Below, one piece after another: positions 1 to 64,000 of a DNA stretch of 64,000 nt. The position numbers and the translations under genes were made by a program. The first letter of the stretch is position 1. The number at the start of each line of letters is the position of its first letter. Below the pieces are notes generated by a model. That model made no database searches, was not told the origin of the DNA, and saw nothing but the letters and a program-made list of their open reading frames with translations. The stretch is from Bradyrhizobium elkanii USDA 76 (lineage in GTDB: Bacteria; Pseudomonadota; Alphaproteobacteria; Rhizobiales; Xanthobacteraceae). The stretch lies in assembly GCF_023278185.1 (NCBI RefSeq), contig NZ_CP066356.1, positions 7,184,001-7,248,000 of the forward strand, read 5' to 3'.

Positions 1-138
1 GCCCTGCTCGATATCGCGGTAACGCGGCCGGGAAATGCCCGCGCGTTCGGCCACCTGCTCTTGAGTCAGGCCCGCTTGCTTTCTTGCATCCCGGAGGAGG
101 CGTCCTAGCTGTTGGGTTGCTTCTGAGTTCCGCTCCAT
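1..138 (-). CDS. HTH XRE-family transcriptional regulator (partial, 3' end outside window)
   Basis: Reading leftward from an ATG at 138, the first 46 residues are visible and begin MERNSEATQQLGRLLRDARK. The stretch QAGLTQEQVAERAGISRPRY has the pattern of a Cro/C1-type helix-turn-helix: QEQVAERAG is helix 2, the turn follows, and ISRPRYRDIEQG is the recognition helix. Proteins of this class repress their own promoter and often act as antitoxins of the HipB/HigA kind. The start codon abuts the first of four 16-bp imperfect palindromes (139-260), which fits autoregulation. The C-terminus and any downstream partner lie outside the window, so a toxin-antitoxin role is only inference. Confidence 0.75.
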   Translation of the reverse strand, partial: MERNSEATQQLGRLLRDARKQAGLTQEQVAERAGISRPRYRDIEQG

Positions 139-260
139 GATCCGTTTACGTATCTTTTTCTTCTAAATGATGCGTGAACATATCATTGCTTATCGCTTCT
201 GCCAAGGCCCATAGATCCGTTTACGTATCATTGGCTAATAAAATGATCCGCGAACGTATC
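139..260. promoter_or_regulatory. Four operator-like imperfect palindromes upstream of the HTH gene
   Basis: Four related 16-mers lie at 139-154, 169-184, 214-229 and 245-260. The best copies read GATCCGTTTACGTATC, and each is an imperfect palindrome with the frame GAT.CGT..ACG.ATC. The starts are 30, 45 and 31 bp apart, close to whole or half multiples of a helical turn. They fill the region directly upstream of the HTH gene and end where the decayed gene on the plus strand begins. This is the arrangement expected of a repressor's own operators; binding is inferred. Confidence 0.6.
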
Positions 261-283
261 TTACTGGCCAGGGGCGGTTCCCC

Positions 284-964
284 AATGCCTAAGGCAATCT
301 CGACCAGCGCGGGGCGAACTACCGCGTGCGCATGGACTCCATGGCTCAACGACAAGGCCGACATCGTCATCATCGGCGTCACGCCTGGCAAGCAGCAGGC
401 TCTGGAAGCCCTACTCAGCTTCCGCATGGCGCTTACCGGCGCGCCTCGCTCGATGAGGCGGCGCAGCGCGCCAAGAATGCGGCCTCGTTCAAGGGGGGCA
501 TGCGCCTCGACGCGTGGTTGATGGACCACTTCGGCTTGCATCGGCTTTTCGGACTTACGTTCACGCTTGATCTCTTCGGATCCGCCGCGCACCGCGCGCA
601 TTACACGTCCGTCCTGCGCTATCCGGTCCTGAAGAGGTTCGGTAACTATGCCGGAGCCAGCCGCGTGATCGAGGAGACCCTAGCGGATGAACTCGCCGTG
701 CTGCCCAAGGCTTGGCTTGTGCCGTTCGGGCCGAATGCGGTGCGCGCGCTCGAATATCTCGCGGCGGCCGGACGCATCGATGACGCGCGTATTCTAGGCG
801 GCATCTTGCATCCCGGCGGCCAGCAATGGAACCGCTACAACGTGCAGCTCGGTCTCGTGTCCGCGATGCCGCGCTTGCGGTCCCAGGCGGGCCTGAAGTT
901 CTGCGGCGAAGCGCTGTGTGCGCTCGAAGGTCGCCGCCCTGTGTGGCGAAGGCCCGCGGCCTTA
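284..964 (+). pseudogene. Frameshifted gene, possibly uracil-DNA-glycosylase-like fold
   Basis: Two overlapping reading frames together spell one protein. The first part, including ADIVIIGVTPGKQQALEALL, is read in the frame of position 174. From about 420 the sense continues in another frame with AAQRAKNAASFKGGMRLD, then LFGSAAHRAHYTSVLRYPVL and PFGPNAVRALEYLA, and ends near ILGGILHPGGQQWNRYN. After about 850 similarity to sensible protein decays again. The VTPGKQQA and HPGGQQ segments recall nucleotide-handling proteins with the uracil-DNA-glycosylase fold, but I do not firmly recognise the family. At least one frameshift, probably two, makes it a pseudogene. Confidence 0.5.
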
Positions 965-1085
965 GACCGTAGCCTAATTTTCTGTCTCCAGCGGGCGGGC
1001 CGACGATCGGTTTACAAGATGTCAATTTTACGTACTACCGCTACTTAAATCGAGCGAAACTTAAACTAGCGCTTGGTTTGAAGGT

Positions 1086-1104
1086 ATGCTATTTTGCGTA
1101 GCAT
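1086..1104. promoter_or_regulatory. Inverted repeat overlapping the abiEi start codon
   Basis: ATGCTA (1086-1091) and TAGCAT (1099-1104) form 6-bp arms around a 7-bp spacer, and the right arm runs into the ATG at 1103. AbiEi antitoxins are known to repress their own operon by binding inverted repeats in the promoter, so this is a candidate autoregulatory site. The arms are short and the assignment is tentative. Confidence 0.35.
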
Positions 1105-1942
1105 GACGACGCAATTGCCAGGAAAATTAAACCAGCTGCGCCGGGATCTTCCGGAGGGGCTGCTCGTTGACGCTGCCTGGCTGAGCAAGCACGGCTACGC
1201 CACCAGCCTCGTCAGCAAGTATGTCGCGGCCGGCTACCTCGAACGACCGGCCGGCCGCGTGTACCGAAAGCCGCGCGGCGCCCTAAGCTGGGAGCAGGCC
1301 GTCATATCCCTTCAGACGCTTCTTTACCGCACGCCGCTGGCCGTCGGCGGCCGAACAGCGCTCGCGCTTCAAGGCTACGAGCATTACCTGCCTCGCGCCA
1401 CGCAGCAGGTTCATCTCTACGGACCTTCCGCGCCGCCCGGTTGGCTCTCGAAGCTTCCCCTCTCCATCCGTTTCGTCTTCCACAACAGCGCTGCGCTCTT
1501 CTCGCCGGAAGCGGGCCTGCCGCCCAAAGGCGATCTCGACCGCGCCAACGCCGCGGCCGAGAAGGAAGCGGCCGAAAAGGGCTTCGTCATCCAGTCATGG
1601 GGGCAATGGCGCTGGCCGCTGGTGGTTTCATCGCCGGAGCGGGCGCTGCTCGAAGTACTCGACGAGCTTCCCGATCACGAGAGCTTCGAGACCGTGGACA
1701 AACTGGTCGAGAGCCTTTCGACCCTAAGCCCCAGGCGCATGCAGACATTGCTACAAGCCTGCCAAAGCGTGAAAGCCAAGCGGCTGCTTTTCTTCTTTGC
1801 CGATCGCCATTCGCATGCCTGGAAAAACAAGATAAATAAGGATCACGTCGATCTCGGAAGCGGCAAGCGCATGCTGGTCAAAGGCGGCGTGCTCGACCGT
1901 ACCTATCAAATCACCGTGCCGAAAGGGCTCGATGCCGTTTAG
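1103..1942 (+). CDS. AbiEi-family antitoxin of a type IV toxin-antitoxin system
   Basis: 279 residues from the ATG at 1103; a TTG nine bases upstream is the only close alternative. The N-terminal ~90 residues contain LVDAAWLSKHGYATSLVSKY and AGYLERPAGRVYRKP, the winged-helix domain of AbiEi antitoxins, which reads as DNA-binding. The middle, LAVGGRTALALQGYEHYLP, is the conserved AbiEi core. Its 3' end overlaps the AbiEii gene by 11 bp, the usual translational coupling of the pair. In the type IV family the antitoxin does not bind the toxin but counters its effect and represses the operon. The product is predicted to be cytoplasmic. The gene appears intact. Confidence 0.85.
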   Translation: MTTQLPGKLNQLRRDLPEGLLVDAAWLSKHGYATSLVSKYVAAGYLERPAGRVYRKPRGALSWEQAVISLQTLLYRTPLAVGGRTALALQGYEHYLPRATQQVHLYGPSAPPGWLSKLPLSIRFVFHNSAALFSPEAGLPPKGDLDRANAAAEKEAAEKGFVIQSWGQWRWPLVVSSPERALLEVLDELPDHESFETVDKLVESLSTLSPRRMQTLLQACQSVKAKRLLFFFADRHSHAWKNKINKDHVDLGSGKRMLVKGGVLDRTYQITVPKGLDAV

Positions 1943-2843
1943 CGACCAATACCGCAGACAGGTTACCCTGCTGATCCGCGTCGTCCCCCTGGTCGCGCAG
2001 GAAGACTGCTTTGCGCTCAAGGGCGGGACCGCGATCAATCTCTTCGTTCGCGACCTGCCCCGCCTGTCGGTCGATATCGACCTCACCTATCTGCCGGTGC
2101 AGCCGCGCGACCAATCGCTCAAGGAGATCGAGACCGCGCTCACGCGCATCGCCGGCCGCATCAAGGCACAAATCGGCGGGTGCCAAGTCACAGAGGGCTT
2201 GACCGAAGGGCGCGTCAACAAGCTATTCGTCCAGCTCGGCGCCGCAACCGTCAAAATCGAGGTGACGCCGGTCCTTCGCGGCTGCGTCTATCCCGCCAAA
2301 AAGCAATCCGTGACCGATACCGTCGAGGACGAATTCGGCTTCGCCGAGATCCAGGTTGTCTCGCACGCGGACCTCTATGCTGGAAAGCTGGTCGCCGCGC
2401 TGGACCGCCAGCATCCGCGCGACTTTTTCGACGTGCGTGATTTGCTCGCCAACGAGGGCATCACCGACGATCTGCGAAAGGCCTTCGTCGTGTACATGCT
2501 CAGCCACCACAGGCCGATGGCGGAAGTCCTCGATCCGCCGCGCCGAGCTATGAAGGAGGATTATGAACACGGTTTCGTCGGGATGACAGAAGAGCCCGTC
2601 CCGCTTACCGAACTGGAAGCAACGCGTGAGGAGATGATCAAGGCGATCGTGGCCGACATGCCGGACGCGCACCGGAAATTTCTGGTCAGCTTCGAACAAG
2701 GCGCGCCGGAGTGGGATCTGCTGGGGCTGCCCGGGGTGCCCGATCTTCCGGCCGTCAAATGGCGCCAGCTCAATCTCGACAAGCTGCCCAAAGAAAAACG
2801 CGCGGTGCTGACGGCCGCACTGAAGAAAGCGCTCGGCGTCTAG
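1932..2843 (+). CDS. AbiEii/AbiGii-family nucleotidyltransferase toxin
   Basis: 303 residues. The start at 1932 lies inside the antitoxin gene. Residues ~25-50, KGGTAINLFVRDLPRLSVDI followed by DLTYLP, contain the GG...S.DIDL signature of the DNA polymerase beta-type nucleotidyltransferase fold; the paired acids of SVDIDL are the expected metal ligands. A later HADLYAGKLVAALDRQHPRD segment matches the family's third conserved block. AbiEii toxins transfer nucleotides to RNA targets and cause bacteriostasis, historically as abortive phage defence. Stop at 2843, followed by a convergent remnant. It appears complete and, with its antitoxin, functional. Confidence 0.87.
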   Translation: MPFSDQYRRQVTLLIRVVPLVAQEDCFALKGGTAINLFVRDLPRLSVDIDLTYLPVQPRDQSLKEIETALTRIAGRIKAQIGGCQVTEGLTEGRVNKLFVQLGAATVKIEVTPVLRGCVYPAKKQSVTDTVEDEFGFAEIQVVSHADLYAGKLVAALDRQHPRDFFDVRDLLANEGITDDLRKAFVVYMLSHHRPMAEVLDPPRRAMKEDYEHGFVGMTEEPVPLTELEATREEMIKAIVADMPDAHRKFLVSFEQGAPEWDLLGLPGVPDLPAVKWRQLNLDKLPKEKRAVLTAALKKALGV

Positions 2844-2870
2844 GCGGCTCGCAGCCGCCCCTGACGCTTT

Positions 2871-3980
2871 TTAGCTGACGTCGATCGGCGACGTGCGCCA
2901 TACGTCTTTGCCAAGCGCGATCAGCATGTCCCGCCGTTGTTCGATATCGGTCGCCGAACAGTTCTCAAAGGCTTGCAACTTTTCGTTGATGCGCGTGATC
3001 GACGAATTCCTCCCGACCGGGCTCAAGGCCACGATGCTGCGCGTGAGATAATGACCCGACTTCGCGTATTCGGGCTTCTTCTTCTCGAAGAATCCGTTGC
3101 TCGCCACGATGTTGATCGGCTTTTCCAAGAGCGTCACGTTCCCAAGCTTTACTTTGTGTAGCGCTTGCCGGGATTGGCGGCGGTGAAGGACTGGCGGAGA
3201 TCGGCCTCCGGCGTGTCGGGCAGAATGTGCTCGATCTCGAGCGCGGTGAATTCGCCAAGGCCGCCGGGCCCCCTCATGCCCTTGAAGGCAATTTCAACAT
3301 GCTGCGCCAGCTTGGCCAGCAAATAGCGCGTGCGGTACTGCTGCATCGAACCAAGTGTGTATCGTTTGAGCGTATCGCCCAGCTCGGGATCCTTGCCGAC
3401 CATGTTCTTTTGTAGCCGTTCTGCCACGAACTCGTTGAGCTTGGCTTTTTGCGCCTTCGCATCGGCAATTTCCGCGATCTCGCGCAGTTCGTCCGCCCAT
3501 ATCGAGAAATTGCGCTCCAGATCCCTTGTCGGAGTCTTGGTGAAGATGTAATAGAATAGGAAACTTTCAAGCTGCCGCACGAAGTGATCGAACAGCGCTT
3601 TGGGAAAGTTCGCGGCTGCCAGCAGCACATAGTGCAAGCTGAATGCCGCGCCGCAAAGCTGCTGAAGCGTGTCCATGGCGGTGCTGGACGCGCCGTCATT
3701 ACCACGGCCTTCGGTGAAGCCAATGTAGCGCTCGACGCTGCGAATGATCTTACGGACGAAGCCGAACGAATCGCTGCGGTAGCCGCACAGCTCGGCATTG
3801 TTTTTGTCGATCAGCCAGTCGTAAATCTCGTCTTTGCGCACCACACCGTCCCGGCGCTCGTTCTTCACCTTGTAATTCGCCATGATGAAATAGCGCAGGA
3901 AGCGCAGCGGCTTTTCCTTGTTGCGCTCCAATGGCCCCGTGATCTTCTTCCACTCGTCCTTAAGGTGTGTGAAACCACAC
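2871..3980 (-). pseudogene. DUF262/DUF1524 (GmrSD-like) nuclease, 5'-truncated and frameshifted
   Basis: The reading frame ending at 3149 carries the C-terminal half of a DUF262-type protein followed by EIEHILPDTPEADLRQSF, the HNH-like EHxxP motif of DUF1524. It stops at GKRYTK. In the next frame the same protein resumes at about 3150 as KLGNVTLLEKPINIVASNGF and runs to 2871, so a single-base shift splits it. The N-terminal half with the DUF262 DGQQR-type motif is missing: upstream of about 3980 the frame turns into unrelated sequence abutting the effector gene. Intact relatives (GmrSD type) are modification-dependent restriction enzymes. This is a defence-gene relic. Confidence 0.75.
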
Positions 3981-4089
3981 TGGTCTCTCTCGGGAGCCGC
4001 GCCGTCGGTGCGACGGCATCCGAAAACAACATGACGTAGCGAGAGGCGGGTGGAAACAAGATCGACGCCCCTCGCAATCGGATGGCCGC

Positions 4090-6507
4090 TCACAGTTCAA
4101 GCCCGCGGTCCCCAAGCACCTGGCGCATCAGCGCGCCCTTAATTTCGCGGGCGATCTCCTCGCGGATCTGGGCTCCGAACTGCACCTCGGCCTCGCTGTC
4201 TCCGGTTAGGTGATGATCTGCGAGCCGTTGCTCAAGGCGGCTCGGAAACTCCTCGTCCATCGCCTCCCTGAGCCGGACCTGCATCTGTGCATGGGCTTCG
4301 GGGGCGATCCGGCTCACCACCGTCTCCCAAGGTTGCCAGTGAGTTGCCAGATAGTCGGCGAACCCCGCCTCCTCTTGATTGCGCACCTGCGTCTCGGCTG
4401 CGGTGAGATCGTGCTCAGTGACGTAGGAGACTTCATAGAACCGCATGTCCGGCGCGATGAGCTGCAGGTCCAGCCGATCACGTAGCTTGACCTGATAGGC
4501 GAGATAGACCTCGATCTCGTCGACGAACCGGAGCGAGTTGACCTTCTGACGGGCGATCGGATCGAGCGCGTTCAGGCGGAACAGGACCCGCGCCTGCTGG
4601 ATGAGTTCACCGAGCCGATCGTCATAGGCCCCATCCTCGACATCAGCCTTCAGACGTGCGGTCTGCATGCCGTTCCAGGTCAGGGTGATGCGATCCTGGC
4701 AGGTCTCGCTCGCCCCGAAAGCCAGCTGAAAAAACTGCTGGCGCAATGGCGGCCTGGTCGCTGCCTGCCGCAGGTCCTCGGCCACCGCCTGTCTGAACTC
4801 GGGATTATCATAATTCACAGTCTTCTGCAGCTTGTCGAGGAAGAGCGCGTATGCCGGGGCACCCGCCTCGTCGGCGAAGTTCTGCCAGGCGGCGATCGCC
4901 TCCGGCTCGCCCTTCAACCAGTCCGCTACCGCCTCGGCTAGTGGCCGTTCCTGATCCACCGCCGTTCCCCCGCCCATCGAGAAGAAGACCCGCGGGCCAG
5001 CATAGTTCGGGGCATTCAGAGCTCCCGCCAAATTCGTCCGCACCTGCTCGGGCAGCGGATTGTCATCCACATAAACCATGCACCCAGAACCTAGCTGGGT
5101 TAGCAGGGTCTCCGGCAAGCCGATCAACCGGTTGTCGCGTGCCTCGAGCACCTGGAGCTCGGCCGGGAGGGTCTCGGGCAGGCTCGTCAGCCTGTTGCCG
5201 CTGACGTGGAGTCTCTGGAGCTCGGGCGGGAGTGTCTCGGGCAGACTATTCAGGTGGTTATCGCGGGCGAAGAGCAACTGGAGCTCGGCCGGGAGAGTGT
5301 CGGGCAGGCTCGCCAGCCTGTTGCCATCGGCTTCGAGCTCTTGGAGGTCGGGCGGGAGGGTATCAGGCAGGCTGGTCAGCCGGTTGCCGCCGACGGCAAG
5401 CAACTGAAGTCCGCTCGGGAAGGCGTCGGGCAGGCTGGTCAGCAGGTTGCCGCGGACATCGAGGTCCTGGAGCCCGACCGGCAGGGTGTCGGGCAGGCTG
5501 GTCAGCCGGTTGCTGCTGACGGCGAGTGTCGAAAGACCCTCCGGGAGGGTGTCGGGCAGCCTGGTCAGCTGGTTGCTGCCGATGACGAGTGACTGGAGTC
5601 CCGTCGGGAGGGCGTCGGGCAGGCGAGTCAATCGGTTGTTGCTGGCGCCGAGCGTCCGAAGTCCAGACGGGAGGATGTCAGGCAAGTGCACCAGCTCGTT
5701 GTCGCTCACGTTGAGCGATCGGAGCCCGGGCGGAAGGGTGTCGGGCAATGTCGTCAGGCCCAAGTATTGCAGCTCCAGCCCTGCATAGACGTCGCCAGTT
5801 TCGCCCCAGGCTATTATTCGTCTTACCGCCTCTTGCCGATCCTCGCCTTCCGCCTGCCGCTCATCGCAGGCCCATTTGTCCAAGATCTGGTCGAGCCGCG
5901 ATTCCCTGAGGACGGAGCCTTCGAAGTCCGCCGCACCGCCTGCAGGGCCAGAGGCCCGTGTGTCATGCAATGCTTCGGTCCACTGCGCTGCGGCCGGGGT
6001 GAGCCGGCCGCCTCCTGTTGAGGTATTGCCATCACCTCGCAGGGGCCGTCGGCCGAGAATTGCTGCCCCGAGATTTTGCTGCCAAGGATTTGCTGGGGTC
6101 GTTGCCCACTCCGGCGCCACGTCACTGGCCTCCGCCCACGAATGCTCCTCCTGACCGACACTATGCGTCGGCCAATCGGCAGCCGCATCCATGCCGTGCC
6201 AATAATCCGGCAGACTGAAACTGCCGGCTGGCAGCTGGCCACCGCGATCCGTGGCCGTAAAAAGCACATGTTGATTGATCCCTTGTCCAGAGAAGGCTGG
6301 CGGATCCGATGGCAACCGCGAGGTGCCCTGTCCGACGCGACCCTCATGCGGCATTCCCAAAGGATCCGCATCTCTGTTCGACACAACGTCCGCGTCGCCG
6401 AGCCTATTTGAACTGGAGGGCGGGCGCTCGTGCGGATGCAACTCGTTCAGGTGCTGCGGAAACCCCGCTTCTATAGCGCGACAATCTGGGTGGGAAGCGC
6501 ACGACAA
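4090..6507 (-). CDS. LRR-NEL E3 ubiquitin ligase, type III secreted effector; 5' end cut off by IS21
   Basis: 805 residues if read from a TTG at 6507, which lies in the IS21 terminal repeat; native sequence starts near residue 12. A Ser/Pro/Gly-rich N-terminal ~200 residues is followed by about ten 20-residue leucine-rich repeats of pattern LTSLPDTLPxGLQxLxVxxN (residues ~240-460). The C-terminal ~300 residues are a NEL (novel E3 ligase) domain with FGASETCQDRITLTWNGMQ; the Cys near residue 603 in the CxD motif is the expected catalytic thioester residue. Known relatives (IpaH, SspH, rhizobial NopM) are injected by type III secretion and ubiquitinate host proteins. A tts box and start codon lie beyond the IS element (9210-9299), so the gene is probably inactive as found. 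Confidence 0.88.
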   Translation of the reverse strand: MSCASHPDCRAIEAGFPQHLNELHPHERPPSSSNRLGDADVVSNRDADPLGMPHEGRVGQGTSRLPSDPPAFSGQGINQHVLFTATDRGGQLPAGSFSLPDYWHGMDAAADWPTHSVGQEEHSWAEASDVAPEWATTPANPWQQNLGAAILGRRPLRGDGNTSTGGGRLTPAAAQWTEALHDTRASGPAGGAADFEGSVLRESRLDQILDKWACDERQAEGEDRQEAVRRIIAWGETGDVYAGLELQYLGLTTLPDTLPPGLRSLNVSDNELVHLPDILPSGLRTLGASNNRLTRLPDALPTGLQSLVIGSNQLTRLPDTLPEGLSTLAVSSNRLTSLPDTLPVGLQDLDVRGNLLTSLPDAFPSGLQLLAVGGNRLTSLPDTLPPDLQELEADGNRLASLPDTLPAELQLLFARDNHLNSLPETLPPELQRLHVSGNRLTSLPETLPAELQVLEARDNRLIGLPETLLTQLGSGCMVYVDDNPLPEQVRTNLAGALNAPNYAGPRVFFSMGGGTAVDQERPLAEAVADWLKGEPEAIAAWQNFADEAGAPAYALFLDKLQKTVNYDNPEFRQAVAEDLRQAATRPPLRQQFFQLAFGASETCQDRITLTWNGMQTARLKADVEDGAYDDRLGELIQQARVLFRLNALDPIARQKVNSLRFVDEIEVYLAYQVKLRDRLDLQLIAPDMRFYEVSYVTEHDLTAAETQVRNQEEAGFADYLATHWQPWETVVSRIAPEAHAQMQVRLREAMDEEFPSRLEQRLADHHLTGDSEAEVQFGAQIREEIAREIKGALMRQVLGDRGLEL

Positions 6508-6516
6508 TCAGGATGG
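6476..6516. repeat. IS21 left terminal inverted repeat
   Basis: About 41 bp, read inward GCGCGACAATCTGGGTGG..., with an internal repeat of the CGACAATCAGGATGG block. It pairs with the right end at 9075-9115. Further copies of the GATTGTCGCG block occur at 6550-6600. Confidence 0.7.
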
Positions 6517-6599
6517 CGAGTCGGTGTCGCGGCGAGGTGATGATTGCCGCGTTGATTGTCGCGCGCAAGAGTTTTTTGAACTCTGATTGTCGCGGAGCG

Positions 6600-9052
<2,453 letters not shown>

Positions 9053-9074
9053 TCACGAGCCCGGCGAAGCTCTC

Positions 9075-9115
9075 TCATCCTGATTGACGCTCCACTGTCA
9101 CCCTGATTGCCGCGC
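9075..9115. repeat. IS21 right terminal inverted repeat
   Basis: About 41 bp. On the minus strand it reads inward GCGCGGCAATCAGGGTGAC... and then CGTCAATCAGGATGA, matching the left end with the same internal spacing. Confidence 0.7.
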
Positions 9116-9212
9116 GGCACCCGCTTCGTCCGCCTGCTGCTCTTCCAGCCCATGATAGTACGCCCGATCGACATCTGGGGCCTCGAATGGGTTGAGCTTG
9201 TTGAACGATCAT
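9116..9212 (-). pseudogene. 5' coding stub of the interrupted type III effector gene
   Basis: Downstream of the tts box, AAAGGAGATGGG precedes an ATG at 9212 whose frame (MIVQQAQPIRGPRCRSG...) stays open into the IS21 right end. An alternative frame through the same stretch (LNPFEAPDVDRAYYHGLEE) also looks protein-like but lacks a start codon after an in-frame stop. The position between a tts promoter and the IS21-split LRR-NEL gene makes this the likely original effector N-terminus; which frame is authentic is not settled. Confidence 0.45.
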
Positions 9213-9269
9213 CCCATCTCCTTTGACAGATACGATTAGCTAATGCCGGAGCTGGATAAACACGTTCTC

Positions 9270-9299
9270 GCTACAAGGCTTGGCTTTCGAGAAGCTGAC
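9270..9299 (-). promoter_or_regulatory. tts box (TtsI-dependent type III secretion promoter) facing the effector gene
   Basis: On the minus strand 9299-9282 reads GTCAGCTTCTCGAAAGCC, an excellent fit to the rhizobial tts-box core GTCAGCTTnTCGAAAGCT. It points toward the ATG at 9212, about 70 bp downstream. TtsI, itself induced via flavonoid/NodD1, activates such promoters to express type III secretion genes and effectors during nodulation. Confidence 0.8.
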
Positions 9300-9881
9300 G
9301 AGAAATCAGAATGAGCGTAACTGTCCTGCGGGACGCTTAGCGCTTGATTGCCCGCGCTGGAGTTCAACATGCCGATGCCGGACCATGTCGGAACTTCGAG
9401 AAGCAGATTTCTGAGGCTCTCTCAAGAACGTCCGCGCTTGCCTTTTGAAGCCCGTCGGCGCGGCTACAAGGCATTGATCACGCGCTGAGCGTTTTCTTCC
9501 TGTCGCAAATACGGGTAGGCGATAACTTCAACAGCTTGGCACGGCTTTTCTTGTTAATCGACCATTCAGAAAAATTGCATTCGGTAGCACTGGACGGTTT
9601 TAGCGAAAGCGGCATTCCAAATCGTTTCCGAAACTACGAATATTTTCCTGCTCAATCTAAGCGCGCACTGTAACGAAGTCACCAGTTATAATGCTCATTG
9701 CGGTCTCCCGGTGGCCGCCAACTCGGGGCACGCGGATAACAGGCCTTACGGGAGATTTTTGTTGGGCCGGGACAGGCTTGGTCCTGCGAAGGAACGACTG
9801 TAAGGCACCGGAATCGGTACAGTCCCATGTATGAAAAACACCACTTTCTATGGATTTTATAACATAGCTTTGTGTTGAAAA
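9300..9881. other. Intergenic stretch without a recognisable gene
   Basis: Nothing convincing on either strand. A 37-codon plus-strand reading frame near 9370-9485 ends in FEARRRGYKALITR but has no clear ribosome binding site. Confidence 0.5.
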
Positions 9882-9897
9882 ATACCTTCTGGGGTAT
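9882..9897. promoter_or_regulatory. Short inverted repeat just upstream of the second abiEi gene
   Basis: ATACC (9882-9886) and GGTAT (9893-9897) face each other 9 bp before the ATG at 9906, in an AT-rich promoter-like stretch. It is a candidate autoregulatory operator of the AbiEi/AbiEii pair; the arms are only 5 bp. Confidence 0.3.
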
Positions 9898-9905
9898 ATT
9901 TATAC

Positions 9906-10727
9906 ATGATGCTTCGTAGCCGCCGAACTCTCGCTTCCTATCTAACGGATCTGCTCGCCGGTGGACGGATCTCGTTTACGCGGGACGAAGCGATCGCCGA
10001 ACTGGAGGTAACTTCGCGGGGCTTCCTGGCCGCCGCCAAACGCCTGCGGAAGAAAGGGCAGCTTCTTAATCCGCGGCACGGCTTTTACGTCGTCGTCCCT
10101 CCACAGTACCTGGTGCGCGGTGCTCCACCGCCGCAGTGGTATATCGACGATCTCATGGAACACGAGGGGCACCCATATTATGTCGGATTGCTCAAGGCGG
10201 CTGAGATACACGGCGCGTCCCACCAGGCGGTCATGCAATTCCAAATCGTAACCGACAAACGGATGCCCAAAATCCGCGCCGGCCGCTCGATCCTTTCCTT
10301 CTTCTATCGAAAGGAAATAGGCGCTCTTTCGGGAGCGATCGTTGACCACAAGACCGATACTGGCCGCTTCAAGCTATCGTCGCCCGAACTCACTGGGCTC
10401 GACCTGCTGCGCTATATGCATGTGACCGGAACGATAGACAGCATTGCCACTGTCCTTTCTGATCTCGGGGCTAAAATGAAGGCGCACGAACTCCAGAAAT
10501 TGGCACCCGCCTTTGAGCGGTCCGTTATCCAGCGCCTCGGATACCTGCTCGACTACGTCAAACACAGCCAGGCAGCCGAGTCACTTCACGCCTACCTGCA
10601 AAACGAAAAACTGCTGCCCTGGGTCGAACTCGATCCTTCCAAGCGTAGTAGCAAGACCCGCAAGCCGCCGGAACGTGACACACGCTGGAACGTGCTGGTC
10701 CATCGCCGTCCGGAGCTCGATCAATGA
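9906..10727 (+). CDS. AbiEi-family antitoxin (second system)
   Basis: 273 residues from the ATG at 9906. The N-terminal DLLAGGRISFTRDEAIAELE and RGFLAAAKRLRKKGQLLNPR form a winged-helix-like DNA-binding domain, followed by GFYVVVPPQY, DLMEHEGHPYYVGLLKAAEI and HGASHQAVMQFQIV, the core of the AbiEi antitoxin family with its N-terminal DUF4095-like part. It is unrelated at close range to the antitoxin at 1103, so the two systems were acquired separately. The stop overlaps the toxin start (ATGA at 10724). Expected role: repressor and neutraliser of the downstream nucleotidyltransferase. Intact. Confidence 0.85.
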   Translation: MMLRSRRTLASYLTDLLAGGRISFTRDEAIAELEVTSRGFLAAAKRLRKKGQLLNPRHGFYVVVPPQYLVRGAPPPQWYIDDLMEHEGHPYYVGLLKAAEIHGASHQAVMQFQIVTDKRMPKIRAGRSILSFFYRKEIGALSGAIVDHKTDTGRFKLSSPELTGLDLLRYMHVTGTIDSIATVLSDLGAKMKAHELQKLAPAFERSVIQRLGYLLDYVKHSQAAESLHAYLQNEKLLPWVELDPSKRSSKTRKPPERDTRWNVLVHRRPELDQ

Positions 10728-11602
10728 TTCCAGCCATGAACATCGTTGCATGGAGTCAAAAAGCTCCATGGCCCGAAGATCGACAGGTCGAGCAAGACCT
10801 CATCATATCCAGGGCACTCGTTGAAATCTTCAAGGATGATTATCTGAAGAAAGAGCTGCGGTTCCGCGGAGGCACCGCTCTAAACAAGCTGCACTTCCCA
10901 AGCGCCTATCGGTACTCGGAAGACATAGATCTCACGCGCACGACGGAAGGCCCCGTGGGCCCAATTCTGGACCATCTCCGGGCTGTCCTGGAGCCATGGA
11001 TGGGGCGGGCGCATTACGACCTCGGAGAGATAGGGCCTCGGCTTACTTTCACTATCAAGCCCGAAGATGAAAACGCCTCTCAGCCGATCCGCGTCAAAGT
11101 CGAGATCGCCACACGAGAGCGCATTGCTTATGACGGGGCAAAGTCGTTTCCGTTCCAGGTCAAGAATCCCTGGTTCAATGACAAGGCGGACATTGCATCA
11201 TTCAGCCGGGAGGAAATCCTGGCAACGAAGCTCCGCGCGCTTCTCCAACGTGACAAGGGCCGGGGCCTCGTCGACCTTGCCAAAGCTGTTGCGTTGCTCG
11301 ACGGACTAGACGCCGCACGCATCGTGGAGCTGTTGGGCAAATATCTAGGTGCTTCCGGCCAAGCCATTTCCCGCGCCGAGGCCGAGGAGCGCATGTGGGC
11401 GAAGCTGGAAGATCCATCGTTTTTGGCCGACGTGCGCCCGCTACTTGCCGCGGACGACGCCGAGGATTTTGATGCCGAAGCCGAGCGCGCCGCGTTCGTT
11501 ACGGTCTTTACGAAGCTTGTAAAACGTATCCCCGGCCACGCCTGGGCTGAGACGTCCGCCATGGCGAAGCAGTTCGAAATGCCTGAGCTGGCCAGCACCT
11601 GA
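10724..11602 (+). CDS. AbiEii-family nucleotidyltransferase toxin (second system)
   Basis: 292 residues, coupled to the antitoxin by a 4-bp overlap; a second in-frame ATG lies at 10736. LRFRGGTALNKLHFPSAYRY then SEDIDLTRT provides the GGTxLxK...SEDIDL nucleotidyltransferase motif with paired metal-binding acids. FSREEILATKLRALLQRDKG is the conserved third block carrying the KxRAxxxRxKxRDhhD-like pattern. This toxin belongs to the nucleotidyltransferase AbiEii/AbiGii group and is predicted to modify RNA and stop growth. The C-terminal ~60 residues are acidic. No damage is visible. Confidence 0.87.
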   Translation: MIPAMNIVAWSQKAPWPEDRQVEQDLIISRALVEIFKDDYLKKELRFRGGTALNKLHFPSAYRYSEDIDLTRTTEGPVGPILDHLRAVLEPWMGRAHYDLGEIGPRLTFTIKPEDENASQPIRVKVEIATRERIAYDGAKSFPFQVKNPWFNDKADIASFSREEILATKLRALLQRDKGRGLVDLAKAVALLDGLDAARIVELLGKYLGASGQAISRAEAEERMWAKLEDPSFLADVRPLLAADDAEDFDAEAERAAFVTVFTKLVKRIPGHAWAETSAMAKQFEMPELAST

Positions 11603-11683
11603 CCCTATGACTCACCCCAGTGCACCGACCGCTTTTGCTGCTCCGGCCACGTACGAACTTCATTCGTTAGGCTCGAAGGCGTT

Positions 11684-12039
11684 TCAGCAGTTGTGCGTTA
11701 AGCCGCTCGGGATGTGGGAAGCGACGTGATGGTTCGTGGGACGCTGCGAAACTAGCTCGGCGGCATCGTGAGCCAGGGCGCGAAACAACTTACCGATCCC
11801 GTAGCCGCGGCCCGTGCGGCGGTCGAGCCGCGACGCGCCGTGGGATGCAGCGACCCGCAATGCGCCGGAGTCTTCAAGGCCGGCAAACTCCGAATTTTCC
11901 CGCAGGCTTGCAAGCACCGCTCGCCCGGCGTCGGCAACGACGAATTCGAAGGCGCCATTGCTGGCAGCGTATACGTCAGTTCGTAGACGAAGCAGTCATA
12001 CAGCTTGCGCTTCTGCTTCTTCCCCTCCGCCATCAGCAA
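11684..12039 (-). pseudogene. Decayed GHKL/histidine-kinase-like ATPase fragment
   Basis: Two minus-strand frames complement each other. One carries KRKLYDCFVYELTYTLPA, resembling an N-box helix. The other continues AASNGAFEFVVADAGRAVLA and then GRGYGIGKLFRALAHDAAEL, with D-x-G and GxGxG-like boxes of GHKL ATPases. The N-terminus is missing and a frameshift lies near 11990. It is a remnant; a role as anti-sigma or sensor ATPase is guessed from the boxes only. Confidence 0.4.
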
Positions 12040-12334
12040 TGACGCGGATTTCGTGGCTCGCGCGGAGCTCGTCCATATCGGTTATCTCGAGGATTTGTCC
12101 GGCCTTGAGTTCCTCGACATAATCCTCGATCGCGATTTGCGCGTAGGCTTGCTTACGACCCGATTTCAGCCCGATCCCGAAATACCCCACTTCGACGCTC
12201 TCTTCCGGGCTAAGTATATCCGGCAACGTGATGTGAAGGTCCGATGCATTCCCCTTCACCAGTGGCGTAACGGCAAAGGCTGGCAGCGATGACGCCCCGC
12301 ATCGCCGCCCGATGATTGTAATGGTAAGCGCCAT
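11996..12334 (-). CDS. Hypothetical protein
   Basis: 112 residues from an ATG at 12334 (an alternative GTG lies at 12346). The protein begins MALTITIIGRRCGASSLP and contains LHITLPDILSPEESVEVGYF and a charged tail, QIAIEDYVEELKAGQILEIT. I do not recognise it. Its end overlaps the decayed ATPase frame, and the two may once have formed an operon or a single longer gene. No signal peptide or membrane segment is seen. Confidence 0.4.
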   Translation of the reverse strand: MALTITIIGRRCGASSLPAFAVTPLVKGNASDLHITLPDILSPEESVEVGYFGIGLKSGRKQAYAQIAIEDYVEELKAGQILEITDMDELRASHEIRVIADGGGEEAEAQAV

Positions 12335-12342
12335 CTCTGAAA

Positions 12343-12531
12343 TCACGACGGGTGGATGGGCGCCCTACATACCAGCAGGTCAGCGCGATCTCGGTCTGCT
12401 CTTTCTGGCTGACCAACGCGCCGTTCGTAATTGGCGGCCAACTGCAACAAGCGCTTTTTGATGAACGGGTCAGCTTGCTCAGCAAGTTCCCGGACGGTTC
12501 GCGCCCTCTCTCTACAAAACTCGTCGTCCAT
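12343..12531 (-). CDS. Small hypothetical protein of a Bradyrhizobium-type family
   Basis: 62 residues starting MDDEFCRERARTVRELAEQA and continuing DPFIKKRLLQLAANYERR. Small helical proteins of this pattern are very common in Bradyrhizobium; function unknown. The C-terminal ~15 residues (VCRAPIHPS) look atypical and may reflect a frame change at the 3' end. It lies just upstream of the hypothetical gene ending at 11996. Confidence 0.55.
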   Translation of the reverse strand: MDDEFCRERARTVRELAEQADPFIKKRLLQLAANYERRVGQPERADRDRADLLVCRAPIHPS

Positions 12532-12705
12532 AGTACCCCACCGAAACTGCCTTCCGGATAATGCCCGTGAAGAAGTGGGGCTGCATATGACCCAGGTTAC
12601 ACTGCAAGATATTTTCCGCAGTTTTGATCGATGCCGCGCGAGATCGATAGCACTTTTGCCAAGGTCAGCTGCTGTGCGCGCCTCGCACCTGGTCGGGCTC
12701 CCGCT

Positions 12706-13170
12706 TCATGCTGTACGTCGATTGAATCCACCTTTCCTGCGGCGTCGCCGCGGCCTCTGACGAAGACTGCGGGGAGTAAGTGATTTTGCCGCATCTGTGA
12801 CCGCTTGCGCAGCGACTTCGCTGCGCGAGGAGTCGATCGTTGATCGAGGTGACTCTCTTTGATCGGCGACGGCCCTTTCGAGCGCAGAGAGGAATTGCCG
12901 GCCGTCTTCCGTAATTTCCCAGCCGAACGCATCGCGAAAGACATACTTCGCCGAAAAGATATTCAGGTCCGGCGCATGTTCGGCCAACCGCTTCATGCGA
13001 TCGGTCCAGTCACGGCCGCTGTTCATCAGGATCTCCACGGCGCGTCGGACTTCGGCAACGGAAGCCCGCCCGCCAGGCTGGCCGGCCAATACTTTCAGGA
13101 CGGTCAGCTGGAAGGACACTTGCCGTGTCTCCGATGGCTGTGTGTGTGCAGTTCCCCTGCAATGGATCAA
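12706..13170 (-). CDS. Hypothetical protein with a winged-helix-like region
   Basis: 154 residues read from a TTG at 13170; no better start is in frame. The conserved body is RQVSFQLTVLKVLAGQPGGR, then SVAEVRRAVEILMNSGRDWT and FSAKYVFRDAFGWEITEDGR, which reads like a winged-helix restriction-system or regulator fragment and recurs in Bradyrhizobium. The last ~40 residues are Arg-rich (RQRPRRRRRKGG). Function unknown; it may bind nucleic acid. Confidence 0.55.
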   Translation of the reverse strand: MIHCRGTAHTQPSETRQVSFQLTVLKVLAGQPGGRASVAEVRRAVEILMNSGRDWTDRMKRLAEHAPDLNIFSAKYVFRDAFGWEITEDGRQFLSALERAVADQRESPRSTIDSSRSEVAAQAVTDAAKSLTPRSLRQRPRRRRRKGGFNRRTA

Positions 13171-13734
13171 TGTCAGGGGCGGATCGTCAACAGCACGACG
13201 CCGTTAACCTCAACTATATTGGCTAATCCCGCGGGGCCAGCTCCTGGGATTTGACCTCGCCCTCGCTCAAGCTAATGCACGACTCTTCATCGAGGGCCGG
13301 TACGTCAGCGTAGCAGGACAGACCCGCAGCCGGAGCGCCGCGCGCCCATTGTCCATAACGGACGAACTCCACTATGGGAGCTCCTCCACACGCTACAGCA
13401 TCGCTCTTAGATCGTGAGCGCCGGTCGGCGCATCGTGACTTCAGGCGATACATGCACCTCTCGACCTGTCGGGCACGAGCGTACGGTTCGGACCGTTCAT
13501 TGCTACCGACGATTTCCCGCCACGCCCAATCTGCACGAGGAAAGAAAAAAGCTGGAACTGCCCCGGCATTGGAGATCGACGGCTTGAATCAAGCCTTTAA
13601 GCAGTATTGCGGCATAGCCTTGGTTGGAAACGACAGTCGTACGGCAAGCGTCCGGTGCACCGGTGACGAGACATCGCCAGACGCTGGTACGAGAATCCGC
13701 CTAGCAGGCAGACGCTTTCCGGAGGCGAACTGGA
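13171..13734. other. Intergenic stretch without a recognisable gene
   Basis: No reading frame of convincing protein character was found on either strand, and no obvious repeat. Confidence 0.5.
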
Positions 13735-13935
13735 TCAGCCAACCCTTAGATCCTCGGCTGACATTTTGCCCGAACGGCCTGCCTTGAGCTGGTAACTTAC
13801 CCGGGCACCCTCTTCGAGGGTGGTGTAACCGGCCTTTTCGACGGCGCTGATGTGCACGAAGACATCGGCACTTCCGTCCTCCGGCCGAATAAAGCCATAA
13901 CCTTTGGTCGAATTGAACCACTTCACAATACCCAT
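13735..13935 (-). CDS. CspA-family cold-shock protein
   Basis: 66 residues from the ATG at 13935, beginning MGIVKWFNSTKGYGFIRPED. The KGYGFI (RNP1) and DVFVHISA (RNP2) motifs of the five-stranded cold-shock OB fold are complete, and the length is the family norm. Such proteins bind single-stranded RNA/DNA and melt mRNA structure; rhizobia carry many copies, not all cold-induced. The gene stands alone, about 1.9 kb upstream on the same strand of nothing related. It is intact. Confidence 0.93.
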   Translation of the reverse strand: MGIVKWFNSTKGYGFIRPEDGSADVFVHISAVEKAGYTTLEEGARVSYQLKAGRSGKMSAEDLRVG

Positions 13936-14160
13936 TGCCACGGCGGCATCTCCATAAGTGAACCGTTGTGATCTAGCGAAGAGTCTCGCAGCCATCAAGG
14001 TGGACAAAGAGACGCCGGTTCGCTGCACCCGTCACGTCCGCGACCTCTTTGTCGTATAACCTACGCGGCCCGAACGCTCTGCGCAGCCGGCAGCAAGACC
14101 TAATGCTGAAGCCAGTTCGCCTCAGGGCCTCGGAATCCGAATGACGTCTGAACCTTCGAC

Positions 14161-15789
14161 TCATTCATCGCGCGTGACCGCGTTACAGGAGAGTTGCAGA
14201 GCGGAGATCATGGCACGCTCATCCGCAGCCGAGCTGGAGCGAATGGTGCGGTCGCCCTTGCAGAACCAGGCGGCCGTAAACTCCTTCGCACAGCCCGGAG
14301 CAGGATCACCGATCCGCGCCGTGCCTGCACTGAAAGTGCATGCGTCCTTGCCGTTACAGGCTGCTGCAACCGCACCCGTGGCGTTGCCACGCGCCGAGAT
14401 CCAGCGGCAATTGCCGCCATACGTGGCAGAAACGACCGAAATACCTGATTGGGTGACGGCATCCCCGGCCGCATCACGCAGCGCATACGTTGCGGCCGCG
14501 CCGACGAGAGCGGCAAGGCCAATGCTTCCCAATCGTACCAGGCGCCTGCGCTGTTCTGGCGAGGCCGCCTGATAGCAGCTGCGAATTCGTCTTCGGGCCG
14601 GTACCTCCAAGCCAAAATGCAGCAGGATCGCGACGCAGGTGGCCAGAGTGAAAGCAAGCGCGAGCGCGCCGAGATGGCCCAGCAGTTGGCTTGCGGTTTC
14701 CCAACGTACCACCGGAAAACGCTGGTAGATAATGATGTGTACAAGATAAAGCGCAAAGCTGGCCTCTCCGAGGAAGACGAGCCACCTTGCCGACAACAGC
14801 CGTCCTGCACTGCTGACGGGCTGAGCCGCCGCGACAAGGATGAGCGCAATCGGTGCCGCCAGAGCGATATTGTTGCGCCCAATATCGAACAGGCTCATGG
14901 CCGCCCCAAATGGCGGCTTGTGGGCGGTAAACCAGAACACCCAGCCTATCGCGCCGACACCAACGATTGCGGCGATATCGAGCAAAGCTCGAGATGGTCT
15001 GAAATCCTGGGCCAGCCACGCTTCATGGAGCTTCGCCAAGCAACAGCCGAGGACGAATTCCCATACCCTGCAAAAGGGCGAAAAGTAGACGATCCAGAGG
15101 ATGAGCGTGTTCTTCCAGTTCGGCAGAGCCGCACCCGTCCCATAGGCATGAAGCGCAAACAGATTGATGCGGCCCTGAAGCATGTACACCGCAAGGTCGA
15201 TGCCAAGCTCGATTGTGCCTGCGCCAATCGCGCATAAGATCGCCGCCGGAGCAGTTCTGATCCGCGCAAGTACCGGGCAAACGAGCGGAAAAAAGAGATA
15301 GAAAAACCATTCGGTGCTGACTGACCAGGAGACGATGCCGATCTCTTCGTACTGCCAGACGGGGGCAACACCGGCTACATTTGCGAAGAACCAGGTTTGA
15401 ATCATCCCGAGTTGAAACGGGACAATGTGCCACGAAAATCCCTCGGTTGCCGCCTTAGTTCCGAGAAGCCATGGCCAGACCATCGGTCCGGTCAAGAGCT
15501 CAACGAGAAAGAGAACAACAAACAGAGGATAGATTCGGGCTATGCGCGCCACGAGAAATTCAGGGATCGCTTTGCGCGGGCTGCCGGCAATCGAGCTGCC
15601 ATAGTTATATTGAATGACAAAGCCACTCAACGTGAAGAAGACGGACATTCCGAACAGGCCCAGCGTCCCGATGCTGATATCGAGTGCAAGACTGGTACCC
15701 TCCAGGAACAGGCTTCCACCGTGAGACAATGCCACTGCTGCTGCCGCGACAAACCGGATTCCGGTCAGCGCGGGTATCTGCTTAACCAT
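14161..15789 (-). CDS. Acyltransferase-3 membrane enzyme with C-terminal lectin-like domain
   Basis: 542 residues. Residues 1-~410 are an OafA/NodX-type acyltransferase-3: ALTGIRFVAAAAVALSHGGS holds the family's N-terminal FxxA..VxxxH pattern, followed by about ten hydrophobic segments and SWSVSTEWFFYLFFPLVCPV. These inner-membrane enzymes O-acylate surface polysaccharides or Nod factors. After a single transmembrane helix (LGSIGLAALVGAAATYAL) the C-terminal ~95 residues contain ATYGGNCRW, GNATGAVAAACNGKDACTF and GDPAPGCAKEFTAAWFCKGD. This pattern, including the paired cysteines, is that of a rhamnose/galactose-binding (SUEL-type) lectin domain. The fusion suggests that the enzyme holds its glycan substrate on the periplasmic side; that is inference. 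Confidence 0.82.
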   Translation of the reverse strand: MVKQIPALTGIRFVAAAAVALSHGGSLFLEGTSLALDISIGTLGLFGMSVFFTLSGFVIQYNYGSSIAGSPRKAIPEFLVARIARIYPLFVVLFLVELLTGPMVWPWLLGTKAATEGFSWHIVPFQLGMIQTWFFANVAGVAPVWQYEEIGIVSWSVSTEWFFYLFFPLVCPVLARIRTAPAAILCAIGAGTIELGIDLAVYMLQGRINLFALHAYGTGAALPNWKNTLILWIVYFSPFCRVWEFVLGCCLAKLHEAWLAQDFRPSRALLDIAAIVGVGAIGWVFWFTAHKPPFGAAMSLFDIGRNNIALAAPIALILVAAAQPVSSAGRLLSARWLVFLGEASFALYLVHIIIYQRFPVVRWETASQLLGHLGALALAFTLATCVAILLHFGLEVPARRRIRSCYQAASPEQRRRLVRLGSIGLAALVGAAATYALRDAAGDAVTQSGISVVSATYGGNCRWISARGNATGAVAAACNGKDACTFSAGTARIGDPAPGCAKEFTAAWFCKGDRTIRSSSAADERAMISALQLSCNAVTRDE

Positions 15790-16438
15790 CGGTGTCGCTC
15801 GTCATTTGCGCGTTGGGTACAAATCCTGGCGATCGATGGCGCAAGGGCAGTCTGCTGGAGAAGGAACGCGATAGCGGCCATGAGGACCGATCGCATTGCG
15901 CGAGCCTGCCATGCGACCAGCCAGGTTCCTTCGGTAGCTCAAATCAAAATCAGAGCGACCGCAGCACCTTATTGGCAAGCCCGCTAACGCTGAAACTCTG
16001 CCTTCTGGTAGGGGGATCGGATTCGAATATTCCGCGCTCGACCGGCTCCGGCGCAAGGGACGTCCCTTGACCGGTCGCCGCCATACTTGCTGAACCCGTG
16101 CTTGCTCCCGGAGCGCTTTCCTAAAATGACGAGCCGTTGCCAGCCAATTTGCTCGCTGCGTTGGGCGCCGAAAGTGCCCGATGCAAGTCCAGGTCAGCGC
16201 AGAGCAAGGAACTGCATTGGCGACGCGCGACAAAGCCCAGCTCCAGTTACAGCGGATCCAAACGCCAGATCGGGTCCTTTGGTATGGTAGCGCCAGTCTG
16301 AGCTGCGCTTTCAATTTCTTTGACAGCAACGGTCAAGGAATCTCGCTGCGGATTGGTGCAGCAACTCATTATTCTTTTCCTGCACGACTGGCCGCGCCTT
16401 CGCTTGGCCTGGCGTGCCAGAGAAGGAAAGGAAACGTG
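15790..16438. other. Intergenic stretch upstream of the peptide gene
   Basis: No convincing gene. A strong ribosome binding site (AGAAGGAAAGGAAAC, 16421-16435) closes it and serves the small peptide gene at 16439. Confidence 0.5.
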
Positions 16439-16507
16439 ATGACAAAGAAGATCGCTGAGATCAAGACCACCATCCGCACCACCACTCCGTACACGGGTAC
16501 GCTTTAG
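16439..16507 (+). CDS. Putative 22-residue peptide, possible modified-peptide precursor
   Basis: ATG at 16439, stop at 16507. The peptide starts MTKKIAEIKTTIRTTTPY and ends TGTL; it is rich in Thr (8 of 22) and Lys/Ile. An AGGAAAGGAAAC Shine-Dalgarno sits at the right distance. It is followed by a strong hairpin (16563-16589) and then a large TPR protein gene in the same direction. The architecture recalls short leader or precursor peptides followed by an attenuating terminator and processing genes. It has no Cys or Ser, so dehydration of Thr would be the main lanthipeptide-like option. Function unknown; a fortuitous open frame cannot be excluded. Confidence 0.5.
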   Translation: MTKKIAEIKTTIRTTTPYTGTL

Positions 16508-16562
16508 GGTTGGTTCGACGGGTGCCTTGAATGCATCCACCTGATGAGAGCATAGCGGCATC

Positions 16563-16589
16563 GGAGGGTGGTCCTTGCGACCACCCTCC
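16563..16589 (+). terminator. Strong hairpin between peptide gene and TPR gene
   Basis: A perfect 11-bp stem, GGAGGGTGGTC / GACCACCCTCC, with a 5-nt loop (CTTGC), is followed by a short TTT. It lies 55 bp after the peptide stop and 26 bp before the next start, so it could act as a partial terminator or attenuator that favours peptide transcripts over the large downstream gene. Confidence 0.65.
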
Positions 16590-16615
16590 TTTGTGAGACG
16601 TTTCGGGAGAGTAAG

Positions 16616-18856
16616 ATGGTTGATTTGATCCAGCAGCGCATCGCTCCGTCCATATTGTCATCCGTCGAGATCAATCCGATCACGATCTTGAAGACGGAGC
16701 CTGGCATGGCACCGGTGCCGACGATCAAATCGGCACTCGCGAGCTCTAGTTCCGACCTTTCCGTCGTTGACGGCGACTGGCGGATCGGCGGCTATCTTGC
16801 CGGCCTGCAAGAGCTGATCGACGCCGAACTGCGGTGGGCCGATGAGAATAGGCCAAAACTGGTTGAGACGGCCCAGCAATCCTTGAAGCGGCTGTTTCCT
16901 CTCTTGGTCAGCGATGCCTTTACCGTGCCGAAGGATCTCACCAATACCTCAAGTAAAGAGGAGCGTACACGCTTCTATCATCATGAATATCAAAACAAGC
17001 TCCTGGTCGGGTTAGCCGAATTCCTGATCCGGTGCGCCCAAGAGCGCAACGAGCGTCACATCATCGTCATCGACCGGGCGGCCGCCCTGTCCGCCCCGGC
17101 CAAGAACCTGATCAAGCTGCTCGTCAGGCTGGACCACGATGCGCGCCTGTTTCGCTTTGTCCTGATCGATTACGAACAACGCCTCTATTTCCAGGACGCC
17201 AGCGAAGTTCATTTCGGCAGATATAGCTTGCAGGAACTGGGGCCGATCCTGGATCGGGAAGTCGCTGCGGAGAAACAGCGGCAGATTCATGAGGCAAGTG
17301 GCGGAAATCCACTGATTGCGGAGGCTTTAAGCACATGCGTAGCGGCCGGATTGCCGGTCATCGGCTACCTCGACCCCGTCGCGATAGTGGACCTTTATCT
17401 CGCCAGCCTCAACTCCGGGGAACGGCACAGCCTTCTCAAATCGTACATTGAATCCGACTGCACGACGCCTGATCTCATCGCGCAACGAAACTATGCAATT
17501 TTCGAGCAGACGACCGCAGATCATCTGCATGAGCAGTTGCACCGCGCTTGCCTGGACCGCTATCTGGCGGGCGAGGCGCCGCTCGTCATGCTTCATGCAC
17601 TATCGATACGGGACAAATACAAGCGTCTGGAACTGCTTGCAGAACCGAGTCAGATCCTCCAAAGCATCGGTTTGTACGATCTCTGGTTTGGCTATTTCGG
17701 TGAAATTTTCGCCGATCCTGCGCTCCGCACCTTCGGCCCGGGAGACGCTCCGGCAAACGCTGCCTTCATCAACGCGGCTTTTGTGCTGTATTCGCTCGGC
17801 TGCGGCCGGGTGTCGGTTCCCTATCTGGATGAATTCTACAAGGCATTCCCGAAGAGCCGATACACGCCAACGGTTCTCTATGCCCAATCGATGACGTATG
17901 GACGCTATCAGCAACCGGTCAATCTGACGGTCGCCGAAGAGTACGCGTTGCGAAACCTGGAGACCATCGAGCGGGATTTCAAGGATCACGACAAGTACGA
18001 TTATATCAAGGTGTTTGCAGAGAACGCTTATGCCTACATCAAGGCCAAGCAGGAGAAGTATGACGAAGCCCTCACCCTTTGTGCGGAAGGCCATGGCAAG
18101 ATGCTTAAGGCCTATGGCGGGGAGCGTTTCAAGCTTCACCAGTCGATTCTGATCTACAACACCAGTCAGGTCTATGAACTCGTCGACGATCTTCCTCGAG
18201 CTGAAAAGCAGCTGCGTGAGGCCATCGCCTACGATCCCTATTACGGCGAGTATCACAATGACCTGGGGAACTTGCTCTCGAAAGTGCCCGGAAGGGAAGC
18301 TGAGGCTCTACAGGCATATGCGCGCGCCATTGAGCTGTGTCCCCCCTATTACGAAGCCCATCTGAACAGGGCCGCACTTCGCAACAGAATGGGATATGCC
18401 GCAGGCGCCCTGGCCGATCTCGACAGAACGCTTGTCATCAAGCCAAACGAATGGCGAGCTCACTTCCAGAAGGGCAATATTTTGATGCGGCAAGATAGGC
18501 CGGAAGCTGCTCTGAAGTCTTATCTAGCGGCAGCCGATATCGATCCCAAGAATCCCGATTTACAGAGCAACCTCGGCCTTGCCTATTCCGAGCTTGGCAA
18601 GGCGAGCGAGAGCATCGCGCACTATCTTCGAGCCCTTGAACTCAATCCTCGGCATGCGCTCACGCACAACAATCTCGCCATCGAGTACTTCAACGAGGGT
18701 CGGCCAGATATGTCACTGAACCACGCCACGGTCGCAGTCGAGATTGGGGGAGATCCAGACTACCTCCTCACTCGTGAGCACATCCAGGCAAGTCTGCAAG
18801 CTGACCTGGCTTCGCGGCGCAACCGAGCTTCTGCGCCTTCCGCCGAACAGTCATGA
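16616..18856 (+). CDS. Large TPR protein with a degenerate STAND-like ATPase half
   Basis: 746 residues from the ATG at 16616 (GGGAGAG upstream). The N-terminal ~300 residues contain RHIIVIDRAAALSAPAKNLI (Walker-B-like), FRFVLIDYEQRLYF and EASGGNPLIAEALS, the GGNPL element that follows the nucleotide-binding core in STAND/BTAD-type ATPases; I see no Walker A loop. The C-terminal ~350 residues are at least six tetratricopeptide repeats, such as PEAALKSYLAAADIDPKNPD and LQSNLGLAYSELGKASESIA, predicted to bind a protein partner. No signal peptide. It follows the 22-residue peptide and hairpin and precedes an exporter-like MFS gene, so a scaffold, sensor or maturation role for the peptide is possible but unproven. 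Confidence 0.75.
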   Translation: MVDLIQQRIAPSILSSVEINPITILKTEPGMAPVPTIKSALASSSSDLSVVDGDWRIGGYLAGLQELIDAELRWADENRPKLVETAQQSLKRLFPLLVSDAFTVPKDLTNTSSKEERTRFYHHEYQNKLLVGLAEFLIRCAQERNERHIIVIDRAAALSAPAKNLIKLLVRLDHDARLFRFVLIDYEQRLYFQDASEVHFGRYSLQELGPILDREVAAEKQRQIHEASGGNPLIAEALSTCVAAGLPVIGYLDPVAIVDLYLASLNSGERHSLLKSYIESDCTTPDLIAQRNYAIFEQTTADHLHEQLHRACLDRYLAGEAPLVMLHALSIRDKYKRLELLAEPSQILQSIGLYDLWFGYFGEIFADPALRTFGPGDAPANAAFINAAFVLYSLGCGRVSVPYLDEFYKAFPKSRYTPTVLYAQSMTYGRYQQPVNLTVAEEYALRNLETIERDFKDHDKYDYIKVFAENAYAYIKAKQEKYDEALTLCAEGHGKMLKAYGGERFKLHQSILIYNTSQVYELVDDLPRAEKQLREAIAYDPYYGEYHNDLGNLLSKVPGREAEALQAYARAIELCPPYYEAHLNRAALRNRMGYAAGALADLDRTLVIKPNEWRAHFQKGNILMRQDRPEAALKSYLAAADIDPKNPDLQSNLGLAYSELGKASESIAHYLRALELNPRHALTHNNLAIEYFNEGRPDMSLNHATVAVEIGGDPDYLLTREHIQASLQADLASRRNRASAPSAEQS

Positions 18857-19072
18857 GCTTGCGGCTCATAGCATTGATTGCCGTCGAAGCCGACGACGTG
18901 CGGCAGGATCTCCAGGTTAATGGTAGCAGGCACCTGAAAGCTTAGGGCAGAGTCTGGCGGATCCTGTTGCGCGACAAGTGATGCAAATTCATAGGATCTG
19001 ACCAAGCAGGGGGAACCGCGTTGGCCAGCATTTGGTCCCGAAACACCGCCTGCCACAGACAGGGAGGCAGAT
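18857..19072. other. Spacer between the TPR gene and the next small reading frame
   Basis: No gene seen; it ends in a clear AGGGAGGCAG ribosome binding site. Confidence 0.4.
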
Positions 19073-19219
19073 ATGGTGCCTTTTGACCAGTCGCGCGGTT
19101 GGCGAGAGCGTTGGTTATGCCCCTTCTTTGTCATCCCATCGATGTCACGGCACGAGACCAGCGTCATCTTCGCTTCTGCATCAAGCGATATCCACACGAT
19201 GGCGTGTTCGATGAGCTAG
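19073..19219 (+). CDS. Putative small protein upstream of the MFS gene
   Basis: 48 codons from the ATG at 19073, preceded by AGGGAGGCAG at good spacing, and ending 7 bp before the MFS start. The product begins MVPFDQSRGWRERWLCPFFV and is Ser/Met-rich at the end. The frame may be a real small gene, a leader for the transporter, or chance; I do not recognise it. The good ribosome binding site and tight spacing are the only support. Confidence 0.3.
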   Translation: MVPFDQSRGWRERWLCPFFVIPSMSRHETSVIFASASSDIHTMACSMS

Positions 19220-19226
19220 GTTATAG

Positions 19227-20387
19227 ATGACTGGTGCAAGCACACGGCAGTTCGTTTATCTGTCGCATTTGATCATTCAGATCGGCGGCTGGGCGTTTCG
19301 AATTGGCATCCTGATCGGCCTTCTTCAATCCGGCATGAGCGCCGCGGGTCTCGGCGTTGCCGTCAGTTTTGCGCCTATCATGCTTGGGAGCCTCTTCTTG
19401 TCGCCATTGGTCGACAGACGTAATCCGATCTCCGTCATGATGATCGTCAATGCTATTCGCATCTTCGCGCTGCTCGCCATCTTCGGCACCGACGGCGCCG
19501 ATTCCTTTCTGAGCTATGCCTCAATCGGCGTCCTGAGCCTGGTGCAGCCCGTCTACTTGTCTGCAGAAGTTTCTTTCTTCCGTCGTATCACATCGGAAGA
19601 CGACATGATCTCGGTGTTGCGCAACATTGCCAACATTGACTGGCTCACCTATCTGCTCGGAATGTTTGCGGGTGCCATGCTCTCCGACCGATTGCATTTG
19701 CCTGGCGTTTTGGCGTTCAACTTATCGGCGATCATCCTGTCCTTGATCGTGCTCCTTGGTATTAAGCAGCAGTTCAAAAGGACACCAACAGTCCTTGAGG
19801 CACAGCCCTCCGGAACCATCCTAGACCTAGCACCTCTTTATCCCGCATTCTTGGCTGTATTTTTGCTCAACCTCGGCGCCGGCATCATCAATGTCTATCC
19901 TGCTATACGTGCAACGGCTGACGGGGTTCTCGATAAAAGCGTTCTATTGACGATCGTCATGACCAATGGAGTTTTGGCCTTGCTGGGAGCGCTCGCCGTC
20001 AAGCCGATTTACAACCTGCTCGGCGCCTTGCCAACCATCGCCGGGGCCGCAGTGCTGCTTGCGGCATGCCTTGCCATCATGTCGCTCGATGCTGGCCTGC
20101 CCGTAGTCATCGCATCAAGCAGCGCAATGCTCGGCTTTGGCCAAATATTTGCCGCTGCCGCTCACAGCCACATGGTCTCTTCAGTGGCTCCGGATCGAGC
20201 CGGCCGCCTTTCCGGGTTATTTCAATGTTGTACCTATGGCGGCGTCGCGGGAAATGGCATTGCTCTGTCGCTTTTGAGTGATCGGCTCCCCTTCGGCATG
20301 ATCGTGTTGCTATGCGCGGCGAGTGCATTTGTTGCTTTCGCCGTCGCGAGCCTTGCCATAATCAGATCAAGACATTCTCACGCTTGA
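19227..20387 (+). CDS. Major facilitator superfamily transporter
   Basis: 386 residues with about eleven to twelve hydrophobic segments. It starts MTGASTRQFVYLSHLIIQIG and contains the MFS loop 2-3 signature-like SPLVDRRNPISVMMIVNAIR. The second half is led by FLAVFLLNLGAGIINVYPAI and AVLLAACLAIMSLDAGLPVV. The length fits DHA-type drug or peptide exporters; no ATPase or fusion domain. It lies in line with the peptide and TPR genes and the DUF3088 gene, so export of a small product of this cluster is a reasonable guess. Inner-membrane location. Confidence 0.8.
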   Translation: MTGASTRQFVYLSHLIIQIGGWAFRIGILIGLLQSGMSAAGLGVAVSFAPIMLGSLFLSPLVDRRNPISVMMIVNAIRIFALLAIFGTDGADSFLSYASIGVLSLVQPVYLSAEVSFFRRITSEDDMISVLRNIANIDWLTYLLGMFAGAMLSDRLHLPGVLAFNLSAIILSLIVLLGIKQQFKRTPTVLEAQPSGTILDLAPLYPAFLAVFLLNLGAGIINVYPAIRATADGVLDKSVLLTIVMTNGVLALLGALAVKPIYNLLGALPTIAGAAVLLAACLAIMSLDAGLPVVIASSSAMLGFGQIFAAAAHSHMVSSVAPDRAGRLSGLFQCCTYGGVAGNGIALSLLSDRLPFGMIVLLCAASAFVAFAVASLAIIRSRHSHA

Positions 20388-20412
20388 GGTCCTGTCGCTC
20401 GCTAGATCAGGG

Positions 20413-20790
20413 ATGCATACGATGCCATGGGATCAGCTATTTCTTTTAGAGCGCCCCTTTTCAGATCCGGCCTTGCCGGGACGAGAATTCTATTGCTGGC
20501 AATGCTTGCTGTTGGACGGGATATTGTCCGCATTTCCAAGCCGCGCTGCGAGGTTGGACGTTCGTCGGATTGCCTGGGCCAAGCCACGAACCGCACTCAT
20601 CGAGAGGCTTGGCCAGGATCATCAGTCCGCCCCCGTTCTCATCTTCGAGAAGAGTAGCATCGCACCGGAGAATGCGAAGTACGCGAACGGGCTCGCCTAT
20701 GTCGACGATTCATTTGCAATTCTTCATCTTTTAGCTCTGCGCCACGGGTTCCCGGCCCCTTATCCGGGAAGAGTGACGCTTTGCCCATGA
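20413..20790 (+). CDS. DUF3088-family protein
   Basis: 125 residues from an ATG at 20413, 25 bp after the transporter. MPWDQLFLLERPFSDPALPG and EFYCWQCLLLDGILSAFPSR, with a CWQC pair, then the C-terminal DDSFAILHLLALRHGFPAPY match the DUF3088 family, whose members resemble thioredoxin/glutathione-transferase-like proteins and whose role is unknown. The CxxC could bind metal or be redox-active. Probably the last gene of the plus-strand group that starts at 16439. Confidence 0.7.
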   Translation: MHTMPWDQLFLLERPFSDPALPGREFYCWQCLLLDGILSAFPSRAARLDVRRIAWAKPRTALIERLGQDHQSAPVLIFEKSSIAPENAKYANGLAYVDDSFAILHLLALRHGFPAPYPGRVTLCP

Positions 20791-20827
20791 TGGTCATCAA
20801 CGCTTTGACGCCCGCATTGGCCTAAGT

Positions 20828-21760
20828 CTAATTGAGAGTGGCCCGCTCGATCTCTCGAGTTGCAACCTGCAAAGACGATAGCGGATCCTGACTGAATATT
20901 TCTGACAGGACCCATCGTTCAAACTCTTTAACAGCCGCCATATTTCGCGCGTGCCCATTGACAAACATGTAGATTGAGCGATTGACCGGCGCAAAGCCAA
21001 ACGGAGCCACAAGTTCTCCCTTCTCAAGGTTGCTTCGAACCAGAATTTGCGAAGATATTGCGGCGCCAAGCCCACTTTTTGCTGCCTCGACAGCCAAGGA
21101 AAATGTATCGAACACGACGAGGCGCGACCCCTGCAAGCATATTGCAGCTGCGCTTGCCCATTCGTTCCAGCCGTCCATCCTGGCGGCCTCGTGAAGGAGA
21201 GGAATCGATAGAATGTCTGCCGGGCTTTTGATCGTCTCGAGCATAGCAGGCGCGCAAACAGGACCGATCATCTCGTTCGATACGTGCACTTCACGGACGG
21301 GAAGCGGTCGCTTCAACAGGCCGGAAACGAACAATACGTCCACGGCCCCAACAGCCAGCGCGTCCAGATCGGCGTCAGTTTCAAAGACAAAATCGATATC
21401 CTGATACAGTTGGCGGAACCGACCGATCCGGGGCAACAGGCCGTGCGACAAAAATGTGGTTGAACAGCCCACCACCACTGAACGTCCTCCATCGCTCCTT
21501 CGTAGCTCGTAGCATCCTTTCTCCAGCATTGTGAACGCGCTCGCACAGCTGCGCTTGAGCTGCTCGCCGTCGGATGTCAGCCGCACGCCCGAGCTATGGC
21601 GAACGAATAGCCTTCTGCCGAACCAATCCTCAAGAAGCCGCATCTGGTAGCTTACCGCGCCGGTCGTCATGTTTAACCGCTCGGCGGCCCTTGAGAAGCT
21701 TGGAAACTCGCTGACCGCCTCAAACAGATGCAGGCTTTTCAGAATAGGAAGCTTGCGCAT
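20828..21760 (-). CDS. LysR-family (GcvA-like) transcriptional regulator
   Basis: 310 residues from the ATG at 21760, chosen because MRKLPILKSLHLFEAVSEFP is the normal LysR beginning; the frame is open upstream. Residues ~10-65 form the winged HTH (SFSRAAERLNMTTGAVSYQM). The remainder is the periplasmic-binding-protein-like effector domain, including DIDFVFETDADLDALAVGAV and SGLGAAISSQILVRSNLEKG. GcvA-like members are usually activators of neighbouring or unlinked genes. It converges on the DUF3088 gene. It may control the adjacent peptide/exporter genes or the oligopeptidase; this cannot be seen directly. Confidence 0.88.
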   Translation of the reverse strand: MRKLPILKSLHLFEAVSEFPSFSRAAERLNMTTGAVSYQMRLLEDWFGRRLFVRHSSGVRLTSDGEQLKRSCASAFTMLEKGCYELRRSDGGRSVVVGCSTTFLSHGLLPRIGRFRQLYQDIDFVFETDADLDALAVGAVDVLFVSGLLKRPLPVREVHVSNEMIGPVCAPAMLETIKSPADILSIPLLHEAARMDGWNEWASAAAICLQGSRLVVFDTFSLAVEAAKSGLGAAISSQILVRSNLEKGELVAPFGFAPVNRSIYMFVNGHARNMAAVKEFERWVLSEIFSQDPLSSLQVATREIERATLN

Positions 21761-22367
21761 CTGACTTACTTCATGGCGTCGCAGACTGCGATGAGTCGTT
21801 GTTAGTGGCCTATGATGCGCCCGATTTATCTTAGGCACCAACGACGCTATTGATGACTGGCCGGACGCGCTTGGCCACTGACACCTCTTCGACATGGCCG
21901 ATCAACGCGAGTTCACCGCCCAAGCTCCCTGCCCCAGTTTCGATCTGGTCTTGATCGAGGCATACGGACGCTTCGGATGTAGTGGCTCCTGGTGCGCTAA
22001 TATGAGAAATCCTGTTTGGCGGCGTGACATTGCTGCGCTTTCTCCCCGAAAAGATGGAACGAGCTTTCGACTTGGAACAACAAGTCCTGGGTCAATCAGG
22101 CTATGCAATACTTTGCCCGTCGGAGATACCGCCGGGCTCGCCACACTGGCAAACGAGCTGCTAGTTGGGATTGCGCTCGCACGCCTCTCGCGCCCATGGA
22201 ACTGCTCCAATCACTCTCAAAATCCGGCATTGTACCTTAGCCGCTGATTGGATGGCTCTCTGCTATCGCCTCCCGTCCGCCTCGATCAATTCAGCCAAGG
22301 AACGTGGTGACATCGAGATATGCAATGACCTGGATTTACCTGCTTCGATTCGAAGCTTGCGCCGAAT
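21761..22367. other. Intergenic stretch without a recognised gene
   Basis: A plus-strand frame at 21894-22247 (117 codons) and an overlapping minus-strand frame show no family resemblance that I can see. It may hold regulatory sequence for the LysR gene. Confidence 0.4.
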
Positions 22368-24404
22368 TTAATCAGAACAAAGCCGCTTCGATGCATAGGT
22401 ATATTCAAGCGCTAGTCGACGCGCATGTTCGACCAGATTGGCCGCGGCGCTGTGTCCTCCGTCGATGTTCTCGTAGTAGAAGTAGGGCTGACCGAGCGCA
22501 GCTAGTCTCGCAGCAGCCTTCCGGCCGTGCGCCGGATGGACGCGGTCGTCCTTGGTGGAGGTGAGAATGAAAGGAGCGGGGTAGGTCTTGCCCGGTACCA
22601 GCTTCTGATAGGGCGAGTAGGCTTCGATCCACGCACGCTGCTCGGCGATGGCAGGATCACCGTACTCGGCAATCCAGGAGGCGCCTGCGCCGAGGCTGGT
22701 GTATCGAAGCATGTCAAACAGCGGCACTTGGATGATCGCCGCGTTGAAGAGCTCGGGACGTTGGGTGATTGCGGCGCCAACGAGTAGGCCGCCCTGGCTG
22801 CCGCCGATTACGCCCAGCCGTCGCGGGCTCGTGATCTTGCGACGAATCAGGTCCTCGGCAACGGCAATGAAATCATCCCATGTCGTCTGCTTCGTTGCTC
22901 CCTGGGCTGCTTGATGCCATTGTGGACCAAACTCGCCGCCACCGCGCAGATTCGCAACGACATAGGCATTGCCCTGCTCGAGCCAGAGCCGCCCCACGGC
23001 TCCGAGATAGGATGGCAGAAGCGAAGCCTGGAATCCGCCATAGCCATAAAGAAGTGTCGGGATCGCGCCGTCAAACCTCGCGTTCTTCGGCCGCACCAGA
23101 AAATAGGGAATTGACGTGCCATCACGCGAAGTCGCTTCGAACTGGTCTACGACGTGATTGGACGCATCAAAGGCAGTAGGTGTCGTCTTCAATTCCTCAA
23201 GTTTTTCTGTTTCGGCATCAAAATACCAGATTGACGTTGGCCTGAGATAGTTCGAGATGGCGAACATCGCCTGGTCCGCTTGGTCGGACGTGGCTGACAC
23301 GCTGACATTTGCATGTTGCGGCAGCTGGATCGGCGTCACCGACCAGGCTCCCTGATCGTACTTGTAAACGAGCGCTTTGCTCTGAACGTTTTCAAGGATG
23401 GTCAGGATCAACAAATTCTTTGTGCGACTGACCCCGCTCAGGGCCTGGCGGGGCCCAGGCTGGAAGACAAGCGAGGCTTTGGCGCGTAGCGGATCCTGTT
23501 TCCATTCGGCCAGATCATACGAAATCAGCGAGCCTGTCCCAAACCTGACGTCACCGGGCTCCCATTCTTCGTCAAGTTCCACAAGCAGGCGGCCGCTCGC
23601 GAGCCCGACTATTGCGGCCTTCTTCGGGAGATTGAGCCTGATGGGCCCATCGGGGCGGAACACCACATAATCACGCTCGACAGAGCTGATGAAACGGATG
23701 GCGCCGGTCGCATGGACTTGACCTTCGCTGTCTCGAAGTACCAGGGGCACCGTCTGAACGTCGGTAGGCTCGCCGCGAAAGATCTCGCGAGCCCTACTGA
23801 GCGGCTGAGCGCGTTTGAGCTCCTTCACTACAAAGGGATAGCCGGCCTGCGTCAATGACCCCTCGCCCCAGTCCCGTGCAACAAGGAGTGTGTCACCATC
23901 GACCCAGCTGACGTTCTGCTTGCCCTCTAGAAGATAAAAGCCGCCCGCAACGAAGGAGTTGGCCTCGCGGTCGAACTCGCGTATGGACGCGGCATCCTTG
24001 CCGCCGTCGGAAAGATGAATCAGGCAGAGGCGCTCTTCAGGCCGAAGAGAGCTGCCACCTTGAAAGACCCAGTTCCTGTTCTCGGCGACGGCCAACGCGT
24101 CCACGTCCAGGATGGTCTCCCACTGTGGATCCTCGCTACAATAGCTCTCCATAGTGGTGCGCCGCCATATGCCACGCACATGATTCTCGTCTTGCCAAAA
24201 ATTCTCTAAGCCGCGCCGTCCCAACGAAACGTATGCAATCCGATCCTTGGCCTGCAGGATAGAGAGCGCCTGTTCGTAGAATCGCTGATACCGCGGATCT
24301 GACTGGAGCACCCCAAGTGTCTTCTCGTTCTCGGCGCGAGCCCATGCCAACGCGTCTTGTCCTTCGATGTCCTCGAGCCAAAGCGATGGATCATTCGTCG
24401 TCAT
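22368..24404 (-). CDS. S9 prolyl oligopeptidase-family peptidase
   Basis: 678 residues from the ATG at 24404 (AGGAG nine bases upstream); an in-frame ATG at 24485 would add a weak leader, MNTSLLSAALPSIARATSTA. The N-terminal part starts TNDPSLWLEDIEGQDALAWA and forms the seven-blade propeller. The C-terminal alpha/beta-hydrolase domain has the nucleophile in LGVIGGSQGGLLVGAA, the Asp in LTSTKDDRVHPAHG and the His in DGGHSAAANLVEHA, so the triad is complete. It hydrolyses short proline-containing peptides. Its position near a small Thr/Pro peptide gene is suggestive but may be coincidence; the genes are on opposite strands. Confidence 0.9.
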   Translation of the reverse strand: MTTNDPSLWLEDIEGQDALAWARAENEKTLGVLQSDPRYQRFYEQALSILQAKDRIAYVSLGRRGLENFWQDENHVRGIWRRTTMESYCSEDPQWETILDVDALAVAENRNWVFQGGSSLRPEERLCLIHLSDGGKDAASIREFDREANSFVAGGFYLLEGKQNVSWVDGDTLLVARDWGEGSLTQAGYPFVVKELKRAQPLSRAREIFRGEPTDVQTVPLVLRDSEGQVHATGAIRFISSVERDYVVFRPDGPIRLNLPKKAAIVGLASGRLLVELDEEWEPGDVRFGTGSLISYDLAEWKQDPLRAKASLVFQPGPRQALSGVSRTKNLLILTILENVQSKALVYKYDQGAWSVTPIQLPQHANVSVSATSDQADQAMFAISNYLRPTSIWYFDAETEKLEELKTTPTAFDASNHVVDQFEATSRDGTSIPYFLVRPKNARFDGAIPTLLYGYGGFQASLLPSYLGAVGRLWLEQGNAYVVANLRGGGEFGPQWHQAAQGATKQTTWDDFIAVAEDLIRRKITSPRRLGVIGGSQGGLLVGAAITQRPELFNAAIIQVPLFDMLRYTSLGAGASWIAEYGDPAIAEQRAWIEAYSPYQKLVPGKTYPAPFILTSTKDDRVHPAHGRKAAARLAALGQPYFYYENIDGGHSAAANLVEHARRLALEYTYASKRLCSD

Positions 24405-24620
24405 AGTCGTTCGCTCCTGTGAAATCGCCGTGGACGTGGCGCGGGCAATCGAAGGCAGCGCGGCGGAGAGGAGTGACGTGTTCATAAACTTTCTCCCGAT
24501 GAGGCCGATGGGCCACGCTCGCACACCTAGCGCCCCTCGAGCAGAAGCAGCGGAAAGCACGCATGACACAGCGCAGCTTGCGCTATCTTGCGGACCGATT
24601 CACTGCAAGCTGCGTGCCGG

Positions 24621-24971
24621 CTAAAGAGCCGCAAGTTTCAGCCGCTCAAGGCTGCAGGACCATGTCCGGTTGCCGACATTGGTTGCCAAGCAGACACCGG
24701 CGGCGTGGGGTTTATCGGGCTTGAACTCGGCGCCGCGGTTCGAAATAATGACAAGCTTCATGTCGGGTCGCTGGTTGACAACATCCGCCACCTCGTCCGA
24801 GGCAATAGAATGGGCGGGACCTGCACCGGCTCGTTCATCCAGCTCCGGCGGTATCTCGTGCAGCTGCTGGTTAAAGGCGTGCTGGTTTATGGTTTCATCT
24901 TGCTTCGCAGCGCCTGATGTACTGCCGTAAGCCAAGGTTGCCGTGTCGAGCGCATCATGAATTCGAACCAT
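24621..24971 (-). CDS. Small putative type III secreted protein (tts-box controlled)
   Basis: 116 residues from the ATG at 24971. The sequence begins MVRIHDALDTATLAYGSTSG and includes DETINQHAFNQQLHEIPPEL and MKLVIISNRGAEFKPDKPHA, ending in a short hydrophobic tail. I recognise no domain. A well-formed tts box lies about 80 bp upstream and points at this gene, which places it under TtsI with the type III secretion system. It has no Sec signal peptide, and its N-terminus is polar with Ser/Thr/Gly, as type III substrates often are. It is best treated as a candidate nodulation outer protein; translocation is inferred. Confidence 0.65.
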   Translation of the reverse strand: MVRIHDALDTATLAYGSTSGAAKQDETINQHAFNQQLHEIPPELDERAGAGPAHSIASDEVADVVNQRPDMKLVIISNRGAEFKPDKPHAAGVCLATNVGNRTWSCSLERLKLAAL

Positions 24972-25046
24972 CTCAAAACTCCGTTTGACGATGTTTGCGT
25001 TTGATTCAGTCGCAGATCAGCTCCGAGTGATATCCCCACGACGCCA

Positions 25047-25077
25047 GGGTGGCAGAGCTAGCTTTCGGGAAGCTGAC
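25047..25077 (-). promoter_or_regulatory. tts box upstream of the small secreted-protein candidate
   Basis: On the minus strand 25077-25061 reads GTCAGCTTCCCGAAAGC, continuing TAGCTCTGCCACC, a close match to the tts-box consensus including the CC-rich distal half. It directs transcription toward the ATG at 24971. Confidence 0.8.
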
Positions 25078-25310
25078 CAACGCCGAGCCAAGTGGCTGTC
25101 GTTCAACGACTTGCGTGCACTCGTCAAGGCGGTGAAGGCCAATCCGAGGTGCGGACGCCTCATCCGCCGCGATCACGTCGTAGTCCTAGATAGGAGAACC
25201 GGCGGCGCATCTTCCCTACTATCGTAGCGAAACTTGCGATCGCGCGTCGCCGAATAGACGCTGGCACCATTTTCACGCAGATCCTACAAGGTTTCATCGA
25301 GCTCCTTGGC

Positions 25311-25634
25311 GTGCCCGAGGCGGCTGGACATCGGCACATTGTCTACGTCCATCAGGTCTCGTACGACTCACTTACACGGCCAGAAGCAGACCGGCTTATC
25401 GTCGATCATAATGCGGCCGGACGCCTTCGAGATGCGATTGCCCCCGATGGCGCGCGTCGCGGCATCGTCAAGCTTCCCCATACAATTGTGGTTGCCGATG
25501 CACTATTGGCGCTCGACTGGGCCGGCATCAACTTCGGCATCATCACCAACACAGAAGCTGGCGAGCAACGCCTTAGTGCCTCGTTAGGGCCTTCCCCCAT
25601 TGTGAACGACAGGGCAAGCGCCACGGTCTTCTAG
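25311..25634 (+). CDS. Unrecognised reading frame, possibly a gene remnant
   Basis: 107 codons from a GTG at 25311; the frame is open further upstream (LAIARRRIDAGTIFTQILQG). The product has a coherent protein character: AGHRHIVYVHQVSYDSLTRP, then HTIVVADALLALDWAGINFG and IITNTEAGEQRLSASLGP. I do not recognise the family. No clear ribosome binding site is seen. The next 300 bp to 25950 hold no gene. It may be a decayed fragment. Confidence 0.35.
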   Translation: MPEAAGHRHIVYVHQVSYDSLTRPEADRLIVDHNAAGRLRDAIAPDGARRGIVKLPHTIVVADALLALDWAGINFGIITNTEAGEQRLSASLGPSPIVNDRASATVF

Positions 25635-25950
25635 GAGCATGTGCTCGGAGCAATCAAGAATATCGCCAACGATATTCCCGACGTCGCTACGAAATGGGCT
25701 TCGCGAAAGAAAACGAAGATCGACTGGTGTTTGATTAGCGCCAAGATGCAGAAGTTCGCGCTCGGCGACTATCTCGAGCGAAAATCGAATATCCTCTAAG
25801 GTGTCAGAACGGGCTGCCATTCCGCTTGAATCGTCACATCCTAAACCAGCAGAGCTGGTAGCGTGGACCGGCCAGAATGCCGAGCATTGCTATGCTTATG
25901 TCATGTTAGCCTTCGATGACTTTAATTCAGGGGCAGGCTCACAATCTAGC
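25635..25950. other. Intergenic stretch without a recognised gene
   Basis: Nothing supportable seen on either strand. Confidence 0.4.
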
Positions 25951-26844
25951 TTACTCATCTTGGCTTATTGAGAGCGCCTGCGCCTCTTCTCCAAAGAAGC
26001 GTCCAATTTCTTCATTATGGTAGCGAAAAAGCCAAGCATATTTGGCGCGCACGGATTCGTCATTCCCTGCAGACGCATAGGCGGTCAAAATTGCATTGCG
26101 GTGCTGCCTCGCCCAGTCTCGACACGCGTTCTGCCAAGCTTCGGTGCGCATACGATCCCGACCGTCTTGGTCTTCCGCCTGATATCGATCTCGGTCCTCA
26201 CCGCTGATCGTAGGCTCAATCGTGTCCAAGCAGATTCGAAGGTAGTTGATGAACCATTGGGTCTGGCCATTCGGAAGGTTGCTGTACTGCATCAGCGTTT
26301 TCGGGGTCGGATCGACATCATCGCTGTAGTATTTGCGATGCGGGTGATCGGAGAGATAAGTCTGGAGATCGGGCGTGATGGCAATCATGGGAACGCACGC
26401 GGCATGCTCAAGCCGGTAGGCACGAACCAGCGCCGGGCTAATGAGGGTGTCCTTTCGCCGGTACCAAAACCCCAGGTCAACGCCTCCACGAAGGAAGATG
26501 CCGCGAAGCACGCAAGTGCCTTGGGCCCAGGCGTAGCTAGTCAGCTCGCTCATTAGTAGGTCGAAAGTCCCTTCAGAATCGGCGACCTTGGAGTGCAGAG
26601 GGACAGAAATAACAAGGCAATCGGAAAACGCGAGAACCGTCTTGCCGACGATCTTGTGTTCTTCCCGGATGAATCTGTCAGTAGATTTATGCTCGAACTC
26701 GTTTTGAACGTGTACAACTTCGTCATCGAGGGCGCGCAGCTGCTCCTCGTTGATTATTGCTTCCACGCGAGCCGAAAAGCCAAGGAGGTCAATAAAAGCA
26801 AACAGCCCGCTCTTTAGATTTCGGCGCACTATTTTGTTTGTCAT
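25951..26844 (-). CDS. Nucleotidyl-cyclase-fold protein of unknown function
   Basis: 297 residues. LKSGLFAFIDLLGFSARVEA resembles the first metal-binding strand of class III nucleotidyl cyclases, IVGKTVLAFSDCLVISVPLH the second (SD in place of GD), and FLRGGVDLGFWYRRKDTLIS followed by PALVRAYRLEHAA the R.G...G...D..G..V...ARLE region. The Asn usually found before the Arg is not evident. The C-terminal ~100 residues are charged and helical. It is the last gene of a minus-strand set with a PP2C-like phosphatase, a nucleotidyltransferase and a regulator. A signalling role, such as making or sensing a cyclic nucleotide in defence, is conceivable; activity is not assured. Confidence 0.55.
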   Translation of the reverse strand: MTNKIVRRNLKSGLFAFIDLLGFSARVEAIINEEQLRALDDEVVHVQNEFEHKSTDRFIREEHKIVGKTVLAFSDCLVISVPLHSKVADSEGTFDLLMSELTSYAWAQGTCVLRGIFLRGGVDLGFWYRRKDTLISPALVRAYRLEHAACVPMIAITPDLQTYLSDHPHRKYYSDDVDPTPKTLMQYSNLPNGQTQWFINYLRICLDTIEPTISGEDRDRYQAEDQDGRDRMRTEAWQNACRDWARQHRNAILTAYASAGNDESVRAKYAWLFRYHNEEIGRFFGEEAQALSISQDE

Positions 26845-26884
26845 GCCTGAACTTCCGCACGAATCAGCAAGTCAGATGCTCTGC

Positions 26885-27609
26885 TTAGGTACTTCTCACG
26901 TAAAAATTGTCATGGTGACCGCGAATATCACTATCTCGCGGGCTGCCTGTGAGGCGGAATTGGAGGAGACTTCGGTCGTCACCTTCGGCTGCCACGGGAA
27001 CGTCTTGCTCATCCATGAAGCGGATTTGTTCGCCGGGACCTAGGTCTGCCCAGAATCCGTCGGTAGCTATCAGCAACTCGCCTTCGCCTTTGGGCATCAT
27101 GGCCTCGGGAAGCAAAATTCCCTGGCGCGAAAACTACGTGTCAGGAGATGACGCGCGGGACGGTCGGCTATTGACGCAATGGATGTTTCGCCGGTTACGC
27201 TGGCAAGCGTGTGTGGCCGGCTCAGCCACTCAATGCCCCTTTTCGCGTTACGCCGTCCCAGCAAACAGTCGCCGGCGTACAGAGCAAGCGTCGCGTCGGG
27301 CCGGATATTCACGATCATATAGCTGGCAGAAGCTTGAGGGTATGCTTCGGCCACGATCTCATGAATCTGTCGCAAGCGCGCAGTAAGCGTTTCCGCCGTC
27401 AACTTCCCATCGGCGGCGATATACCAATTTATCAGCTCCTGCGTAATCTGCTGGGCGAACTCTCCGCTATTGTGACCGCTTGTTGAACCATCCATAACCA
27501 CGCATAAAGCCCCCTCGGCACGTATGCCGACCCCTCCACAATCTCGATTGTACTTGGTCCTGGTACCGGCTTGGCTGAGCCAACTGACGTCGATTCCCAT
27601 CTCAGTCAC
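26885..27609 (-). pseudogene. PP2C-like protein phosphatase, frameshifted
   Basis: The first frame (27609-27097) starts MTEMGIDVSWLSQAGTRTKY, with NRDCGGVGIRAEGALCVVMD and GSTSGHNSGEFAQQITQEL, the D-G-(S/H) metal site of PP2C-type phosphatases, then MIVNIRPDATLALYAGDCLL with the GDC variant of the GDS motif. It runs out in nonsense, while the adjacent frame continues PEAMMPKGEGELLIATDGFW then ADLG and ends with RGHHDNFYV, the D(G)..W and final D/N motifs. A single-base shift near 27105-27120 therefore splits an otherwise complete phosphatase. Its start overlaps the true end of the nucleotidyltransferase gene. Confidence 0.7.
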
Positions 27610-28304
27610 CAGCGCATTGGCTTACGATTACGAAGCGCTCACGGACGATGTCGATACGCCCTTCCGGGCCGCGGATGTTGCCGGCAAGAAAATGATCAAA
27701 GTCGGGATGCTCGAGTAGCGGCGCGAATTTCGGCAATGAACTGGCGTATGTCGGCATCGGCTTGCTGGATTTCCGCCACCACCTCCTTCCGGCCGTCGAT
27801 GACGAGAAGGATGTCTTCGAGGTCGCGGCTCGCGAGCAAATCACTCTGACCACGCCCGAGATAGGCTTCCAGCTTTGTGGCTACAAACAATTCCGGGCTG
27901 AGACGCTTGATATTCAGCTCATCGGTAAGGGGCACCGTAACCGCCGTCTCTATCCCTTTCGCATACCAGCGGTTGCTGAATCCGAGAATATCCTCGTCGT
28001 CGGGCATGAAATCGACTTTGAGATCCCCAAGGCGCATCCGGCAGATGACCGTATCGTCCTGCGACTCCGCAAATCCCTTCTGTCGCAACTCGTCCTGCAA
28101 TTTCGTCCATTCTGCAAACCCTACGAGATCGACGATGAGGTCGACATCGTCCGTCGCTCTGACACCCTCAAGGGTGATGTCGTCGGTGATAAAGAGAGCA
28201 GTCGTGGATCCCCCCACAAACACCAACCGTTCGCGAAGTGCGCTGCCCAGCGCCGTAGCGACCGTTTGGAGCATTTGAAGCAATTGACCTTTGACGGTAG
28301 TCAT
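27602..28304 (-). pseudogene. Nucleotidyltransferase (toxin-antitoxin type), frameshifted near the 3' end
   Basis: The frame from 28304 encodes MTTVKGQLLQMLQTVATALG, then ERLVFVGGSTTALFITDD and GVRATDDVDLIVDLVGFAEW, a GGS...DDVDLIV nucleotidyltransferase motif, and KRLSPELFVATKLEAYLGRG, as in AbiEii-like enzymes. It ends prematurely at 27696 with AEIRAATRASRL. One base out of step, the protein continues FAPLLEHPDFDHFLAGNIRG and terminates at 27602 in VREREFVIVSQCAGD-like sequence, overlapping the next gene. The lost part is only the last ~40 residues, so partial activity is conceivable. Coupled by 4 bp to the upstream regulator gene. Confidence 0.72.
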
Positions 28305-28870
28305 TTTTTCAGAAGGCGTTCGGAAAGACGTTCCCCGGCCAGGCCTGCCTCTCTCTGATTGCCGAGCCGGATCGCATCGATGAGTGACAGATATTCGTAC
28401 AGCCGATCATCTTTTTGAACAGCTTCCGGCACGCTCTTAAACAATGGCGTAACCGATTGCCCGATGTTGTGTCCGTCCGCGAACGGCCACACGTAGATGT
28501 ATTCTCCTCCGCTGACCAAGAGGCTTTTAAGCATAGGTGCTGCAAAGGCCGTCGGTATGCCGCGCGTCATGGCGCCGGGCTTTGCCGGAAAAACGAATTT
28601 CATGCCATGGATGATAAAATTATTCAGATCGCGGCGATTGGGATTTGCCCGCCCCGTATTCCGGTCCTTGATCGCAAGTCCCGATGAGAGGCTTCGTTTG
28701 ATTGAGGCGTTTATTTCCGTCTTGCTGATTCCCAGAAGCGCTTCCAAGTTGCGAACTGAATACGGATCATCGCCCTGAAAGCGCGGCTGAGGCTGTCCCG
28801 GCGTGGGCTCGTTTTCCCCTTCCTGAAGGCTGACGAGCTTCAAAAGAACGACCAAATCCTGACTCTTCAT
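28301..28870 (-). CDS. Winged-helix-like regulator of the nucleotidyltransferase operon
   Basis: 189 residues from the ATG at 28870 (MKSQDLVVLLKLVSLQEGEN); an in-frame start further upstream would run through the operator-like repeat. Residues ~35-75, YSVRNLEALLGISKTEINAS and IKRSLSSGLAIKDRNTGR, form an HTH with wing. The rest, including GMKFVFPAKPGAMTRGIPTA and SGGEYIYVWPFADGHNIGQS, recurs in proteins encoded next to nucleotidyltransferases in toxin-antitoxin-like pairs. It overlaps the nucleotidyltransferase start by 4 bp. Likely antitoxin or repressor; not related at a glance to either AbiEi in this window. Confidence 0.65.
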   Translation of the reverse strand: MKSQDLVVLLKLVSLQEGENEPTPGQPQPRFQGDDPYSVRNLEALLGISKTEINASIKRSLSSGLAIKDRNTGRANPNRRDLNNFIIHGMKFVFPAKPGAMTRGIPTAFAAPMLKSLLVSGGEYIYVWPFADGHNIGQSVTPLFKSVPEAVQKDDRLYEYLSLIDAIRLGNQREAGLAGERLSERLLKK

Positions 28871-28890
28871 CCCGTCCATCCAGCCGTCCT

Positions 28891-28911
28891 CTGTCCTGGG
28901 ACTGAGGACAG
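28891..28911. promoter_or_regulatory. Perfect 7-bp inverted repeat upstream of the regulator gene
   Basis: CTGTCCT (28891-28897) and AGGACAG (28905-28911) flank a 7-bp spacer, 21 bp before the ATG at 28870. It is a candidate autoregulatory operator for the four-gene operon. Confidence 0.5.
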
Positions 28912-29052
28912 TACACCATAATTGGCCGCCCCGCGTCAATGGAAGGTTGTCTTGATTACATTATCTACCCTGAGTCATGAATCTTGAATTGCCGTAAGTT
29001 GATGAAAAATATGTACTTTTGTACAGAATTGCAACGAAACACTTGAAAGCAT

Positions 29053-29832
29053 TTAATCTACCGGTTCCACGTCCGCGGTGATCACCGCGCGGGGACAATC
29101 GGGTCGCGTAGACCAGGGAGCCTGCCACGACCTTGACCAGCTCGGTACATCGAGCAAGGGACCGATATAACGGAAACTGCCCGGAAGGGCGTCTGCCTCG
29201 AAGTCGAAGGCCTGGCTGATTGCCAGCAGAACTCGATCAGCCTGGTCGAACAAGTCCATAGCGTCCGAAAGAACAGGAAGGCCGAAATCGACGCGAGCTC
29301 TATTGAGGATAGGAAGGGACGCATTCATCGCCGCAGCGAGCGCGGCGGAGGCTGCTCGGACTTTGGCGCGCTCTGCGGGCGTTTTCGGTTGCCCCAATCC
29401 GGAAGTCGCAGGCGGCATTCCCGGAAGAATCCGGATGCTGACGTGAGGCGAAAGAAACGCGAAAGGCACGCCACATGCCTGCGCCCCGACCGCCGCGCCA
29501 AATAGGAGGTCGAGACCGAGGACCGCATCTGTTGGCACGCGGCCAACCTCGTCGCGAATATCGGCCGCGTATGCAGAGCAAGGCTCGAAGACGACCCTGC
29601 GCATGCGATCTCGCAGGTCCGAGACATCCGTTGGATCCGCGGCCCGCCCCTTCGGGGCGCGACGCCATGTCACGAATTCGAAATCAGCGGCCTCGACTTC
29701 TGTCCGCATCGCCGGATCGGCGATCACCCGGACATGATGACCATGACGGCGCAATCGGCGAGCCGCCGTAAGCAGCGGACTGAGATTTCCCAACGTGCCC
29801 CACGAGGCGAAGAGAAAATTGTAAGAAGTCAC
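29053..29832 (-). pseudogene. MGT-type glycosyltransferase, C-terminal domain missing
   Basis: About 259 residues from a GTG at 29832 with GAAGGGGGATC upstream. MTSYNFLFASWGTLGNLSPL and LLTAARRLRRHGHHVRVIAD are the N-terminal acceptor-binding half of UDP-glycosyltransferases of the macrolide/rhamnosyl GT1 type. The frame ends at TRPDCPRAVITADVEPVD, just where the C-terminal nucleotide-sugar-binding domain with its HGG motif should begin, so half the protein is lost. Sequence after 29053 is AT-rich and unrelated. Probably nonfunctional, in a decayed segment. Confidence 0.7.
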
Positions 29833-30555
29833 CGATCCCCCTTCGCAGTCGCGCATTCGAAAACTCTCCGCCCCTCGTCATGCAGGCACAACTCGAACTC
29901 GCGCGTGCGCCGGCCTGGGACGCCGCATGCGAGCAGTTCAGCAAGTGGAAGACAGAAACGTGTTGCCCGCAAACACAAACGCCTCGGACTTCCGACGCGC
30001 TTGAGCGACGGGCGCAGCCTCTCAAAGAGAACTCGAGCGACGCACCGCGACGATGTCCTCACGCGTGGTGCGTCGAAAAAGAGAAGCGTGAAGCTCGTTA
30101 TTTTCAGATGATTCATTGCGCCGCGTGTCGTTTTCTCTCATAGCCTCAAAGCCTACAGGCTCACGCCACGTGAGATTCAAGCTGTCTTTTTCCGGTCTCG
30201 CAGTCCTCATTCCAATCTGTCGCCGGCGAAGTGCGCCTCCGCGCACTCCTGATTTTCGGGGGAGAGAAGCAAGCTGCCAAATGCACTGGTACCGTCATCT
30301 GATCCGCCTGACGCAGCCCGCCGGGATCTACAACTTCGCCGCCCAGGGCCACACCGGTCCGCAATTCTGTGCCTATGTCGCATCCCGGCAGAAGACGACG
30401 CGCATTGCCGCCAGCGTGCCTCTCGAAACGATGCCGCCTGTTGCCGGATTCCGACATTGCTGGTTTCAACCGGCGTGGCCCTGATCTCACAGCCCTTTAT
30501 TCCGCGGCTGACTTCGTTCGATAACGTGCTCCAGCGTGACGCGATGACCACAATG
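29833..30555. other. Gene-poor stretch with a possible sugar-dehydratase relic
   Basis: On the plus strand 30281-30484 encodes HLIRLTQPAGIYNFAAQGHT, which resembles the (E)IYNLAAQSHV segment of GDP-mannose 4,6-dehydratase (NoeL/Gmd). The similarity is short and the flanks are not convincing, so this is a weak relic at most. Nothing else is recognised. Confidence 0.3.
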
Positions 30556-31785
30556 CTATTCGGGCGTTCCTCCGGGAAGGACGCGGAGTGCCGCGAGCAG
30601 CGAACCGTCATCAGCGAACAGGTCCCAGATCATGATCCCGGCGAGTCCACGGCCCGCCGCGTACATCGTCTTTCGTGCGATGGAGAGCGGATCGTCGTAG
30701 CTGATCCATATGCGCCGTTCGGCGTCATAGAGCCAAGGCACCTGGGCCTCATCGCTCCAATACCTGCGAAAGCCCAACTCTTCCGGTCGCCTGGCAACGA
30801 TATCCCGATAATCGATGCCGTCGCTCCCTCCCCACTCCTCGCTCGCCGCCGCGCCCTTCTGGAACAGCCCCCCGTTCTCCTGCGGAACGTCCGCAACAGC
30901 CCGGCCATAGAAAGCTACCCCGAGCGCTACCTTGGCAGGCGGTACGCCGGCCCGGATCAAGGCATTCACACTTGCATCGACATTGAGATCAGGATCTGGA
31001 TCGCCGGCGCAGGCGAACAGCGGAGCGTTGAAGCCGGCAAAGGCCGAGCCGGCGCGATAGTCATAGGCCATCAGATGAAGCCGGTCGACCAGCCGGGCCA
31101 GGGCGGCCGCCTCCAGATTGACAATCTTGTCGGGAACGGCCGACACAGCGATGGTAAGCTCCAACTCCCTGTGCTCCGATGCAGAAAACTCGTCAAGCTG
31201 TCGGCGCAATTCCGCTATCAAGAGTGTGAAATTCGGACGATCCTCAGGGTGCACCAGGTTTTCCGCACGTCCTCCCGAGACGGGAAACTCCCAATCAATG
31301 TCCACACCATCGAACATTCCAGGATAGGGCCGAAAGAACGCATCGATCACGGATCGTGCGAACCGCTCGCGAGAGAGCGGCATGGCAGCGGCGGCCGAGA
31401 AATACTTCGATCCATTCCAACCGCCCAGCGAGATCAGAATCCGAAGCTGCGGATTGTCCCGCTTCAATTCGGCGAGTTGGGCGAAGTTACCGCCGAGCGG
31501 ACTCGAGAGCGAGATTCCATCGCAGGCTCCCGCGTCAAGGCAACGATCCGCAAGTTCGGCCAGTCCCTCCGTCGAAACGGTACCGAACGCATACATCAAG
31601 TGGGTCAGCTCGCGAACCGGAATCGTCCTGATGCCTGGACCGCCTGCCCGGGCCTTCCACGGGGCGACATAGCCTGCGATGACGGCGCTCCGGGCCGGCG
31701 CGGTCCGGCCCTGTTGAACCAGCGCATATCCGCCCACAAGCGCAGAAAACCCGCCCAGAGCGAAGGTTCGACGATCAACTGCCAC
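30556..31785 (-). CDS. GH18 glycoside hydrolase (chitinase-like), exported
   Basis: 409 residues. An N-terminal MAVDRRTFALGGFSALVGGY has the RR and hydrophobic stretch of a Tat-type leader. The GH18 barrel shows LRILISLGGWNGSKYFSAAA (the SxGG motif), then FDGVDIDWEFPVSGG with the full DxxDxDxE catalytic motif, and LHLMAYDYRAGSAFAG. GH18 enzymes hydrolyse beta-1,4-GlcNAc polymers. In a rhizobium likely substrates are chitin oligomers or the bacterium's own Nod factors, but the sequence alone does not decide. The gene appears intact and stands apart from other sugar genes. Confidence 0.88.
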   Translation of the reverse strand: MAVDRRTFALGGFSALVGGYALVQQGRTAPARSAVIAGYVAPWKARAGGPGIRTIPVRELTHLMYAFGTVSTEGLAELADRCLDAGACDGISLSSPLGGNFAQLAELKRDNPQLRILISLGGWNGSKYFSAAAAMPLSRERFARSVIDAFFRPYPGMFDGVDIDWEFPVSGGRAENLVHPEDRPNFTLLIAELRRQLDEFSASEHRELELTIAVSAVPDKIVNLEAAALARLVDRLHLMAYDYRAGSAFAGFNAPLFACAGDPDPDLNVDASVNALIRAGVPPAKVALGVAFYGRAVADVPQENGGLFQKGAAASEEWGGSDGIDYRDIVARRPEELGFRRYWSDEAQVPWLYDAERRIWISYDDPLSIARKTMYAAGRGLAGIMIWDLFADDGSLLAALRVLPGGTPE

Positions 31786-32429
31786 GGCCTACGACCCTTC
31801 CTCTCAGATTGTATCCTGCTTCAAACGACAAGGTGGTCTGCGCGACGGATGAACAGTCCTGCTTCCGCGCACCTGTCGGCTCAGAATGATCAGCCCGAAT
31901 TTCACCTCGCCAGACGGCCGATTGATCCATCGATCCCGAGCGCGCGCTCCAGGTTGATTGCCCCACACGGCCTGCCGCATTCCGGTCTGAAGCTGATTGA
32001 ACTGGAGCCAGCGCGCAAGGAGTTGGCAAGAATTCGGATACACGCGAACCGTTCAATGGGACGAGAGCATAGCATGGCTGCAAGGTCTCGAAACGTGCCT
32101 TGATCTTCGCTTGACATAGCTTTTCGCACAGCAGGCACGCGGAGTTGTTCGACTGTCCGACAAACCTGGCTGGTTGCCCCGTGACATTGCGGGCGGCCGA
32201 TGCTGTCTCATTCTGGCTTCGCCCCCCGTTCATTGAGCTGTGGTCAGCATCCTAGACGCCCTACGAAAACCGCTTTGCCCGAAAGAAGGGACGACTTTGC
32301 ACCAGTAACCACGATACCGTGTCAAATCGGCGTCCATAATCGCTCGCCAATTGATCACGCCATGCAGACGCTGGTCGAAGACCGACCACGCCATCGCCGC
32401 CGCGCAGAGCAGCCAGCCTGTCAGCGTGC
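31786..32429. other. Stretch without a clear gene, next to integrative-element remnants
   Basis: A short minus-strand fragment at 32261-32427 (INWRAIMDADLTRYRGYWCK) may be the start of a further element gene; otherwise nothing supportable is seen. Confidence 0.35.
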
Positions 32430-33216
32430 TCAGGAGGTATCGTCCCTGTCCCGGCGCTTGCGACGGAGCAAGTCACGATAGCCGCCTCGCATGAGACGCA
32501 ATCCAGTCTGGACAAGGCGAATGGTCCGGCTGCGCAGATCGTGCGTTTTCCAGCCTCGATCGGGAATGCGGGGATGACCAAACAGGCCTTGCGCGATCTT
32601 GCGATAGCTGTTGCCTTCCAGCCACCCGTCCATTGCACGCAAAGCGAGGATATGCCGATGCCGGGTCCCGGTCGATTGAGCGAGAGGGGCCCGCCCAAGA
32701 GGACGCTGTTCGAGCGCCAGCCAGAACCGGTGCGCGGCCAGCAAGCGGAGATCGAAGTCGCGGTCGAGCGGCAAGTCAACGGCAACCATTGATCCGCGCC
32801 CGGGAAGTTCTTTCAGCCAAAGCCGATGCCTCGCGCCTCCGAGGGGCACGATGGCGTGCCATCCATCCGGCGCCTCACGAAGCTCGCAGCCCGCCAGGTC
32901 GGCGAAATCGAGTTCGTACGGCCTGGACGCAGTCGGGCAGATCGCCGTGCGGATCGTCAGCACGGTCGACAATGCCTCGGGCGACCAGAAAACAGCTTGT
33001 TGGTCGAACGCCTGTTCCGGATCAGCCGCGAAACGTCAGCCCCCACTTCCGTCGGAAGCGATCCGTCGCGCTGGATTGTTTGCTCCCGAGGGCCTTGAAG
33101 TCTGCTTGATACTCACGATCGCGGCGTAGCCACTCCCAGGCTATGTCGTCCGCCTCGGCTTTCCTGATATCGTGATATGCGCGCTCTGATCTCCAGTCCG
33201 CACCTGACATTTGCAC
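32430..33216 (-). pseudogene. DUF6499-DUF2285 protein of an integrative conjugative element, frameshifted
   Basis: The frame from 33216 gives MSGADWRSERAYHDIRKAEA and DDIAWEWLRRDREYQADFKA, a DUF6499 start, and stops at RKWGLTFRG. In the neighbouring frame ADPEQAFDQQAVFWSPEALS follows directly and leads into LTIRTAICPTASRPYELDFA. The C-terminus, ILALRAMDGWLEGNSYRKIA then QGLFGHPRIPDRGWKTHDLR and LMRGGYRDLLRRKRRD, is the DUF2285 domain. A one-base shift at about 33020 splits it. Such proteins are typical cargo of rhizobial integrative elements near the transfer and replication genes. Confidence 0.72.
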
Positions 33217-33652
33217 TATTTCCCCGCATCTTGTGAATGCACGCGCAAGGAAACTGCAGGCCTGTGACGATTTATGGTTGCAGTCGTATAATCATTCAAC
33301 GTTCCACGCACTTTTGCGATGGAATGATCAACTTTTGCGATCTGAAGGCTCCGGCTTCCGCTTCAGATACCGTCACACCTCACTTTTGTTGCAGGCCGGC
33401 GCGGGAAGTCAGGACGGATCCGGCACACCATCCCCGGCCTGACACACCGAAAGGACCATGTGCGGCTTTCGCGCCTCGTGGCGGCGGGCGGCAATCGGCG
33501 CCCGACGCAGCCGGCTTCTCCGGATTTTATTACGATTGTGGGTCACTACGTCGTCCGTGCAGCGCAGATCAGGCGATGTCGCCGACCGCATGCGGTCTTT
33601 TTCCTGACGGGTCGGCGAGGATATTCAATCTGATTGCGCACATGATCGCTGA
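33217..33652. other. Stretch without a recognised gene
   Basis: Low-quality open frames on both strands; nothing supportable. Confidence 0.4.
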
Positions 33653-34457
33653 TCACGTTTCCAGGGACTGCTCCCGCACCGTCGGCTGGATACCCGGAAT
33701 GACAAACGTCGGTAAGTTTTTTTGTCGCGCCATGTTGCCTGTCAGGCATAGGGCGAGACGGGCAGCGAAACACCGGAGCGCATGAGAGCGCAGACCGGAA
33801 CAGCACGGTCTTCGATCATTTTGAGCACCACCAACCCGCGTTGCGGATCCTGCCCGCTCGATGCCGAGATGGTGTTCGAGGATCCTGTAGTTCCAGGACG
33901 AAGTGCCGAACATGTGATGGACCCGCCACCGGGCAGATCCGGCGCCGGCCACGACTTGCACGACGAACCCCGTAACGACGAAGCCCGGCACGGCAAAGAG
34001 CAAAAACCGGACCCGACCACGCACCGGCGCGCCCGGGGAAGCAACGCTCCAGGAAACGGCATTGGCGCAGCAGGCGCGCAGCGCGCCGGCGCTTCGGCCG
34101 GAAACGCACCGCGATGCCGTGCCTGGCCGGCATGGCGCGCGAGCTGGATGCGTTGTTCGACCAGAGATCGCAAGCCGGCGGGTTTGGCGCGACAGATCGT
34201 CTGGATTCTTCCGCACAGGGATGCCCTTCCGGCAGCAGAGTTGGCCAGCAACGCTTTATACCATGCCGGATCCGGAAGTGACGGGCGCTTTGGGCGCAGC
34301 CGGTTACTGCGGCCTCCATACGTGCAACGTATCCGGACTGTCCGAAGCCGCACGGGCTTCGAGGGTGCGGGAAGACCGCAGCTTGCCGCGACATATATCG
34401 GGCGGTCCATGCAGGCAGCGAAATACCAGTACCGGCTCGTGTAGCGCTATATTTCAT
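33653..34457 (-). pseudogene. Decayed coding region of an integrative element, family not recognised
   Basis: Three minus-strand frames alternate. One short stretch, VRFLLFAVPGFVVTGFVVQV, reads as a membrane segment, followed by RWRVHHMFGTSSWNYRILEH. Another frame ends GLVVLKMIEDRAVPVCALMR. The mixture suggests one or two frameshifted genes, probably conjugation-related given the DUF2285 neighbour, but no motif settles it. Confidence 0.3.
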
Positions 34458-34475
34458 GCTGCTGGTTGAGCAGCT

Positions 34476-34913
34476 TCAGCCCGAGACGCGCGTTCCCCCG
34501 ATGCGGTCTTGGCCCGGCCCGGCTTGCATCGCCCCGGCCGCATGTTCAGCCGCCGCGCCTACAGCGCTGGTTGCCCGTTCGTAGTACGATTGCAGCGACC
34601 GGAACAAGACATCCAGAGTGACCTGCCGGTTGACCAGCTTGGCGCCGAGTTCGCCAGCGAAACCATCGAGCGCATCATATGCGGCAATCACGGCTGAAGC
34701 ATCGGCTTCGGGCGGCTCGTTCCCGGCCAGCGCCGGGACGAGGTGAAGGAGCCAGTCGACCGCCCCTGCCCGCGCATCTACAGGGATTGCGGCTGAAGAC
34801 TTGCGGAGCGGGCAGCGGAAGCCGGCCGCTGACGACCACGCTGTCGCTGCCTGGACGCGAGGCCGATCAACGGGAGCCCTCCCGCCCGGCTCCGGCGCTA
34901 TGCGCCTCCACAA
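34476..34913 (-). CDS. Unrecognised ORF in element debris
   Basis: 145 codons. The middle, WLLHLVPALAGNEPPEADAS, then VIAAYDALDGFAGELGAKLV and VTLDVLFRSLQSYYERATSA, reads like a genuine helical protein, while the N-terminus (MWRRIAPEPGGRAPVDR) does not. It may be a 5'-damaged gene of the integrative element. No family recognised. Confidence 0.35.
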   Translation of the reverse strand: MWRRIAPEPGGRAPVDRPRVQAATAWSSAAGFRCPLRKSSAAIPVDARAGAVDWLLHLVPALAGNEPPEADASAVIAAYDALDGFAGELGAKLVNRQVTLDVLFRSLQSYYERATSAVGAAAEHAAGAMQAGPGQDRIGGTRVSG

Positions 34914-35135
34914 GCCCAGTTAGCCCCGCCTGCGCGACAGCCCGACGGGCGCGGGCTGCGAGTGAACTGACGGCTCGCGCGTGCAGCTGAAGACCACACG
35001 CCAGAACTCCTGGATCTCGAGCGGTGGCCGGAATTGGGCAGGCGGTCAACTACCAACGCTGATCATTGATCCAGATGACAGCCACATGTCACCTTCACTG
35101 ACGAACATCGGCCGGCTAAGCGCACAAGGATTGGC
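34914..35135. other. Promoter region of the phosphonate gene cluster
   Basis: No gene recognised. It precedes the first cluster gene, whose ribosome binding site (ACAAGGA) lies at its end. No defined operator was found. Confidence 0.35.
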
Positions 35136-36116
35136 ATGCGGGCTCTATCACCTACTGTCCTCGCCAACGGCCGTATCCGGTCCACCACCCGGTCATTTGC
35201 CGAGATGCTGCGCGCGCAGGTCTGCTGCAGCAGCGAAATTTCGTTCCTCATGGAAGCGCATGATGGGCTCTCCGCCGCAATCGCCGGACGCGCAGGTTTC
35301 AAGGGCCTCTGGGCATCGGGCCTGTCGATTGCCTCCTCGCTCGGATATCGCGACGCCAGTGAAGCATCCTGGAGCCAGCTCGCCGGGGTCGTCGAGCGAA
35401 TCGTGGACTCGGGCCAGCTACCGGTTCTGGTCGACGGGGACGGCGGCTTCGGGAACTTCAACAACGCCCGTTTGCTGGCCCGCAAACTCCGCCAGTGTGG
35501 TGCTGCCGGCGTCGCACTGGAAGACAGCTGCTTTCCGAAGACGAACTCGCTCCTTGGCGACCGGCATCCCCTTGCCGACGTCGATGAGTTCTCAGGCCGC
35601 CTGCGCGCCGTAAAGGACACGGTCGCGGACGATCTGATTCTCGTGGCTCGTATCGAATCGCTGATCGCCGGCCACGAAATCGACGATGCAATCTCCCGCG
35701 CCCACGCCTATGCCGAGGCAGGAGCTGACGCGATCCTTATTCACTCGCGAAGAACCGCCGCGGACGAGATCTTCGCATTCACCAAGGCCTGGCAGAACAA
35801 GTTACCGGTCGTGATCGTTCCAACGAAGTACTATCGAACGCCGGTTTCGGCATATCGCAAGGCCGGTATTTCCACGGTGATCTGGGCCAATCACTCCATG
35901 CGCGCTGCAACAGCGGCAATGCGGCAGGTCTGCAGTCGCATTGTCGCCGAGGAGAGTACTGCCGGCATTGAGCCTGCAATTGCGACGCTCGATGAAATCT
36001 TCGAACTGTTCAGATACGATGAACTCGCTGATGCGGAAGCGCGATATCTGCCTCAGCGACGACGCCCGGAGCGCCATGAACAAAGCAGCAATGATTTTGA
36101 AGGATTGCTGTCATGA
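35136..36116 (+). CDS. pepM: Phosphoenolpyruvate mutase (phosphonate biosynthesis)
   Basis: 326 residues from the ATG at 35136. The fold is the isocitrate lyase/PEP mutase barrel: PVLVDGDGGFGNFNNARLLA holds the Mg-binding DGD, and GVALEDSCFPKTNSLLGDRH is the mutase gating loop; the FPKTNS stretch matches true mutases rather than lyases, although the usual EDK is EDS here. VARIESLIAGHEIDDAISRA, VVIVPTKYYRTPVSAYRKAG and VIWANHSMRAA closely follow biochemically known PEP mutases. It converts PEP to phosphonopyruvate, the entry to nearly all C-P natural products. The equilibrium is unfavourable, so a following enzyme must pull it. First gene of a same-strand run to 39982. Confidence 0.92.
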   Translation: MRALSPTVLANGRIRSTTRSFAEMLRAQVCCSSEISFLMEAHDGLSAAIAGRAGFKGLWASGLSIASSLGYRDASEASWSQLAGVVERIVDSGQLPVLVDGDGGFGNFNNARLLARKLRQCGAAGVALEDSCFPKTNSLLGDRHPLADVDEFSGRLRAVKDTVADDLILVARIESLIAGHEIDDAISRAHAYAEAGADAILIHSRRTAADEIFAFTKAWQNKLPVVIVPTKYYRTPVSAYRKAGISTVIWANHSMRAATAAMRQVCSRIVAEESTAGIEPAIATLDEIFELFRYDELADAEARYLPQRRRPERHEQSSNDFEGLLS

Positions 36117-36325
36117 AGTCGTCTGGCATCCGGTCCGGAGCAAGCGACTCAAGGTTCTTTTCAACCGGCATGACGTCGAACGACAGACAGCCTGTCTCGT
36201 CGTACCGCCGTGCCTTACCGGCATCCCTAATTCTCTCAATCGCTTCACCGTTTGAAGGGCTCGCCGTCCATCCGGAGCGGCTGCTCTCCAGGATGAACGG
36301 CCTTCCCGAGTGGAATGGTGATTAG
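36113..36325 (+). CDS. Possible small coupled ORF after pepM
   Basis: 70 codons; the ATG overlaps the pepM stop (ATGA). The sequence, MKSSGIRSGASDSRFFSTGM then SYRRALPASLILSIASPFEG, matches nothing I know, and the gap to 36462 holds no other gene. It could be a small real gene or the relic of a cluster enzyme. Confidence 0.25.
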   Translation: MKSSGIRSGASDSRFFSTGMTSNDRQPVSSYRRALPASLILSIASPFEGLAVHPERLLSRMNGLPEWNGD

Positions 36326-36461
36326 CTGCGCTTCGCGCCACAGCAACAAACACAGCCAACGCGCTGAACGAGGCGTCAGACGCCTGGCGCAACGCCCGGC
36401 TCTCTCATCGAAGTCTGCGACTCGAATTGATCCGTGGCCCGGGACAACGAAAGAGAACCGA

Positions 36462-37262
36462 ATGGCAAGCACCGCTCCCAGACATGCCGTCGTTCTTGCC
36501 GCCGGCGCCGGTTCCCGCTTGCGACCCCTGACCGATCTGCGGCCAAAGCCATTGGTCGAGGTCAATGGAACGCCGATACTCCACAACGCCCTGCGACGTC
36601 TGGAGGCGGTCGGCGTGCAGGAAGTGACGATCGTCATCGGTTACCGAAAGGACGCAATTCAATATGCGTGCGGCAAGCGCTTCGGCAAGCTGAAAATCGA
36701 CTACGTCGAGTCTTCGGTTTTCGATCGCACGGGCAGCGCATACTCGCTTTGGCTGGCGCGCGACGCGCTCCTGCGCGGCGACATCTACCTCCTCGAGGGT
36801 GACGTATTTTTCGAGGAGGACGCGCTGCACTGTCTTGCCCGCGGCACATCTCCTGACGCAGCAGCCGTTGCGCCATTTCTGGCAACAATGCAAGGATCTG
36901 CAGTCCTGCTCTCCGAGTGCGGGTTCATCTCGAGCTTTCGCATGAAACAGTCCGGCGCCGACCTGCCGGCCGGCGGGCCGATGCTTTTCAAGACACTCAA
37001 TCTGTTTCGACTCTCGGAATCGACCCTGGAGACGACGATTGTGCCTGCACTTAAGGACATTATCGGTTCAGGAGCTACTCAGGCTTACACCGAAGAACTG
37101 CTGGCATTTCTGATCGAACGGCGCGGCCTGCGGCTCGCGGCAGCGCGATGCGATCATCTGCGCTGGTGGGAGATCGACACGGCCGACGATCTTCGCATCG
37201 CAAGCAGCCTGTTCGCCGACGAGAGCATAACACGGCGGCAGGCCGGCCCCCGAAATGATTGA
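36462..37262 (+). CDS. NTP-transferase, likely CTP:phosphonate (PntC/LicC-like) cytidylyltransferase
   Basis: 266 residues from the ATG at 36462; the frame is open upstream but that part lacks family character. RHAVVLAAGAGSRLRPLTDL then RPKPLVEVNGTPILHNALRR is the nucleotide-binding loop LxAGxGxRLxPxTxxxPKPL, and IYLLEGDVFFEED the metal-binding Asp. Size and sequence fit LicC/PntC enzymes that activate phosphocholine or 2-aminoethylphosphonate as CDP/CMP derivatives. Placed between PEP mutase and a CDP-alcohol phosphatidyltransferase, activation of a phosphonate head group with CTP is the most economical role. A sugar-1-phosphate nucleotidylyltransferase is the alternative. Confidence 0.82.
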   Translation: MASTAPRHAVVLAAGAGSRLRPLTDLRPKPLVEVNGTPILHNALRRLEAVGVQEVTIVIGYRKDAIQYACGKRFGKLKIDYVESSVFDRTGSAYSLWLARDALLRGDIYLLEGDVFFEEDALHCLARGTSPDAAAVAPFLATMQGSAVLLSECGFISSFRMKQSGADLPAGGPMLFKTLNLFRLSESTLETTIVPALKDIIGSGATQAYTEELLAFLIERRGLRLAAARCDHLRWWEIDTADDLRIASSLFADESITRRQAGPRND

Positions 37263-37280
37263 TTGCGACAAGTGAGTGCC

Positions 37281-37895
37281 ATGCTCCGGTATCTGCTCGA
37301 TCCGGCTAACGCGATCACAGCATCGGGCATGATATTGTCCGGGGTCGCCTTGTCTCTCGTGACGGACGGCCGCATCGAACTTGCCGTTGCAGTCGCACTC
37401 TGGGCAATGCTTGCAGACCATCTCGACGGGATTGTCGCACGCCGGATCCGGAACCGTTCAGAAGCAGCCGCAACGATGGGCAAGAGTCTCGACGGCTTCT
37501 CTGATCTCATTTACGGCGCGGTATTTCCCTCGATCGCGTTGCTGCAGTTGCACGGCGTCACCCTGCTGTCTGCCGCTGTGGGCACCACGCTGCTCGTCGC
37601 AGGTGCCCTCCGTCTGAGCTACTTTGGAATCACTGGCCTGTCGACGGATCGTTGCTTTACGGGTCTGCCGTTATCCTATGACGTTCCGATCCTTGCACTC
37701 CTCGTGCTGGCAGAGCCCTTTGTGCAACAGCCATTGTTCTCATGGCTGCTTCCCGGCACCTTTGCCACACTCGCCGCGTTGCACGTTTCATCCATTCGGG
37801 TTCCGGCCCCGACCCGATCGATGTACATCGCAATTGTTCTGTTCAGCGTCGCGGCTTCAGCCGCTCTGTCGATCCGTGCGCTGTTTTTTGCCTAG
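37281..37895 (+). CDS. CDP-alcohol phosphatidyltransferase-family membrane enzyme
   Basis: 204 residues from the ATG at 37281; GTG 37272 and TTG 37263 are alternatives. The motif reads DHLDGIVARRIRNRSEAAAT then MGKSLDGFSDLIYG, the DGxxAR...G...D...D signature of CDP-alcohol phosphotransferases, with a 12-residue rather than 8-residue middle gap. About six hydrophobic helices follow. The family moves a phospho-group (or phosphonate) from a CDP/CMP carrier to an alcohol acceptor. Next to a cytidylyltransferase it would transfer the activated phosphonate to a lipid or small alcohol. Its 5' end nearly touches the previous gene. Confidence 0.85.
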   Translation: MLRYLLDPANAITASGMILSGVALSLVTDGRIELAVAVALWAMLADHLDGIVARRIRNRSEAAATMGKSLDGFSDLIYGAVFPSIALLQLHGVTLLSAAVGTTLLVAGALRLSYFGITGLSTDRCFTGLPLSYDVPILALLVLAEPFVQQPLFSWLLPGTFATLAALHVSSIRVPAPTRSMYIAIVLFSVAASAALSIRALFFA

Positions 37896-37925
37896 CCGGA
37901 TCCCCTCATGCGCCAGGAGGCACCA

Positions 37926-39062
37926 ATGCGCAAGGACGTTATCGACTTGTCACGAGCGGTACCGCCGGTCGTTCCGGCCCTGGAGGCCGCGCTCGCAAAG
38001 AGCATCGAGGCACGAGTTTACCGTCCTGACGCCGGAGGGCTTCTGAGAACAAACCGGCCGCGCGGAACAGAGGAGGATCGAAGAACCGGGGCGGAATGGA
38101 TCTCCCAGCGCCTCGGATTCACGCCGGACATCGACCGCATGATTGTCACCAATGGCACCCTGAATGTCCTGTTCCTGCTGCTGAACCACCTCGTGGGCAG
38201 AAGCGGCACATTGCTCACCGAAGAGATGACGTATCCCAACATGCAGGCGCTGTCCGGCATCCTTGGCTTCAATATCAGGGGAATACCGATGGATCGTGAA
38301 GGGTTGAAACCTGACGCGTTCGAGGATGTTTGCCGCAAGATCGACACGTCCAAGGTTCTTTACACGATTCCTACTGTGCAGAACCCCACGGCGGCCGTGA
38401 TGTCATCCGGAAGACGCGTCGAGATAGCCACGATAGCGCGAAGATACAACGTTCTGATCATCGAGGATGATGCACAGGCACTGATGGTCGAGGACGCGGG
38501 AGCTCCGATTGCAACGCTCGCTCCGGAGCTTACCTGGTATGTGATGGGGCTGGCCAAGACGGTCGTGATGGGAATGCGCGTGGCGTTCCTGATGGCTCCG
38601 CGAGCAGGGGATGCCACCGCATTGATGGAAAAATTCGGCAAGATGTCGATGTGGTTTGTGGCTGCACTGCACGCCGAACTTGCCCAGGCCTTCGTTGCGA
38701 ACAGGACCGCACATGAGGCAACAACAAGCATCCGGAAGATCGCCGCCTCACGGCGCCGGATTGCCGCAGACGTCCTGCAAAGGCCTGATCTTGCCGGCGG
38801 GCCGCTGGGACTTCACGTCTGGGTCCCGACCCGACCGGACGCCAGGAGCCTGGCGAGCGAGGCTCTGGCGGCAGGTGTACTTGTGCGTCCAGGTTTTCAG
38901 TTTGCAGCTGAACCGGTACCGACCGGAGCGATGCAAGGACTTCGGGTGTCATACTGCGAAACACGTAACGAGGACGATCTGCGACGCGGTCTGGCGATCT
39001 TGGCAAAGATCATTTCGGCCCGGGACGCCTGGCCGGATACTGCGGCTACCTGCGGTCATTGA
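37926..39062 (+). CDS. PLP-dependent fold-I aminotransferase
   Basis: 378 residues from the ATG at 37926 with CAGGAGG upstream. RMIVTNGTLNVLFLLLNHLV is the PLP-phosphate loop region, VLYTIPTVQNPTAAVMSSGR the substrate-binding NP motif, VLIIEDDAQALM the ring-stacking Asp segment, and WYVMGLAKTVVMGMRVAFLM should hold the PLP lysine (AKTVVMGMR). The profile is that of MocR/2-aminoadipate-type aminotransferases without the N-terminal HTH. In this context it may transaminate phosphonopyruvate to phosphonoalanine and so pull the PEP mutase reaction, or act later. Substrate not provable here. Confidence 0.85.
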   Translation: MRKDVIDLSRAVPPVVPALEAALAKSIEARVYRPDAGGLLRTNRPRGTEEDRRTGAEWISQRLGFTPDIDRMIVTNGTLNVLFLLLNHLVGRSGTLLTEEMTYPNMQALSGILGFNIRGIPMDREGLKPDAFEDVCRKIDTSKVLYTIPTVQNPTAAVMSSGRRVEIATIARRYNVLIIEDDAQALMVEDAGAPIATLAPELTWYVMGLAKTVVMGMRVAFLMAPRAGDATALMEKFGKMSMWFVAALHAELAQAFVANRTAHEATTSIRKIAASRRRIAADVLQRPDLAGGPLGLHVWVPTRPDARSLASEALAAGVLVRPGFQFAAEPVPTGAMQGLRVSYCETRNEDDLRRGLAILAKIISARDAWPDTAATCGH

Positions 39063-39193
39063 TCGCTGTGCGGCGGTCCGGCCATAACAGTTTGCGAGAT
39101 CGCGACTGACAGGCGCCCGTCGGGCGGAGATTACCACCCCGGCAGGCTCACTTCACGGCAGCTGTTGCAGGATGAGGACGAGGAGAAGGCCGC

Positions 39194-39982
39194 ATGACGG
39201 AAGCAAGCGAACTGTTTCGCGGAGCGGCGCGCTACTACACACGACACAGGCTCGGCTATCCCGAAGATCTGTTCCGATCATTACTTCGCGTCTGCCGGCT
39301 CGCAGACAGGAGCCGCGCGATCGACCTCGGTGCGGGGACCGGACAGATCAGCATTCCCCTTGCCCATTCGATTGCGGATGTGCTGTCCGTCGATCCCAAT
39401 GATGAAATGATCGAGGAAGGCAGGCGAAGGGCGAGGGAAAAAGGACTTGCGAACATCCGGTTTGTGGTATCGCGATCTGAAGATCTTCCCGAACCTGCGC
39501 CCTTGTTTCACATTGCGACGATTGCGAGCTCATTTCACTGGATGGAGCGAGACAGGGTACTTTCAAAGCTGTGCCGGATGCTGGAGCCGGACGGGTGCGT
39601 TGCGATCATCGATCGCGAGCGGCGCGGTTCGCAGCCCGACGGATGGACCACAGCGATGTGGAACGAAATGAGAGATTTCTGGGGAGGGAGCTTTCCGGCG
39701 GGTCCTGGGACCGTCCGGCAAATGACCGTGTCGCACCTTGAGATGCTCCAGGCTTCCGCCTTCAATGAAGTAACAGAACTACGTCACTACTACGAGCACA
39801 AATGGAACATCGATGATCTTCTGGGTTACCTTTATTCCACGTCTGCAGGTGCTCCGGGTACTCTGGGTCCTCGTCGTGACGAGTTTGCGAGGCGCATGCG
39901 CCGCCTGCTGCTGTCCTGTTCACCCTCCGGCTCCTTTGTAGAACAGGGCTACATCACGACATTGCTCGGATACAGACCCTGA
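39194..39982 (+). CDS. SAM-dependent class I methyltransferase (copy 1)
   Basis: 262 residues from the ATG at 39194, preceded by GAGGAGAAGG. RAIDLGAGTGQISIPLAHSI is motif I (DLGxGTG), VDPNDEMIEEGRRRA the acidic loop, and RMLEPDGCVAIIDRERRG the post-IV region; ATIASSFHWMERD is the typical UbiE/Methyltransf_11 segment. A paralogue lies at 42261 with the same length and block order, for example FWGGSFPAGPG against FWGGSLPAGPG. Both keep DLGAGTG, so both should bind SAM. Likely tailoring enzyme of the phosphonate cluster; it is the last gene of the run from 35136. Confidence 0.88.
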   Translation: MTEASELFRGAARYYTRHRLGYPEDLFRSLLRVCRLADRSRAIDLGAGTGQISIPLAHSIADVLSVDPNDEMIEEGRRRAREKGLANIRFVVSRSEDLPEPAPLFHIATIASSFHWMERDRVLSKLCRMLEPDGCVAIIDRERRGSQPDGWTTAMWNEMRDFWGGSFPAGPGTVRQMTVSHLEMLQASAFNEVTELRHYYEHKWNIDDLLGYLYSTSAGAPGTLGPRRDEFARRMRRLLLSCSPSGSFVEQGYITTLLGYRP

Positions 39983-40058
39983 TCGTCGCAGGCCCGTACG
40001 CCCGCCTGTCGCGCTTATGCCTTCGCGCTTCCCACGCCCTGGAATAGCAGTCGCCTCT

Positions 40059-41417
40059 TCATGGGCGTCCGCTTCCGCCTGCGCGCAAGAACCCGTTGGG
40101 CGGCCGCTTCAAACCGATGTTCTCTCTCAGGGTTTGTCCGCAGTACGCGGATCTGAATCGTCCCCGTCTGCGCAATTCGGGGACCACAAGCCCGATAAAG
40201 TCCTTGAGTCCGCCGGGAACGGTCGCCGGCATTACGTTGAAGCCATCGGCTGCACCCTGATCAAGGAACTCTATCATGACATCTGCGATTTCGTCCGGTG
40301 TCCCCACGATCATCAGGTGGCCTTTGCTGTCCGATATGAAGTCGATCAGCTGTCGCCAGGTCATGTTCTGCCTTGCCGCCACCTCGAGGAGCAGTTTCTG
40401 TCGACTCTGGACGAGATTTGTCTGCGGCAGGGCCGCGGGGACCCTGGCGTCAAGATCGATCGCGCGCAGATCCGCAACGGAGCCCAGCACGCGATCTGCC
40501 AATCCAATCCGGGCATCGATGTGCGTATAATCTTGCAGTCTTCGGAGGATCCCGGAGGCCTCCTGCCTCGTTCTCCCGACGATCGGGACAAGGCCCGGCA
40601 TGATCAGCACCTCGTCCTCTTCCCGCCCGAGGGCGTGCGCTTTCTTTCTGATCGTTGCGTAGAACCTCTTGCCACCCTCCAGAAACGGCTGGGCGGTAAA
40701 TACGACCTCGGCGAATTCTGCAGCGAACGACATACCGGCGTCCGATGCGCCGGCCTGGACCAGCACGGGATGCCCCTGCGGCGGCCTTGCGACGTTCAAT
40801 GGACCTCTGACTGACAGAAATTGCCCGCGGTAATTCAACGGGTGCAGCTTGGTCGTATCAACGAAAATGCCCGTCTTCTTGTTGCGAATGAAAGCATCAT
40901 CTTCCCATGTATCCCAAAGTCCTCTGACGACCTGGACGAACTCTCTCGCGCGCGCATAGCGGGCGTCGTGATCCGGCAGCTCCTCCTGGCCGAAATTGCC
41001 GGCCTCGAACTTATGACCCGAGGTAACAACGTTCCATGCCGCGCGGCCGCCTGACATGTGGTCGAGCGAGGCGAGCATGCGTGCGAGATGATAAGGCTGC
41101 TGGTAAGTCGTTGTCGCGGTCGCAACAAGGCCGATGCTTGTGGTTCTTGACGAGAGCGACGACAGAAGTGTGATTGGCTCGAAGCCGTCGTTCCGGCCCG
41201 CACGAGCTATTGCCGCCGGATCTGGTTCCATTACGCTTGGCGTATCGGCCAGGAAGATGAAGTGAAATGCGGCATCTTCGGCGAGCCGTGCCAGAGATGC
41301 ATAATGATCGATATTGATTCCGCCATTTGCGGGTACGTCCGGATCCCGCCAGGCGCCTTCGTGATATCCCGCCTGGTTGAGAAACAGCCCCAGCTTCATG
41401 TCGCCCCTGTTTGGCAT
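40059..41417 (-). CDS. LLM-class flavin-dependent monooxygenase (NtaA/SnaA/DszA type)
   Basis: 452 residues from the ATG at 41417; an ATG at 41399 giving MKLGLFLNQAGYHEGAWRDP is equally good. FIFLADTPSVMEPDPAAIAR, then LEPITLLSSLSSRTTSIGLV-like core and MSGGRAAWNVVTSGHKFEAG follow the nitrilotriacetate/alkane monooxygenase group of the bacterial luciferase-like superfamily. These use FMNH2 from a separate reductase. It is transcribed against the two flanking methyltransferases. A role in oxidising a C-P or N-containing intermediate is possible; degradation of an exogenous amine or sulfonate is the alternative. Probably cytoplasmic and intact. Confidence 0.85.
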   Translation of the reverse strand: MPNRGDMKLGLFLNQAGYHEGAWRDPDVPANGGINIDHYASLARLAEDAAFHFIFLADTPSVMEPDPAAIARAGRNDGFEPITLLSSLSSRTTSIGLVATATTTYQQPYHLARMLASLDHMSGGRAAWNVVTSGHKFEAGNFGQEELPDHDARYARAREFVQVVRGLWDTWEDDAFIRNKKTGIFVDTTKLHPLNYRGQFLSVRGPLNVARPPQGHPVLVQAGASDAGMSFAAEFAEVVFTAQPFLEGGKRFYATIRKKAHALGREEDEVLIMPGLVPIVGRTRQEASGILRRLQDYTHIDARIGLADRVLGSVADLRAIDLDARVPAALPQTNLVQSRQKLLLEVAARQNMTWRQLIDFISDSKGHLMIVGTPDEIADVMIEFLDQGAADGFNVMPATVPGGLKDFIGLVVPELRRRGRFRSAYCGQTLRENIGLKRPPNGFLRAGGSGRP

Positions 41418-42260
41418 GCCTGTCTCCAGTTCGAAGAAAATCCGCCGGCGCGGTGCCCGTCAGCTGTTCATTCGAGCCAGGGGCTCGCGCCGGCCGGCAG
41501 GCTCAGGTCGTCCGGATTCATTTTGGTCGGCGAGAGCCGCTCCCCTGACAAGGCGAGCAGAAATGCTGGAGGGATATGTCCTCGATCAAGTGCATCGAAA
41601 TGTCGAACCACTGCCGGTCTGATTACTCCAGTTGAAAGACAAACTGTGAAATCGTCACCGCTGAACACTGGTAGGCCCGCAGATCCGTTTCGGCCACACC
41701 GCTCACCGGAGCAGGCGAAGACTTGTTCACCTGACAACCTGATCGCGTGTCGCCCAGCGGAAAGCGCAGCTAAAGATTGCACCATTGCAGGCAGTTGACG
41801 AAACCGGGTAGCGATTGCGAACGAATGTAGCGTCTGCCGAAGCGACGAGGATTACGCTGCAGTCAACTACCGCGTTGGGCAATTGATGCAGCCGGCGAAG
41901 CATGGCATCGGTCGAAAGGAAGCCAGGACACGACCTCCGCACCGCCTTGACCACCGTCGGTTCACACACGCGATCCGCCGGATGTAACCTGCAGAAGTTA
42001 GCTGGCGCCCGGAGCCACTTCAGCGCGCAGCGTCAAGGTCGCAGGGGGCTCCCGGAAGAAGCGATCCTGCGCGTGCCAGTCCGGTCGGGGCTCCGGACCA
42101 ACAGGAGCCTTCTTCCCGGAAAGCCGCGCTTCCGGCGACTGATAGCGATAATGGCAAATTGCAACACTTAACATTTCGGTCCACGGCCGGCGGGTTGCTG
42201 CCCGATTGCCCAGAGGGCAGCGGAGTATACGGGGACCTGAGCAGATGTCCGGAGGCAGTC
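41418..42260. other. Gap between the monooxygenase and the second methyltransferase
   Basis: No convincing gene in about 840 bp. It must contain the divergent promoters for the two flanking genes; a GGAGG ribosome binding site ends it. Confidence 0.45.
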
Positions 42261-43067
42261 ATGTTTGCAGCGAGTGAGATATTCAGTGGTGCTGCGCCCT
42301 ACTACGCGCGGCACGCCGTACCTTATCCGGAGGATGTCTTCAGATCGTTGATCCGGCTTTGCCGCCTCACCACGAGTACTCGTGTACTCGATCTTGGTGC
42401 CGGCACGGGACAGATCGGCCTTCCCCTGGCGCAATCCGTAGGGAACGTGTTTTCCGTCGATCCAAGCAGCGAAATGGTCGAGGAAGGGAGGCGAATGGCA
42501 AGCACCCGTGGAGTCAACAATCTGGACTTCCTCGTGTCGACGTCCGAGAACCTGCAATTGCCCGCCTCATCATTTGACCTCGCAACCATTGCCCTCTCCT
42601 TCCACTGGATGGATCGGGCCGCGACACTGGCAAAGCTGTCACAAATCGTGAAACCTGATGGATGCGTCGCGATCATCGATCGCGTGCGGGAGCATTCCGA
42701 ACCTGGAGAATGGTACAATGCAATGGTGAACGACATTACCGACTTCTGGGGCGGCAGCCTGCCCGCCGGTCCCGGAGGCGTACGGCCAAGGCTGACAGGA
42801 TCGCATCGGGAAGTCCTTGGCGCTTCCGATTTCAACGAAATCACGGAACTTCGTCACGACTACCAGTATCACTGGATCATTGATGACCTTCTTGGCTGGC
42901 TGTCCTCGACCGCAATGGGTGCACCAGGCACTTTGGGCCCCCGTCGCGAAGGGTTTTTGACGCGCGTCCGTCAGCTTTTGCTGTCGCACTCGCCGTCGGG
43001 CTCTTTTATGGACCGCGGTCACATCACGACCTTGATCGGATACCGATCCCGAAGCAAAAGCCTTTGA
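42261..43067 (+). CDS. SAM-dependent class I methyltransferase (copy 2)
   Basis: 268 residues from the ATG at 42261, chosen for the CCGGAGG just upstream and because MFAASEIFSGAAPYYARHAV aligns with the start of the paralogue at 39194. TRVLDLGAGTGQIGLPLAQS is motif I, and SVDPSSEMVEEGRRMAS and VKPDGCVAIIDRVREHSEPG follow in the same order. The ends match the paralogue too: GAPGTLGPRREGF and LLLSHSPSGSF. The pair looks like a duplication with divergence, perhaps giving two successive methylations. It converges on the carbamoyltransferase gene. Confidence 0.88.
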   Translation: MFAASEIFSGAAPYYARHAVPYPEDVFRSLIRLCRLTTSTRVLDLGAGTGQIGLPLAQSVGNVFSVDPSSEMVEEGRRMASTRGVNNLDFLVSTSENLQLPASSFDLATIALSFHWMDRAATLAKLSQIVKPDGCVAIIDRVREHSEPGEWYNAMVNDITDFWGGSLPAGPGGVRPRLTGSHREVLGASDFNEITELRHDYQYHWIIDDLLGWLSSTAMGAPGTLGPRREGFLTRVRQLLLSHSPSGSFMDRGHITTLIGYRSRSKSL

Positions 43068-43256
43068 GCGAGCGCTGGCTGATTTCCGGTGTACGTCCTG
43101 CAGACGTGCCGACGGAGCTCCGTCGGCAACTTTCCATACAGGTTCGAAAACCGCGATTGTTGCGCTGGCCAGATAGCATCAGGGCGATCGATCGAGATCA
43201 CAAACATTGATGACGCGTTCTGATTGAGCCCGCCGGGCGAGGAATACGCGATCGCC

Positions 43257-44954
43257 CTACCCGGAATGGCGCGTTTCGCTCGCCCGAGCTCTGGTCCAGA
43301 GCAGGCCCTCGCTCCATATGTGTCCGACACGTCCCCACCGGCAGGCAGCTGCAACGTCGGGAAAGAAGCCGCATCCATGGTGATTGGCGCTCGTATTGCA
43401 GAGCAGCGGAAGTCCCGTAAGCCTTTCATACTCGACGAGAAGCCGGGCGATCGCGTGCCGGGAGTCACGGGGCACTGTCTGCAATCGCGCGGACCCGTCG
43501 AGGTGCACCACGGCAGGAATCCTGTTTCGCAGTTCAGCCAGCGTCTGGTGCTCGAAAAGCATGTAGCGGTCCGGCGTTCCGGGGCTGAAAAATTCCGGTG
43601 CCCGATCCTCGAGGCAAATCGGCGCCACGGGTCGGAAATGCTCCCGGCATTTGATCCCGTTGAGATGGTTCTTCATCCCTGCTGAGGTCGCGGCAGCAAG
43701 AATGCTCCTGCCCCCCAGAGCTCTCGGTCCGAGCTCGGCTCGACCGTCAAGGAAGACCACAGGGTGGTTGTCGGCCAGGATAGTGGCAAGTTCCTGCATG
43801 CTGCAGGGCGACGCCTCCCATTCGCTTGGTACATCGGCGCGCTGCAGGGCCGGACCGCTATAGACGGACCACTCGAGCGGCACGAAACCCCTGTCTGTTG
43901 CCAGGGCGGAGCAGGCAGCACCGATTGCCGAGCCGCTGTCGTTGGGAAACGGCGGCACCCAGACAGCATCGAACAGGCCTGACGCACGCAGCGTCGTATT
44001 CCATTTGATGTTGAGACCGCAACCGCCGGCAATACAAAGATTTCGGATCCCTGGCAGGTGCGAATGGCGCTGCAAGGCAGCCGTCATTTCCCGGACGAGC
44101 ATACGCTCGAGAAAACAATGAAAAGACGCAAGCACATTTTCAGGCGCGTGATTCCCCAGTCTTGCGATGCTGACCTCGAGGAGGTCGTGCCACGCTGCAA
44201 GCGCGTAATCTATGCTTGCGACCTCTCCGCGGTAATTGCGACCGAGCCTGTCGTCCGCCGCAACACGCTCCTCGTAAAGCTCCTGAAATACCGCCACGAC
44301 CGCTTCATCAAAAGACCCGAGCGCGATATAGGCCATCACCTTGCCGGCAATGCTGCGGTCTCCGCCTCCGGCGCGGTTCGATCTTTTGTAGGGCCCGAAC
44401 TTGTGGCCAGCCAGTACATAGGCATGCCCGATCACCGGAAACAGCGATTCAACAAAACGGGCCTCGTGGCGCTCTACATGATAAAGACGCGGAGGTATAC
44501 CGCCGTCCCACACAAGACAGACAGCGGGTTTTCCTGTCTGCGCAAACGGGCTGGTGCAGTAGGCCGACGCAAGATGCCCTGTCACATGCGGGTAGCTCCT
44601 GTAAGACAGGACTTCGCGACCGAGCATGAGGCCCGAACTTTCGCACGCAGCCAGCAGACCGCTGGCGTACGGCTCAAGATAGGGCGCCGCCTTGAGAGTG
44701 ACAGGCTTGTTACTGCTGACGACATCGAACCGCGTCCGTGGGTCACCGGGCCAACCGTCGATGACGTACTCATCGATGTCCTTCGGACCCAGACCCTGCG
44801 CGGCCAGGGCGACGACAATGTCATCCAGATTGCCAATGTGCAGGTAGCGCGGATTGTTACCGCGCTTTTCCTGCTCAATACAGAAGACAAGACGCCCGTC
44901 CTCGACGAGGGCGATTGCTCCATCATGTGTCAATTTGATACCGCAGATGCGCAT
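43257..44954 (-). CDS. NodU/TobZ-family carbamoyltransferase
   Basis: 565 residues from the ATG at 44954. The N-terminal half begins MRICGIKLTHDGAIALVEDG, with the LTHDGA metal/ATP-binding element, and has FIEQEKRG-like and VTGHLASAYCTSPFAQTGKP blocks. IRNLCIAGGCGLNIKWNTTL is the ASKHA-type GG motif. The C-terminal YrdC-like part has AELGPRALGGRSILAAATSA and CREHFRPVAPICLEDRAPEF. NodU 6-O-carbamoylates Nod factors and TobZ/CmcH act on antibiotics, using carbamoyl phosphate and ATP. Here it may decorate the phosphonate product or a Nod factor; the similarity alone does not decide. Intact. Confidence 0.88.
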   Translation of the reverse strand: MRICGIKLTHDGAIALVEDGRLVFCIEQEKRGNNPRYLHIGNLDDIVVALAAQGLGPKDIDEYVIDGWPGDPRTRFDVVSSNKPVTLKAAPYLEPYASGLLAACESSGLMLGREVLSYRSYPHVTGHLASAYCTSPFAQTGKPAVCLVWDGGIPPRLYHVERHEARFVESLFPVIGHAYVLAGHKFGPYKRSNRAGGGDRSIAGKVMAYIALGSFDEAVVAVFQELYEERVAADDRLGRNYRGEVASIDYALAAWHDLLEVSIARLGNHAPENVLASFHCFLERMLVREMTAALQRHSHLPGIRNLCIAGGCGLNIKWNTTLRASGLFDAVWVPPFPNDSGSAIGAACSALATDRGFVPLEWSVYSGPALQRADVPSEWEASPCSMQELATILADNHPVVFLDGRAELGPRALGGRSILAAATSAGMKNHLNGIKCREHFRPVAPICLEDRAPEFFSPGTPDRYMLFEHQTLAELRNRIPAVVHLDGSARLQTVPRDSRHAIARLLVEYERLTGLPLLCNTSANHHGCGFFPDVAAACRWGRVGHIWSEGLLWTRARASETRHSG

Positions 44955-45428
44955 CGTGCCTCCGTCTTGTTGTTGCGCCCCGCCCCGGGTTCAACGATCG
45001 AAGCCGTCGCGACTGCTACTGATCACTGGACTGCCCCCCAATCGACATACGCGTTACGCCGGCCGCTACTGACGCTCGTTGCGTTTGCGTTGTCGCATTC
45101 CGGATCTGGAGCGATGCAGTATGCAGGCCAGGTGCGGGCTGTCAGAATCGCTTGACGCAGGAGGCCGATGCCGCTGCTGCAAAACCGCGTGGCGGATTGC
45201 GCACATCGGGAAGGTCGATTACGAACAGCGGTGGGCGAGGTCGGCCAAAGCCCGTTTTCGAACTGCTATTCCGTTCAGGCATCACAAATCAGTACTGGCG
45301 GCCGAAGTGGTCTTCGCCGATTGCGCGCGTTCACGAACAACGTGGATCATGCTGGCCCGGCGAGCGGCCGCCCACCTGGCGGCAGAATTTAGGCGGCATT
45401 GGAGCCTGCGCCCCCATCGCAGCAGCCT
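44955..45428. other. Intergenic stretch without a recognised gene
   Basis: Several short plus-strand frames here show no family character; nothing supportable. Confidence 0.4.
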
Positions 45429-45572
45429 ATGCTGACTGACAAAGAGCAATCCGAGCGGTTCACGGGGACCGCGCGGGAACTCGGGACAGACGAAAGTGGG
45501 GAGAGCTTCGAGAAGGCTATGGATGCGATTCCAGGCGACAATGGTAAAAATAACTCAAAGCAAATCTCGTAA
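45429..45572 (+). CDS. Small hypothetical protein of a Bradyrhizobium-type family
   Basis: 47 residues from an ATG at 45429: MLTDKEQSERFTGTARELGT, then DESGESFEKAMDAIPG. Short acidic proteins with the EQSERF.. ARELG.DESGE.FE.A pattern are common in Bradyrhizobium; function unknown. It is too short for most gene callers. The Lys/Asn-rich tail is probably disordered. Confidence 0.6.
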   Translation: MLTDKEQSERFTGTARELGTDESGESFEKAMDAIPGDNGKNNSKQIS

Positions 45573-45690
45573 GCCATTGAAATACAAAGATTAATTTTTG
45601 TTCATCTTTTGTTGTACACCTTGGGATCATATTGACCCACCATATGTTGGTTAAGTACGGTCATTTGATCTAACTGGCGAGGGTGCATCC

Positions 45691-45903
45691 ATGACGTCCA
45701 AGAAGCAAAGCGTCGAGTCTATGGACGCTCTCGGGCGTAGCATCGAAAAGAATCTTTCCCGAGAATTTGACCAGTTCTATATCGAGCAAGGTCTTGCTTC
45801 GGAACATAGCATCGCGGTCAAGAACGATTTCTTTCGCTCTCTCAATCTAAGCCGATTCAGCATTAGCGCAATTGGCGGCCGTCACACGACTGAGTGTGAG
45901 TAA
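45691..45903 (+). CDS. Small protein preceding a nucleotidyltransferase, possible antitoxin
   Basis: 70 residues: MTSKKQSVESMDALGRSIEK, then NLSREFDQFYIEQGLASEHS. Not recognised. It overlaps the following nucleotidyltransferase gene by 8 bp, with GTG at 45896 inside its end, so the two are translationally coupled. An AT-rich promoter-like stretch lies upstream (45580-45680). The arrangement is that of a toxin-antitoxin pair, with this as the small partner; that is inference from layout. Confidence 0.5.
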   Translation: MTSKKQSVESMDALGRSIEKNLSREFDQFYIEQGLASEHSIAVKNDFFRSLNLSRFSISAIGGRHTTECE

Positions 45904-46687
45904 GCATTCAGATCACCTTACAGAAGAAGAAGTAGCGAAGGTTCTAGACCTCGTTAATGAGGCTGACGCTGTCATAGTCGGCGGCCAATGTATGGCCATC
46001 TGGGCAAGATTTTACGCCGCCTACAACCCAGACATTTCGAAAATCTATACGATGTCCAGTGAGGACGTCGATTTTTATGCCACTAGAAAGGCCGCAGAGG
46101 AGTTCGCCGAAAAGCTCGGCGACGCAAAGCTGTACCTTCCGGGCCCCGATGACTACGGACCGAACTCTGCGAAGGTAGTCGGTCGAGTCGGTGATCGCGA
46201 AATCAATGTAGACTTCCTGCATTCGATCAAGGGCGTCGATCATGCCTCGTTGAAGAAAAATGTCCTTACGTTGACAGGCACTACGTCCGATGGTGACAAG
46301 TCTCTGAAAATCAAATTGATGCACCCAATTGACTGCTTTCGCAGCCGCCTCTCGAACATAAACGACCTTCATCGCAAGGATGTGCACTCCATCAGTACCG
46401 CGAAGGCGTCAGTTCTCGTTCTCGACGCGCTCATGAATGACTTCTTGAGTCGTGGCTGGACAAAGGAGGCGCAGGACACGCTAAAGACGCTGCGATATGT
46501 GACGCTGGCCAAATGCTACGGAACGGCCGCTCATTTGCAGTTCGGCATAGATCCAAGGTGGATACTTGAAAAGTATCTTACCGACGATCGGCTAGATGAA
46601 AGGTGGAGAACGTTTCAATTGAAGACTTCTCTGACGCGGCTTGATGAAAAGCTGGTGCAAATTGCTGCTAGTACAAAACCAAAATGA
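45896..46687 (+). CDS. Nucleotidyltransferase-fold protein of a two-gene module
   Basis: 263 residues from a GTG at 45896. LVNEADAVIVGGQCMAIWAR and YTMSSEDVDFYATRKAAEEF form the GG...SxDVDF nucleotidyltransferase pattern; DREINVDFLHSIKGVDHASL supplies the third acid. LMHPIDCFRSRLSNINDLHR resembles the helical region after the catalytic core of AbiEii/MNT-type proteins. With the coupled 70-residue gene it may be a fourth nucleotidyltransferase toxin-antitoxin-like system in the window. GC content is lower than in neighbouring cluster genes, in keeping with separate acquisition. The gene is complete and ends 28 bp before an IS3 element. Confidence 0.6.
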   Translation: MSKHSDHLTEEEVAKVLDLVNEADAVIVGGQCMAIWARFYAAYNPDISKIYTMSSEDVDFYATRKAAEEFAEKLGDAKLYLPGPDDYGPNSAKVVGRVGDREINVDFLHSIKGVDHASLKKNVLTLTGTTSDGDKSLKIKLMHPIDCFRSRLSNINDLHRKDVHSISTAKASVLVLDALMNDFLSRGWTKEAQDTLKTLRYVTLAKCYGTAAHLQFGIDPRWILEKYLTDDRLDERWRTFQLKTSLTRLDEKLVQIAASTKPK

Positions 46688-46732
46688 CAGTTCCAATTTC
46701 ATCGAACCAGAGACTGACCTGCGCCTGAACTT

Positions 46733-47700
46733 TCATCCAGCGGCAGTTAGAGCCTCGGGGTTTTGTACGCCTTGCGGCGCGGTCGAAGCAACGGGCGATC
46801 GGCGAAGCTGGTCGGGGTTGCGCAGCCGAGCGTCCGTTGCGGTGAGGTTGGCGGCGTAGGCCGCCGGGGTGAGATACTGCAGCGACGAATGCGGGCGCTC
46901 GCCGTTATGGTCGGTGACCCATGCCGCGATTTTGGTCCTGGCGTCGTCGAGATCGAAGAACAGCGTCTCGTTCAAGAACTCGTCGCGCATCCGAGCGTTG
47001 AAGCTCTCGACGAAGCCGTTCTGCATCTCTGCATCGGCTTGCCCGGTGTGATGAAGTGCCAGCCGATGCCGGTCTCCTCGCACCAGGCCAGCATGGCGTT
47101 GCAGGTGAACTCGGTGCCGTTGTCGGAGACGATCAGTCCGGGTTTGCCGCGCCGTGCGATAACCGTCGTCAGTTCCCGTGCCACACGCCGGCCCGAGATC
47201 GATGTGTCCGGAATGGCGCCCAGGCATTCCTTGGTGACGTCGTCGACGATATTGAGGATGCGAAAGCGCCGTCCGTTGTCCGTTTGCGAACTGGTCGTGG
47301 ACGAAGTCCAGCGACCAGCGCGCATTCGGCCTGGCTTCCACCAGGATCGGCGACCGGCACCCTGCCGCCTTGCGGCGAGCCCGCCGCTTGCGGGCCGCAA
47401 GTCCTTCTTCCCGATAGAGCCGGCGAATAGGTTGATCCCTGACCGCTCGCTCTCCCGCCTCAGCAAGACGAACAGCCGGCGGTAGCCAAACCGTCGGCGC
47501 TCATGGGCAAGGTCGCGCAGCCGGGCACGAAGCTCCGTGTCTGGCGGCCGACGAGACCGGTAGCGGATCATCCTGCGATCCGCGCCGACGATTGCGCAGG
47601 CCTGCCGCTCCGACAGACCCATCACGGCCTTCAGATGTGCCACCGCGGCGCGCTTGGCGACCGGCCCTACCATTTTTTTGACAAAAGCTCGCGAAGCGCG
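46733..47700 (-). pseudogene. IS3-family orfB transposase with multiple frame breaks
   Basis: The orfB product is spread over two frames: VKKMVGPVAKRAAVAHLKAV through GYRRLFVLLRRESERSGIN in one, PNARWSLDFVHDQFANGQR in the other, FRILNIVDDVTKECLGAIPD through LIVSDNGTEFTCNAMLAW back in the first, and QNGFVESFNARMRDEFLNE in the second again. Breaks lie near 47430, 47275 and 47035. The rve catalytic acids (SLDF, SDNG, ESFN) are still recognisable. Natural decay or sequence errors; as read it cannot make a transposase. Confidence 0.82.
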
Positions 47701-47933
47701 GCCGCATCGAGCATCTGCTCGGCCAGGAGCTTTTTCAGCTTCACGTTCTCTTCCTCGAGCGCCTTCAGCCGCTTGGTTTCGGACACGTCCATGCCGCCGA
47801 ACTTGGCCTTCCAATTGTAAATCGTCGCCTCGCAGACCCCGTGTTTGCGAGCCAGGTCGGCTGTCTTCGCCCCAGCCTCATGCTCCTTCAACACCGCGAT
47901 AATCTGTTCTTCCGTGAACCTTGCTCGCTTCAT
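47667..47933 (-). CDS. IS3-family orfA (HTH protein)
   Basis: 88 residues: MKRARFTEEQIIAVLKEHEA then ADLARKHGVCEATIYNWKAK, an HTH of the transposase_8 type, and a leucine-zipper tail (ALEEENVKLKKLLAEQMLD). The run A7 at 47673-47679 (minus strand) near its end is the normal slippery site for a -1 shift into orfB. Confidence 0.9.
   Translation of the reverse strand: MKRARFTEEQIIAVLKEHEAGAKTADLARKHGVCEATIYNWKAKFGGMDVSETKRLKALEEENVKLKKLLAEQMLDAAALRELLSKKW
47673..47679 (-). other. A7 slippery heptamer for programmed -1 frameshifting (orfA/orfB)
   Basis: Seven consecutive T on the plus strand (A7 in the message) sit just before the orfA stop. The orfB frame is -1 relative to orfA, as expected for IS3-family translation of OrfAB. 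Confidence 0.7.
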
Positions 47934-47995
47934 CCGTCCGTCCTTGTCAGGCCGGACTCTAACTCCATCTGGAGGAAATACTCAGGGGCAGGTCA

Positions 47996-48606
47996 AGACC
48001 GTAATACCTCGATGAAAAACTTTGTGTCGGCAAAATAGTTTGGGTACCGCATCATTGTATGAGCTACGGCGTGCGTAGCTGGCAAACAGGACCTGTGACG
48101 CGTTGCTCGTTCCGCTCCTCGCCGGCTCCTCTCAGGCGCAAGGCTTTCTGTCGCTCGCGCCCGCCGCTGGGCCCACATGCAGCTGTGAGCTGCACTTCCA
48201 TCCGGCCGGTTGCAGAGAGACCAAGAGTGCCGATCCGGGCAAGCGCTGATGAACTAACGCCGGCTCCGTGAGACACCAAACGTACACAGGCAGACTCAAC
48301 GAAGATCAAGTGGCGCGTCTCACGCCTGTTCTGCACGTCGGACTCAACTTCACCTGTCAGACCGGGCGTGACCGAAGCTCATGGCCACGATCTGCATAGT
48401 TCGGCTTGCATGGAGAAAGCGCAGGAATAGATCTGCCTGCGTCGGGACAGGGTCTTCCCCCCTCCGGTTGATGTCGCTTGTTGCAGGCTTTCCGAACCAT
48501 CGCATCTTCCTGAGTTCGCATCGAATTAGTTGATTATAGTCATCCATTTGTAGCGCTCCGGATGCGATGGATCACGCGCCAAGGGTCCTATCTGTTCGGG
48601 GTTATT
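47996..48606. other. Stretch between the IS3 element and the porin gene
   Basis: No recognisable gene. It presumably carries the porin promoter; no defined element was found. Confidence 0.4.
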
Positions 48607-50223
48607 ATGCGAGTCAACATCAAAGACCGTGCTACGGACGCAAACGTTCGGCACATGTATCACAGTGAGCCGCTGTACGTGGCTGCAGACAAAGTCCGGT
48701 TTCGACCAGTCACGAAACAGGGCGGCCTCGCCATCGCGCTGTCGACAGCAGCGTGGCTCGTCTGCAACCCGCTGCCGGCACAGGCAGCCAGCGTTCAGGA
48801 CCAGAAAAGCGATCCTCAGGGTGAGGCCGGGAAGCAAGCGCCCACGAAAACAGGGTCGGTCCCGAAAGCCGATCATCACCGGAAGAAAGCAGGCGCCGCG
48901 TCGACCTCGCGATTGCAGACCGGCGTTCAACGGCGCAAGGCAAATGAAGTTGCGGACAGTTACACGATTGAAAAGAAGCCCGATCCGTTCGCAAAATTCC
49001 AGAACCTCCGCGAAAAGGGACTGGTCGTCAGCATACCCGGGCCAGCCGATACAGTGGTTCAGGATGCCGGTGGCGTGAGATCTGCGCTGGCCGAAGTCGG
49101 CATCGGTTATCTGTTGTGGTCACAGGTCACCTACACAAACAATCTTCTGCCGAATTCGGCCAGAAGCACCATCGCGAACCAGCTCTACAACGGGCAAAAT
49201 CCGACGTTCAACACCGTAAACTACATGTGGGTGACCTATGATCTCAGTCGATATGGTATTCCAGACGGCCAGATCGTCGTGGGGGCCGAGGAGCAATCCT
49301 GGACATGGCAACCTGGCGGGCCGGATCGACTAGGCATCAACACGATTTCGTACTATCAGACTTTCTGGGACAGGAAGCTCGAACTCAAGGTCGGCTATCT
49401 CAGGAATTCACATGAATTCGCCGGCACGGTGGTTGGCGGAAATGCGGGATCAAATGTTTTCGGTCCCTCGTCGAGCATACTTTTCCAGGGAGGCCTGAGC
49501 GCCGCCCCGGCACCGACGCCGGCTCTCAACCTGAAGTACAATTTCGATGATCACCTTTACACCAAGGTGTCCTTCCAGCGTGCCGACAGTCCGGACGGGC
49601 TCTTTACCCAGATCACCGAGAACCCCACGGGCCTGAACTGGAGCACGACGCATGCCGGCGTTCTCTACCTTGATGAAACCGGCTATCTGAACAAGGCCGC
49701 TCCAGGCTCGCCGCAGACCTGGCTGAGGGCGGGGGCAGGTTACAACACCAGCAGCTACAAAAGTCTGGCGCTTCCAAATCAACAGAGAACCGATCCGAAC
49801 ACCTTCTATTACATCGCCGCGGACAGGCAGTTCCTGCAGACGAATGTTCAGGACTCGGCATCTCGTGGCATCTACGGCGGATTCTCGGTCATGGGAGCTC
49901 CTCCTGATCTGAATACGGTCAGCCAGTACTATGAGCTACGCTTTTATGTGAACGGACCTTTCGACTGGCGGCCGACCGACCAGATTTCCATCGTCGCGAC
50001 TGACACGGTGTGGAGCAAGCTGGCGGTCGACGCCGCGCTGGCGAAAGGAAAGCTCGTTCATCGGGACAGTCAGGCAATCGCGGCCACTTACACCGCCCAT
50101 CTCGCACCGGGAGTCTATACAAGTGTAGGACTGACCTACATCAACAATCCAACCAGCATCACGTACACCCCACAGATCGGACATGCCCTGAATTTCTCCG
50201 TGTCAACGAACATCTTCTTCTAG
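48607..50223 (+). CDS. OprB-type carbohydrate-selective porin, outer membrane
   Basis: 538 residues from the ATG at 48607; an ATG at 48655 or one at 48562 is also possible. Near residue 30, GGLAIALSTAAWLVCNPLPA is a signal-peptide core ending QAA. A Lys/Gln-rich linker follows, then a beta-rich body with blocks such as GIPDGQIVVGAEEQSWTW, ELKVGYLRNSHEFAGTVVGG and YNTSSYKSLALPNQQRTDPN, alternating aromatic and polar residues as in 16- to 18-strand porins. The sequence ends with FSVSTNIFF, a C-terminal aromatic as required for outer-membrane insertion. Resembles rhizobial OprB-like porins; sugar specificity cannot be read. Confidence 0.75.
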   Translation: MRVNIKDRATDANVRHMYHSEPLYVAADKVRFRPVTKQGGLAIALSTAAWLVCNPLPAQAASVQDQKSDPQGEAGKQAPTKTGSVPKADHHRKKAGAASTSRLQTGVQRRKANEVADSYTIEKKPDPFAKFQNLREKGLVVSIPGPADTVVQDAGGVRSALAEVGIGYLLWSQVTYTNNLLPNSARSTIANQLYNGQNPTFNTVNYMWVTYDLSRYGIPDGQIVVGAEEQSWTWQPGGPDRLGINTISYYQTFWDRKLELKVGYLRNSHEFAGTVVGGNAGSNVFGPSSSILFQGGLSAAPAPTPALNLKYNFDDHLYTKVSFQRADSPDGLFTQITENPTGLNWSTTHAGVLYLDETGYLNKAAPGSPQTWLRAGAGYNTSSYKSLALPNQQRTDPNTFYYIAADRQFLQTNVQDSASRGIYGGFSVMGAPPDLNTVSQYYELRFYVNGPFDWRPTDQISIVATDTVWSKLAVDAALAKGKLVHRDSQAIAATYTAHLAPGVYTSVGLTYINNPTSITYTPQIGHALNFSVSTNIFF

Positions 50224-50240
50224 GCGGGTACTTGTCGAAC

Positions 50241-50279
50241 GGGCGCTGCCGATCAGGAGGCGATCGAGCGGCAGCGCCC
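50241..50279 (+). terminator. Hairpin after the porin gene
   Basis: GGGCGCTGCC (50241-50250) and GGCAGCGCCC (50270-50279) form a perfect 10-bp stem around a 19-nt loop, 18 bp after the porin stop. No T-run follows, so it may be a transcript-stabilising or factor-dependent end. Confidence 0.6.
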
Positions 50280-50310
50280 GCTTCGGCAATGTGCCGCCGG
50301 GTCGCTGTGG

Positions 50311-50478
50311 TCAGTGCGGGAACACGAAGGACCCGTAGCTACGCCGGAATAAAGTCGGGGAGCTCAGGCCGCGACGAGCTGCGGCACGATAGTGGTCCAA
50401 GATGATATGCTTGTCGACGACCTTGTACCCCGATGGTCTGGTATTCTTGACGGCTTCGATCAGTTCCTCGAACTGCGT
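50311..50478 (-). pseudogene. Short C-terminal gene fragment
   Basis: A minus-strand frame without a start encodes QFEELIEAVKNTRPSGYKVV then DKHIILDHYRAAARRGLSSP and ends GSFVFPH. It has good protein character but no identifiable family; probably a remnant. Confidence 0.4.
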
Positions 50479-50562
50479 TAAGACCCTCGTTCAGTCATCA
50501 GTATCGAGCCTGGAGATGAATTAGCCCGAGTGCAAGACGATCCTGTTATCGGCGGGTGACGT

Positions 50563-50608
50563 GATTTTCCCAAAAATGGAAATCCTCTCTTCCATTTTTG
50601 GGAAAATC
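50563..50608. promoter_or_regulatory. 18-bp perfect palindrome upstream of higB
   Basis: GATTTTCCCAAAAATGGA (50563-50580) and its exact reverse complement (50591-50608) flank a 10-bp spacer, ending 17 bp before the toxin start. This is the expected operator for HigA or the HigBA complex repressing its own promoter. Confidence 0.78.
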
Positions 50609-50624
50609 ATGGTAGGATCCTTCC

Positions 50625-50936
50625 ATGCTGGTAATCGGCACGGACATGGTTGAGCGCTATTTTTCCGAGCGCTCTGGTCATCGGGGCATCGACGCGGCGC
50701 GCGCTCAATACAGGGCATGGCTGGCGATTGCGGAGGCTTCGGACTGGCGGACGCCGCAGCAGGTGAAGCGATCGCATCCCAAGGCGAGCATCCTGAAAGG
50801 CGGACGTGCGGTGTTCAACATCAAGGCCAATGACTACCGCCTGATCGCCGTGGTTCAGTATCGTGATGGTGTATTGATGATCCGCTTTTTCGGCAGTCAT
50901 GAAGACTATGACAAGGTGGACGCGGAGACGGTGTGA
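50625..50936 (+). CDS. higB: HigB-type mRNA interferase toxin
   Basis: 103 residues: MLVIGTDMVERYFSERSGHR then GRAVFNIKANDYRLIAVVQY and VLMIRFFGSHEDYDKVDAET. The NIKANDYRLI...Y...R/F..H.DYD pattern is that of HigB toxins of the RelE superfamily, which cut mRNA on the ribosome. The toxin gene precedes the antitoxin, the typical hig order, and its stop overlaps the higA start (TGATG). Controlled by the palindrome at 50563-50608. Complete. Confidence 0.9.
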   Translation: MLVIGTDMVERYFSERSGHRGIDAARAQYRAWLAIAEASDWRTPQQVKRSHPKASILKGGRAVFNIKANDYRLIAVVQYRDGVLMIRFFGSHEDYDKVDAETV

Positions 50937-51310
50937 TGAAGGCAACATTGATAATTATCCAGAACCAGGCCGATCATGAGGCGGCCAAGGTGCTTGTCGG
51001 CAAGCTGATGCAATCGAACGAGGCTGCCGATCGAGCGCGCATGGTAGCGCAAGCTCGCCTTATCGAAGCGTATGAACGCGCGCGCTGGCCGCGCAAAGCG
51101 CCGCCGTTGCCGGATTTGCTGACCTATCTGATGGAGCAACATGGTTTGACGCGCGCTGATCTTGTGCCGCTTCTGGGCACTGCGAGTCGCGTCAGTGAGG
51201 TCATGTCCGGCAAGCGCGAATTGAGCATGACGATGGTGAAGCGTCTGCGCGAACGTTTCCATATTCCGGCGGATTTGCTGATTTCCGCGAGTGGAAGTGT
51301 TGCGGCTTAG
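50936..51310 (+). CDS. higA: HigA-type antitoxin with HTH
   Basis: 124 residues from the ATG at 50936. The N-terminal half (NQADHEAAKVLVGKLMQSNE) is helical, and the C-terminal half, LPDLLTYLMEQHGLTRADLV followed by PLLGTASRVSEVMSGKRELS, is a Cro/C1-type helix-turn-helix. Such antitoxins bind the toxin and, through the HTH, the operator. Coupled to higB. It looks complete. Confidence 0.88.
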   Translation: MKATLIIIQNQADHEAAKVLVGKLMQSNEAADRARMVAQARLIEAYERARWPRKAPPLPDLLTYLMEQHGLTRADLVPLLGTASRVSEVMSGKRELSMTMVKRLRERFHIPADLLISASGSVAA

Positions 51311-51593
51311 ATCAATCGGGACCATGACTTTCGTTAAGGGCGCACTTTGCTCGGCGCCGTCAACATTCGCCTCAACGCGAGAAATTCAGCGCATGCGATT
51401 CCAACGACTTGCAGGGGGATTGGGGGACGCACTTCGACCGGCGCTGCAGTGAGTTGCCGAGGATCTGGCTGGCAGCGCGGCTGCGGCAGGGCCGCCGCTG
51501 CAGCGCTGCTGCATTGCGCAGCAGCCAACTTCAGACAGTGCAAGACGACCCAGAAGGCTCATCATCGCCTTCTTCTCAGCCGTCATCATTCGC

Positions 51594-52020
51594 TCAAAGG
51601 CAGGTCACGGCTTTGACGAACGCCGGAAAGGCTGTACGCACTCTTGCGAGGTTCTCGTCGACTTTGCGCGGATCAAGATCAAACCCATACCGATGCCGGA
51701 TGACGTGACGGAAGCCCTTCAACTCGACAAGGAGGCCGTAGAGTTCGGAGCCAATCAAGGCAGGACGTTTGCCGTCGATCCCGGCTGACACCTGATCCAG
51801 TAGGTCCTGGTGAGCCGACTCGCCAGTCGGCACATAGCCGTCAACGTCGTTTGCGAGGCTCAGCATCAAGTCTTCGATGCCGTTATAGATGTTGTGAACC
51901 CCCAACGCTAAAGCCCAACCTCGCGCCCACTGGTTGACGGGGCCCTTGAGCGAGCCGAGGTAGTCATCAATCTTGACGAGCCCTTGCCTAGCCCGATCAA
52001 GCTTTGTCGCGAGTTTTGCG
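51594..52020 (-). pseudogene. HepT-like toxin, N-terminus cut by the IS66 junction
   Basis: The frame encodes LDRARQGLVKIDDYLGSLKG, then ALGVHNIYNGIEDLMLSLAN and LYGLLVELKGFRHVIRHRYG. The RHVIRHRY stretch fits the RX4HXY active-site motif of HepT-like RNase toxins (HEPN superfamily), and the body is all-helical. It starts abruptly near 52020, where the opposite strand carries the truncated IS66 gene. The usual MNT antitoxin partner is not present next to it. Probably inactive. Confidence 0.7.
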
Positions 52021-53603
52021 AAGGGGATTCGTCACGGCTTGCCGTGTTGTCGGCGGAATGCAGCACGCTGGCGGCCGAGCGTGATGTGGCGATCGCCCAA
52101 CGCGATGCTGCAGTCCAGGAGAACGACAAGCTCCTGATGATCCTGTCCCAGTACAAGCGCACGATCTTCGGTCCCCGCTCCGAGACACTGGATCCCGGAC
52201 AGCTGTCTCTCTTCACCATCACGGCGCAGGCGGCAGGTGCCGCCGCCAACGACGACGGGACCGGAGGCAGGCTGCCTGATGGAGCGGAAGGCCGTAGCAA
52301 GCGACCGGCGCGACGCAACCGGGGGAGGCTTCCGGAGCATTTGCCGCGCATCGACGTCGTGATCGATATCGAGAGCCACATCTGCCCCTGCTGCGGCGAG
52401 CGGCTGCACAAGATCGGGGAGACCGTCAAGGAAGCCTTCGACGTCATTCCGATGCAGTACCAGGTCAAGCGCATTGTGCGTCCGCGCTACGGCTGCCGGG
52501 GATGCCGCCAGGGTGTGCTGCAGGCACCGGCGCCGGCCCAGGCGATCGACGGGGGGATGGTGACGGAAGCCTTGCTGGCCCACATCGCGGTGATGAAATA
52601 CGGCTACCAGCTGCCGCTGTATCGGCAGGAACAGATGTTCGCCGCGCAAGGCATCACGCTTGACCGGCAGACGCTGGCCTCATGGATGGGCCGCGCCGCC
52701 TGGTGGCTGAAGCCGCTTCACACGCTGTTGCGCGACACAGTGATGTCCTACCCGCGGCTGTTTGCCGACGAGACGCCACTGCCGGTTCTCGATCCCGGCC
52801 GTGGCAGGACCAAAGTCTGCCAGTTCTGGGCGATCGCCACCGATGACCGTCCGTGGGGCGGCCCCGCGCCGCCGGCGGTGGTCCACATGTTTGCCGAGGA
52901 TCGCAAGGCGATCCGCGCCAAGCAGCTGTTCGGGGATTACCACGGCATCCTGCAGGTCGACGGCTATGCCGCCTATAAGGGCCTGATCAAGAACGGCGGC
53001 CGTCTGGTGTTGCTGGCGTTCTGCTTCGCGCATGCGCGGCGGAAGTTCTGGGACGTTCACGTCGCGACGAAGTCGCCGATTGCCGCGGAAGCGCTGCAAC
53101 GGATCGCGATGTTCTACGCCATTGAGGATCGCATCCGCGGTCTGCCGGCGGCGCATCGGGCTGCTATGCGGCAAAGCGACACCAGGCCGTTGATCGAGGA
53201 CTTCAAACCCTGGCTTGAGGCGCGACTGCTGGAAGTCTCGAAGAAGTCCGGTCTGGGCAAAGCCATCCGCTACACCCTCAACCATTGGGACGGCCTGACG
53301 CGCTTCATCGACGACGGACGCATTGAAATAGACAGCAATACGGTCGAGCGCAGCATCAAGCCGATAGGCCTGGGAAAGAAGAACTACTTGTTCGCCGGCA
53401 GTGAAGACGGCGCCGAGACATGGGCCATTCTCGCCTCGCTCATCAACACGGCAAAGCTGCAAGACATCGACCCGCGGCACTATCTGACCGATGTTCTCGA
53501 GCGCATCGTCTCCGGACGTACAAAGATCAATCAGCTGCACATGCTGTTGCCGTGGAATTGGAAGGCCGAGCGCGACAGTTCGCTGGCAAAGCTCGCCGCC
53601 TGA
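51984..53603 (+). CDS. tnpC: IS66-family transposase TnpC, 5' end truncated
   Basis: Up to 539 codons; real TnpC character starts near residue 20 (LAVLSAECSTLAAERDVAIA), where family members would already have about 20 residues, so the element's 5' end is missing. IESHICPCCGERLHKIGETV is the zinc-finger, LFADETPLPVLDPGRGR the first catalytic Asp region, ILQVDGYAAYKGLIKNGG the second, and the C-terminus ends LLPWNWKAERDS. IS66 TnpC is the DDE transposase. tnpA and tnpB are absent in front, so it is not autonomous. Confidence 0.85.
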   Translation: MPSPIKLCREFCEGDSSRLAVLSAECSTLAAERDVAIAQRDAAVQENDKLLMILSQYKRTIFGPRSETLDPGQLSLFTITAQAAGAAANDDGTGGRLPDGAEGRSKRPARRNRGRLPEHLPRIDVVIDIESHICPCCGERLHKIGETVKEAFDVIPMQYQVKRIVRPRYGCRGCRQGVLQAPAPAQAIDGGMVTEALLAHIAVMKYGYQLPLYRQEQMFAAQGITLDRQTLASWMGRAAWWLKPLHTLLRDTVMSYPRLFADETPLPVLDPGRGRTKVCQFWAIATDDRPWGGPAPPAVVHMFAEDRKAIRAKQLFGDYHGILQVDGYAAYKGLIKNGGRLVLLAFCFAHARRKFWDVHVATKSPIAAEALQRIAMFYAIEDRIRGLPAAHRAAMRQSDTRPLIEDFKPWLEARLLEVSKKSGLGKAIRYTLNHWDGLTRFIDDGRIEIDSNTVERSIKPIGLGKKNYLFAGSEDGAETWAILASLINTAKLQDIDPRHYLTDVLERIVSGRTKINQLHMLLPWNWKAERDSSLAKLAA

Positions 53604-54041
53604 TCAGTTCGACGGCAGGGACTCTGGAACTTCCTGCGCATCGCTGGTGTCGTCATAGATCTCCTCGCGGATCACGCGCAGCGTCGTCTCGTGCAGATAA
53701 ACTTGCAACGCCCTCTCCAGCTCGGTGAACTCCGGCAACAGAACTTTGTCGACGAAGCCTCGGGACGCACGGATCACCACCGTGTTGCGTCGTTGGCGGT
53801 GATAACGAAACGGCCGCAGCCCGTACCGGCGGCAAAGCGCCAAAAACAGGTGCCGCGACCATTGGTCAGGAAGTGAGAATTGCTGCTCGATCGGCGGATC
53901 GTGGCGAGCGAGCTCCGCGACCCGGGCACGCACCCGCTGTAGCGCAGCTTCCGCCGCAAGGCGCTCACCGGCAGTTCCGGCACCCGCGAACAACGCCTCG
54001 ATCTTCCGAAGCTTCTCGCGCAGCTGCGATTCGCTGGTCAT
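53604..54041 (-). CDS. Hypothetical protein next to IS66
   Basis: 145 residues: MTSESQLREKLRKIEALFAG, then QFSLPDQWSRHLFLALCRRY and RASRGFVDKVLLPEFTELER. It converges with tnpC; the stops nearly touch. The start resembles the DUF2786 family (REKLRKIEALFAGAGTAGER), the rest is unfamiliar. Function unknown. It has full protein character and no breaks. Confidence 0.65.
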   Translation of the reverse strand: MTSESQLREKLRKIEALFAGAGTAGERLAAEAALQRVRARVAELARHDPPIEQQFSLPDQWSRHLFLALCRRYGLRPFRYHRQRRNTVVIRASRGFVDKVLLPEFTELERALQVYLHETTLRVIREEIYDDTSDAQEVPESLPSN

Positions 54042-54174
54042 TCTGATCCCCGTTGCCCGCTCCGAACCGGGATCACCCCATCACCGCGCGCCGGCAGCGT
54101 CAATCATCCAGACCGCGCTATCCAGAGCATTCCGCGCAAGTCAAGCCCAGGCGCCAGTGATCCTCTCGTGACGC

Positions 54175-54366
54175 TCACGAATCTTCGCCCAGTCGACCTT
54201 GGCGCGCTTGTCGACGCCAGGTGAACAGCAGGCTGTGAGCCACCCCATGCCGGCGCGCGACGCCGTAGACCGTCTCGCCAGCCTGCAAGGTCTCTTCGAC
54301 AAGGCGAACCTTCTCGTCGTAACCCCATCGCCGCCGACGCTCTGCGCCCAACACATTGAGCTGCAT
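54175..54366 (-). pseudogene. IS66 TnpA fragment (HTH part)
   Basis: 63 codons: MQLNVLGAERRRRWGYDEKV, then ETVYGVARRHGVAHSLLFTW, the HTH start of IS66 TnpA. The gene is truncated after RRQARQGRLGEDS, and orientation is opposite to the nearby tnpC, so this belongs to another IS66-type copy. Confidence 0.75.
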
Positions 54367-54691
54367 TCGCCACGTGACCTTAAAACTAGACTTAAGGTCA
54401 AATCCTCGGTCCGCCTCTCAAACTACACAAGGCGGCCGACGCCGGAGGGATACGGAAGGAAGATACGGATCGAGCTGGAAAACACTTGGTCGCCGGTGAT
54501 TGCCAGCGAGGTGGAAAGAAGTAGAAGAGTCCGCTTAGAACCACGTCATCTGACGATCTGAAGGAAGAAGAACTCGCGCAAGCGGAGTGGGCCTTGGCGA
54601 TTGCTTGAAGCGAAAACAACTCTCGCCAGCAGCGGAACGCCGAAGCCCAAAGTGAACAGAAGAGCCAAAGCAAAATGTCTAGAGCACTTTT
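54367..54691. other. Stretch without a recognised gene
   Basis: No frame of convincing protein character was seen. Confidence 0.4.
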
Positions 54692-55528
54692 CTAGCCGGC
54701 CGCCCCTTGCGCTGAAGTCGCGGACTCGCAGGAAGCATAAGCATCTGAAACAAGCTTGTAACAGCCACATGTCTTTTGCTCGAGGCTCTTGCGTGCATCA
54801 ATCTCTAAGACGCCGCGCCGCTTGCGAATCAAACCTTGTCCTTCGAATAGACTTAGGGTCTCAGTAACCCCGGCGCGGCGCAATCCCAGGACCGACGAAA
54901 GATAGTCATGGGTAACTGGAAGCACACGAGCGTCCGCGGCGTCGCTAGCCAGACAGAGCCAACTCGCGAGCCTCCTTTCGCGGCCGTGCCGAACCCCGCA
55001 TAATCCTGTCTGAGCGCAATGCAGGGCGAGCGCTTGATCGTACCTGGAAAGATGTTCCCGGATTTCAGGACGATCGTTCATCACGCGGCGCAAATCCTCC
55101 ACACGAATCCTGTGCGCGCTTCCGGGAAAGAGCACAACAGCCTGATGCGTCGAGATTTGTCTGCCTATCAAAAGCGAAGCACCGATCGCGCCACGATACC
55201 CTATTACCGCCACCTCCAGGAGGCTACCTGTCGCGACAATTCTGAGAGAGACGAGCCCCGACTCGACAAAATAGACGTGATCAAGGGGCCTTTTCGGCTC
55301 CTGCAGCACCGTCCGTTCTTTCAGGACAATCGGCTCAAGGAACTGTCCTATGGCCGCCAGGTCTTGAGGAGAACATTTCGCTAGAATTGCGTTTCTGACA
55401 AACGACCGAGAGCCACGACCTGCCGTTCCAAGGCCGCGAAGCATTTGCTGTGAATCGGACGCCCGTTTCAGGATGGCATCCGCGGGGCGGTCAGGCCCTT
55501 CCGAGACATCGGGCACGCGGTCGCTCAT
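54692..55528 (-). CDS. Crp/Fnr-family transcriptional regulator
   Basis: 278 residues. The cyclic-nucleotide-binding-type beta roll spans ~60-170 (LDHVYFVESGLVSLRIVATG, EVAVIGYRGAIGASLLIG). The C-terminal HTH_Crp has RRLASWLCLASDAADARVLP and SSVLGLRRAGVTETLSLFEG. Fnr-type N-terminal cysteines are absent, so it is not an iron-sulfur oxygen sensor; the effector is unknown. Such regulators in rhizobia often act in stress, oxygen or cytochrome control. The ~50 N-terminal residues are unusual. It stands alone between IS66 pieces. Confidence 0.85.
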   Translation of the reverse strand: MSDRVPDVSEGPDRPADAILKRASDSQQMLRGLGTAGRGSRSFVRNAILAKCSPQDLAAIGQFLEPIVLKERTVLQEPKRPLDHVYFVESGLVSLRIVATGSLLEVAVIGYRGAIGASLLIGRQISTHQAVVLFPGSAHRIRVEDLRRVMNDRPEIREHLSRYDQALALHCAQTGLCGVRHGRERRLASWLCLASDAADARVLPVTHDYLSSVLGLRRAGVTETLSLFEGQGLIRKRRGVLEIDARKSLEQKTCGCYKLVSDAYASCESATSAQGAAG

Positions 55529-55888
55529 AGGATGGTCTGTCTCTTGCCAATTGATCTAGCCGAGTGGCTAACTCTAGCGATTCTGCTATCTTGATTTGCG
55601 CAATGAGCTTCGTGGCGACGCCCAAATCCCGCTTCAAATCGTCCTTTCTGGCGGATTCAACGCATCGAGCGTGGGGCGGGCGCCTTGCCGCCTTAGGCGA
55701 CGCGCGGAGAAGCGCCTCTAACGGACGGGGATAGCGTCCGAACCAGAGGCCGACATGATAGAAGCAGGCCGATGTCGACCCCGTTGAGAACGAGCAGCCC
55801 GGGAGCATCCTGTAGGCATACGATGAAGACCGCCCGATTGACGCGTGCGCGCGGGCCCGTCGAGCTCTATGATGACGTTGCGTGAAGG
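55529..55888. other. Stretch without a recognised gene
   Basis: Nothing supportable; bordered by the IS66 relic. Confidence 0.4.
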
Positions 55889-56350
55889 TCAGGCGGCCTG
55901 CTGACCGGCGGGCTTGCCGGCGTGGCCCAGGAGCTTCCATTCCCAGGGCAGCAGTTCGTGCAGACGTGACGTGGGAAGATCGGCGATACGGGCGAGGACG
56001 TTGGCGAGTCAAGCTTTCGGATCGACGTCGTTGAGGCGACAGGTCGCGATCATCGTCAGCATGATGGCGGTACGGTCGGCGCCACGCTGGCTGCCGGCGA
56101 AGGTCCGTTCCGCCGTCCCAAGGCGAAGCCTCTCAATGCGCGCTCGGCACAATTGGGTCAAGCAGATCCTGCCATCGTCGAGGAAGCGGTCGAAGTCGTT
56201 CCAGCGCCTGGGAGGAGCGCGAGAGAGTTTCGCGCTCACGCAGCAACCAGGCGTGCATGTCCTCGAGAAGCGGCTTGCTCTGTTCCTGGTGCACGGCAGG
56301 TCGCTCCTCGGCGCCGCGGCCGTTGATGGCGCGCTCGATCTCGAACAATG
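55889..56350 (-). pseudogene. IS66 TnpC C-terminal relic, frameshifted
   Basis: Spread over several frames are FEIERAINGRGAEERPAVHQ, then MHAWLLRERETLSRSSQALE, RRWNDFDRFLDDGRICLTQL, FAGSQRGADRTAIMLTMIAT and the very end, RLHELLPWEWKLLGHAGKPA. All belong to the C-terminal third of an IS66 transposase different from that at 51984. At least three frame breaks are present. Confidence 0.8.
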
Positions 56351-56918
56351 CGTCCAGGTGTCTGACCGCCTCCAGCGCGATCAGATAGCGGCGCGCCGAG
56401 GATCGCGGCGCGGTGGCGGACCTAAATGGTTGCCATTAGTTGACCGCGCAGCACGCCGAAGGTATGCGACAAGCGCGCGCAAGCGTTGCCGCGCGTACAA
56501 ACACGATCGCCGCCAGCTGAAGCGAGGTGAACGCCATCCCTGATCGCGAAGGGCACTTTTTGAAACGCGCTCATCGATGATCCAAGCTCTGTTCTTGCGG
56601 ACCCCACATTCATGAGGTTCTTCAGGGCGCTTTTGGGAAGCACCTCGCGCCGCAGCCATGCTCGACCGCTCATCTTTTCACTGCCCAGCACAGATAGCGT
56701 CGGAACAGTCGGCTCGCACTGTGCCGCGTTCTCTCACACGAGAATGGCGGAGCTGCTCGCGCCTTCTCGGCAATCTAAGCAACCAGATCGCCCGCGCCGG
56801 CCGCGCAATTCTGGCGGGATTGCAACAAACCTGAAAGGTTCCCTCCTGACCGACAGCAGATGGCCCCACTTGGCCTTGAACTGCCAGGGTCTTTACGAAA
56901 TCCGACCTACCGCCTTTG
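56351..56918. other. Stretch without a recognised gene
   Basis: A minus-strand frame at 56422-56691 shows no family resemblance. Nothing else supportable. Confidence 0.4.
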
Positions 56919-57818
56919 CTAGGCAGCCTCAGCGGCCCGTGATTTCAGCCTTCTTAGGTGCGGTAAGCCCAGGTCAATCGTAAGCCGGTCCATGGCCCAA
57001 TGAGGACTGCCGATTTCATTGATGGGATACCGCTCAGTCGCGCGATTGTCCCAGATTGCAACGTCGCCTGATTTCCAGTTCCAGCACAGAGTGTTCTCCG
57101 GCGCAGTGAGGTAGGATTGCAGCAGTTCGAACAATCTTTGACTGGAATAGCGCTGCAGGCCGACAAAGTTCTGCACGGAACGACCAAGCGTGAGCATGCG
57201 TTCGCCGGTCTCGGGATGAACGCGAACGATCGGATGTGTCGTTTCGCAAATCGTTCCGGTGAATACGTCGTCCAGTGTCCTGTTGTCGGTTTGCGTGCGG
57301 CCTTCCGCCATAGTGTAGTCGAATGCTGCGCAGCGCACAGCCCAGAGACTATCGGCAAGCATCCGCAGGGACTCGGGAAGGTCAAGATAAGCCGCCGCAG
57401 TGCTCGACCAGGCGATGTCACCGCCAAAAGGCGGGATCGCCGCACCTCGCAGCACTGAGATTTTCGGGTGGCCGGCATTGAAGACATCGTCATCGTTCGC
57501 CTGGTCGAAGTGGCGGCAGGCGCGTTCAGCGGGCGTTTCCCGGATCGTCAAGCCTCCCCTTGTGTCCACCATTTTGGGATGAGGTATCAGCGAGCCGAGC
57601 CGGAGAGCAAAACGCTGTTGCTCGGCGTCATCGAGATGCCCCTGATTACGGAAGAAGATGACCTTATGCTCGAGCAGCAGCTGCTTAATGGCGGTGATGA
57701 CCTCGTCTGACAAACCGTCCGATAGCGCAATGTTCTTGATTTCGGCGCCAAGCCGGTCCGCATGCCTGACGATGTCTGCTCGCGGAATGACGTTATCAAC
57801 AATCATTGTGCTACTCAT
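56919..57818 (-). CDS. TauD/TfdA-like protein lacking iron-binding histidines
   Basis: 299 residues from the ATG at 57818. The body follows alpha-ketoglutarate-dependent dioxygenases of the TauD/TfdA family: EHKVIFFRNQGHLDDAEQQR, PKISVLRGAAIPPFGGDIAW, YLDLPESLRMLADSLWAVRC, THPIVRVHPETGERMLTLG and NWKSGDVAIWDNRATERYPI. Where relatives have the WHTD motif (first His and Asp) this protein has ANDDDVF, so the His is lost. At the distal His (DNRATQH in relatives) it reads ERY. Two of the three metal ligands are therefore substituted. It is either a dead enzyme under decay or has a non-catalytic role; the full-length frame argues for the second or for recent change. Confidence 0.8.
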   Translation of the reverse strand: MSSTMIVDNVIPRADIVRHADRLGAEIKNIALSDGLSDEVITAIKQLLLEHKVIFFRNQGHLDDAEQQRFALRLGSLIPHPKMVDTRGGLTIRETPAERACRHFDQANDDDVFNAGHPKISVLRGAAIPPFGGDIAWSSTAAAYLDLPESLRMLADSLWAVRCAAFDYTMAEGRTQTDNRTLDDVFTGTICETTHPIVRVHPETGERMLTLGRSVQNFVGLQRYSSQRLFELLQSYLTAPENTLCWNWKSGDVAIWDNRATERYPINEIGSPHWAMDRLTIDLGLPHLRRLKSRAAEAA

Positions 57819-59627
57819 GACGGCGCCTCTCTCTGTGGATGTCGTAAACATAGCCCCCGATTGATGATGATGCCGGGCGAGCAAAGTGACGAGCCATCTT
57901 GTTGATGGCGGGCATCCGAATTGCCTGATCCGCGCCGCCCAACGAGCCAAGCAGGATTTCGGATATGCACCATCATCTTATCGTCTGACTCCTGTGCGCG
58001 CGGAGGCATCCAGTGCGGTTTCGATCGAAGAACATTTACGTATAAACGCCATCGGATCGATTTTCCGATTGAATCATCGACCTGGCTTGACACCGCAGAT
58101 CATAGAACCAATCCATGTCCAGTCCATGAAACGAAACCAGCTTTCTTTATCGATCTTGAGCAACGCTTGCTCGCCGCCAAACGTGGCCATGGAAGATCTT
58201 TGATGATGGTGTGATACGCCCACTCAAGCGATCCTCATGCCGCCGCATGACGAATGAACGAACCGCAACTATTTGGCTCTGCACCCGCCAAACATCTACG
58301 ACCTAACGTTGCTTCTATCTATAGGACATCTTTTGCGAGTATACAAGCCATTGTTCGCCGCTTTGAATTGGTTCAAAACACGCGCTTTTCACCAGCTTGT
58401 CAGGTCAAGCTCTCTGCCCAAGGTGCGCGATGCGAAACTCGAATGGTGCAACTGCCATTGCGGTTTAACAACGGGCTCAATCCCACCATTTCCAATCTGC
58501 GTTGCTCGACCGAGACTTGGGCGGACCGGCTGTGACTTACGCCTTAGCTCTATCCGAATAGAGCCGCGGATTGCCGCTGGGGCCAGAATGATAAGGCTAC
58601 GCAGGGACACCGTGTGCCAGAGCAAAGGACTGGAGCCTCAAACCGGGCTCGCGCCGCGGTATTCGCTTCGGATCACGGCTAAGCTGGGACGGAACTGGTC
58701 CTGCACCTGACGAGACTCAGCGTCGTCCAATTCGTGCAACCGAGACGTAGTCACTTGATCTCGAGCGCACATATGCACTTGCCGCTATGACGTCGCCGGG
58801 TGCGCCATGCGGAGCGAATGTGCGGCCGGAGCTCGCCGACTATATCGAGTGGGACCAAAACAACGCAGCGCTAGGTCAGTAGCTCAGGATTGAAAACGGC
58901 GAATTGGCTTCGCTCTTTTTGTCCTCCCCGCTGGCAGGTTCGGACGCTCAAGAAAGCCAGATAGGATCACAAGCTAGGACCCGCTATTCTTAATCGACCT
59001 GTCGCCTTCTCTCGATCCACAACGGCAGCGCGCGTGAGCATGTCACACATGTGAAATAGATGCATGTTTTGCAAGAAGATGAGGAAAGAATGCACCCGCA
59101 ACGCAACAACGCGGCCCACGCGGCTGAACTATGGCGCAAGAAGCGTAACGCACAATAGAGTCCTCTAACAGACGAGGATCGTCACAAAGCGGAACGCAAG
59201 CTCTCAAGTACTACTTACAAGTGCGGACGAAGGCGCTTGTAAGCACCGCGCAGTGCTTGTCCCGACCTTCTTCGTCGCACAGACCCCTGATCTCGTAACC
59301 GCGCCAGGCGATGAGCCCTTGTCATGGGGAGCATAATGAAACCACCTCGCTCGCATTGGAGCTGGTCGTCTATCTGCTCGCAAGCCGTCCACGCTTTTCG
59401 CGGGTTTACGTGGCCAATTGCCGATGCACGCGGTGCCGTTTCAGGAGGCCGGCATGTTGCATGCGTTATAACTCCCCTTACGGCGATGCCACGCCATTTC
59501 GCCGCAAGCTCAGCTGTTTCGGATTCGCGTCCATAACGGCGCGCTCGCTGAATGCTTCCAGTTTCCAGGCACGTTGCCGATGGATCCGGATCGACGTGCT
59601 TAATCCTGTTTGGTGGAGCCGGCAGGT
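57819..59627. other. Gene-poor 1.8-kb stretch
   Basis: No convincing gene on either strand. Short frames at 58254-58710 and 59215-59823 have no protein character. No repeats or RNA genes recognised. Confidence 0.45.
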
Positions 59628-59873
59628 TCAGCGGCGCCGCCCACTTTCGGCCGAATACCGGGAAGAACCTTGCTGAACCCACATTGACGGGGCGCTGATC
59701 AACGCGTTCTGTCCGACTTGCCGGAGAACTTCGACGGACGTCTCGCCTCGAGCGGCGGCTTCCAGAATTTTGGAAGCGACTTGCGTTCGAGTGCCGGTCT
59801 CGTGAGGAGACAGCCCTTTGCAAACCTCATCCAGAACTCGACGGAGACGGGCAGTTGTTTCGGAGTCGAGCAT
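59628..59873 (-). CDS. Small hypothetical protein of a Bradyrhizobium-type family
   Basis: 81 residues: MLDSETTARLRRVLDEVCKG then THVASKILEAAARGETSVEV-like sequence and LRQVGQNALISAPSMW. Small helical proteins of this pattern are frequent in Bradyrhizobium and of unknown role. Members usually end shortly after the SMW/TMW point, so the last ~15 residues may be read-through into unrelated sequence. Confidence 0.55.
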   Translation of the reverse strand: MLDSETTARLRRVLDEVCKGLSPHETGTRTQVASKILEAAARGETSVEVLRQVGQNALISAPSMWVQQGSSRYSAESGRRR

Positions 59874-60543
59874 ACACGGCCTCCTTCACTGGAGCGGCGC
59901 AATGACTACGCTGCAAGCGCGACTTTCACGGCACGAACATTGTCAACCGGCGATGTGAACCGCGAAAGAGATGGCTTTCCAACTCACTTAAGGTTGCGCT
60001 ATCATACAGCAGATAACTCCGCGTGTCATCACCCGCTGATGTCTCTAGCAGGATTTCCGGCATTTCGGAGAAGTTGTTCGACAGGCTAACAGGTCTTCCT
60101 GGTACCAAGCAGGTCTTCGCGATTTAAGATGTCCGCTCGCGGCACGTTATCGTCGAGTCATTCTACGTCGTGAGCCCCTAAAGCTTTCTCCATGCGCAAA
60201 TGCTCGGCGTGCGCGACCGGCTCAGAATGTCAGCGCATTCTGCGTTCCGCTGAGGCACTTGCCGCATTAGCAGCACGGAAGAAGCACCAAGGCTCTACGC
60301 CCGGCGGCCACAGCCCAGCCTTCTTTGATTGAAGGGTCAAGCCAGGCGCGGTCTCGACTCTCCTGGCAATCCAATCGGAGCCGGCGCCGTTATCTGATCC
60401 GCAGAATGAAGTTCAGCAGTTCCCCTGCGGGACACTGAGTGAAATCCTCATACATGCATGAGTCTACGTCGAGAGTATTCCTCCCAAACTTCGGCCTGCT
60501 CTGCATCTTGATTACCAGCCTTGATTTCCAGACCAAAGATTCC
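59874..60543. other. Intergenic stretch without a recognised gene
   Basis: Nothing supportable seen on either strand. Confidence 0.4.
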
Positions 60544-62793
60544 CTACAGCGTCTTCAAATACTCAAGCAGCGCCCGCCGTTCGGCGTCGGTCAATTCCGG
60601 ACCGATGGTCCCGGGCGGCAGCTTCGTTATATCGGCTTCCTGGCCCTCAAACGAATGCCCGCGGTTGCTGTTCCCAAGCAGCGACACGTTGATGTCCGTC
60701 AGGCCGGCGGCGCAGGCGTCATTGGCTCGAAGTTTCGTAACAAGCCCGACGTTAACAGGATCGAACTTGCGGCCACCGATGCAGAATGAGCTGGGCCGCT
60801 GGCCTTGAGGCAATAACATGTCCTTCAGCGTCGGCACGGATCCGTTGTGCAGATACGGGGCCGTTGCCCAGACACCGTCAAGCGGGCGCGCCCGGTATTG
60901 TGGTTCAAGAGCAAGGACATCTTCCTCCTTGCCGTTACGGCTCGCCCGCGCTCCGACATATACCCGTTGGTTTTGGCAGTTCTTGCGCGGCCCCCACATC
61001 TGCTGCTTGGCTTTTTCGGAAGAGTCGTTCGCCAGGTTCCATTGATCGATCGTCTTGCCCACCACGTCCATCAGCGCGAGCACAAATAGCGGATCTGCCG
61101 ACCGGTCGGCTGGAAGACCGCAGCCCCAGGCATTGTTCAGATCGTCGACGGGATTGAGAGCGAGCGACTGGGGTAAGTGAACGCGCCGCGTCGTCAGGAC
61201 ATGGGATTGCTGACGATCGGTGCCGATTGCGTTCACTGGCAGCTGAACGACATTGAAATAGTGACGTCCACCGATCTCGACCCAATTCTTCTCGCCCTTC
61301 GCGGAGCGGTCTGGGTTCTCCACCTTCCAAAACGAATCTTCCGGCCACTTCGCGTCGAATGCGGGATCATTGACTGGTCCCCTGTGGCACTCAAAGCAAT
61401 GCGAGCGATAAAGATCACGGCCTTTCTCAACGAGCTTTTCGTCGATGGCCCAGGCCGGGTCGCCTCGGAACCTGTCCTGGGCGTCCTTCCATCGTGGCGC
61501 GACAAGCCCGTTGAACTTTCTGTTCCCTGCCTCGGCCGACGAAAAGGGATCGGTGCCACGCAAAAGCTCCTCGAAACGCGCGATATCCGAAAGATGGACG
61601 GATGATGTAAAAAGCGGCCGTCCGGGAGCCGACGCTCTCATATTGATCTTCGCGCTGACGCCGAGCGCCTCCCCGGAATTGCGGACAAGTTCGTTGAGAA
61701 CAGAGGCGTCATACTGTGCCCAAAGGAAGTACGGTGTATCCCAGATCGGCGGAAAGCTCACAGGGGCATCGTTGCGCGCGAAATTGCCCTTGAGGAGGGG
61801 ATCGGGGAGTTCGCCGGTCGCAGGATCCAGAAAATTGGCGTAGAAAACCTGGTTACCGATCCGGTTCAACGCGTCCAGTCGTCCGAAGCCCTCATCGAGA
61901 TTCGCAACACCCTGGCCGGTCAAAAGGCTATCGCTTGCGGCCTTTTGCTTCTTGATCTTTTGAAGTGCGAGCTCCAAATCATGTCGAAGCTTCTCGCGGT
62001 CGACGCTTCGACCTTCAATACCTTCCAGCCGGCTGGCGAAGCGTTCGAATCGCCACGGCAAGATCAGCGTGTAGCCGATCGATAGCCCGATGACCCGTTC
62101 AACCTCGCCGAGATTGACCATCGCCGGGCCACCATCGTAGCGGATACTGACATTTTTGTACTCAAGATGACCGGTATGACAAGCGGCGCAGGTCAGTCCG
62201 ATCTGATCTTCATAGATTGCTCCCGTCGTCGGGTCGATGCCCCCCTTCAGGATTGCAAAGCCGACAGGCAGACCCTCTGGATTGTCGGGCGTGCCTGGCG
62301 TCCAAGTTGAGCCCACGTCCTTCGACGCATCATCTTGATAGCCGTATGCGGGTGCCTTCCGGGCAAAGTCCTTTGAGCTCGGACTTGGGATGAAACCAAG
62401 ACGTCGCAGATAGTCGTCGTCCGTTAGGCTCGTGTAATGGATCGACAACTCGGGACGTTCCAGGGCCAGGAACCATCGATACGGGACCGGAATCGTCGCC
62501 GTGCCCTGCGATGTATGGTGAAACCAGTAGCGCTGCCGTGAAGTCCAATTCTGCGGCAGCCAATACGCGCTTTCGATCTTCGACGGCGCGGGCAGTGTAG
62601 CAGGCAGCAACTGAGCAACCAGATTTGCGTCGTTCTTGATCTTGAGAGCCGCATCGCGGAGCTTCTCCGGCACGAAATACGCCATGCCTACTGCCGCCAC
62701 CGCGACGAACACGATCACAACTAGTAGAGCGATGACATGAGGCCACCGCCTCACCAGCCCAGCGCCCCAAGAGCGGAACGAACGCGCCCCCAT
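60544..62793 (-). CDS. Membrane-anchored di-heme cytochrome c (peroxidase/RoxA-like)
   Basis: 749 residues from the ATG at 62793, chosen for GGAGGG just upstream; an ATG at 62805 adds four residues. One N-terminal transmembrane helix (ALLVVIVFVAVAAVGMAYFV) anchors it facing the periplasm. Heme c motifs are LTCAACHTGH (~residue 202) and SHCFECHRGP (~residue 470); the signature APYLHNGSVPTLKDMLLP near the end is shared by di-heme cytochrome c peroxidase/oxidoreductase and RoxA-like proteins. It is the second gene of a pair with the cytochrome gene upstream (71 bp apart). Likely an electron-transfer or oxidase component; substrate unknown. Confidence 0.85.
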   Translation of the reverse strand: MGARSFRSWGAGLVRRWPHVIALLVVIVFVAVAAVGMAYFVPEKLRDAALKIKNDANLVAQLLPATLPAPSKIESAYWLPQNWTSRQRYWFHHTSQGTATIPVPYRWFLALERPELSIHYTSLTDDDYLRRLGFIPSPSSKDFARKAPAYGYQDDASKDVGSTWTPGTPDNPEGLPVGFAILKGGIDPTTGAIYEDQIGLTCAACHTGHLEYKNVSIRYDGGPAMVNLGEVERVIGLSIGYTLILPWRFERFASRLEGIEGRSVDREKLRHDLELALQKIKKQKAASDSLLTGQGVANLDEGFGRLDALNRIGNQVFYANFLDPATGELPDPLLKGNFARNDAPVSFPPIWDTPYFLWAQYDASVLNELVRNSGEALGVSAKINMRASAPGRPLFTSSVHLSDIARFEELLRGTDPFSSAEAGNRKFNGLVAPRWKDAQDRFRGDPAWAIDEKLVEKGRDLYRSHCFECHRGPVNDPAFDAKWPEDSFWKVENPDRSAKGEKNWVEIGGRHYFNVVQLPVNAIGTDRQQSHVLTTRRVHLPQSLALNPVDDLNNAWGCGLPADRSADPLFVLALMDVVGKTIDQWNLANDSSEKAKQQMWGPRKNCQNQRVYVGARASRNGKEEDVLALEPQYRARPLDGVWATAPYLHNGSVPTLKDMLLPQGQRPSSFCIGGRKFDPVNVGLVTKLRANDACAAGLTDINVSLLGNSNRGHSFEGQEADITKLPPGTIGPELTDAERRALLEYLKTL

Positions 62794-62863
62794 AGTACCC
62801 TCCATCTCTCTATCTCAAGTAGCGCCTTCTGCCGCGCGAGTGCGCGGGCCGAAATGGCGCTGA

Positions 62864-64000
62864 CTACTTGTTCAGCAACTGGCTATTGATGAAGGCGACC
62901 ACGTCAGCCGTCTCTGCTGCGGCACGCCGGGTTATGGTCGCGGCCGCCGGGCCACCATGCAAAAACGACGGAAACCATCCGAAATTGCGAACATTCCAGT
63001 TTTCCTTCGGCAGCACCGCTGGGTTCACGCCCGGCACAGCAAAATTCTGTACTTTCCTGGCGAGTGGCTGCGCCGTCTCGGTGTGACAGCTCACGCAGTC
63101 GGTATTGAAGAAATGGCTCTTCTTCGGATCCGCGATGATATTGACGATCTCGAGTACGCGGCTATTGGGGACATTGGCATCGATAAAATCGGCCGTCGAA
63201 ACGCCCTTACGATCGGCGGTCGGCAGGGGCGGTGTCTGCAGCGCCGCGTGGCGACATGTCATTGGATTTTGGTTGTTCGTGACAGGCCGCGGGACGACGT
63301 GTGTGCCACTGAGGATGCTGAACATCTGTGCGGCATGCAGGCCATCGAGCGTCGGACCGGGCACCGCTATCAACCCGGCCTGCGGGACCCTGAGCATCGA
63401 GACGAACACCCAGGGTTCGGGCGGTGAAATGCCCATGATAGCCATGGTGTTGAGGCGCTGCGGGGATAGATGCTTTTCCAGCAGGGTTTTAACCGCATCT
63501 CGAAACGGCTTCGCGGACGCCCCGACAAGGCCCGGATGCACGTTCATGCTACCCGCAGTCGAGACTTTGACATTGCCGAATTTTCCCGCCGCAAGTTGGT
63601 CACGCAAGGACGCAACGTCGCGGACGATTGCCTTGAAGGCTTCGTCGTCGGGCTTAAATCGCGGGAATGGCGCACAACCATCGAGAGGCGGATCGGGATC
63701 AAGGTTGAAGCTGAAGATCAGGTGGCCGGCAGTGTCATGGACCTTGAATCCGTCGGGTCCATTGGTCACCGGCTGAATGATCAGGCGAATTTGCGGCTGC
63801 CGGCCAAACTGGGCGATCACATCAGCCGATAATCCCGGTGCTCCCGGATCGATCCGGATGCCGGCGACAAACCAGGCATCGATCTTCTTCACGACAGCTG
63901 GCAGCGCAATGCGGCGCGTGCCGGAGTCCGGCACGCCGGGGCGTTCGGGATTTTCAGCGTTTGCGACAAAGCGCGCGAAATCCTCGTCGGAAAAAAGCCG
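62864..64000 (-). CDS. c-type cytochrome protein (5' end outside window)
   Basis: The last ~378 codons of a longer gene run off the right edge; the frame is open at 64000 (SDEDFARFVANAENPERPG). It has one visible heme motif, NTDCVSCHTETAQPLARK, near the C-terminus and a long preceding domain with LDPDPPLDGCAPFPRF and MCRHAALQTPP-like segments. It ends AAAETADVVAFINSQLLNK. Positioned directly upstream of the di-heme gene and probably co-transcribed. Periplasmic location is inferred from the heme motif. The function is not recognised. Confidence 0.75.
   Translation of the reverse strand, partial: RLFSDEDFARFVANAENPERPGVPDSGTRRIALPAVVKKIDAWFVAGIRIDPGAPGLSADVIAQFGRQPQIRLIIQPVTNGPDGFKVHDTAGHLIFSFNLDPDPPLDGCAPFPRFKPDDEAFKAIVRDVASLRDQLAAGKFGNVKVSTAGSMNVHPGLVGASAKPFRDAVKTLLEKHLSPQRLNTMAIMGISPPEPWVFVSMLRVPQAGLIAVPGPTLDGLHAAQMFSILSGTHVVPRPVTNNQNPMTCRHAALQTPPLPTADRKGVSTADFIDANVPNSRVLEIVNIIADPKKSHFFNTDCVSCHTETAQPLARKVQNFAVPGVNPAVLPKENWNVRNFGWFPSFLHGGPAAATITRRAAAETADVVAFINSQLLNK

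Follow-up and report, generated by a model that had tools for sequence, protein, structure and literature searches.

We found that a 64,000-nucleotide stretch of Bradyrhizobium elkanii USDA 76 DNA (the window) carries a compact group of phosphonate-type genes, and that this cluster belongs to a large family found in rhizobia. Fewer genes form a coherent unit than the eight that a sequence-only reading of the same DNA proposed as a single cluster. The unit comprises pepM, a nucleotidyltransferase (NTase), a CDP-alcohol transferase (CDP-OH enzyme), a PLP enzyme and, probably, the methyltransferase MT1, and spans 35.2-40.0 kb. Our tentative preference is that it encodes an accessory phosphonate pathway of the symbiosis island, in which an aminophosphonate head group is joined to a lipid alcohol. 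All eight genes named in the earlier reading are present as open frames where it had placed them:

35205..36116, plus strand: pepM, predicted PEP mutase with EDS replacing EDK (TIGR02320, Mytilus PEP mutase match, catalytic positions)
36462..37262, plus strand: LicC/PntC-like nucleotidyltransferase, NTase (PF00483/PF12804 profile matches; open frame from 36315)
37281..37895, plus strand: CDP-alcohol phosphatidyltransferase family protein (PF01066, 36 bits; open frame from 37263)
37926..39062, plus strand: fold-type-I PLP enzyme, MocR/EhuR-type aminotransferase part (EhuR model, homologues, alignment; open frame from 37908)
39194..39982, plus strand: SAM methyltransferase MT1 (Methyltransf_25; orthologue in L012)
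40059..41417, minus strand: NtaA/DmoA-type LLM flavin monooxygenase, Bac_luciferase (TIGR03860, 524 bits, cut-off 279.7)
42261..43067, plus strand: SAM methyltransferase MT2, resembling MT1 (Methyltransf_25; open frame from 42159)
43257..44954, minus strand: nodU, predicted Nod-factor carbamoyltransferase (NF041651 equivalog)

The assignments as NTP transferase, CDP-OH_P_transf, Aminotran_1_2, two class I methyltransferases and Bac_luciferase were borne out by matches to Pfam or NCBIfam models. All eight genes are under purifying selection (dN/dS 0.10-0.14 against B. acaciae) and are therefore not chance frames. Spacing within the unit is tight, with 18 bp between the NTase and CDP-OH genes and 30 bp from there to the PLP gene; MT1 starts 131 bp further downstream and is probably a tailoring enzyme of the phosphonate unit. 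The symbiosis-island setting also holds, as the contig also carries nodC at a distance of 97 kb.

For pepM, which is open from 35136, we chose the start at 35205; this gives 303 aa, as in the nearest database proteins. The product scores 195 bits against PF13714 in a Pfam profile search. Among NCBIfam models it narrowly exceeds the TIGR02320 equivalog cut-off (327 bits versus 319.55) and stays far under those for phosphonopyruvate hydrolase (196 versus 374), methylisocitrate lyase (135 versus 354) and CPEP mutase (72 versus 420). Mytilus PEP mutase matches it with 317 bits. Ten positions which we take to be the catalytic and gating residues are kept (D58, D85, D87, E114, K120, N122, S123, L124, R159 and H190, Mytilus numbering). 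By family score and catalytic residues the first gene is thus a predicted PEP mutase and not an isocitrate/methylisocitrate-type lyase, in line with the earlier reading. Nonetheless it fails the EDKXXXXXNS test, reading EDSCFPKTNS with K116 replaced by serine, and it is also altered at A86 and T88. In the available part of PMC6697681, this motif is used as the diagnostic PEP mutase filter. Across 79 PepM frames of relatives, residue 116 is S in 57, K in 19 and unreadable in 3; serine occurs within one well-supported clade, and Mesorhizobium has threonine.

Within the genus, 118 of the 265 genomes carry pepM. Genomes with pepM carry nodC in 105 of 118 cases versus 30 of 147 for those without, an association which holds in two genera; among genomes having both pepM and the NTase, 5 of 88 have no nodC. 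The locus is spread across several genera. Partner genes were counted in the 55 S-type pepM loci whose sequence runs on for 3 kb or more downstream. Their recurrence beside pepM favours the earlier reading, which a lack of conserved co-occurrence would have refuted. The NTase is present in 47 of the 55 and was not seen in 8. The CDP-OH enzyme is present in 34 and absent from 21, and the NTase accompanies it every time (34/34). A MocR-like or CobD-like PLP gene is found in 30/55. The genes downstream of the core vary among loci. The same partner genes accompany pepM in K-type relatives outside Bradyrhizobium, and K-type Bradyrhizobium loci use phosphonopyruvate decarboxylase (Ppd).

These counts also define what lies outside the unit. 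The last gene reaches 1004.5 bits against the NF041651 cut-off of 1000, which identifies it as a genuine NodU; it is a neighbour outside the phosphonate unit. We ruled out NodU as a carbamoylating tailoring enzyme, given the equivalog match, the opposite strand and its presence in 1/55 S-type loci. The carbamoylated product proposed earlier is consequently unsupported, since this is the nodulation gene nodU, rarely a companion of pepM in relatives. The LLM monooxygenase, on the minus strand and present in 2/55 S-type loci, was likewise not accepted as a pathway step. MT2, set apart from MT1 by the LLM gene and with similar genes in 5/55 S-type loci, is a possible tailoring enzyme.

A profile built from the NTase of 11 relatives matches LicC (1jyk) with 71.7 bits and PntC-AEPT (6pd1) with 49.8 bits, the latter across almost the full profile. 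The CDP-OH enzyme is kept among relatives, and its nearest solved chains are those of PssA (47 bits), whose substrate is CDP-diacylglycerol. The PLP enzyme has Aminotran_1_2 as its sole Pfam domain and scores 270 bits against the EhuR model (cut-off 480), with the match starting at model position 92. Neither Pfam nor the EhuR model revealed the N-terminal GntR-type DNA-binding domain of MocR factors in this protein. Its sequence thus marks it as the aminotransferase portion of a MocR/EhuR-type regulator, lacking the DNA-binding domain. The same family fills this slot in 8/8 proteins scanned from relatives. A CobD-like protein occupies the second-PLP slot in some relatives.

The earlier reading had noted that the cluster has no Ppd, and this extends to the whole genome: all 13 matches are under the Ppd cut-off, the best scoring 141.5 bits versus 312.5. 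Ppd is present in 1/55 S-type loci. Its further suggestion, that transamination provides the pull, is supported by an aspartate-aminotransferase-like gene (AAT) in 24/55 S-type loci and by the precedent of PnaA, described as a proven phosphonopyruvate transaminase in the available part of PMC11867202. The window cluster itself has no dedicated AAT-like transaminase. No AAT remnant was found between pepM and the NTase gene, and no AAT orthologue elsewhere in the genome, where the best match is 36% identical.

A link to the nodule comes from Mesorhizobium. In M. loti R7A, pepM is strongly expressed in nodules in a NifA2-dependent manner, and pepM and aatA expression there is lost in a nifA2 mutant, according to the available part of a 2013 study (PMC3538637). 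We found conserved NifA/sigma54-like sites upstream of Mesorhizobium pepM, and NifA and sigma54 probably drive nodule expression of the Mesorhizobium genes. No NifA/sigma54 pair was found within 2 kb upstream of the window pepM, nor were tts-box, nod-box or sigma54-like sites found near it; across the whole window there are 29 sigma54-like matches for a chance level of 32. The one Bradyrhizobium locus with such a pair upstream of pepM (L036) is treated as chance, given that 247 of 20000 random 700-bp windows also contain one. Lone TGT-N10-ACA sites in Bradyrhizobium were left out as evidence.

From these gene families we infer a chemistry, a product and a role. PepM would convert PEP to phosphonopyruvate, and a PLP aminotransferase, replacing Ppd, would pull the equilibrium to phosphonoalanine; in this strain that task would fall either to the MocR-derived PLP enzyme or to some housekeeping aminotransferase. 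The LicC/PntC-like enzyme would make a CMP-phosphonate. More speculatively, phosphonoalanine or its CMP ester may be decarboxylated in a second PLP step, giving an AEP-type group. The CDP-alcohol enzyme would then pass the phosphonate, released from CMP, on to a lipid alcohol, Kennedy-pathway style, and MT1 would methylate the product. For this lipid conjugate we counted the PEP mutase score and residues, the partner-gene counts, the tight spacing, the purifying selection, the nodC association, the R7A nodule expression, the Mesorhizobium NifA/sigma54-like sites and the precedents of PnaA (PMC11867202) and PntC (PMC6697681), both papers as available in part. Against it we counted the PepM score barely over the cut-off with the diagnostic lysine gone, the S-type loci without NTase (8/55) or CDP-OH enzyme (21/55), a genome without the relatives' AAT, a CDP-OH enzyme nearest PssA, the missing regulatory site near the window pepM and the full effectiveness of the R7A pepM mutant (PMC3538637, in its available part).

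The core might instead make a diffusible phosphonate or CMP-phosphonate, signalling or inhibitory, with the CDP-OH enzyme serving some strains only and the variable downstream genes leading to strain-specific small molecules. The 21 loci without that enzyme and the variability of the downstream genes would fit, and phosphonates, pantaphos among them, affect plants (PMC7858074, available part). We nevertheless consider it rather unlikely, as the constant pairing of the CDP-OH enzyme with the NTase is what a lipid or surface conjugate predicts. That the genes are passengers of a mobile symbiosis region, travelling with nod genes on shared islands and plasmids and having no important symbiotic role, seems to us unlikely. 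Low dN/dS, the spread over several genera, nodule-induced expression and the conserved Mesorhizobium sites argue against it, even though R7A pepM, aatA and asnB mutants are all reported as fully effective in the available part of PMC3538637 and nodC is missing in the 5 genomes mentioned above. Moreover, Fisher p-values of the nodC association are not independent evidence because the genomes are related.

It is improbable that the EDS and EDT enzymes have lost PEP mutase function for an altered activity within the PEP mutase/isocitrate lyase superfamily. The ten residues are kept, the neighbourhood is still one of phosphonate tailoring, and K-type relatives outside Bradyrhizobium share the partners, despite the changes at K116, A86 and T88 and the barely passed cut-off. 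Returning to the lipid conjugate, a broader version is conceivable although doubtful: the symbiosis regions of many rhizobia would encode a pathway to a phosphonolipid or related aminophosphonate, made in nodules by PLP chemistry that bypasses Ppd, using EDS (Bradyrhizobium) or EDT (Mesorhizobium) PEP mutases that motif-based surveys would discard, and in Mesorhizobium the genes would be NifA-switched alongside nitrogen fixation. Were this so, many symbionts would encode in their symbiosis regions a class of chemicals to which work on legume symbiosis has hardly paid attention, and M. loti would express it in nodules. Filtering on the EDK motif would then be masking a set of likely phosphonate producers, and PLP chemistry would be indicated as a way to aminophosphonate head groups. 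In the literature searched, judged mostly from titles and abstract openings, no phosphonate product of rhizobial nodules is reported.

Several known systems resemble the window cluster in part. FrbH, of FR-900098 biosynthesis, is a cytidylyltransferase fused with a PLP decarboxylase; CMP activation similarly stands alongside a PLP enzyme in the window, but in separate genes, and decarboxylation there is speculative. In M. loti R7A, pepM, aatA and asnB (msi327, msi326 and msi323) lie on the symbiosis island with pepM adjoining the aspartate-aminotransferase gene; the available part of PMC3538637 treats these genes as metabolic and proposes no phosphonate. The window copy differs in lacking an aminotransferase gene of this kind, and no NifA/sigma54 site was found near it. 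Pnt clusters (Ppm, PntC, Ppd, AEP transaminase; PMC6697681, available part) share the PEP mutase and LicC-like cytidylyltransferase. Unlike them, the window cluster has no Ppd, has the EDS motif and carries a separate CDP-alcohol enzyme, a term absent from the text of PMC6697681. Its PLP enzyme, MocR/EhuR-derived, might or might not correspond to their AEP transaminase.

Within Bradyrhizobium, the PEP mutase pathway is shared with the pepM-ppd-pdh genes of free-living strain S12-14-2, which uses Ppd as K-type loci do and from which S-type loci differ in this respect (PMC10708946, available part). Finally, the phosphonoalamide pathway (PnaD PEP mutase and PnaA), as described in the available part of PMC11867202, would share transamination of phosphonopyruvate as the pull, and PnaA falls in the same superfamily as the AAT of the window's relatives, that of aspartate aminotransferases. 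Peptide ligases come next in that pathway, whereas the window has a cytidylyltransferase, a CDP-alcohol enzyme and a MocR-derived PLP enzyme.

All eight genes named in the sequence-only reading are present, with matching family assignments (we chose gene starts by the lengths of database relatives):

35205-36116, plus strand, pepM
36462-37262, plus strand, LicC/PntC-like nucleotidyltransferase (NTase)
37281-37895, plus strand, CDP-alcohol (CDP-OH) enzyme
37926-39062, plus strand, PLP enzyme
39194-39982, plus strand, methyltransferase MT1
40059-41417, minus strand, LLM monooxygenase
42261-43067, plus strand, methyltransferase MT2
43257-44954, minus strand, nodU

The proposal that they form one cluster holds only in part. 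NTase, CDP-OH enzyme and PLP enzyme are tightly spaced, with gaps of 18 and 30 bp; MT1 lies 131 bp farther on, and 345 bp stand between pepM and the NTase. The LLM gene and nodU (above the NodU equivalog cut-off) lie on the minus strand, and the full pepM-to-nodU order recurs only in L012, a B. acaciae locus, among 84 loci compared.

The phosphonate reading of the core genes is well supported at the family level. PepM scores 327 against TIGR02320, narrowly above the equivalog cut-off of 319.55, and stays below those for phosphonopyruvate hydrolase (196 vs 374), methylisocitrate lyase (135 vs 354) and CPEP mutase (72 vs 420), bearing out the earlier call of a mutase over a lyase. The alignment with Mytilus PEP mutase spans residues 27-307 (317 bits). 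At the positions that we take to be catalytic (Mytilus numbering), D58, D85, D87, E114, K120, N122, S123, L124, R159 and H190 are retained, and K116 is changed to S, A86 to G and T88 to G. Named by family and residues, the protein is a predicted PEP mutase with an altered motif, EDS at the diagnostic EDKxxxxxNS.

A scan of genome contigs gave 213 PepM relatives; the best 80, retained as 79 loci, all carry the titles Bradyrhizobium, Mesorhizobium, Rhizobium, Sinorhizobium or 'Rhizobiales bacterium'. Of the 79 PepM frames from these best 80, 57 have S as the motif residue, 19 have K and 3 are unread; 17 further Mesorhizobium loci have EDT (16) or EDK (1). A quick maximum-likelihood tree, built on the 61 rows left after thinning 125 and with the motif column included, puts all 34 S rows on one side of a branch with SH-aLRT 99; the two T rows require two changes. 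The survey in PMC6697681, in the portion available, retained only EDKXXXXXNS sequences, so PepMs with S or T would presumably have been discarded. Plasmid matches number 86 records (Rhizobium 21, Sinorhizobium 16, Agrobacterium 14, Bradyrhizobium 11, Mycetohabitans 9, Mesorhizobium 7, Burkholderia 4, a few others), and 28 of the 86 are below 60% identity. Of 397 genomes sampled from the order, 15 have a match at 1e-60. Tandem pepM pairs occur at locus L010 (6529-12102, an NTase sequence behind each copy) and on contig G078:C72.

We counted gene content in 78 loci from the best 80 of 213 (55 S-type with EDS, 18 K-type with EDK, 5 unread; one S-type locus with less than 3 kb downstream was left out), over whole loci by tblastn with the queries of the 84-locus comparison, which misses distant homologues and contig ends. 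The 55 S-type loci carry NTase in 47, CDP-OH enzyme in 34, a MocR-like or CobD-like PLP gene in 30 and an aspartate-aminotransferase-like gene (AAT) in 24; rarer are SelA-like (9), MT2-like (5), LLM (2), MT1-like, Ppd (phosphonopyruvate decarboxylase) and nodU genes (1 each). Among the 18 K-type loci, NTase is found in 9, AAT in 8, CDP-OH in 8 and Ppd in 10, 9 of these without NTase. Two K-type Bradyrhizobium loci carry Ppd above the cut-off of 312.5 (L030, 326 bits; L043, 339 bits); gene content, and not the motif alone, thus sets the S-type clade apart from these nearest Bradyrhizobium relatives. Ppd was sought and not found in the window's cluster, as had been remarked from the sequence. 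A second Bradyrhizobium pepM type (L030, L031, L033, L038, L039, L040, L043, L044, L053) has EDK and no NTase, with a Ppd-like gene following at a distance of about 2 kb. SelA/DgaE-like PLP genes stand behind the core in L080 (13530-16266) and L087 (13548-15943); L080 also has a Ppd-like gene slightly below cut-off (294 bits).

On MAFF303099 pMLa, A. tumefaciens pAt2, R. gallicum and S. fredii, pepM is followed by an aminotransferase and then, directly or farther on, by an annotated 'phosphocholine cytidylyltransferase'. The CDP-alcohol gene is on the opposite side of pepM in S. fredii, and none lies within the stretch taken around R. gallicum pepM. Bradyrhizobium sp. 187 is annotated with pepM, cytidylyltransferase, CDP-alcohol enzyme and 'histidinol-phosphate transaminase'. 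A related pepM-aminotransferase-cytidylyltransferase-oxidoreductase-CDP-alcohol set occupies 8959-14167 of L142 (A. tumefaciens Sut001 pAt2).

Between pepM and NTase, many relatives carry a gene of aspartate aminotransferase type, whose best model score of 296 bits stays under the cut-off of 550. No trace of it was found in the window's pepM-NTase gap, and its best match within the window's genome is 36% identical. The window's PLP enzyme corresponds to a MocR/EhuR-type regulator reduced to its aminotransferase part, with no DNA-binding domain; its best model is EhuR, at 270 bits against a cut-off of 480. At 1e-20 there are 43 homologues. The top 19 lack an annotated DNA-binding domain, and the organisms named for them are Bradyrhizobium, Rhizobium and Phyllobacterium; full regulators appear from rank 20 onward at no more than 38% identity. 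The putative PLP-binding lysine is invariant in 20 aligned sequences, and the slot proteins of eight relatives scanned reach 258-297 bits to EhuR. Other relatives have a CobD/HisC-like protein there, scoring 181 and 170 bits against CobD (cut-off 290.55). Because CobD decarboxylates threonine phosphate, decarboxylation of phosphonoalanine to AEP by this protein would be a natural guess, by analogy and not as a result.

An 11-NTase profile places LicC on top (71.7 bits), with PntC-AEPT at 49.8 bits across nearly the whole profile. The CDP-OH profile matches PssA structures only (47 bits). Since PssA uses CDP-diacylglycerol, it is the adjacent NTase that leads us to infer that the CDP-OH enzyme may take phosphonate off CMP and pass it to a lipid alcohol.

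pepM tends to occur together with nodC. In 265 genomes of the window's genus (taken as Bradyrhizobium from named relatives; nodC by its own cut-off, pepM at 1e-40), nodC is found in 135 and pepM in 118. Because genomes are related, the p values overstate the evidence for each of the following: both genes in 105, pepM only in 13, nodC only in 30 and neither in 117 (Fisher p 7e-31); nodC in 83 of 89 genomes with NTase at 1e-70 (p 5e-25) and in 22 of 30 with pepM and no NTase (p 0.011); and, in a second genus taken as Mesorhizobium (that of G506, where pepM in two genomes sits at the coordinates of Mesorhizobium plasmids; pepM in 41 of 146 genomes), nodC in 37 of 41 with pepM vs 64 of 105 without (p 6e-4). 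The pepM-nodC distance has a median of 101 kb and is below 150 kb in 24 of 38 genomes, hand-picked for matches on one contig, with one match each chosen where there were several; it is 97 kb in the window's genome. Three genomes (G183, G185, G187) have NTase and a pepM sharing about 81% identity with that of the window, with nodC not over cut-off; they may be strains from which nodulation genes were lost or are missing.

Elsewhere the window holds:

4090-6507, minus strand, NEL-type T3SS effector-like gene (SlrP model 484 bits, cut-off 1113)
9283-9299 and 25061-25077, minus strand, tts-box-like sites, of which one is perfect and the other has a single mismatch
22368-24569, minus strand, prolyl-oligopeptidase-like gene (129 bits)
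24604-24619, minus strand, sigma54-like site with one mismatch, just upstream of the preceding gene
30556-31785, minus strand, GH18 chitinase-like gene, near the phosphonate cluster, as are the next four
48562-50223, plus strand, OprB-type porin
51984-53603, plus strand, IS66 transposase
56919-57950, minus strand, TauD-type dioxygenase
60544-62805, minus strand, RoxA-like cytochrome

With the pattern that we take to be the tts box, matches with up to two mismatches number 5 vs 1.7 expected; one-mismatch sigma54-like sites across the window are at chance level.

In the available part of a nodule-expression study of M. loti R7A (PMC3538637), fusions to pepM (msi327), aatA (msi326) and asnB (msi323) give less than 20 Miller units in broth. 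Nodule values are 827 Miller units for pepM vs 7.7 in a nifA2 mutant and 2456 vs 16 for aatA, and nodules of pepM, aatA and asnB mutants are fully effective. Its authors, there, report no NifA/RpoN promoters for the three genes and judge direct NifA activation highly unlikely (PMC3538637). We found TGGCATGGCTCTTGCT or near variants in Mesorhizobium loci, preceded by two TGT-N10-ACA sites at a distance of about 68-89 bp. This combination is seen in 5 loci in a first scan and at 8 of 27 sites in a second, several loci being shared; in L082 and its copy L169 the sigma54-like site is present and TGT-N10-ACA is absent. Of the 17 further Mesorhizobium loci, 16 have CGGCACGCGCCTTGCT and 10 have TGTCGGAAGCCCGACA some 81 bp upstream. 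One of them is L152, in a genome (G665) taken for MAFF303099 because its other pepM sits at the pMLa coordinates. A comparable pair occurs in 247 of 20000 random 700-bp windows. As the loci are near-copies and the sites were read in loci other than R7A, these candidate sites are a lead to NifA/sigma54-like control of Mesorhizobium pepM. No such site lies within 2 kb upstream of the window's pepM.

Because the motif reads EDS in place of EDK and the cluster yielded no Ppd, we do not class the core as a Pnt cluster. Its predicted workings resemble Pnt tailoring, except that a PLP-based pull would take the place of Ppd.
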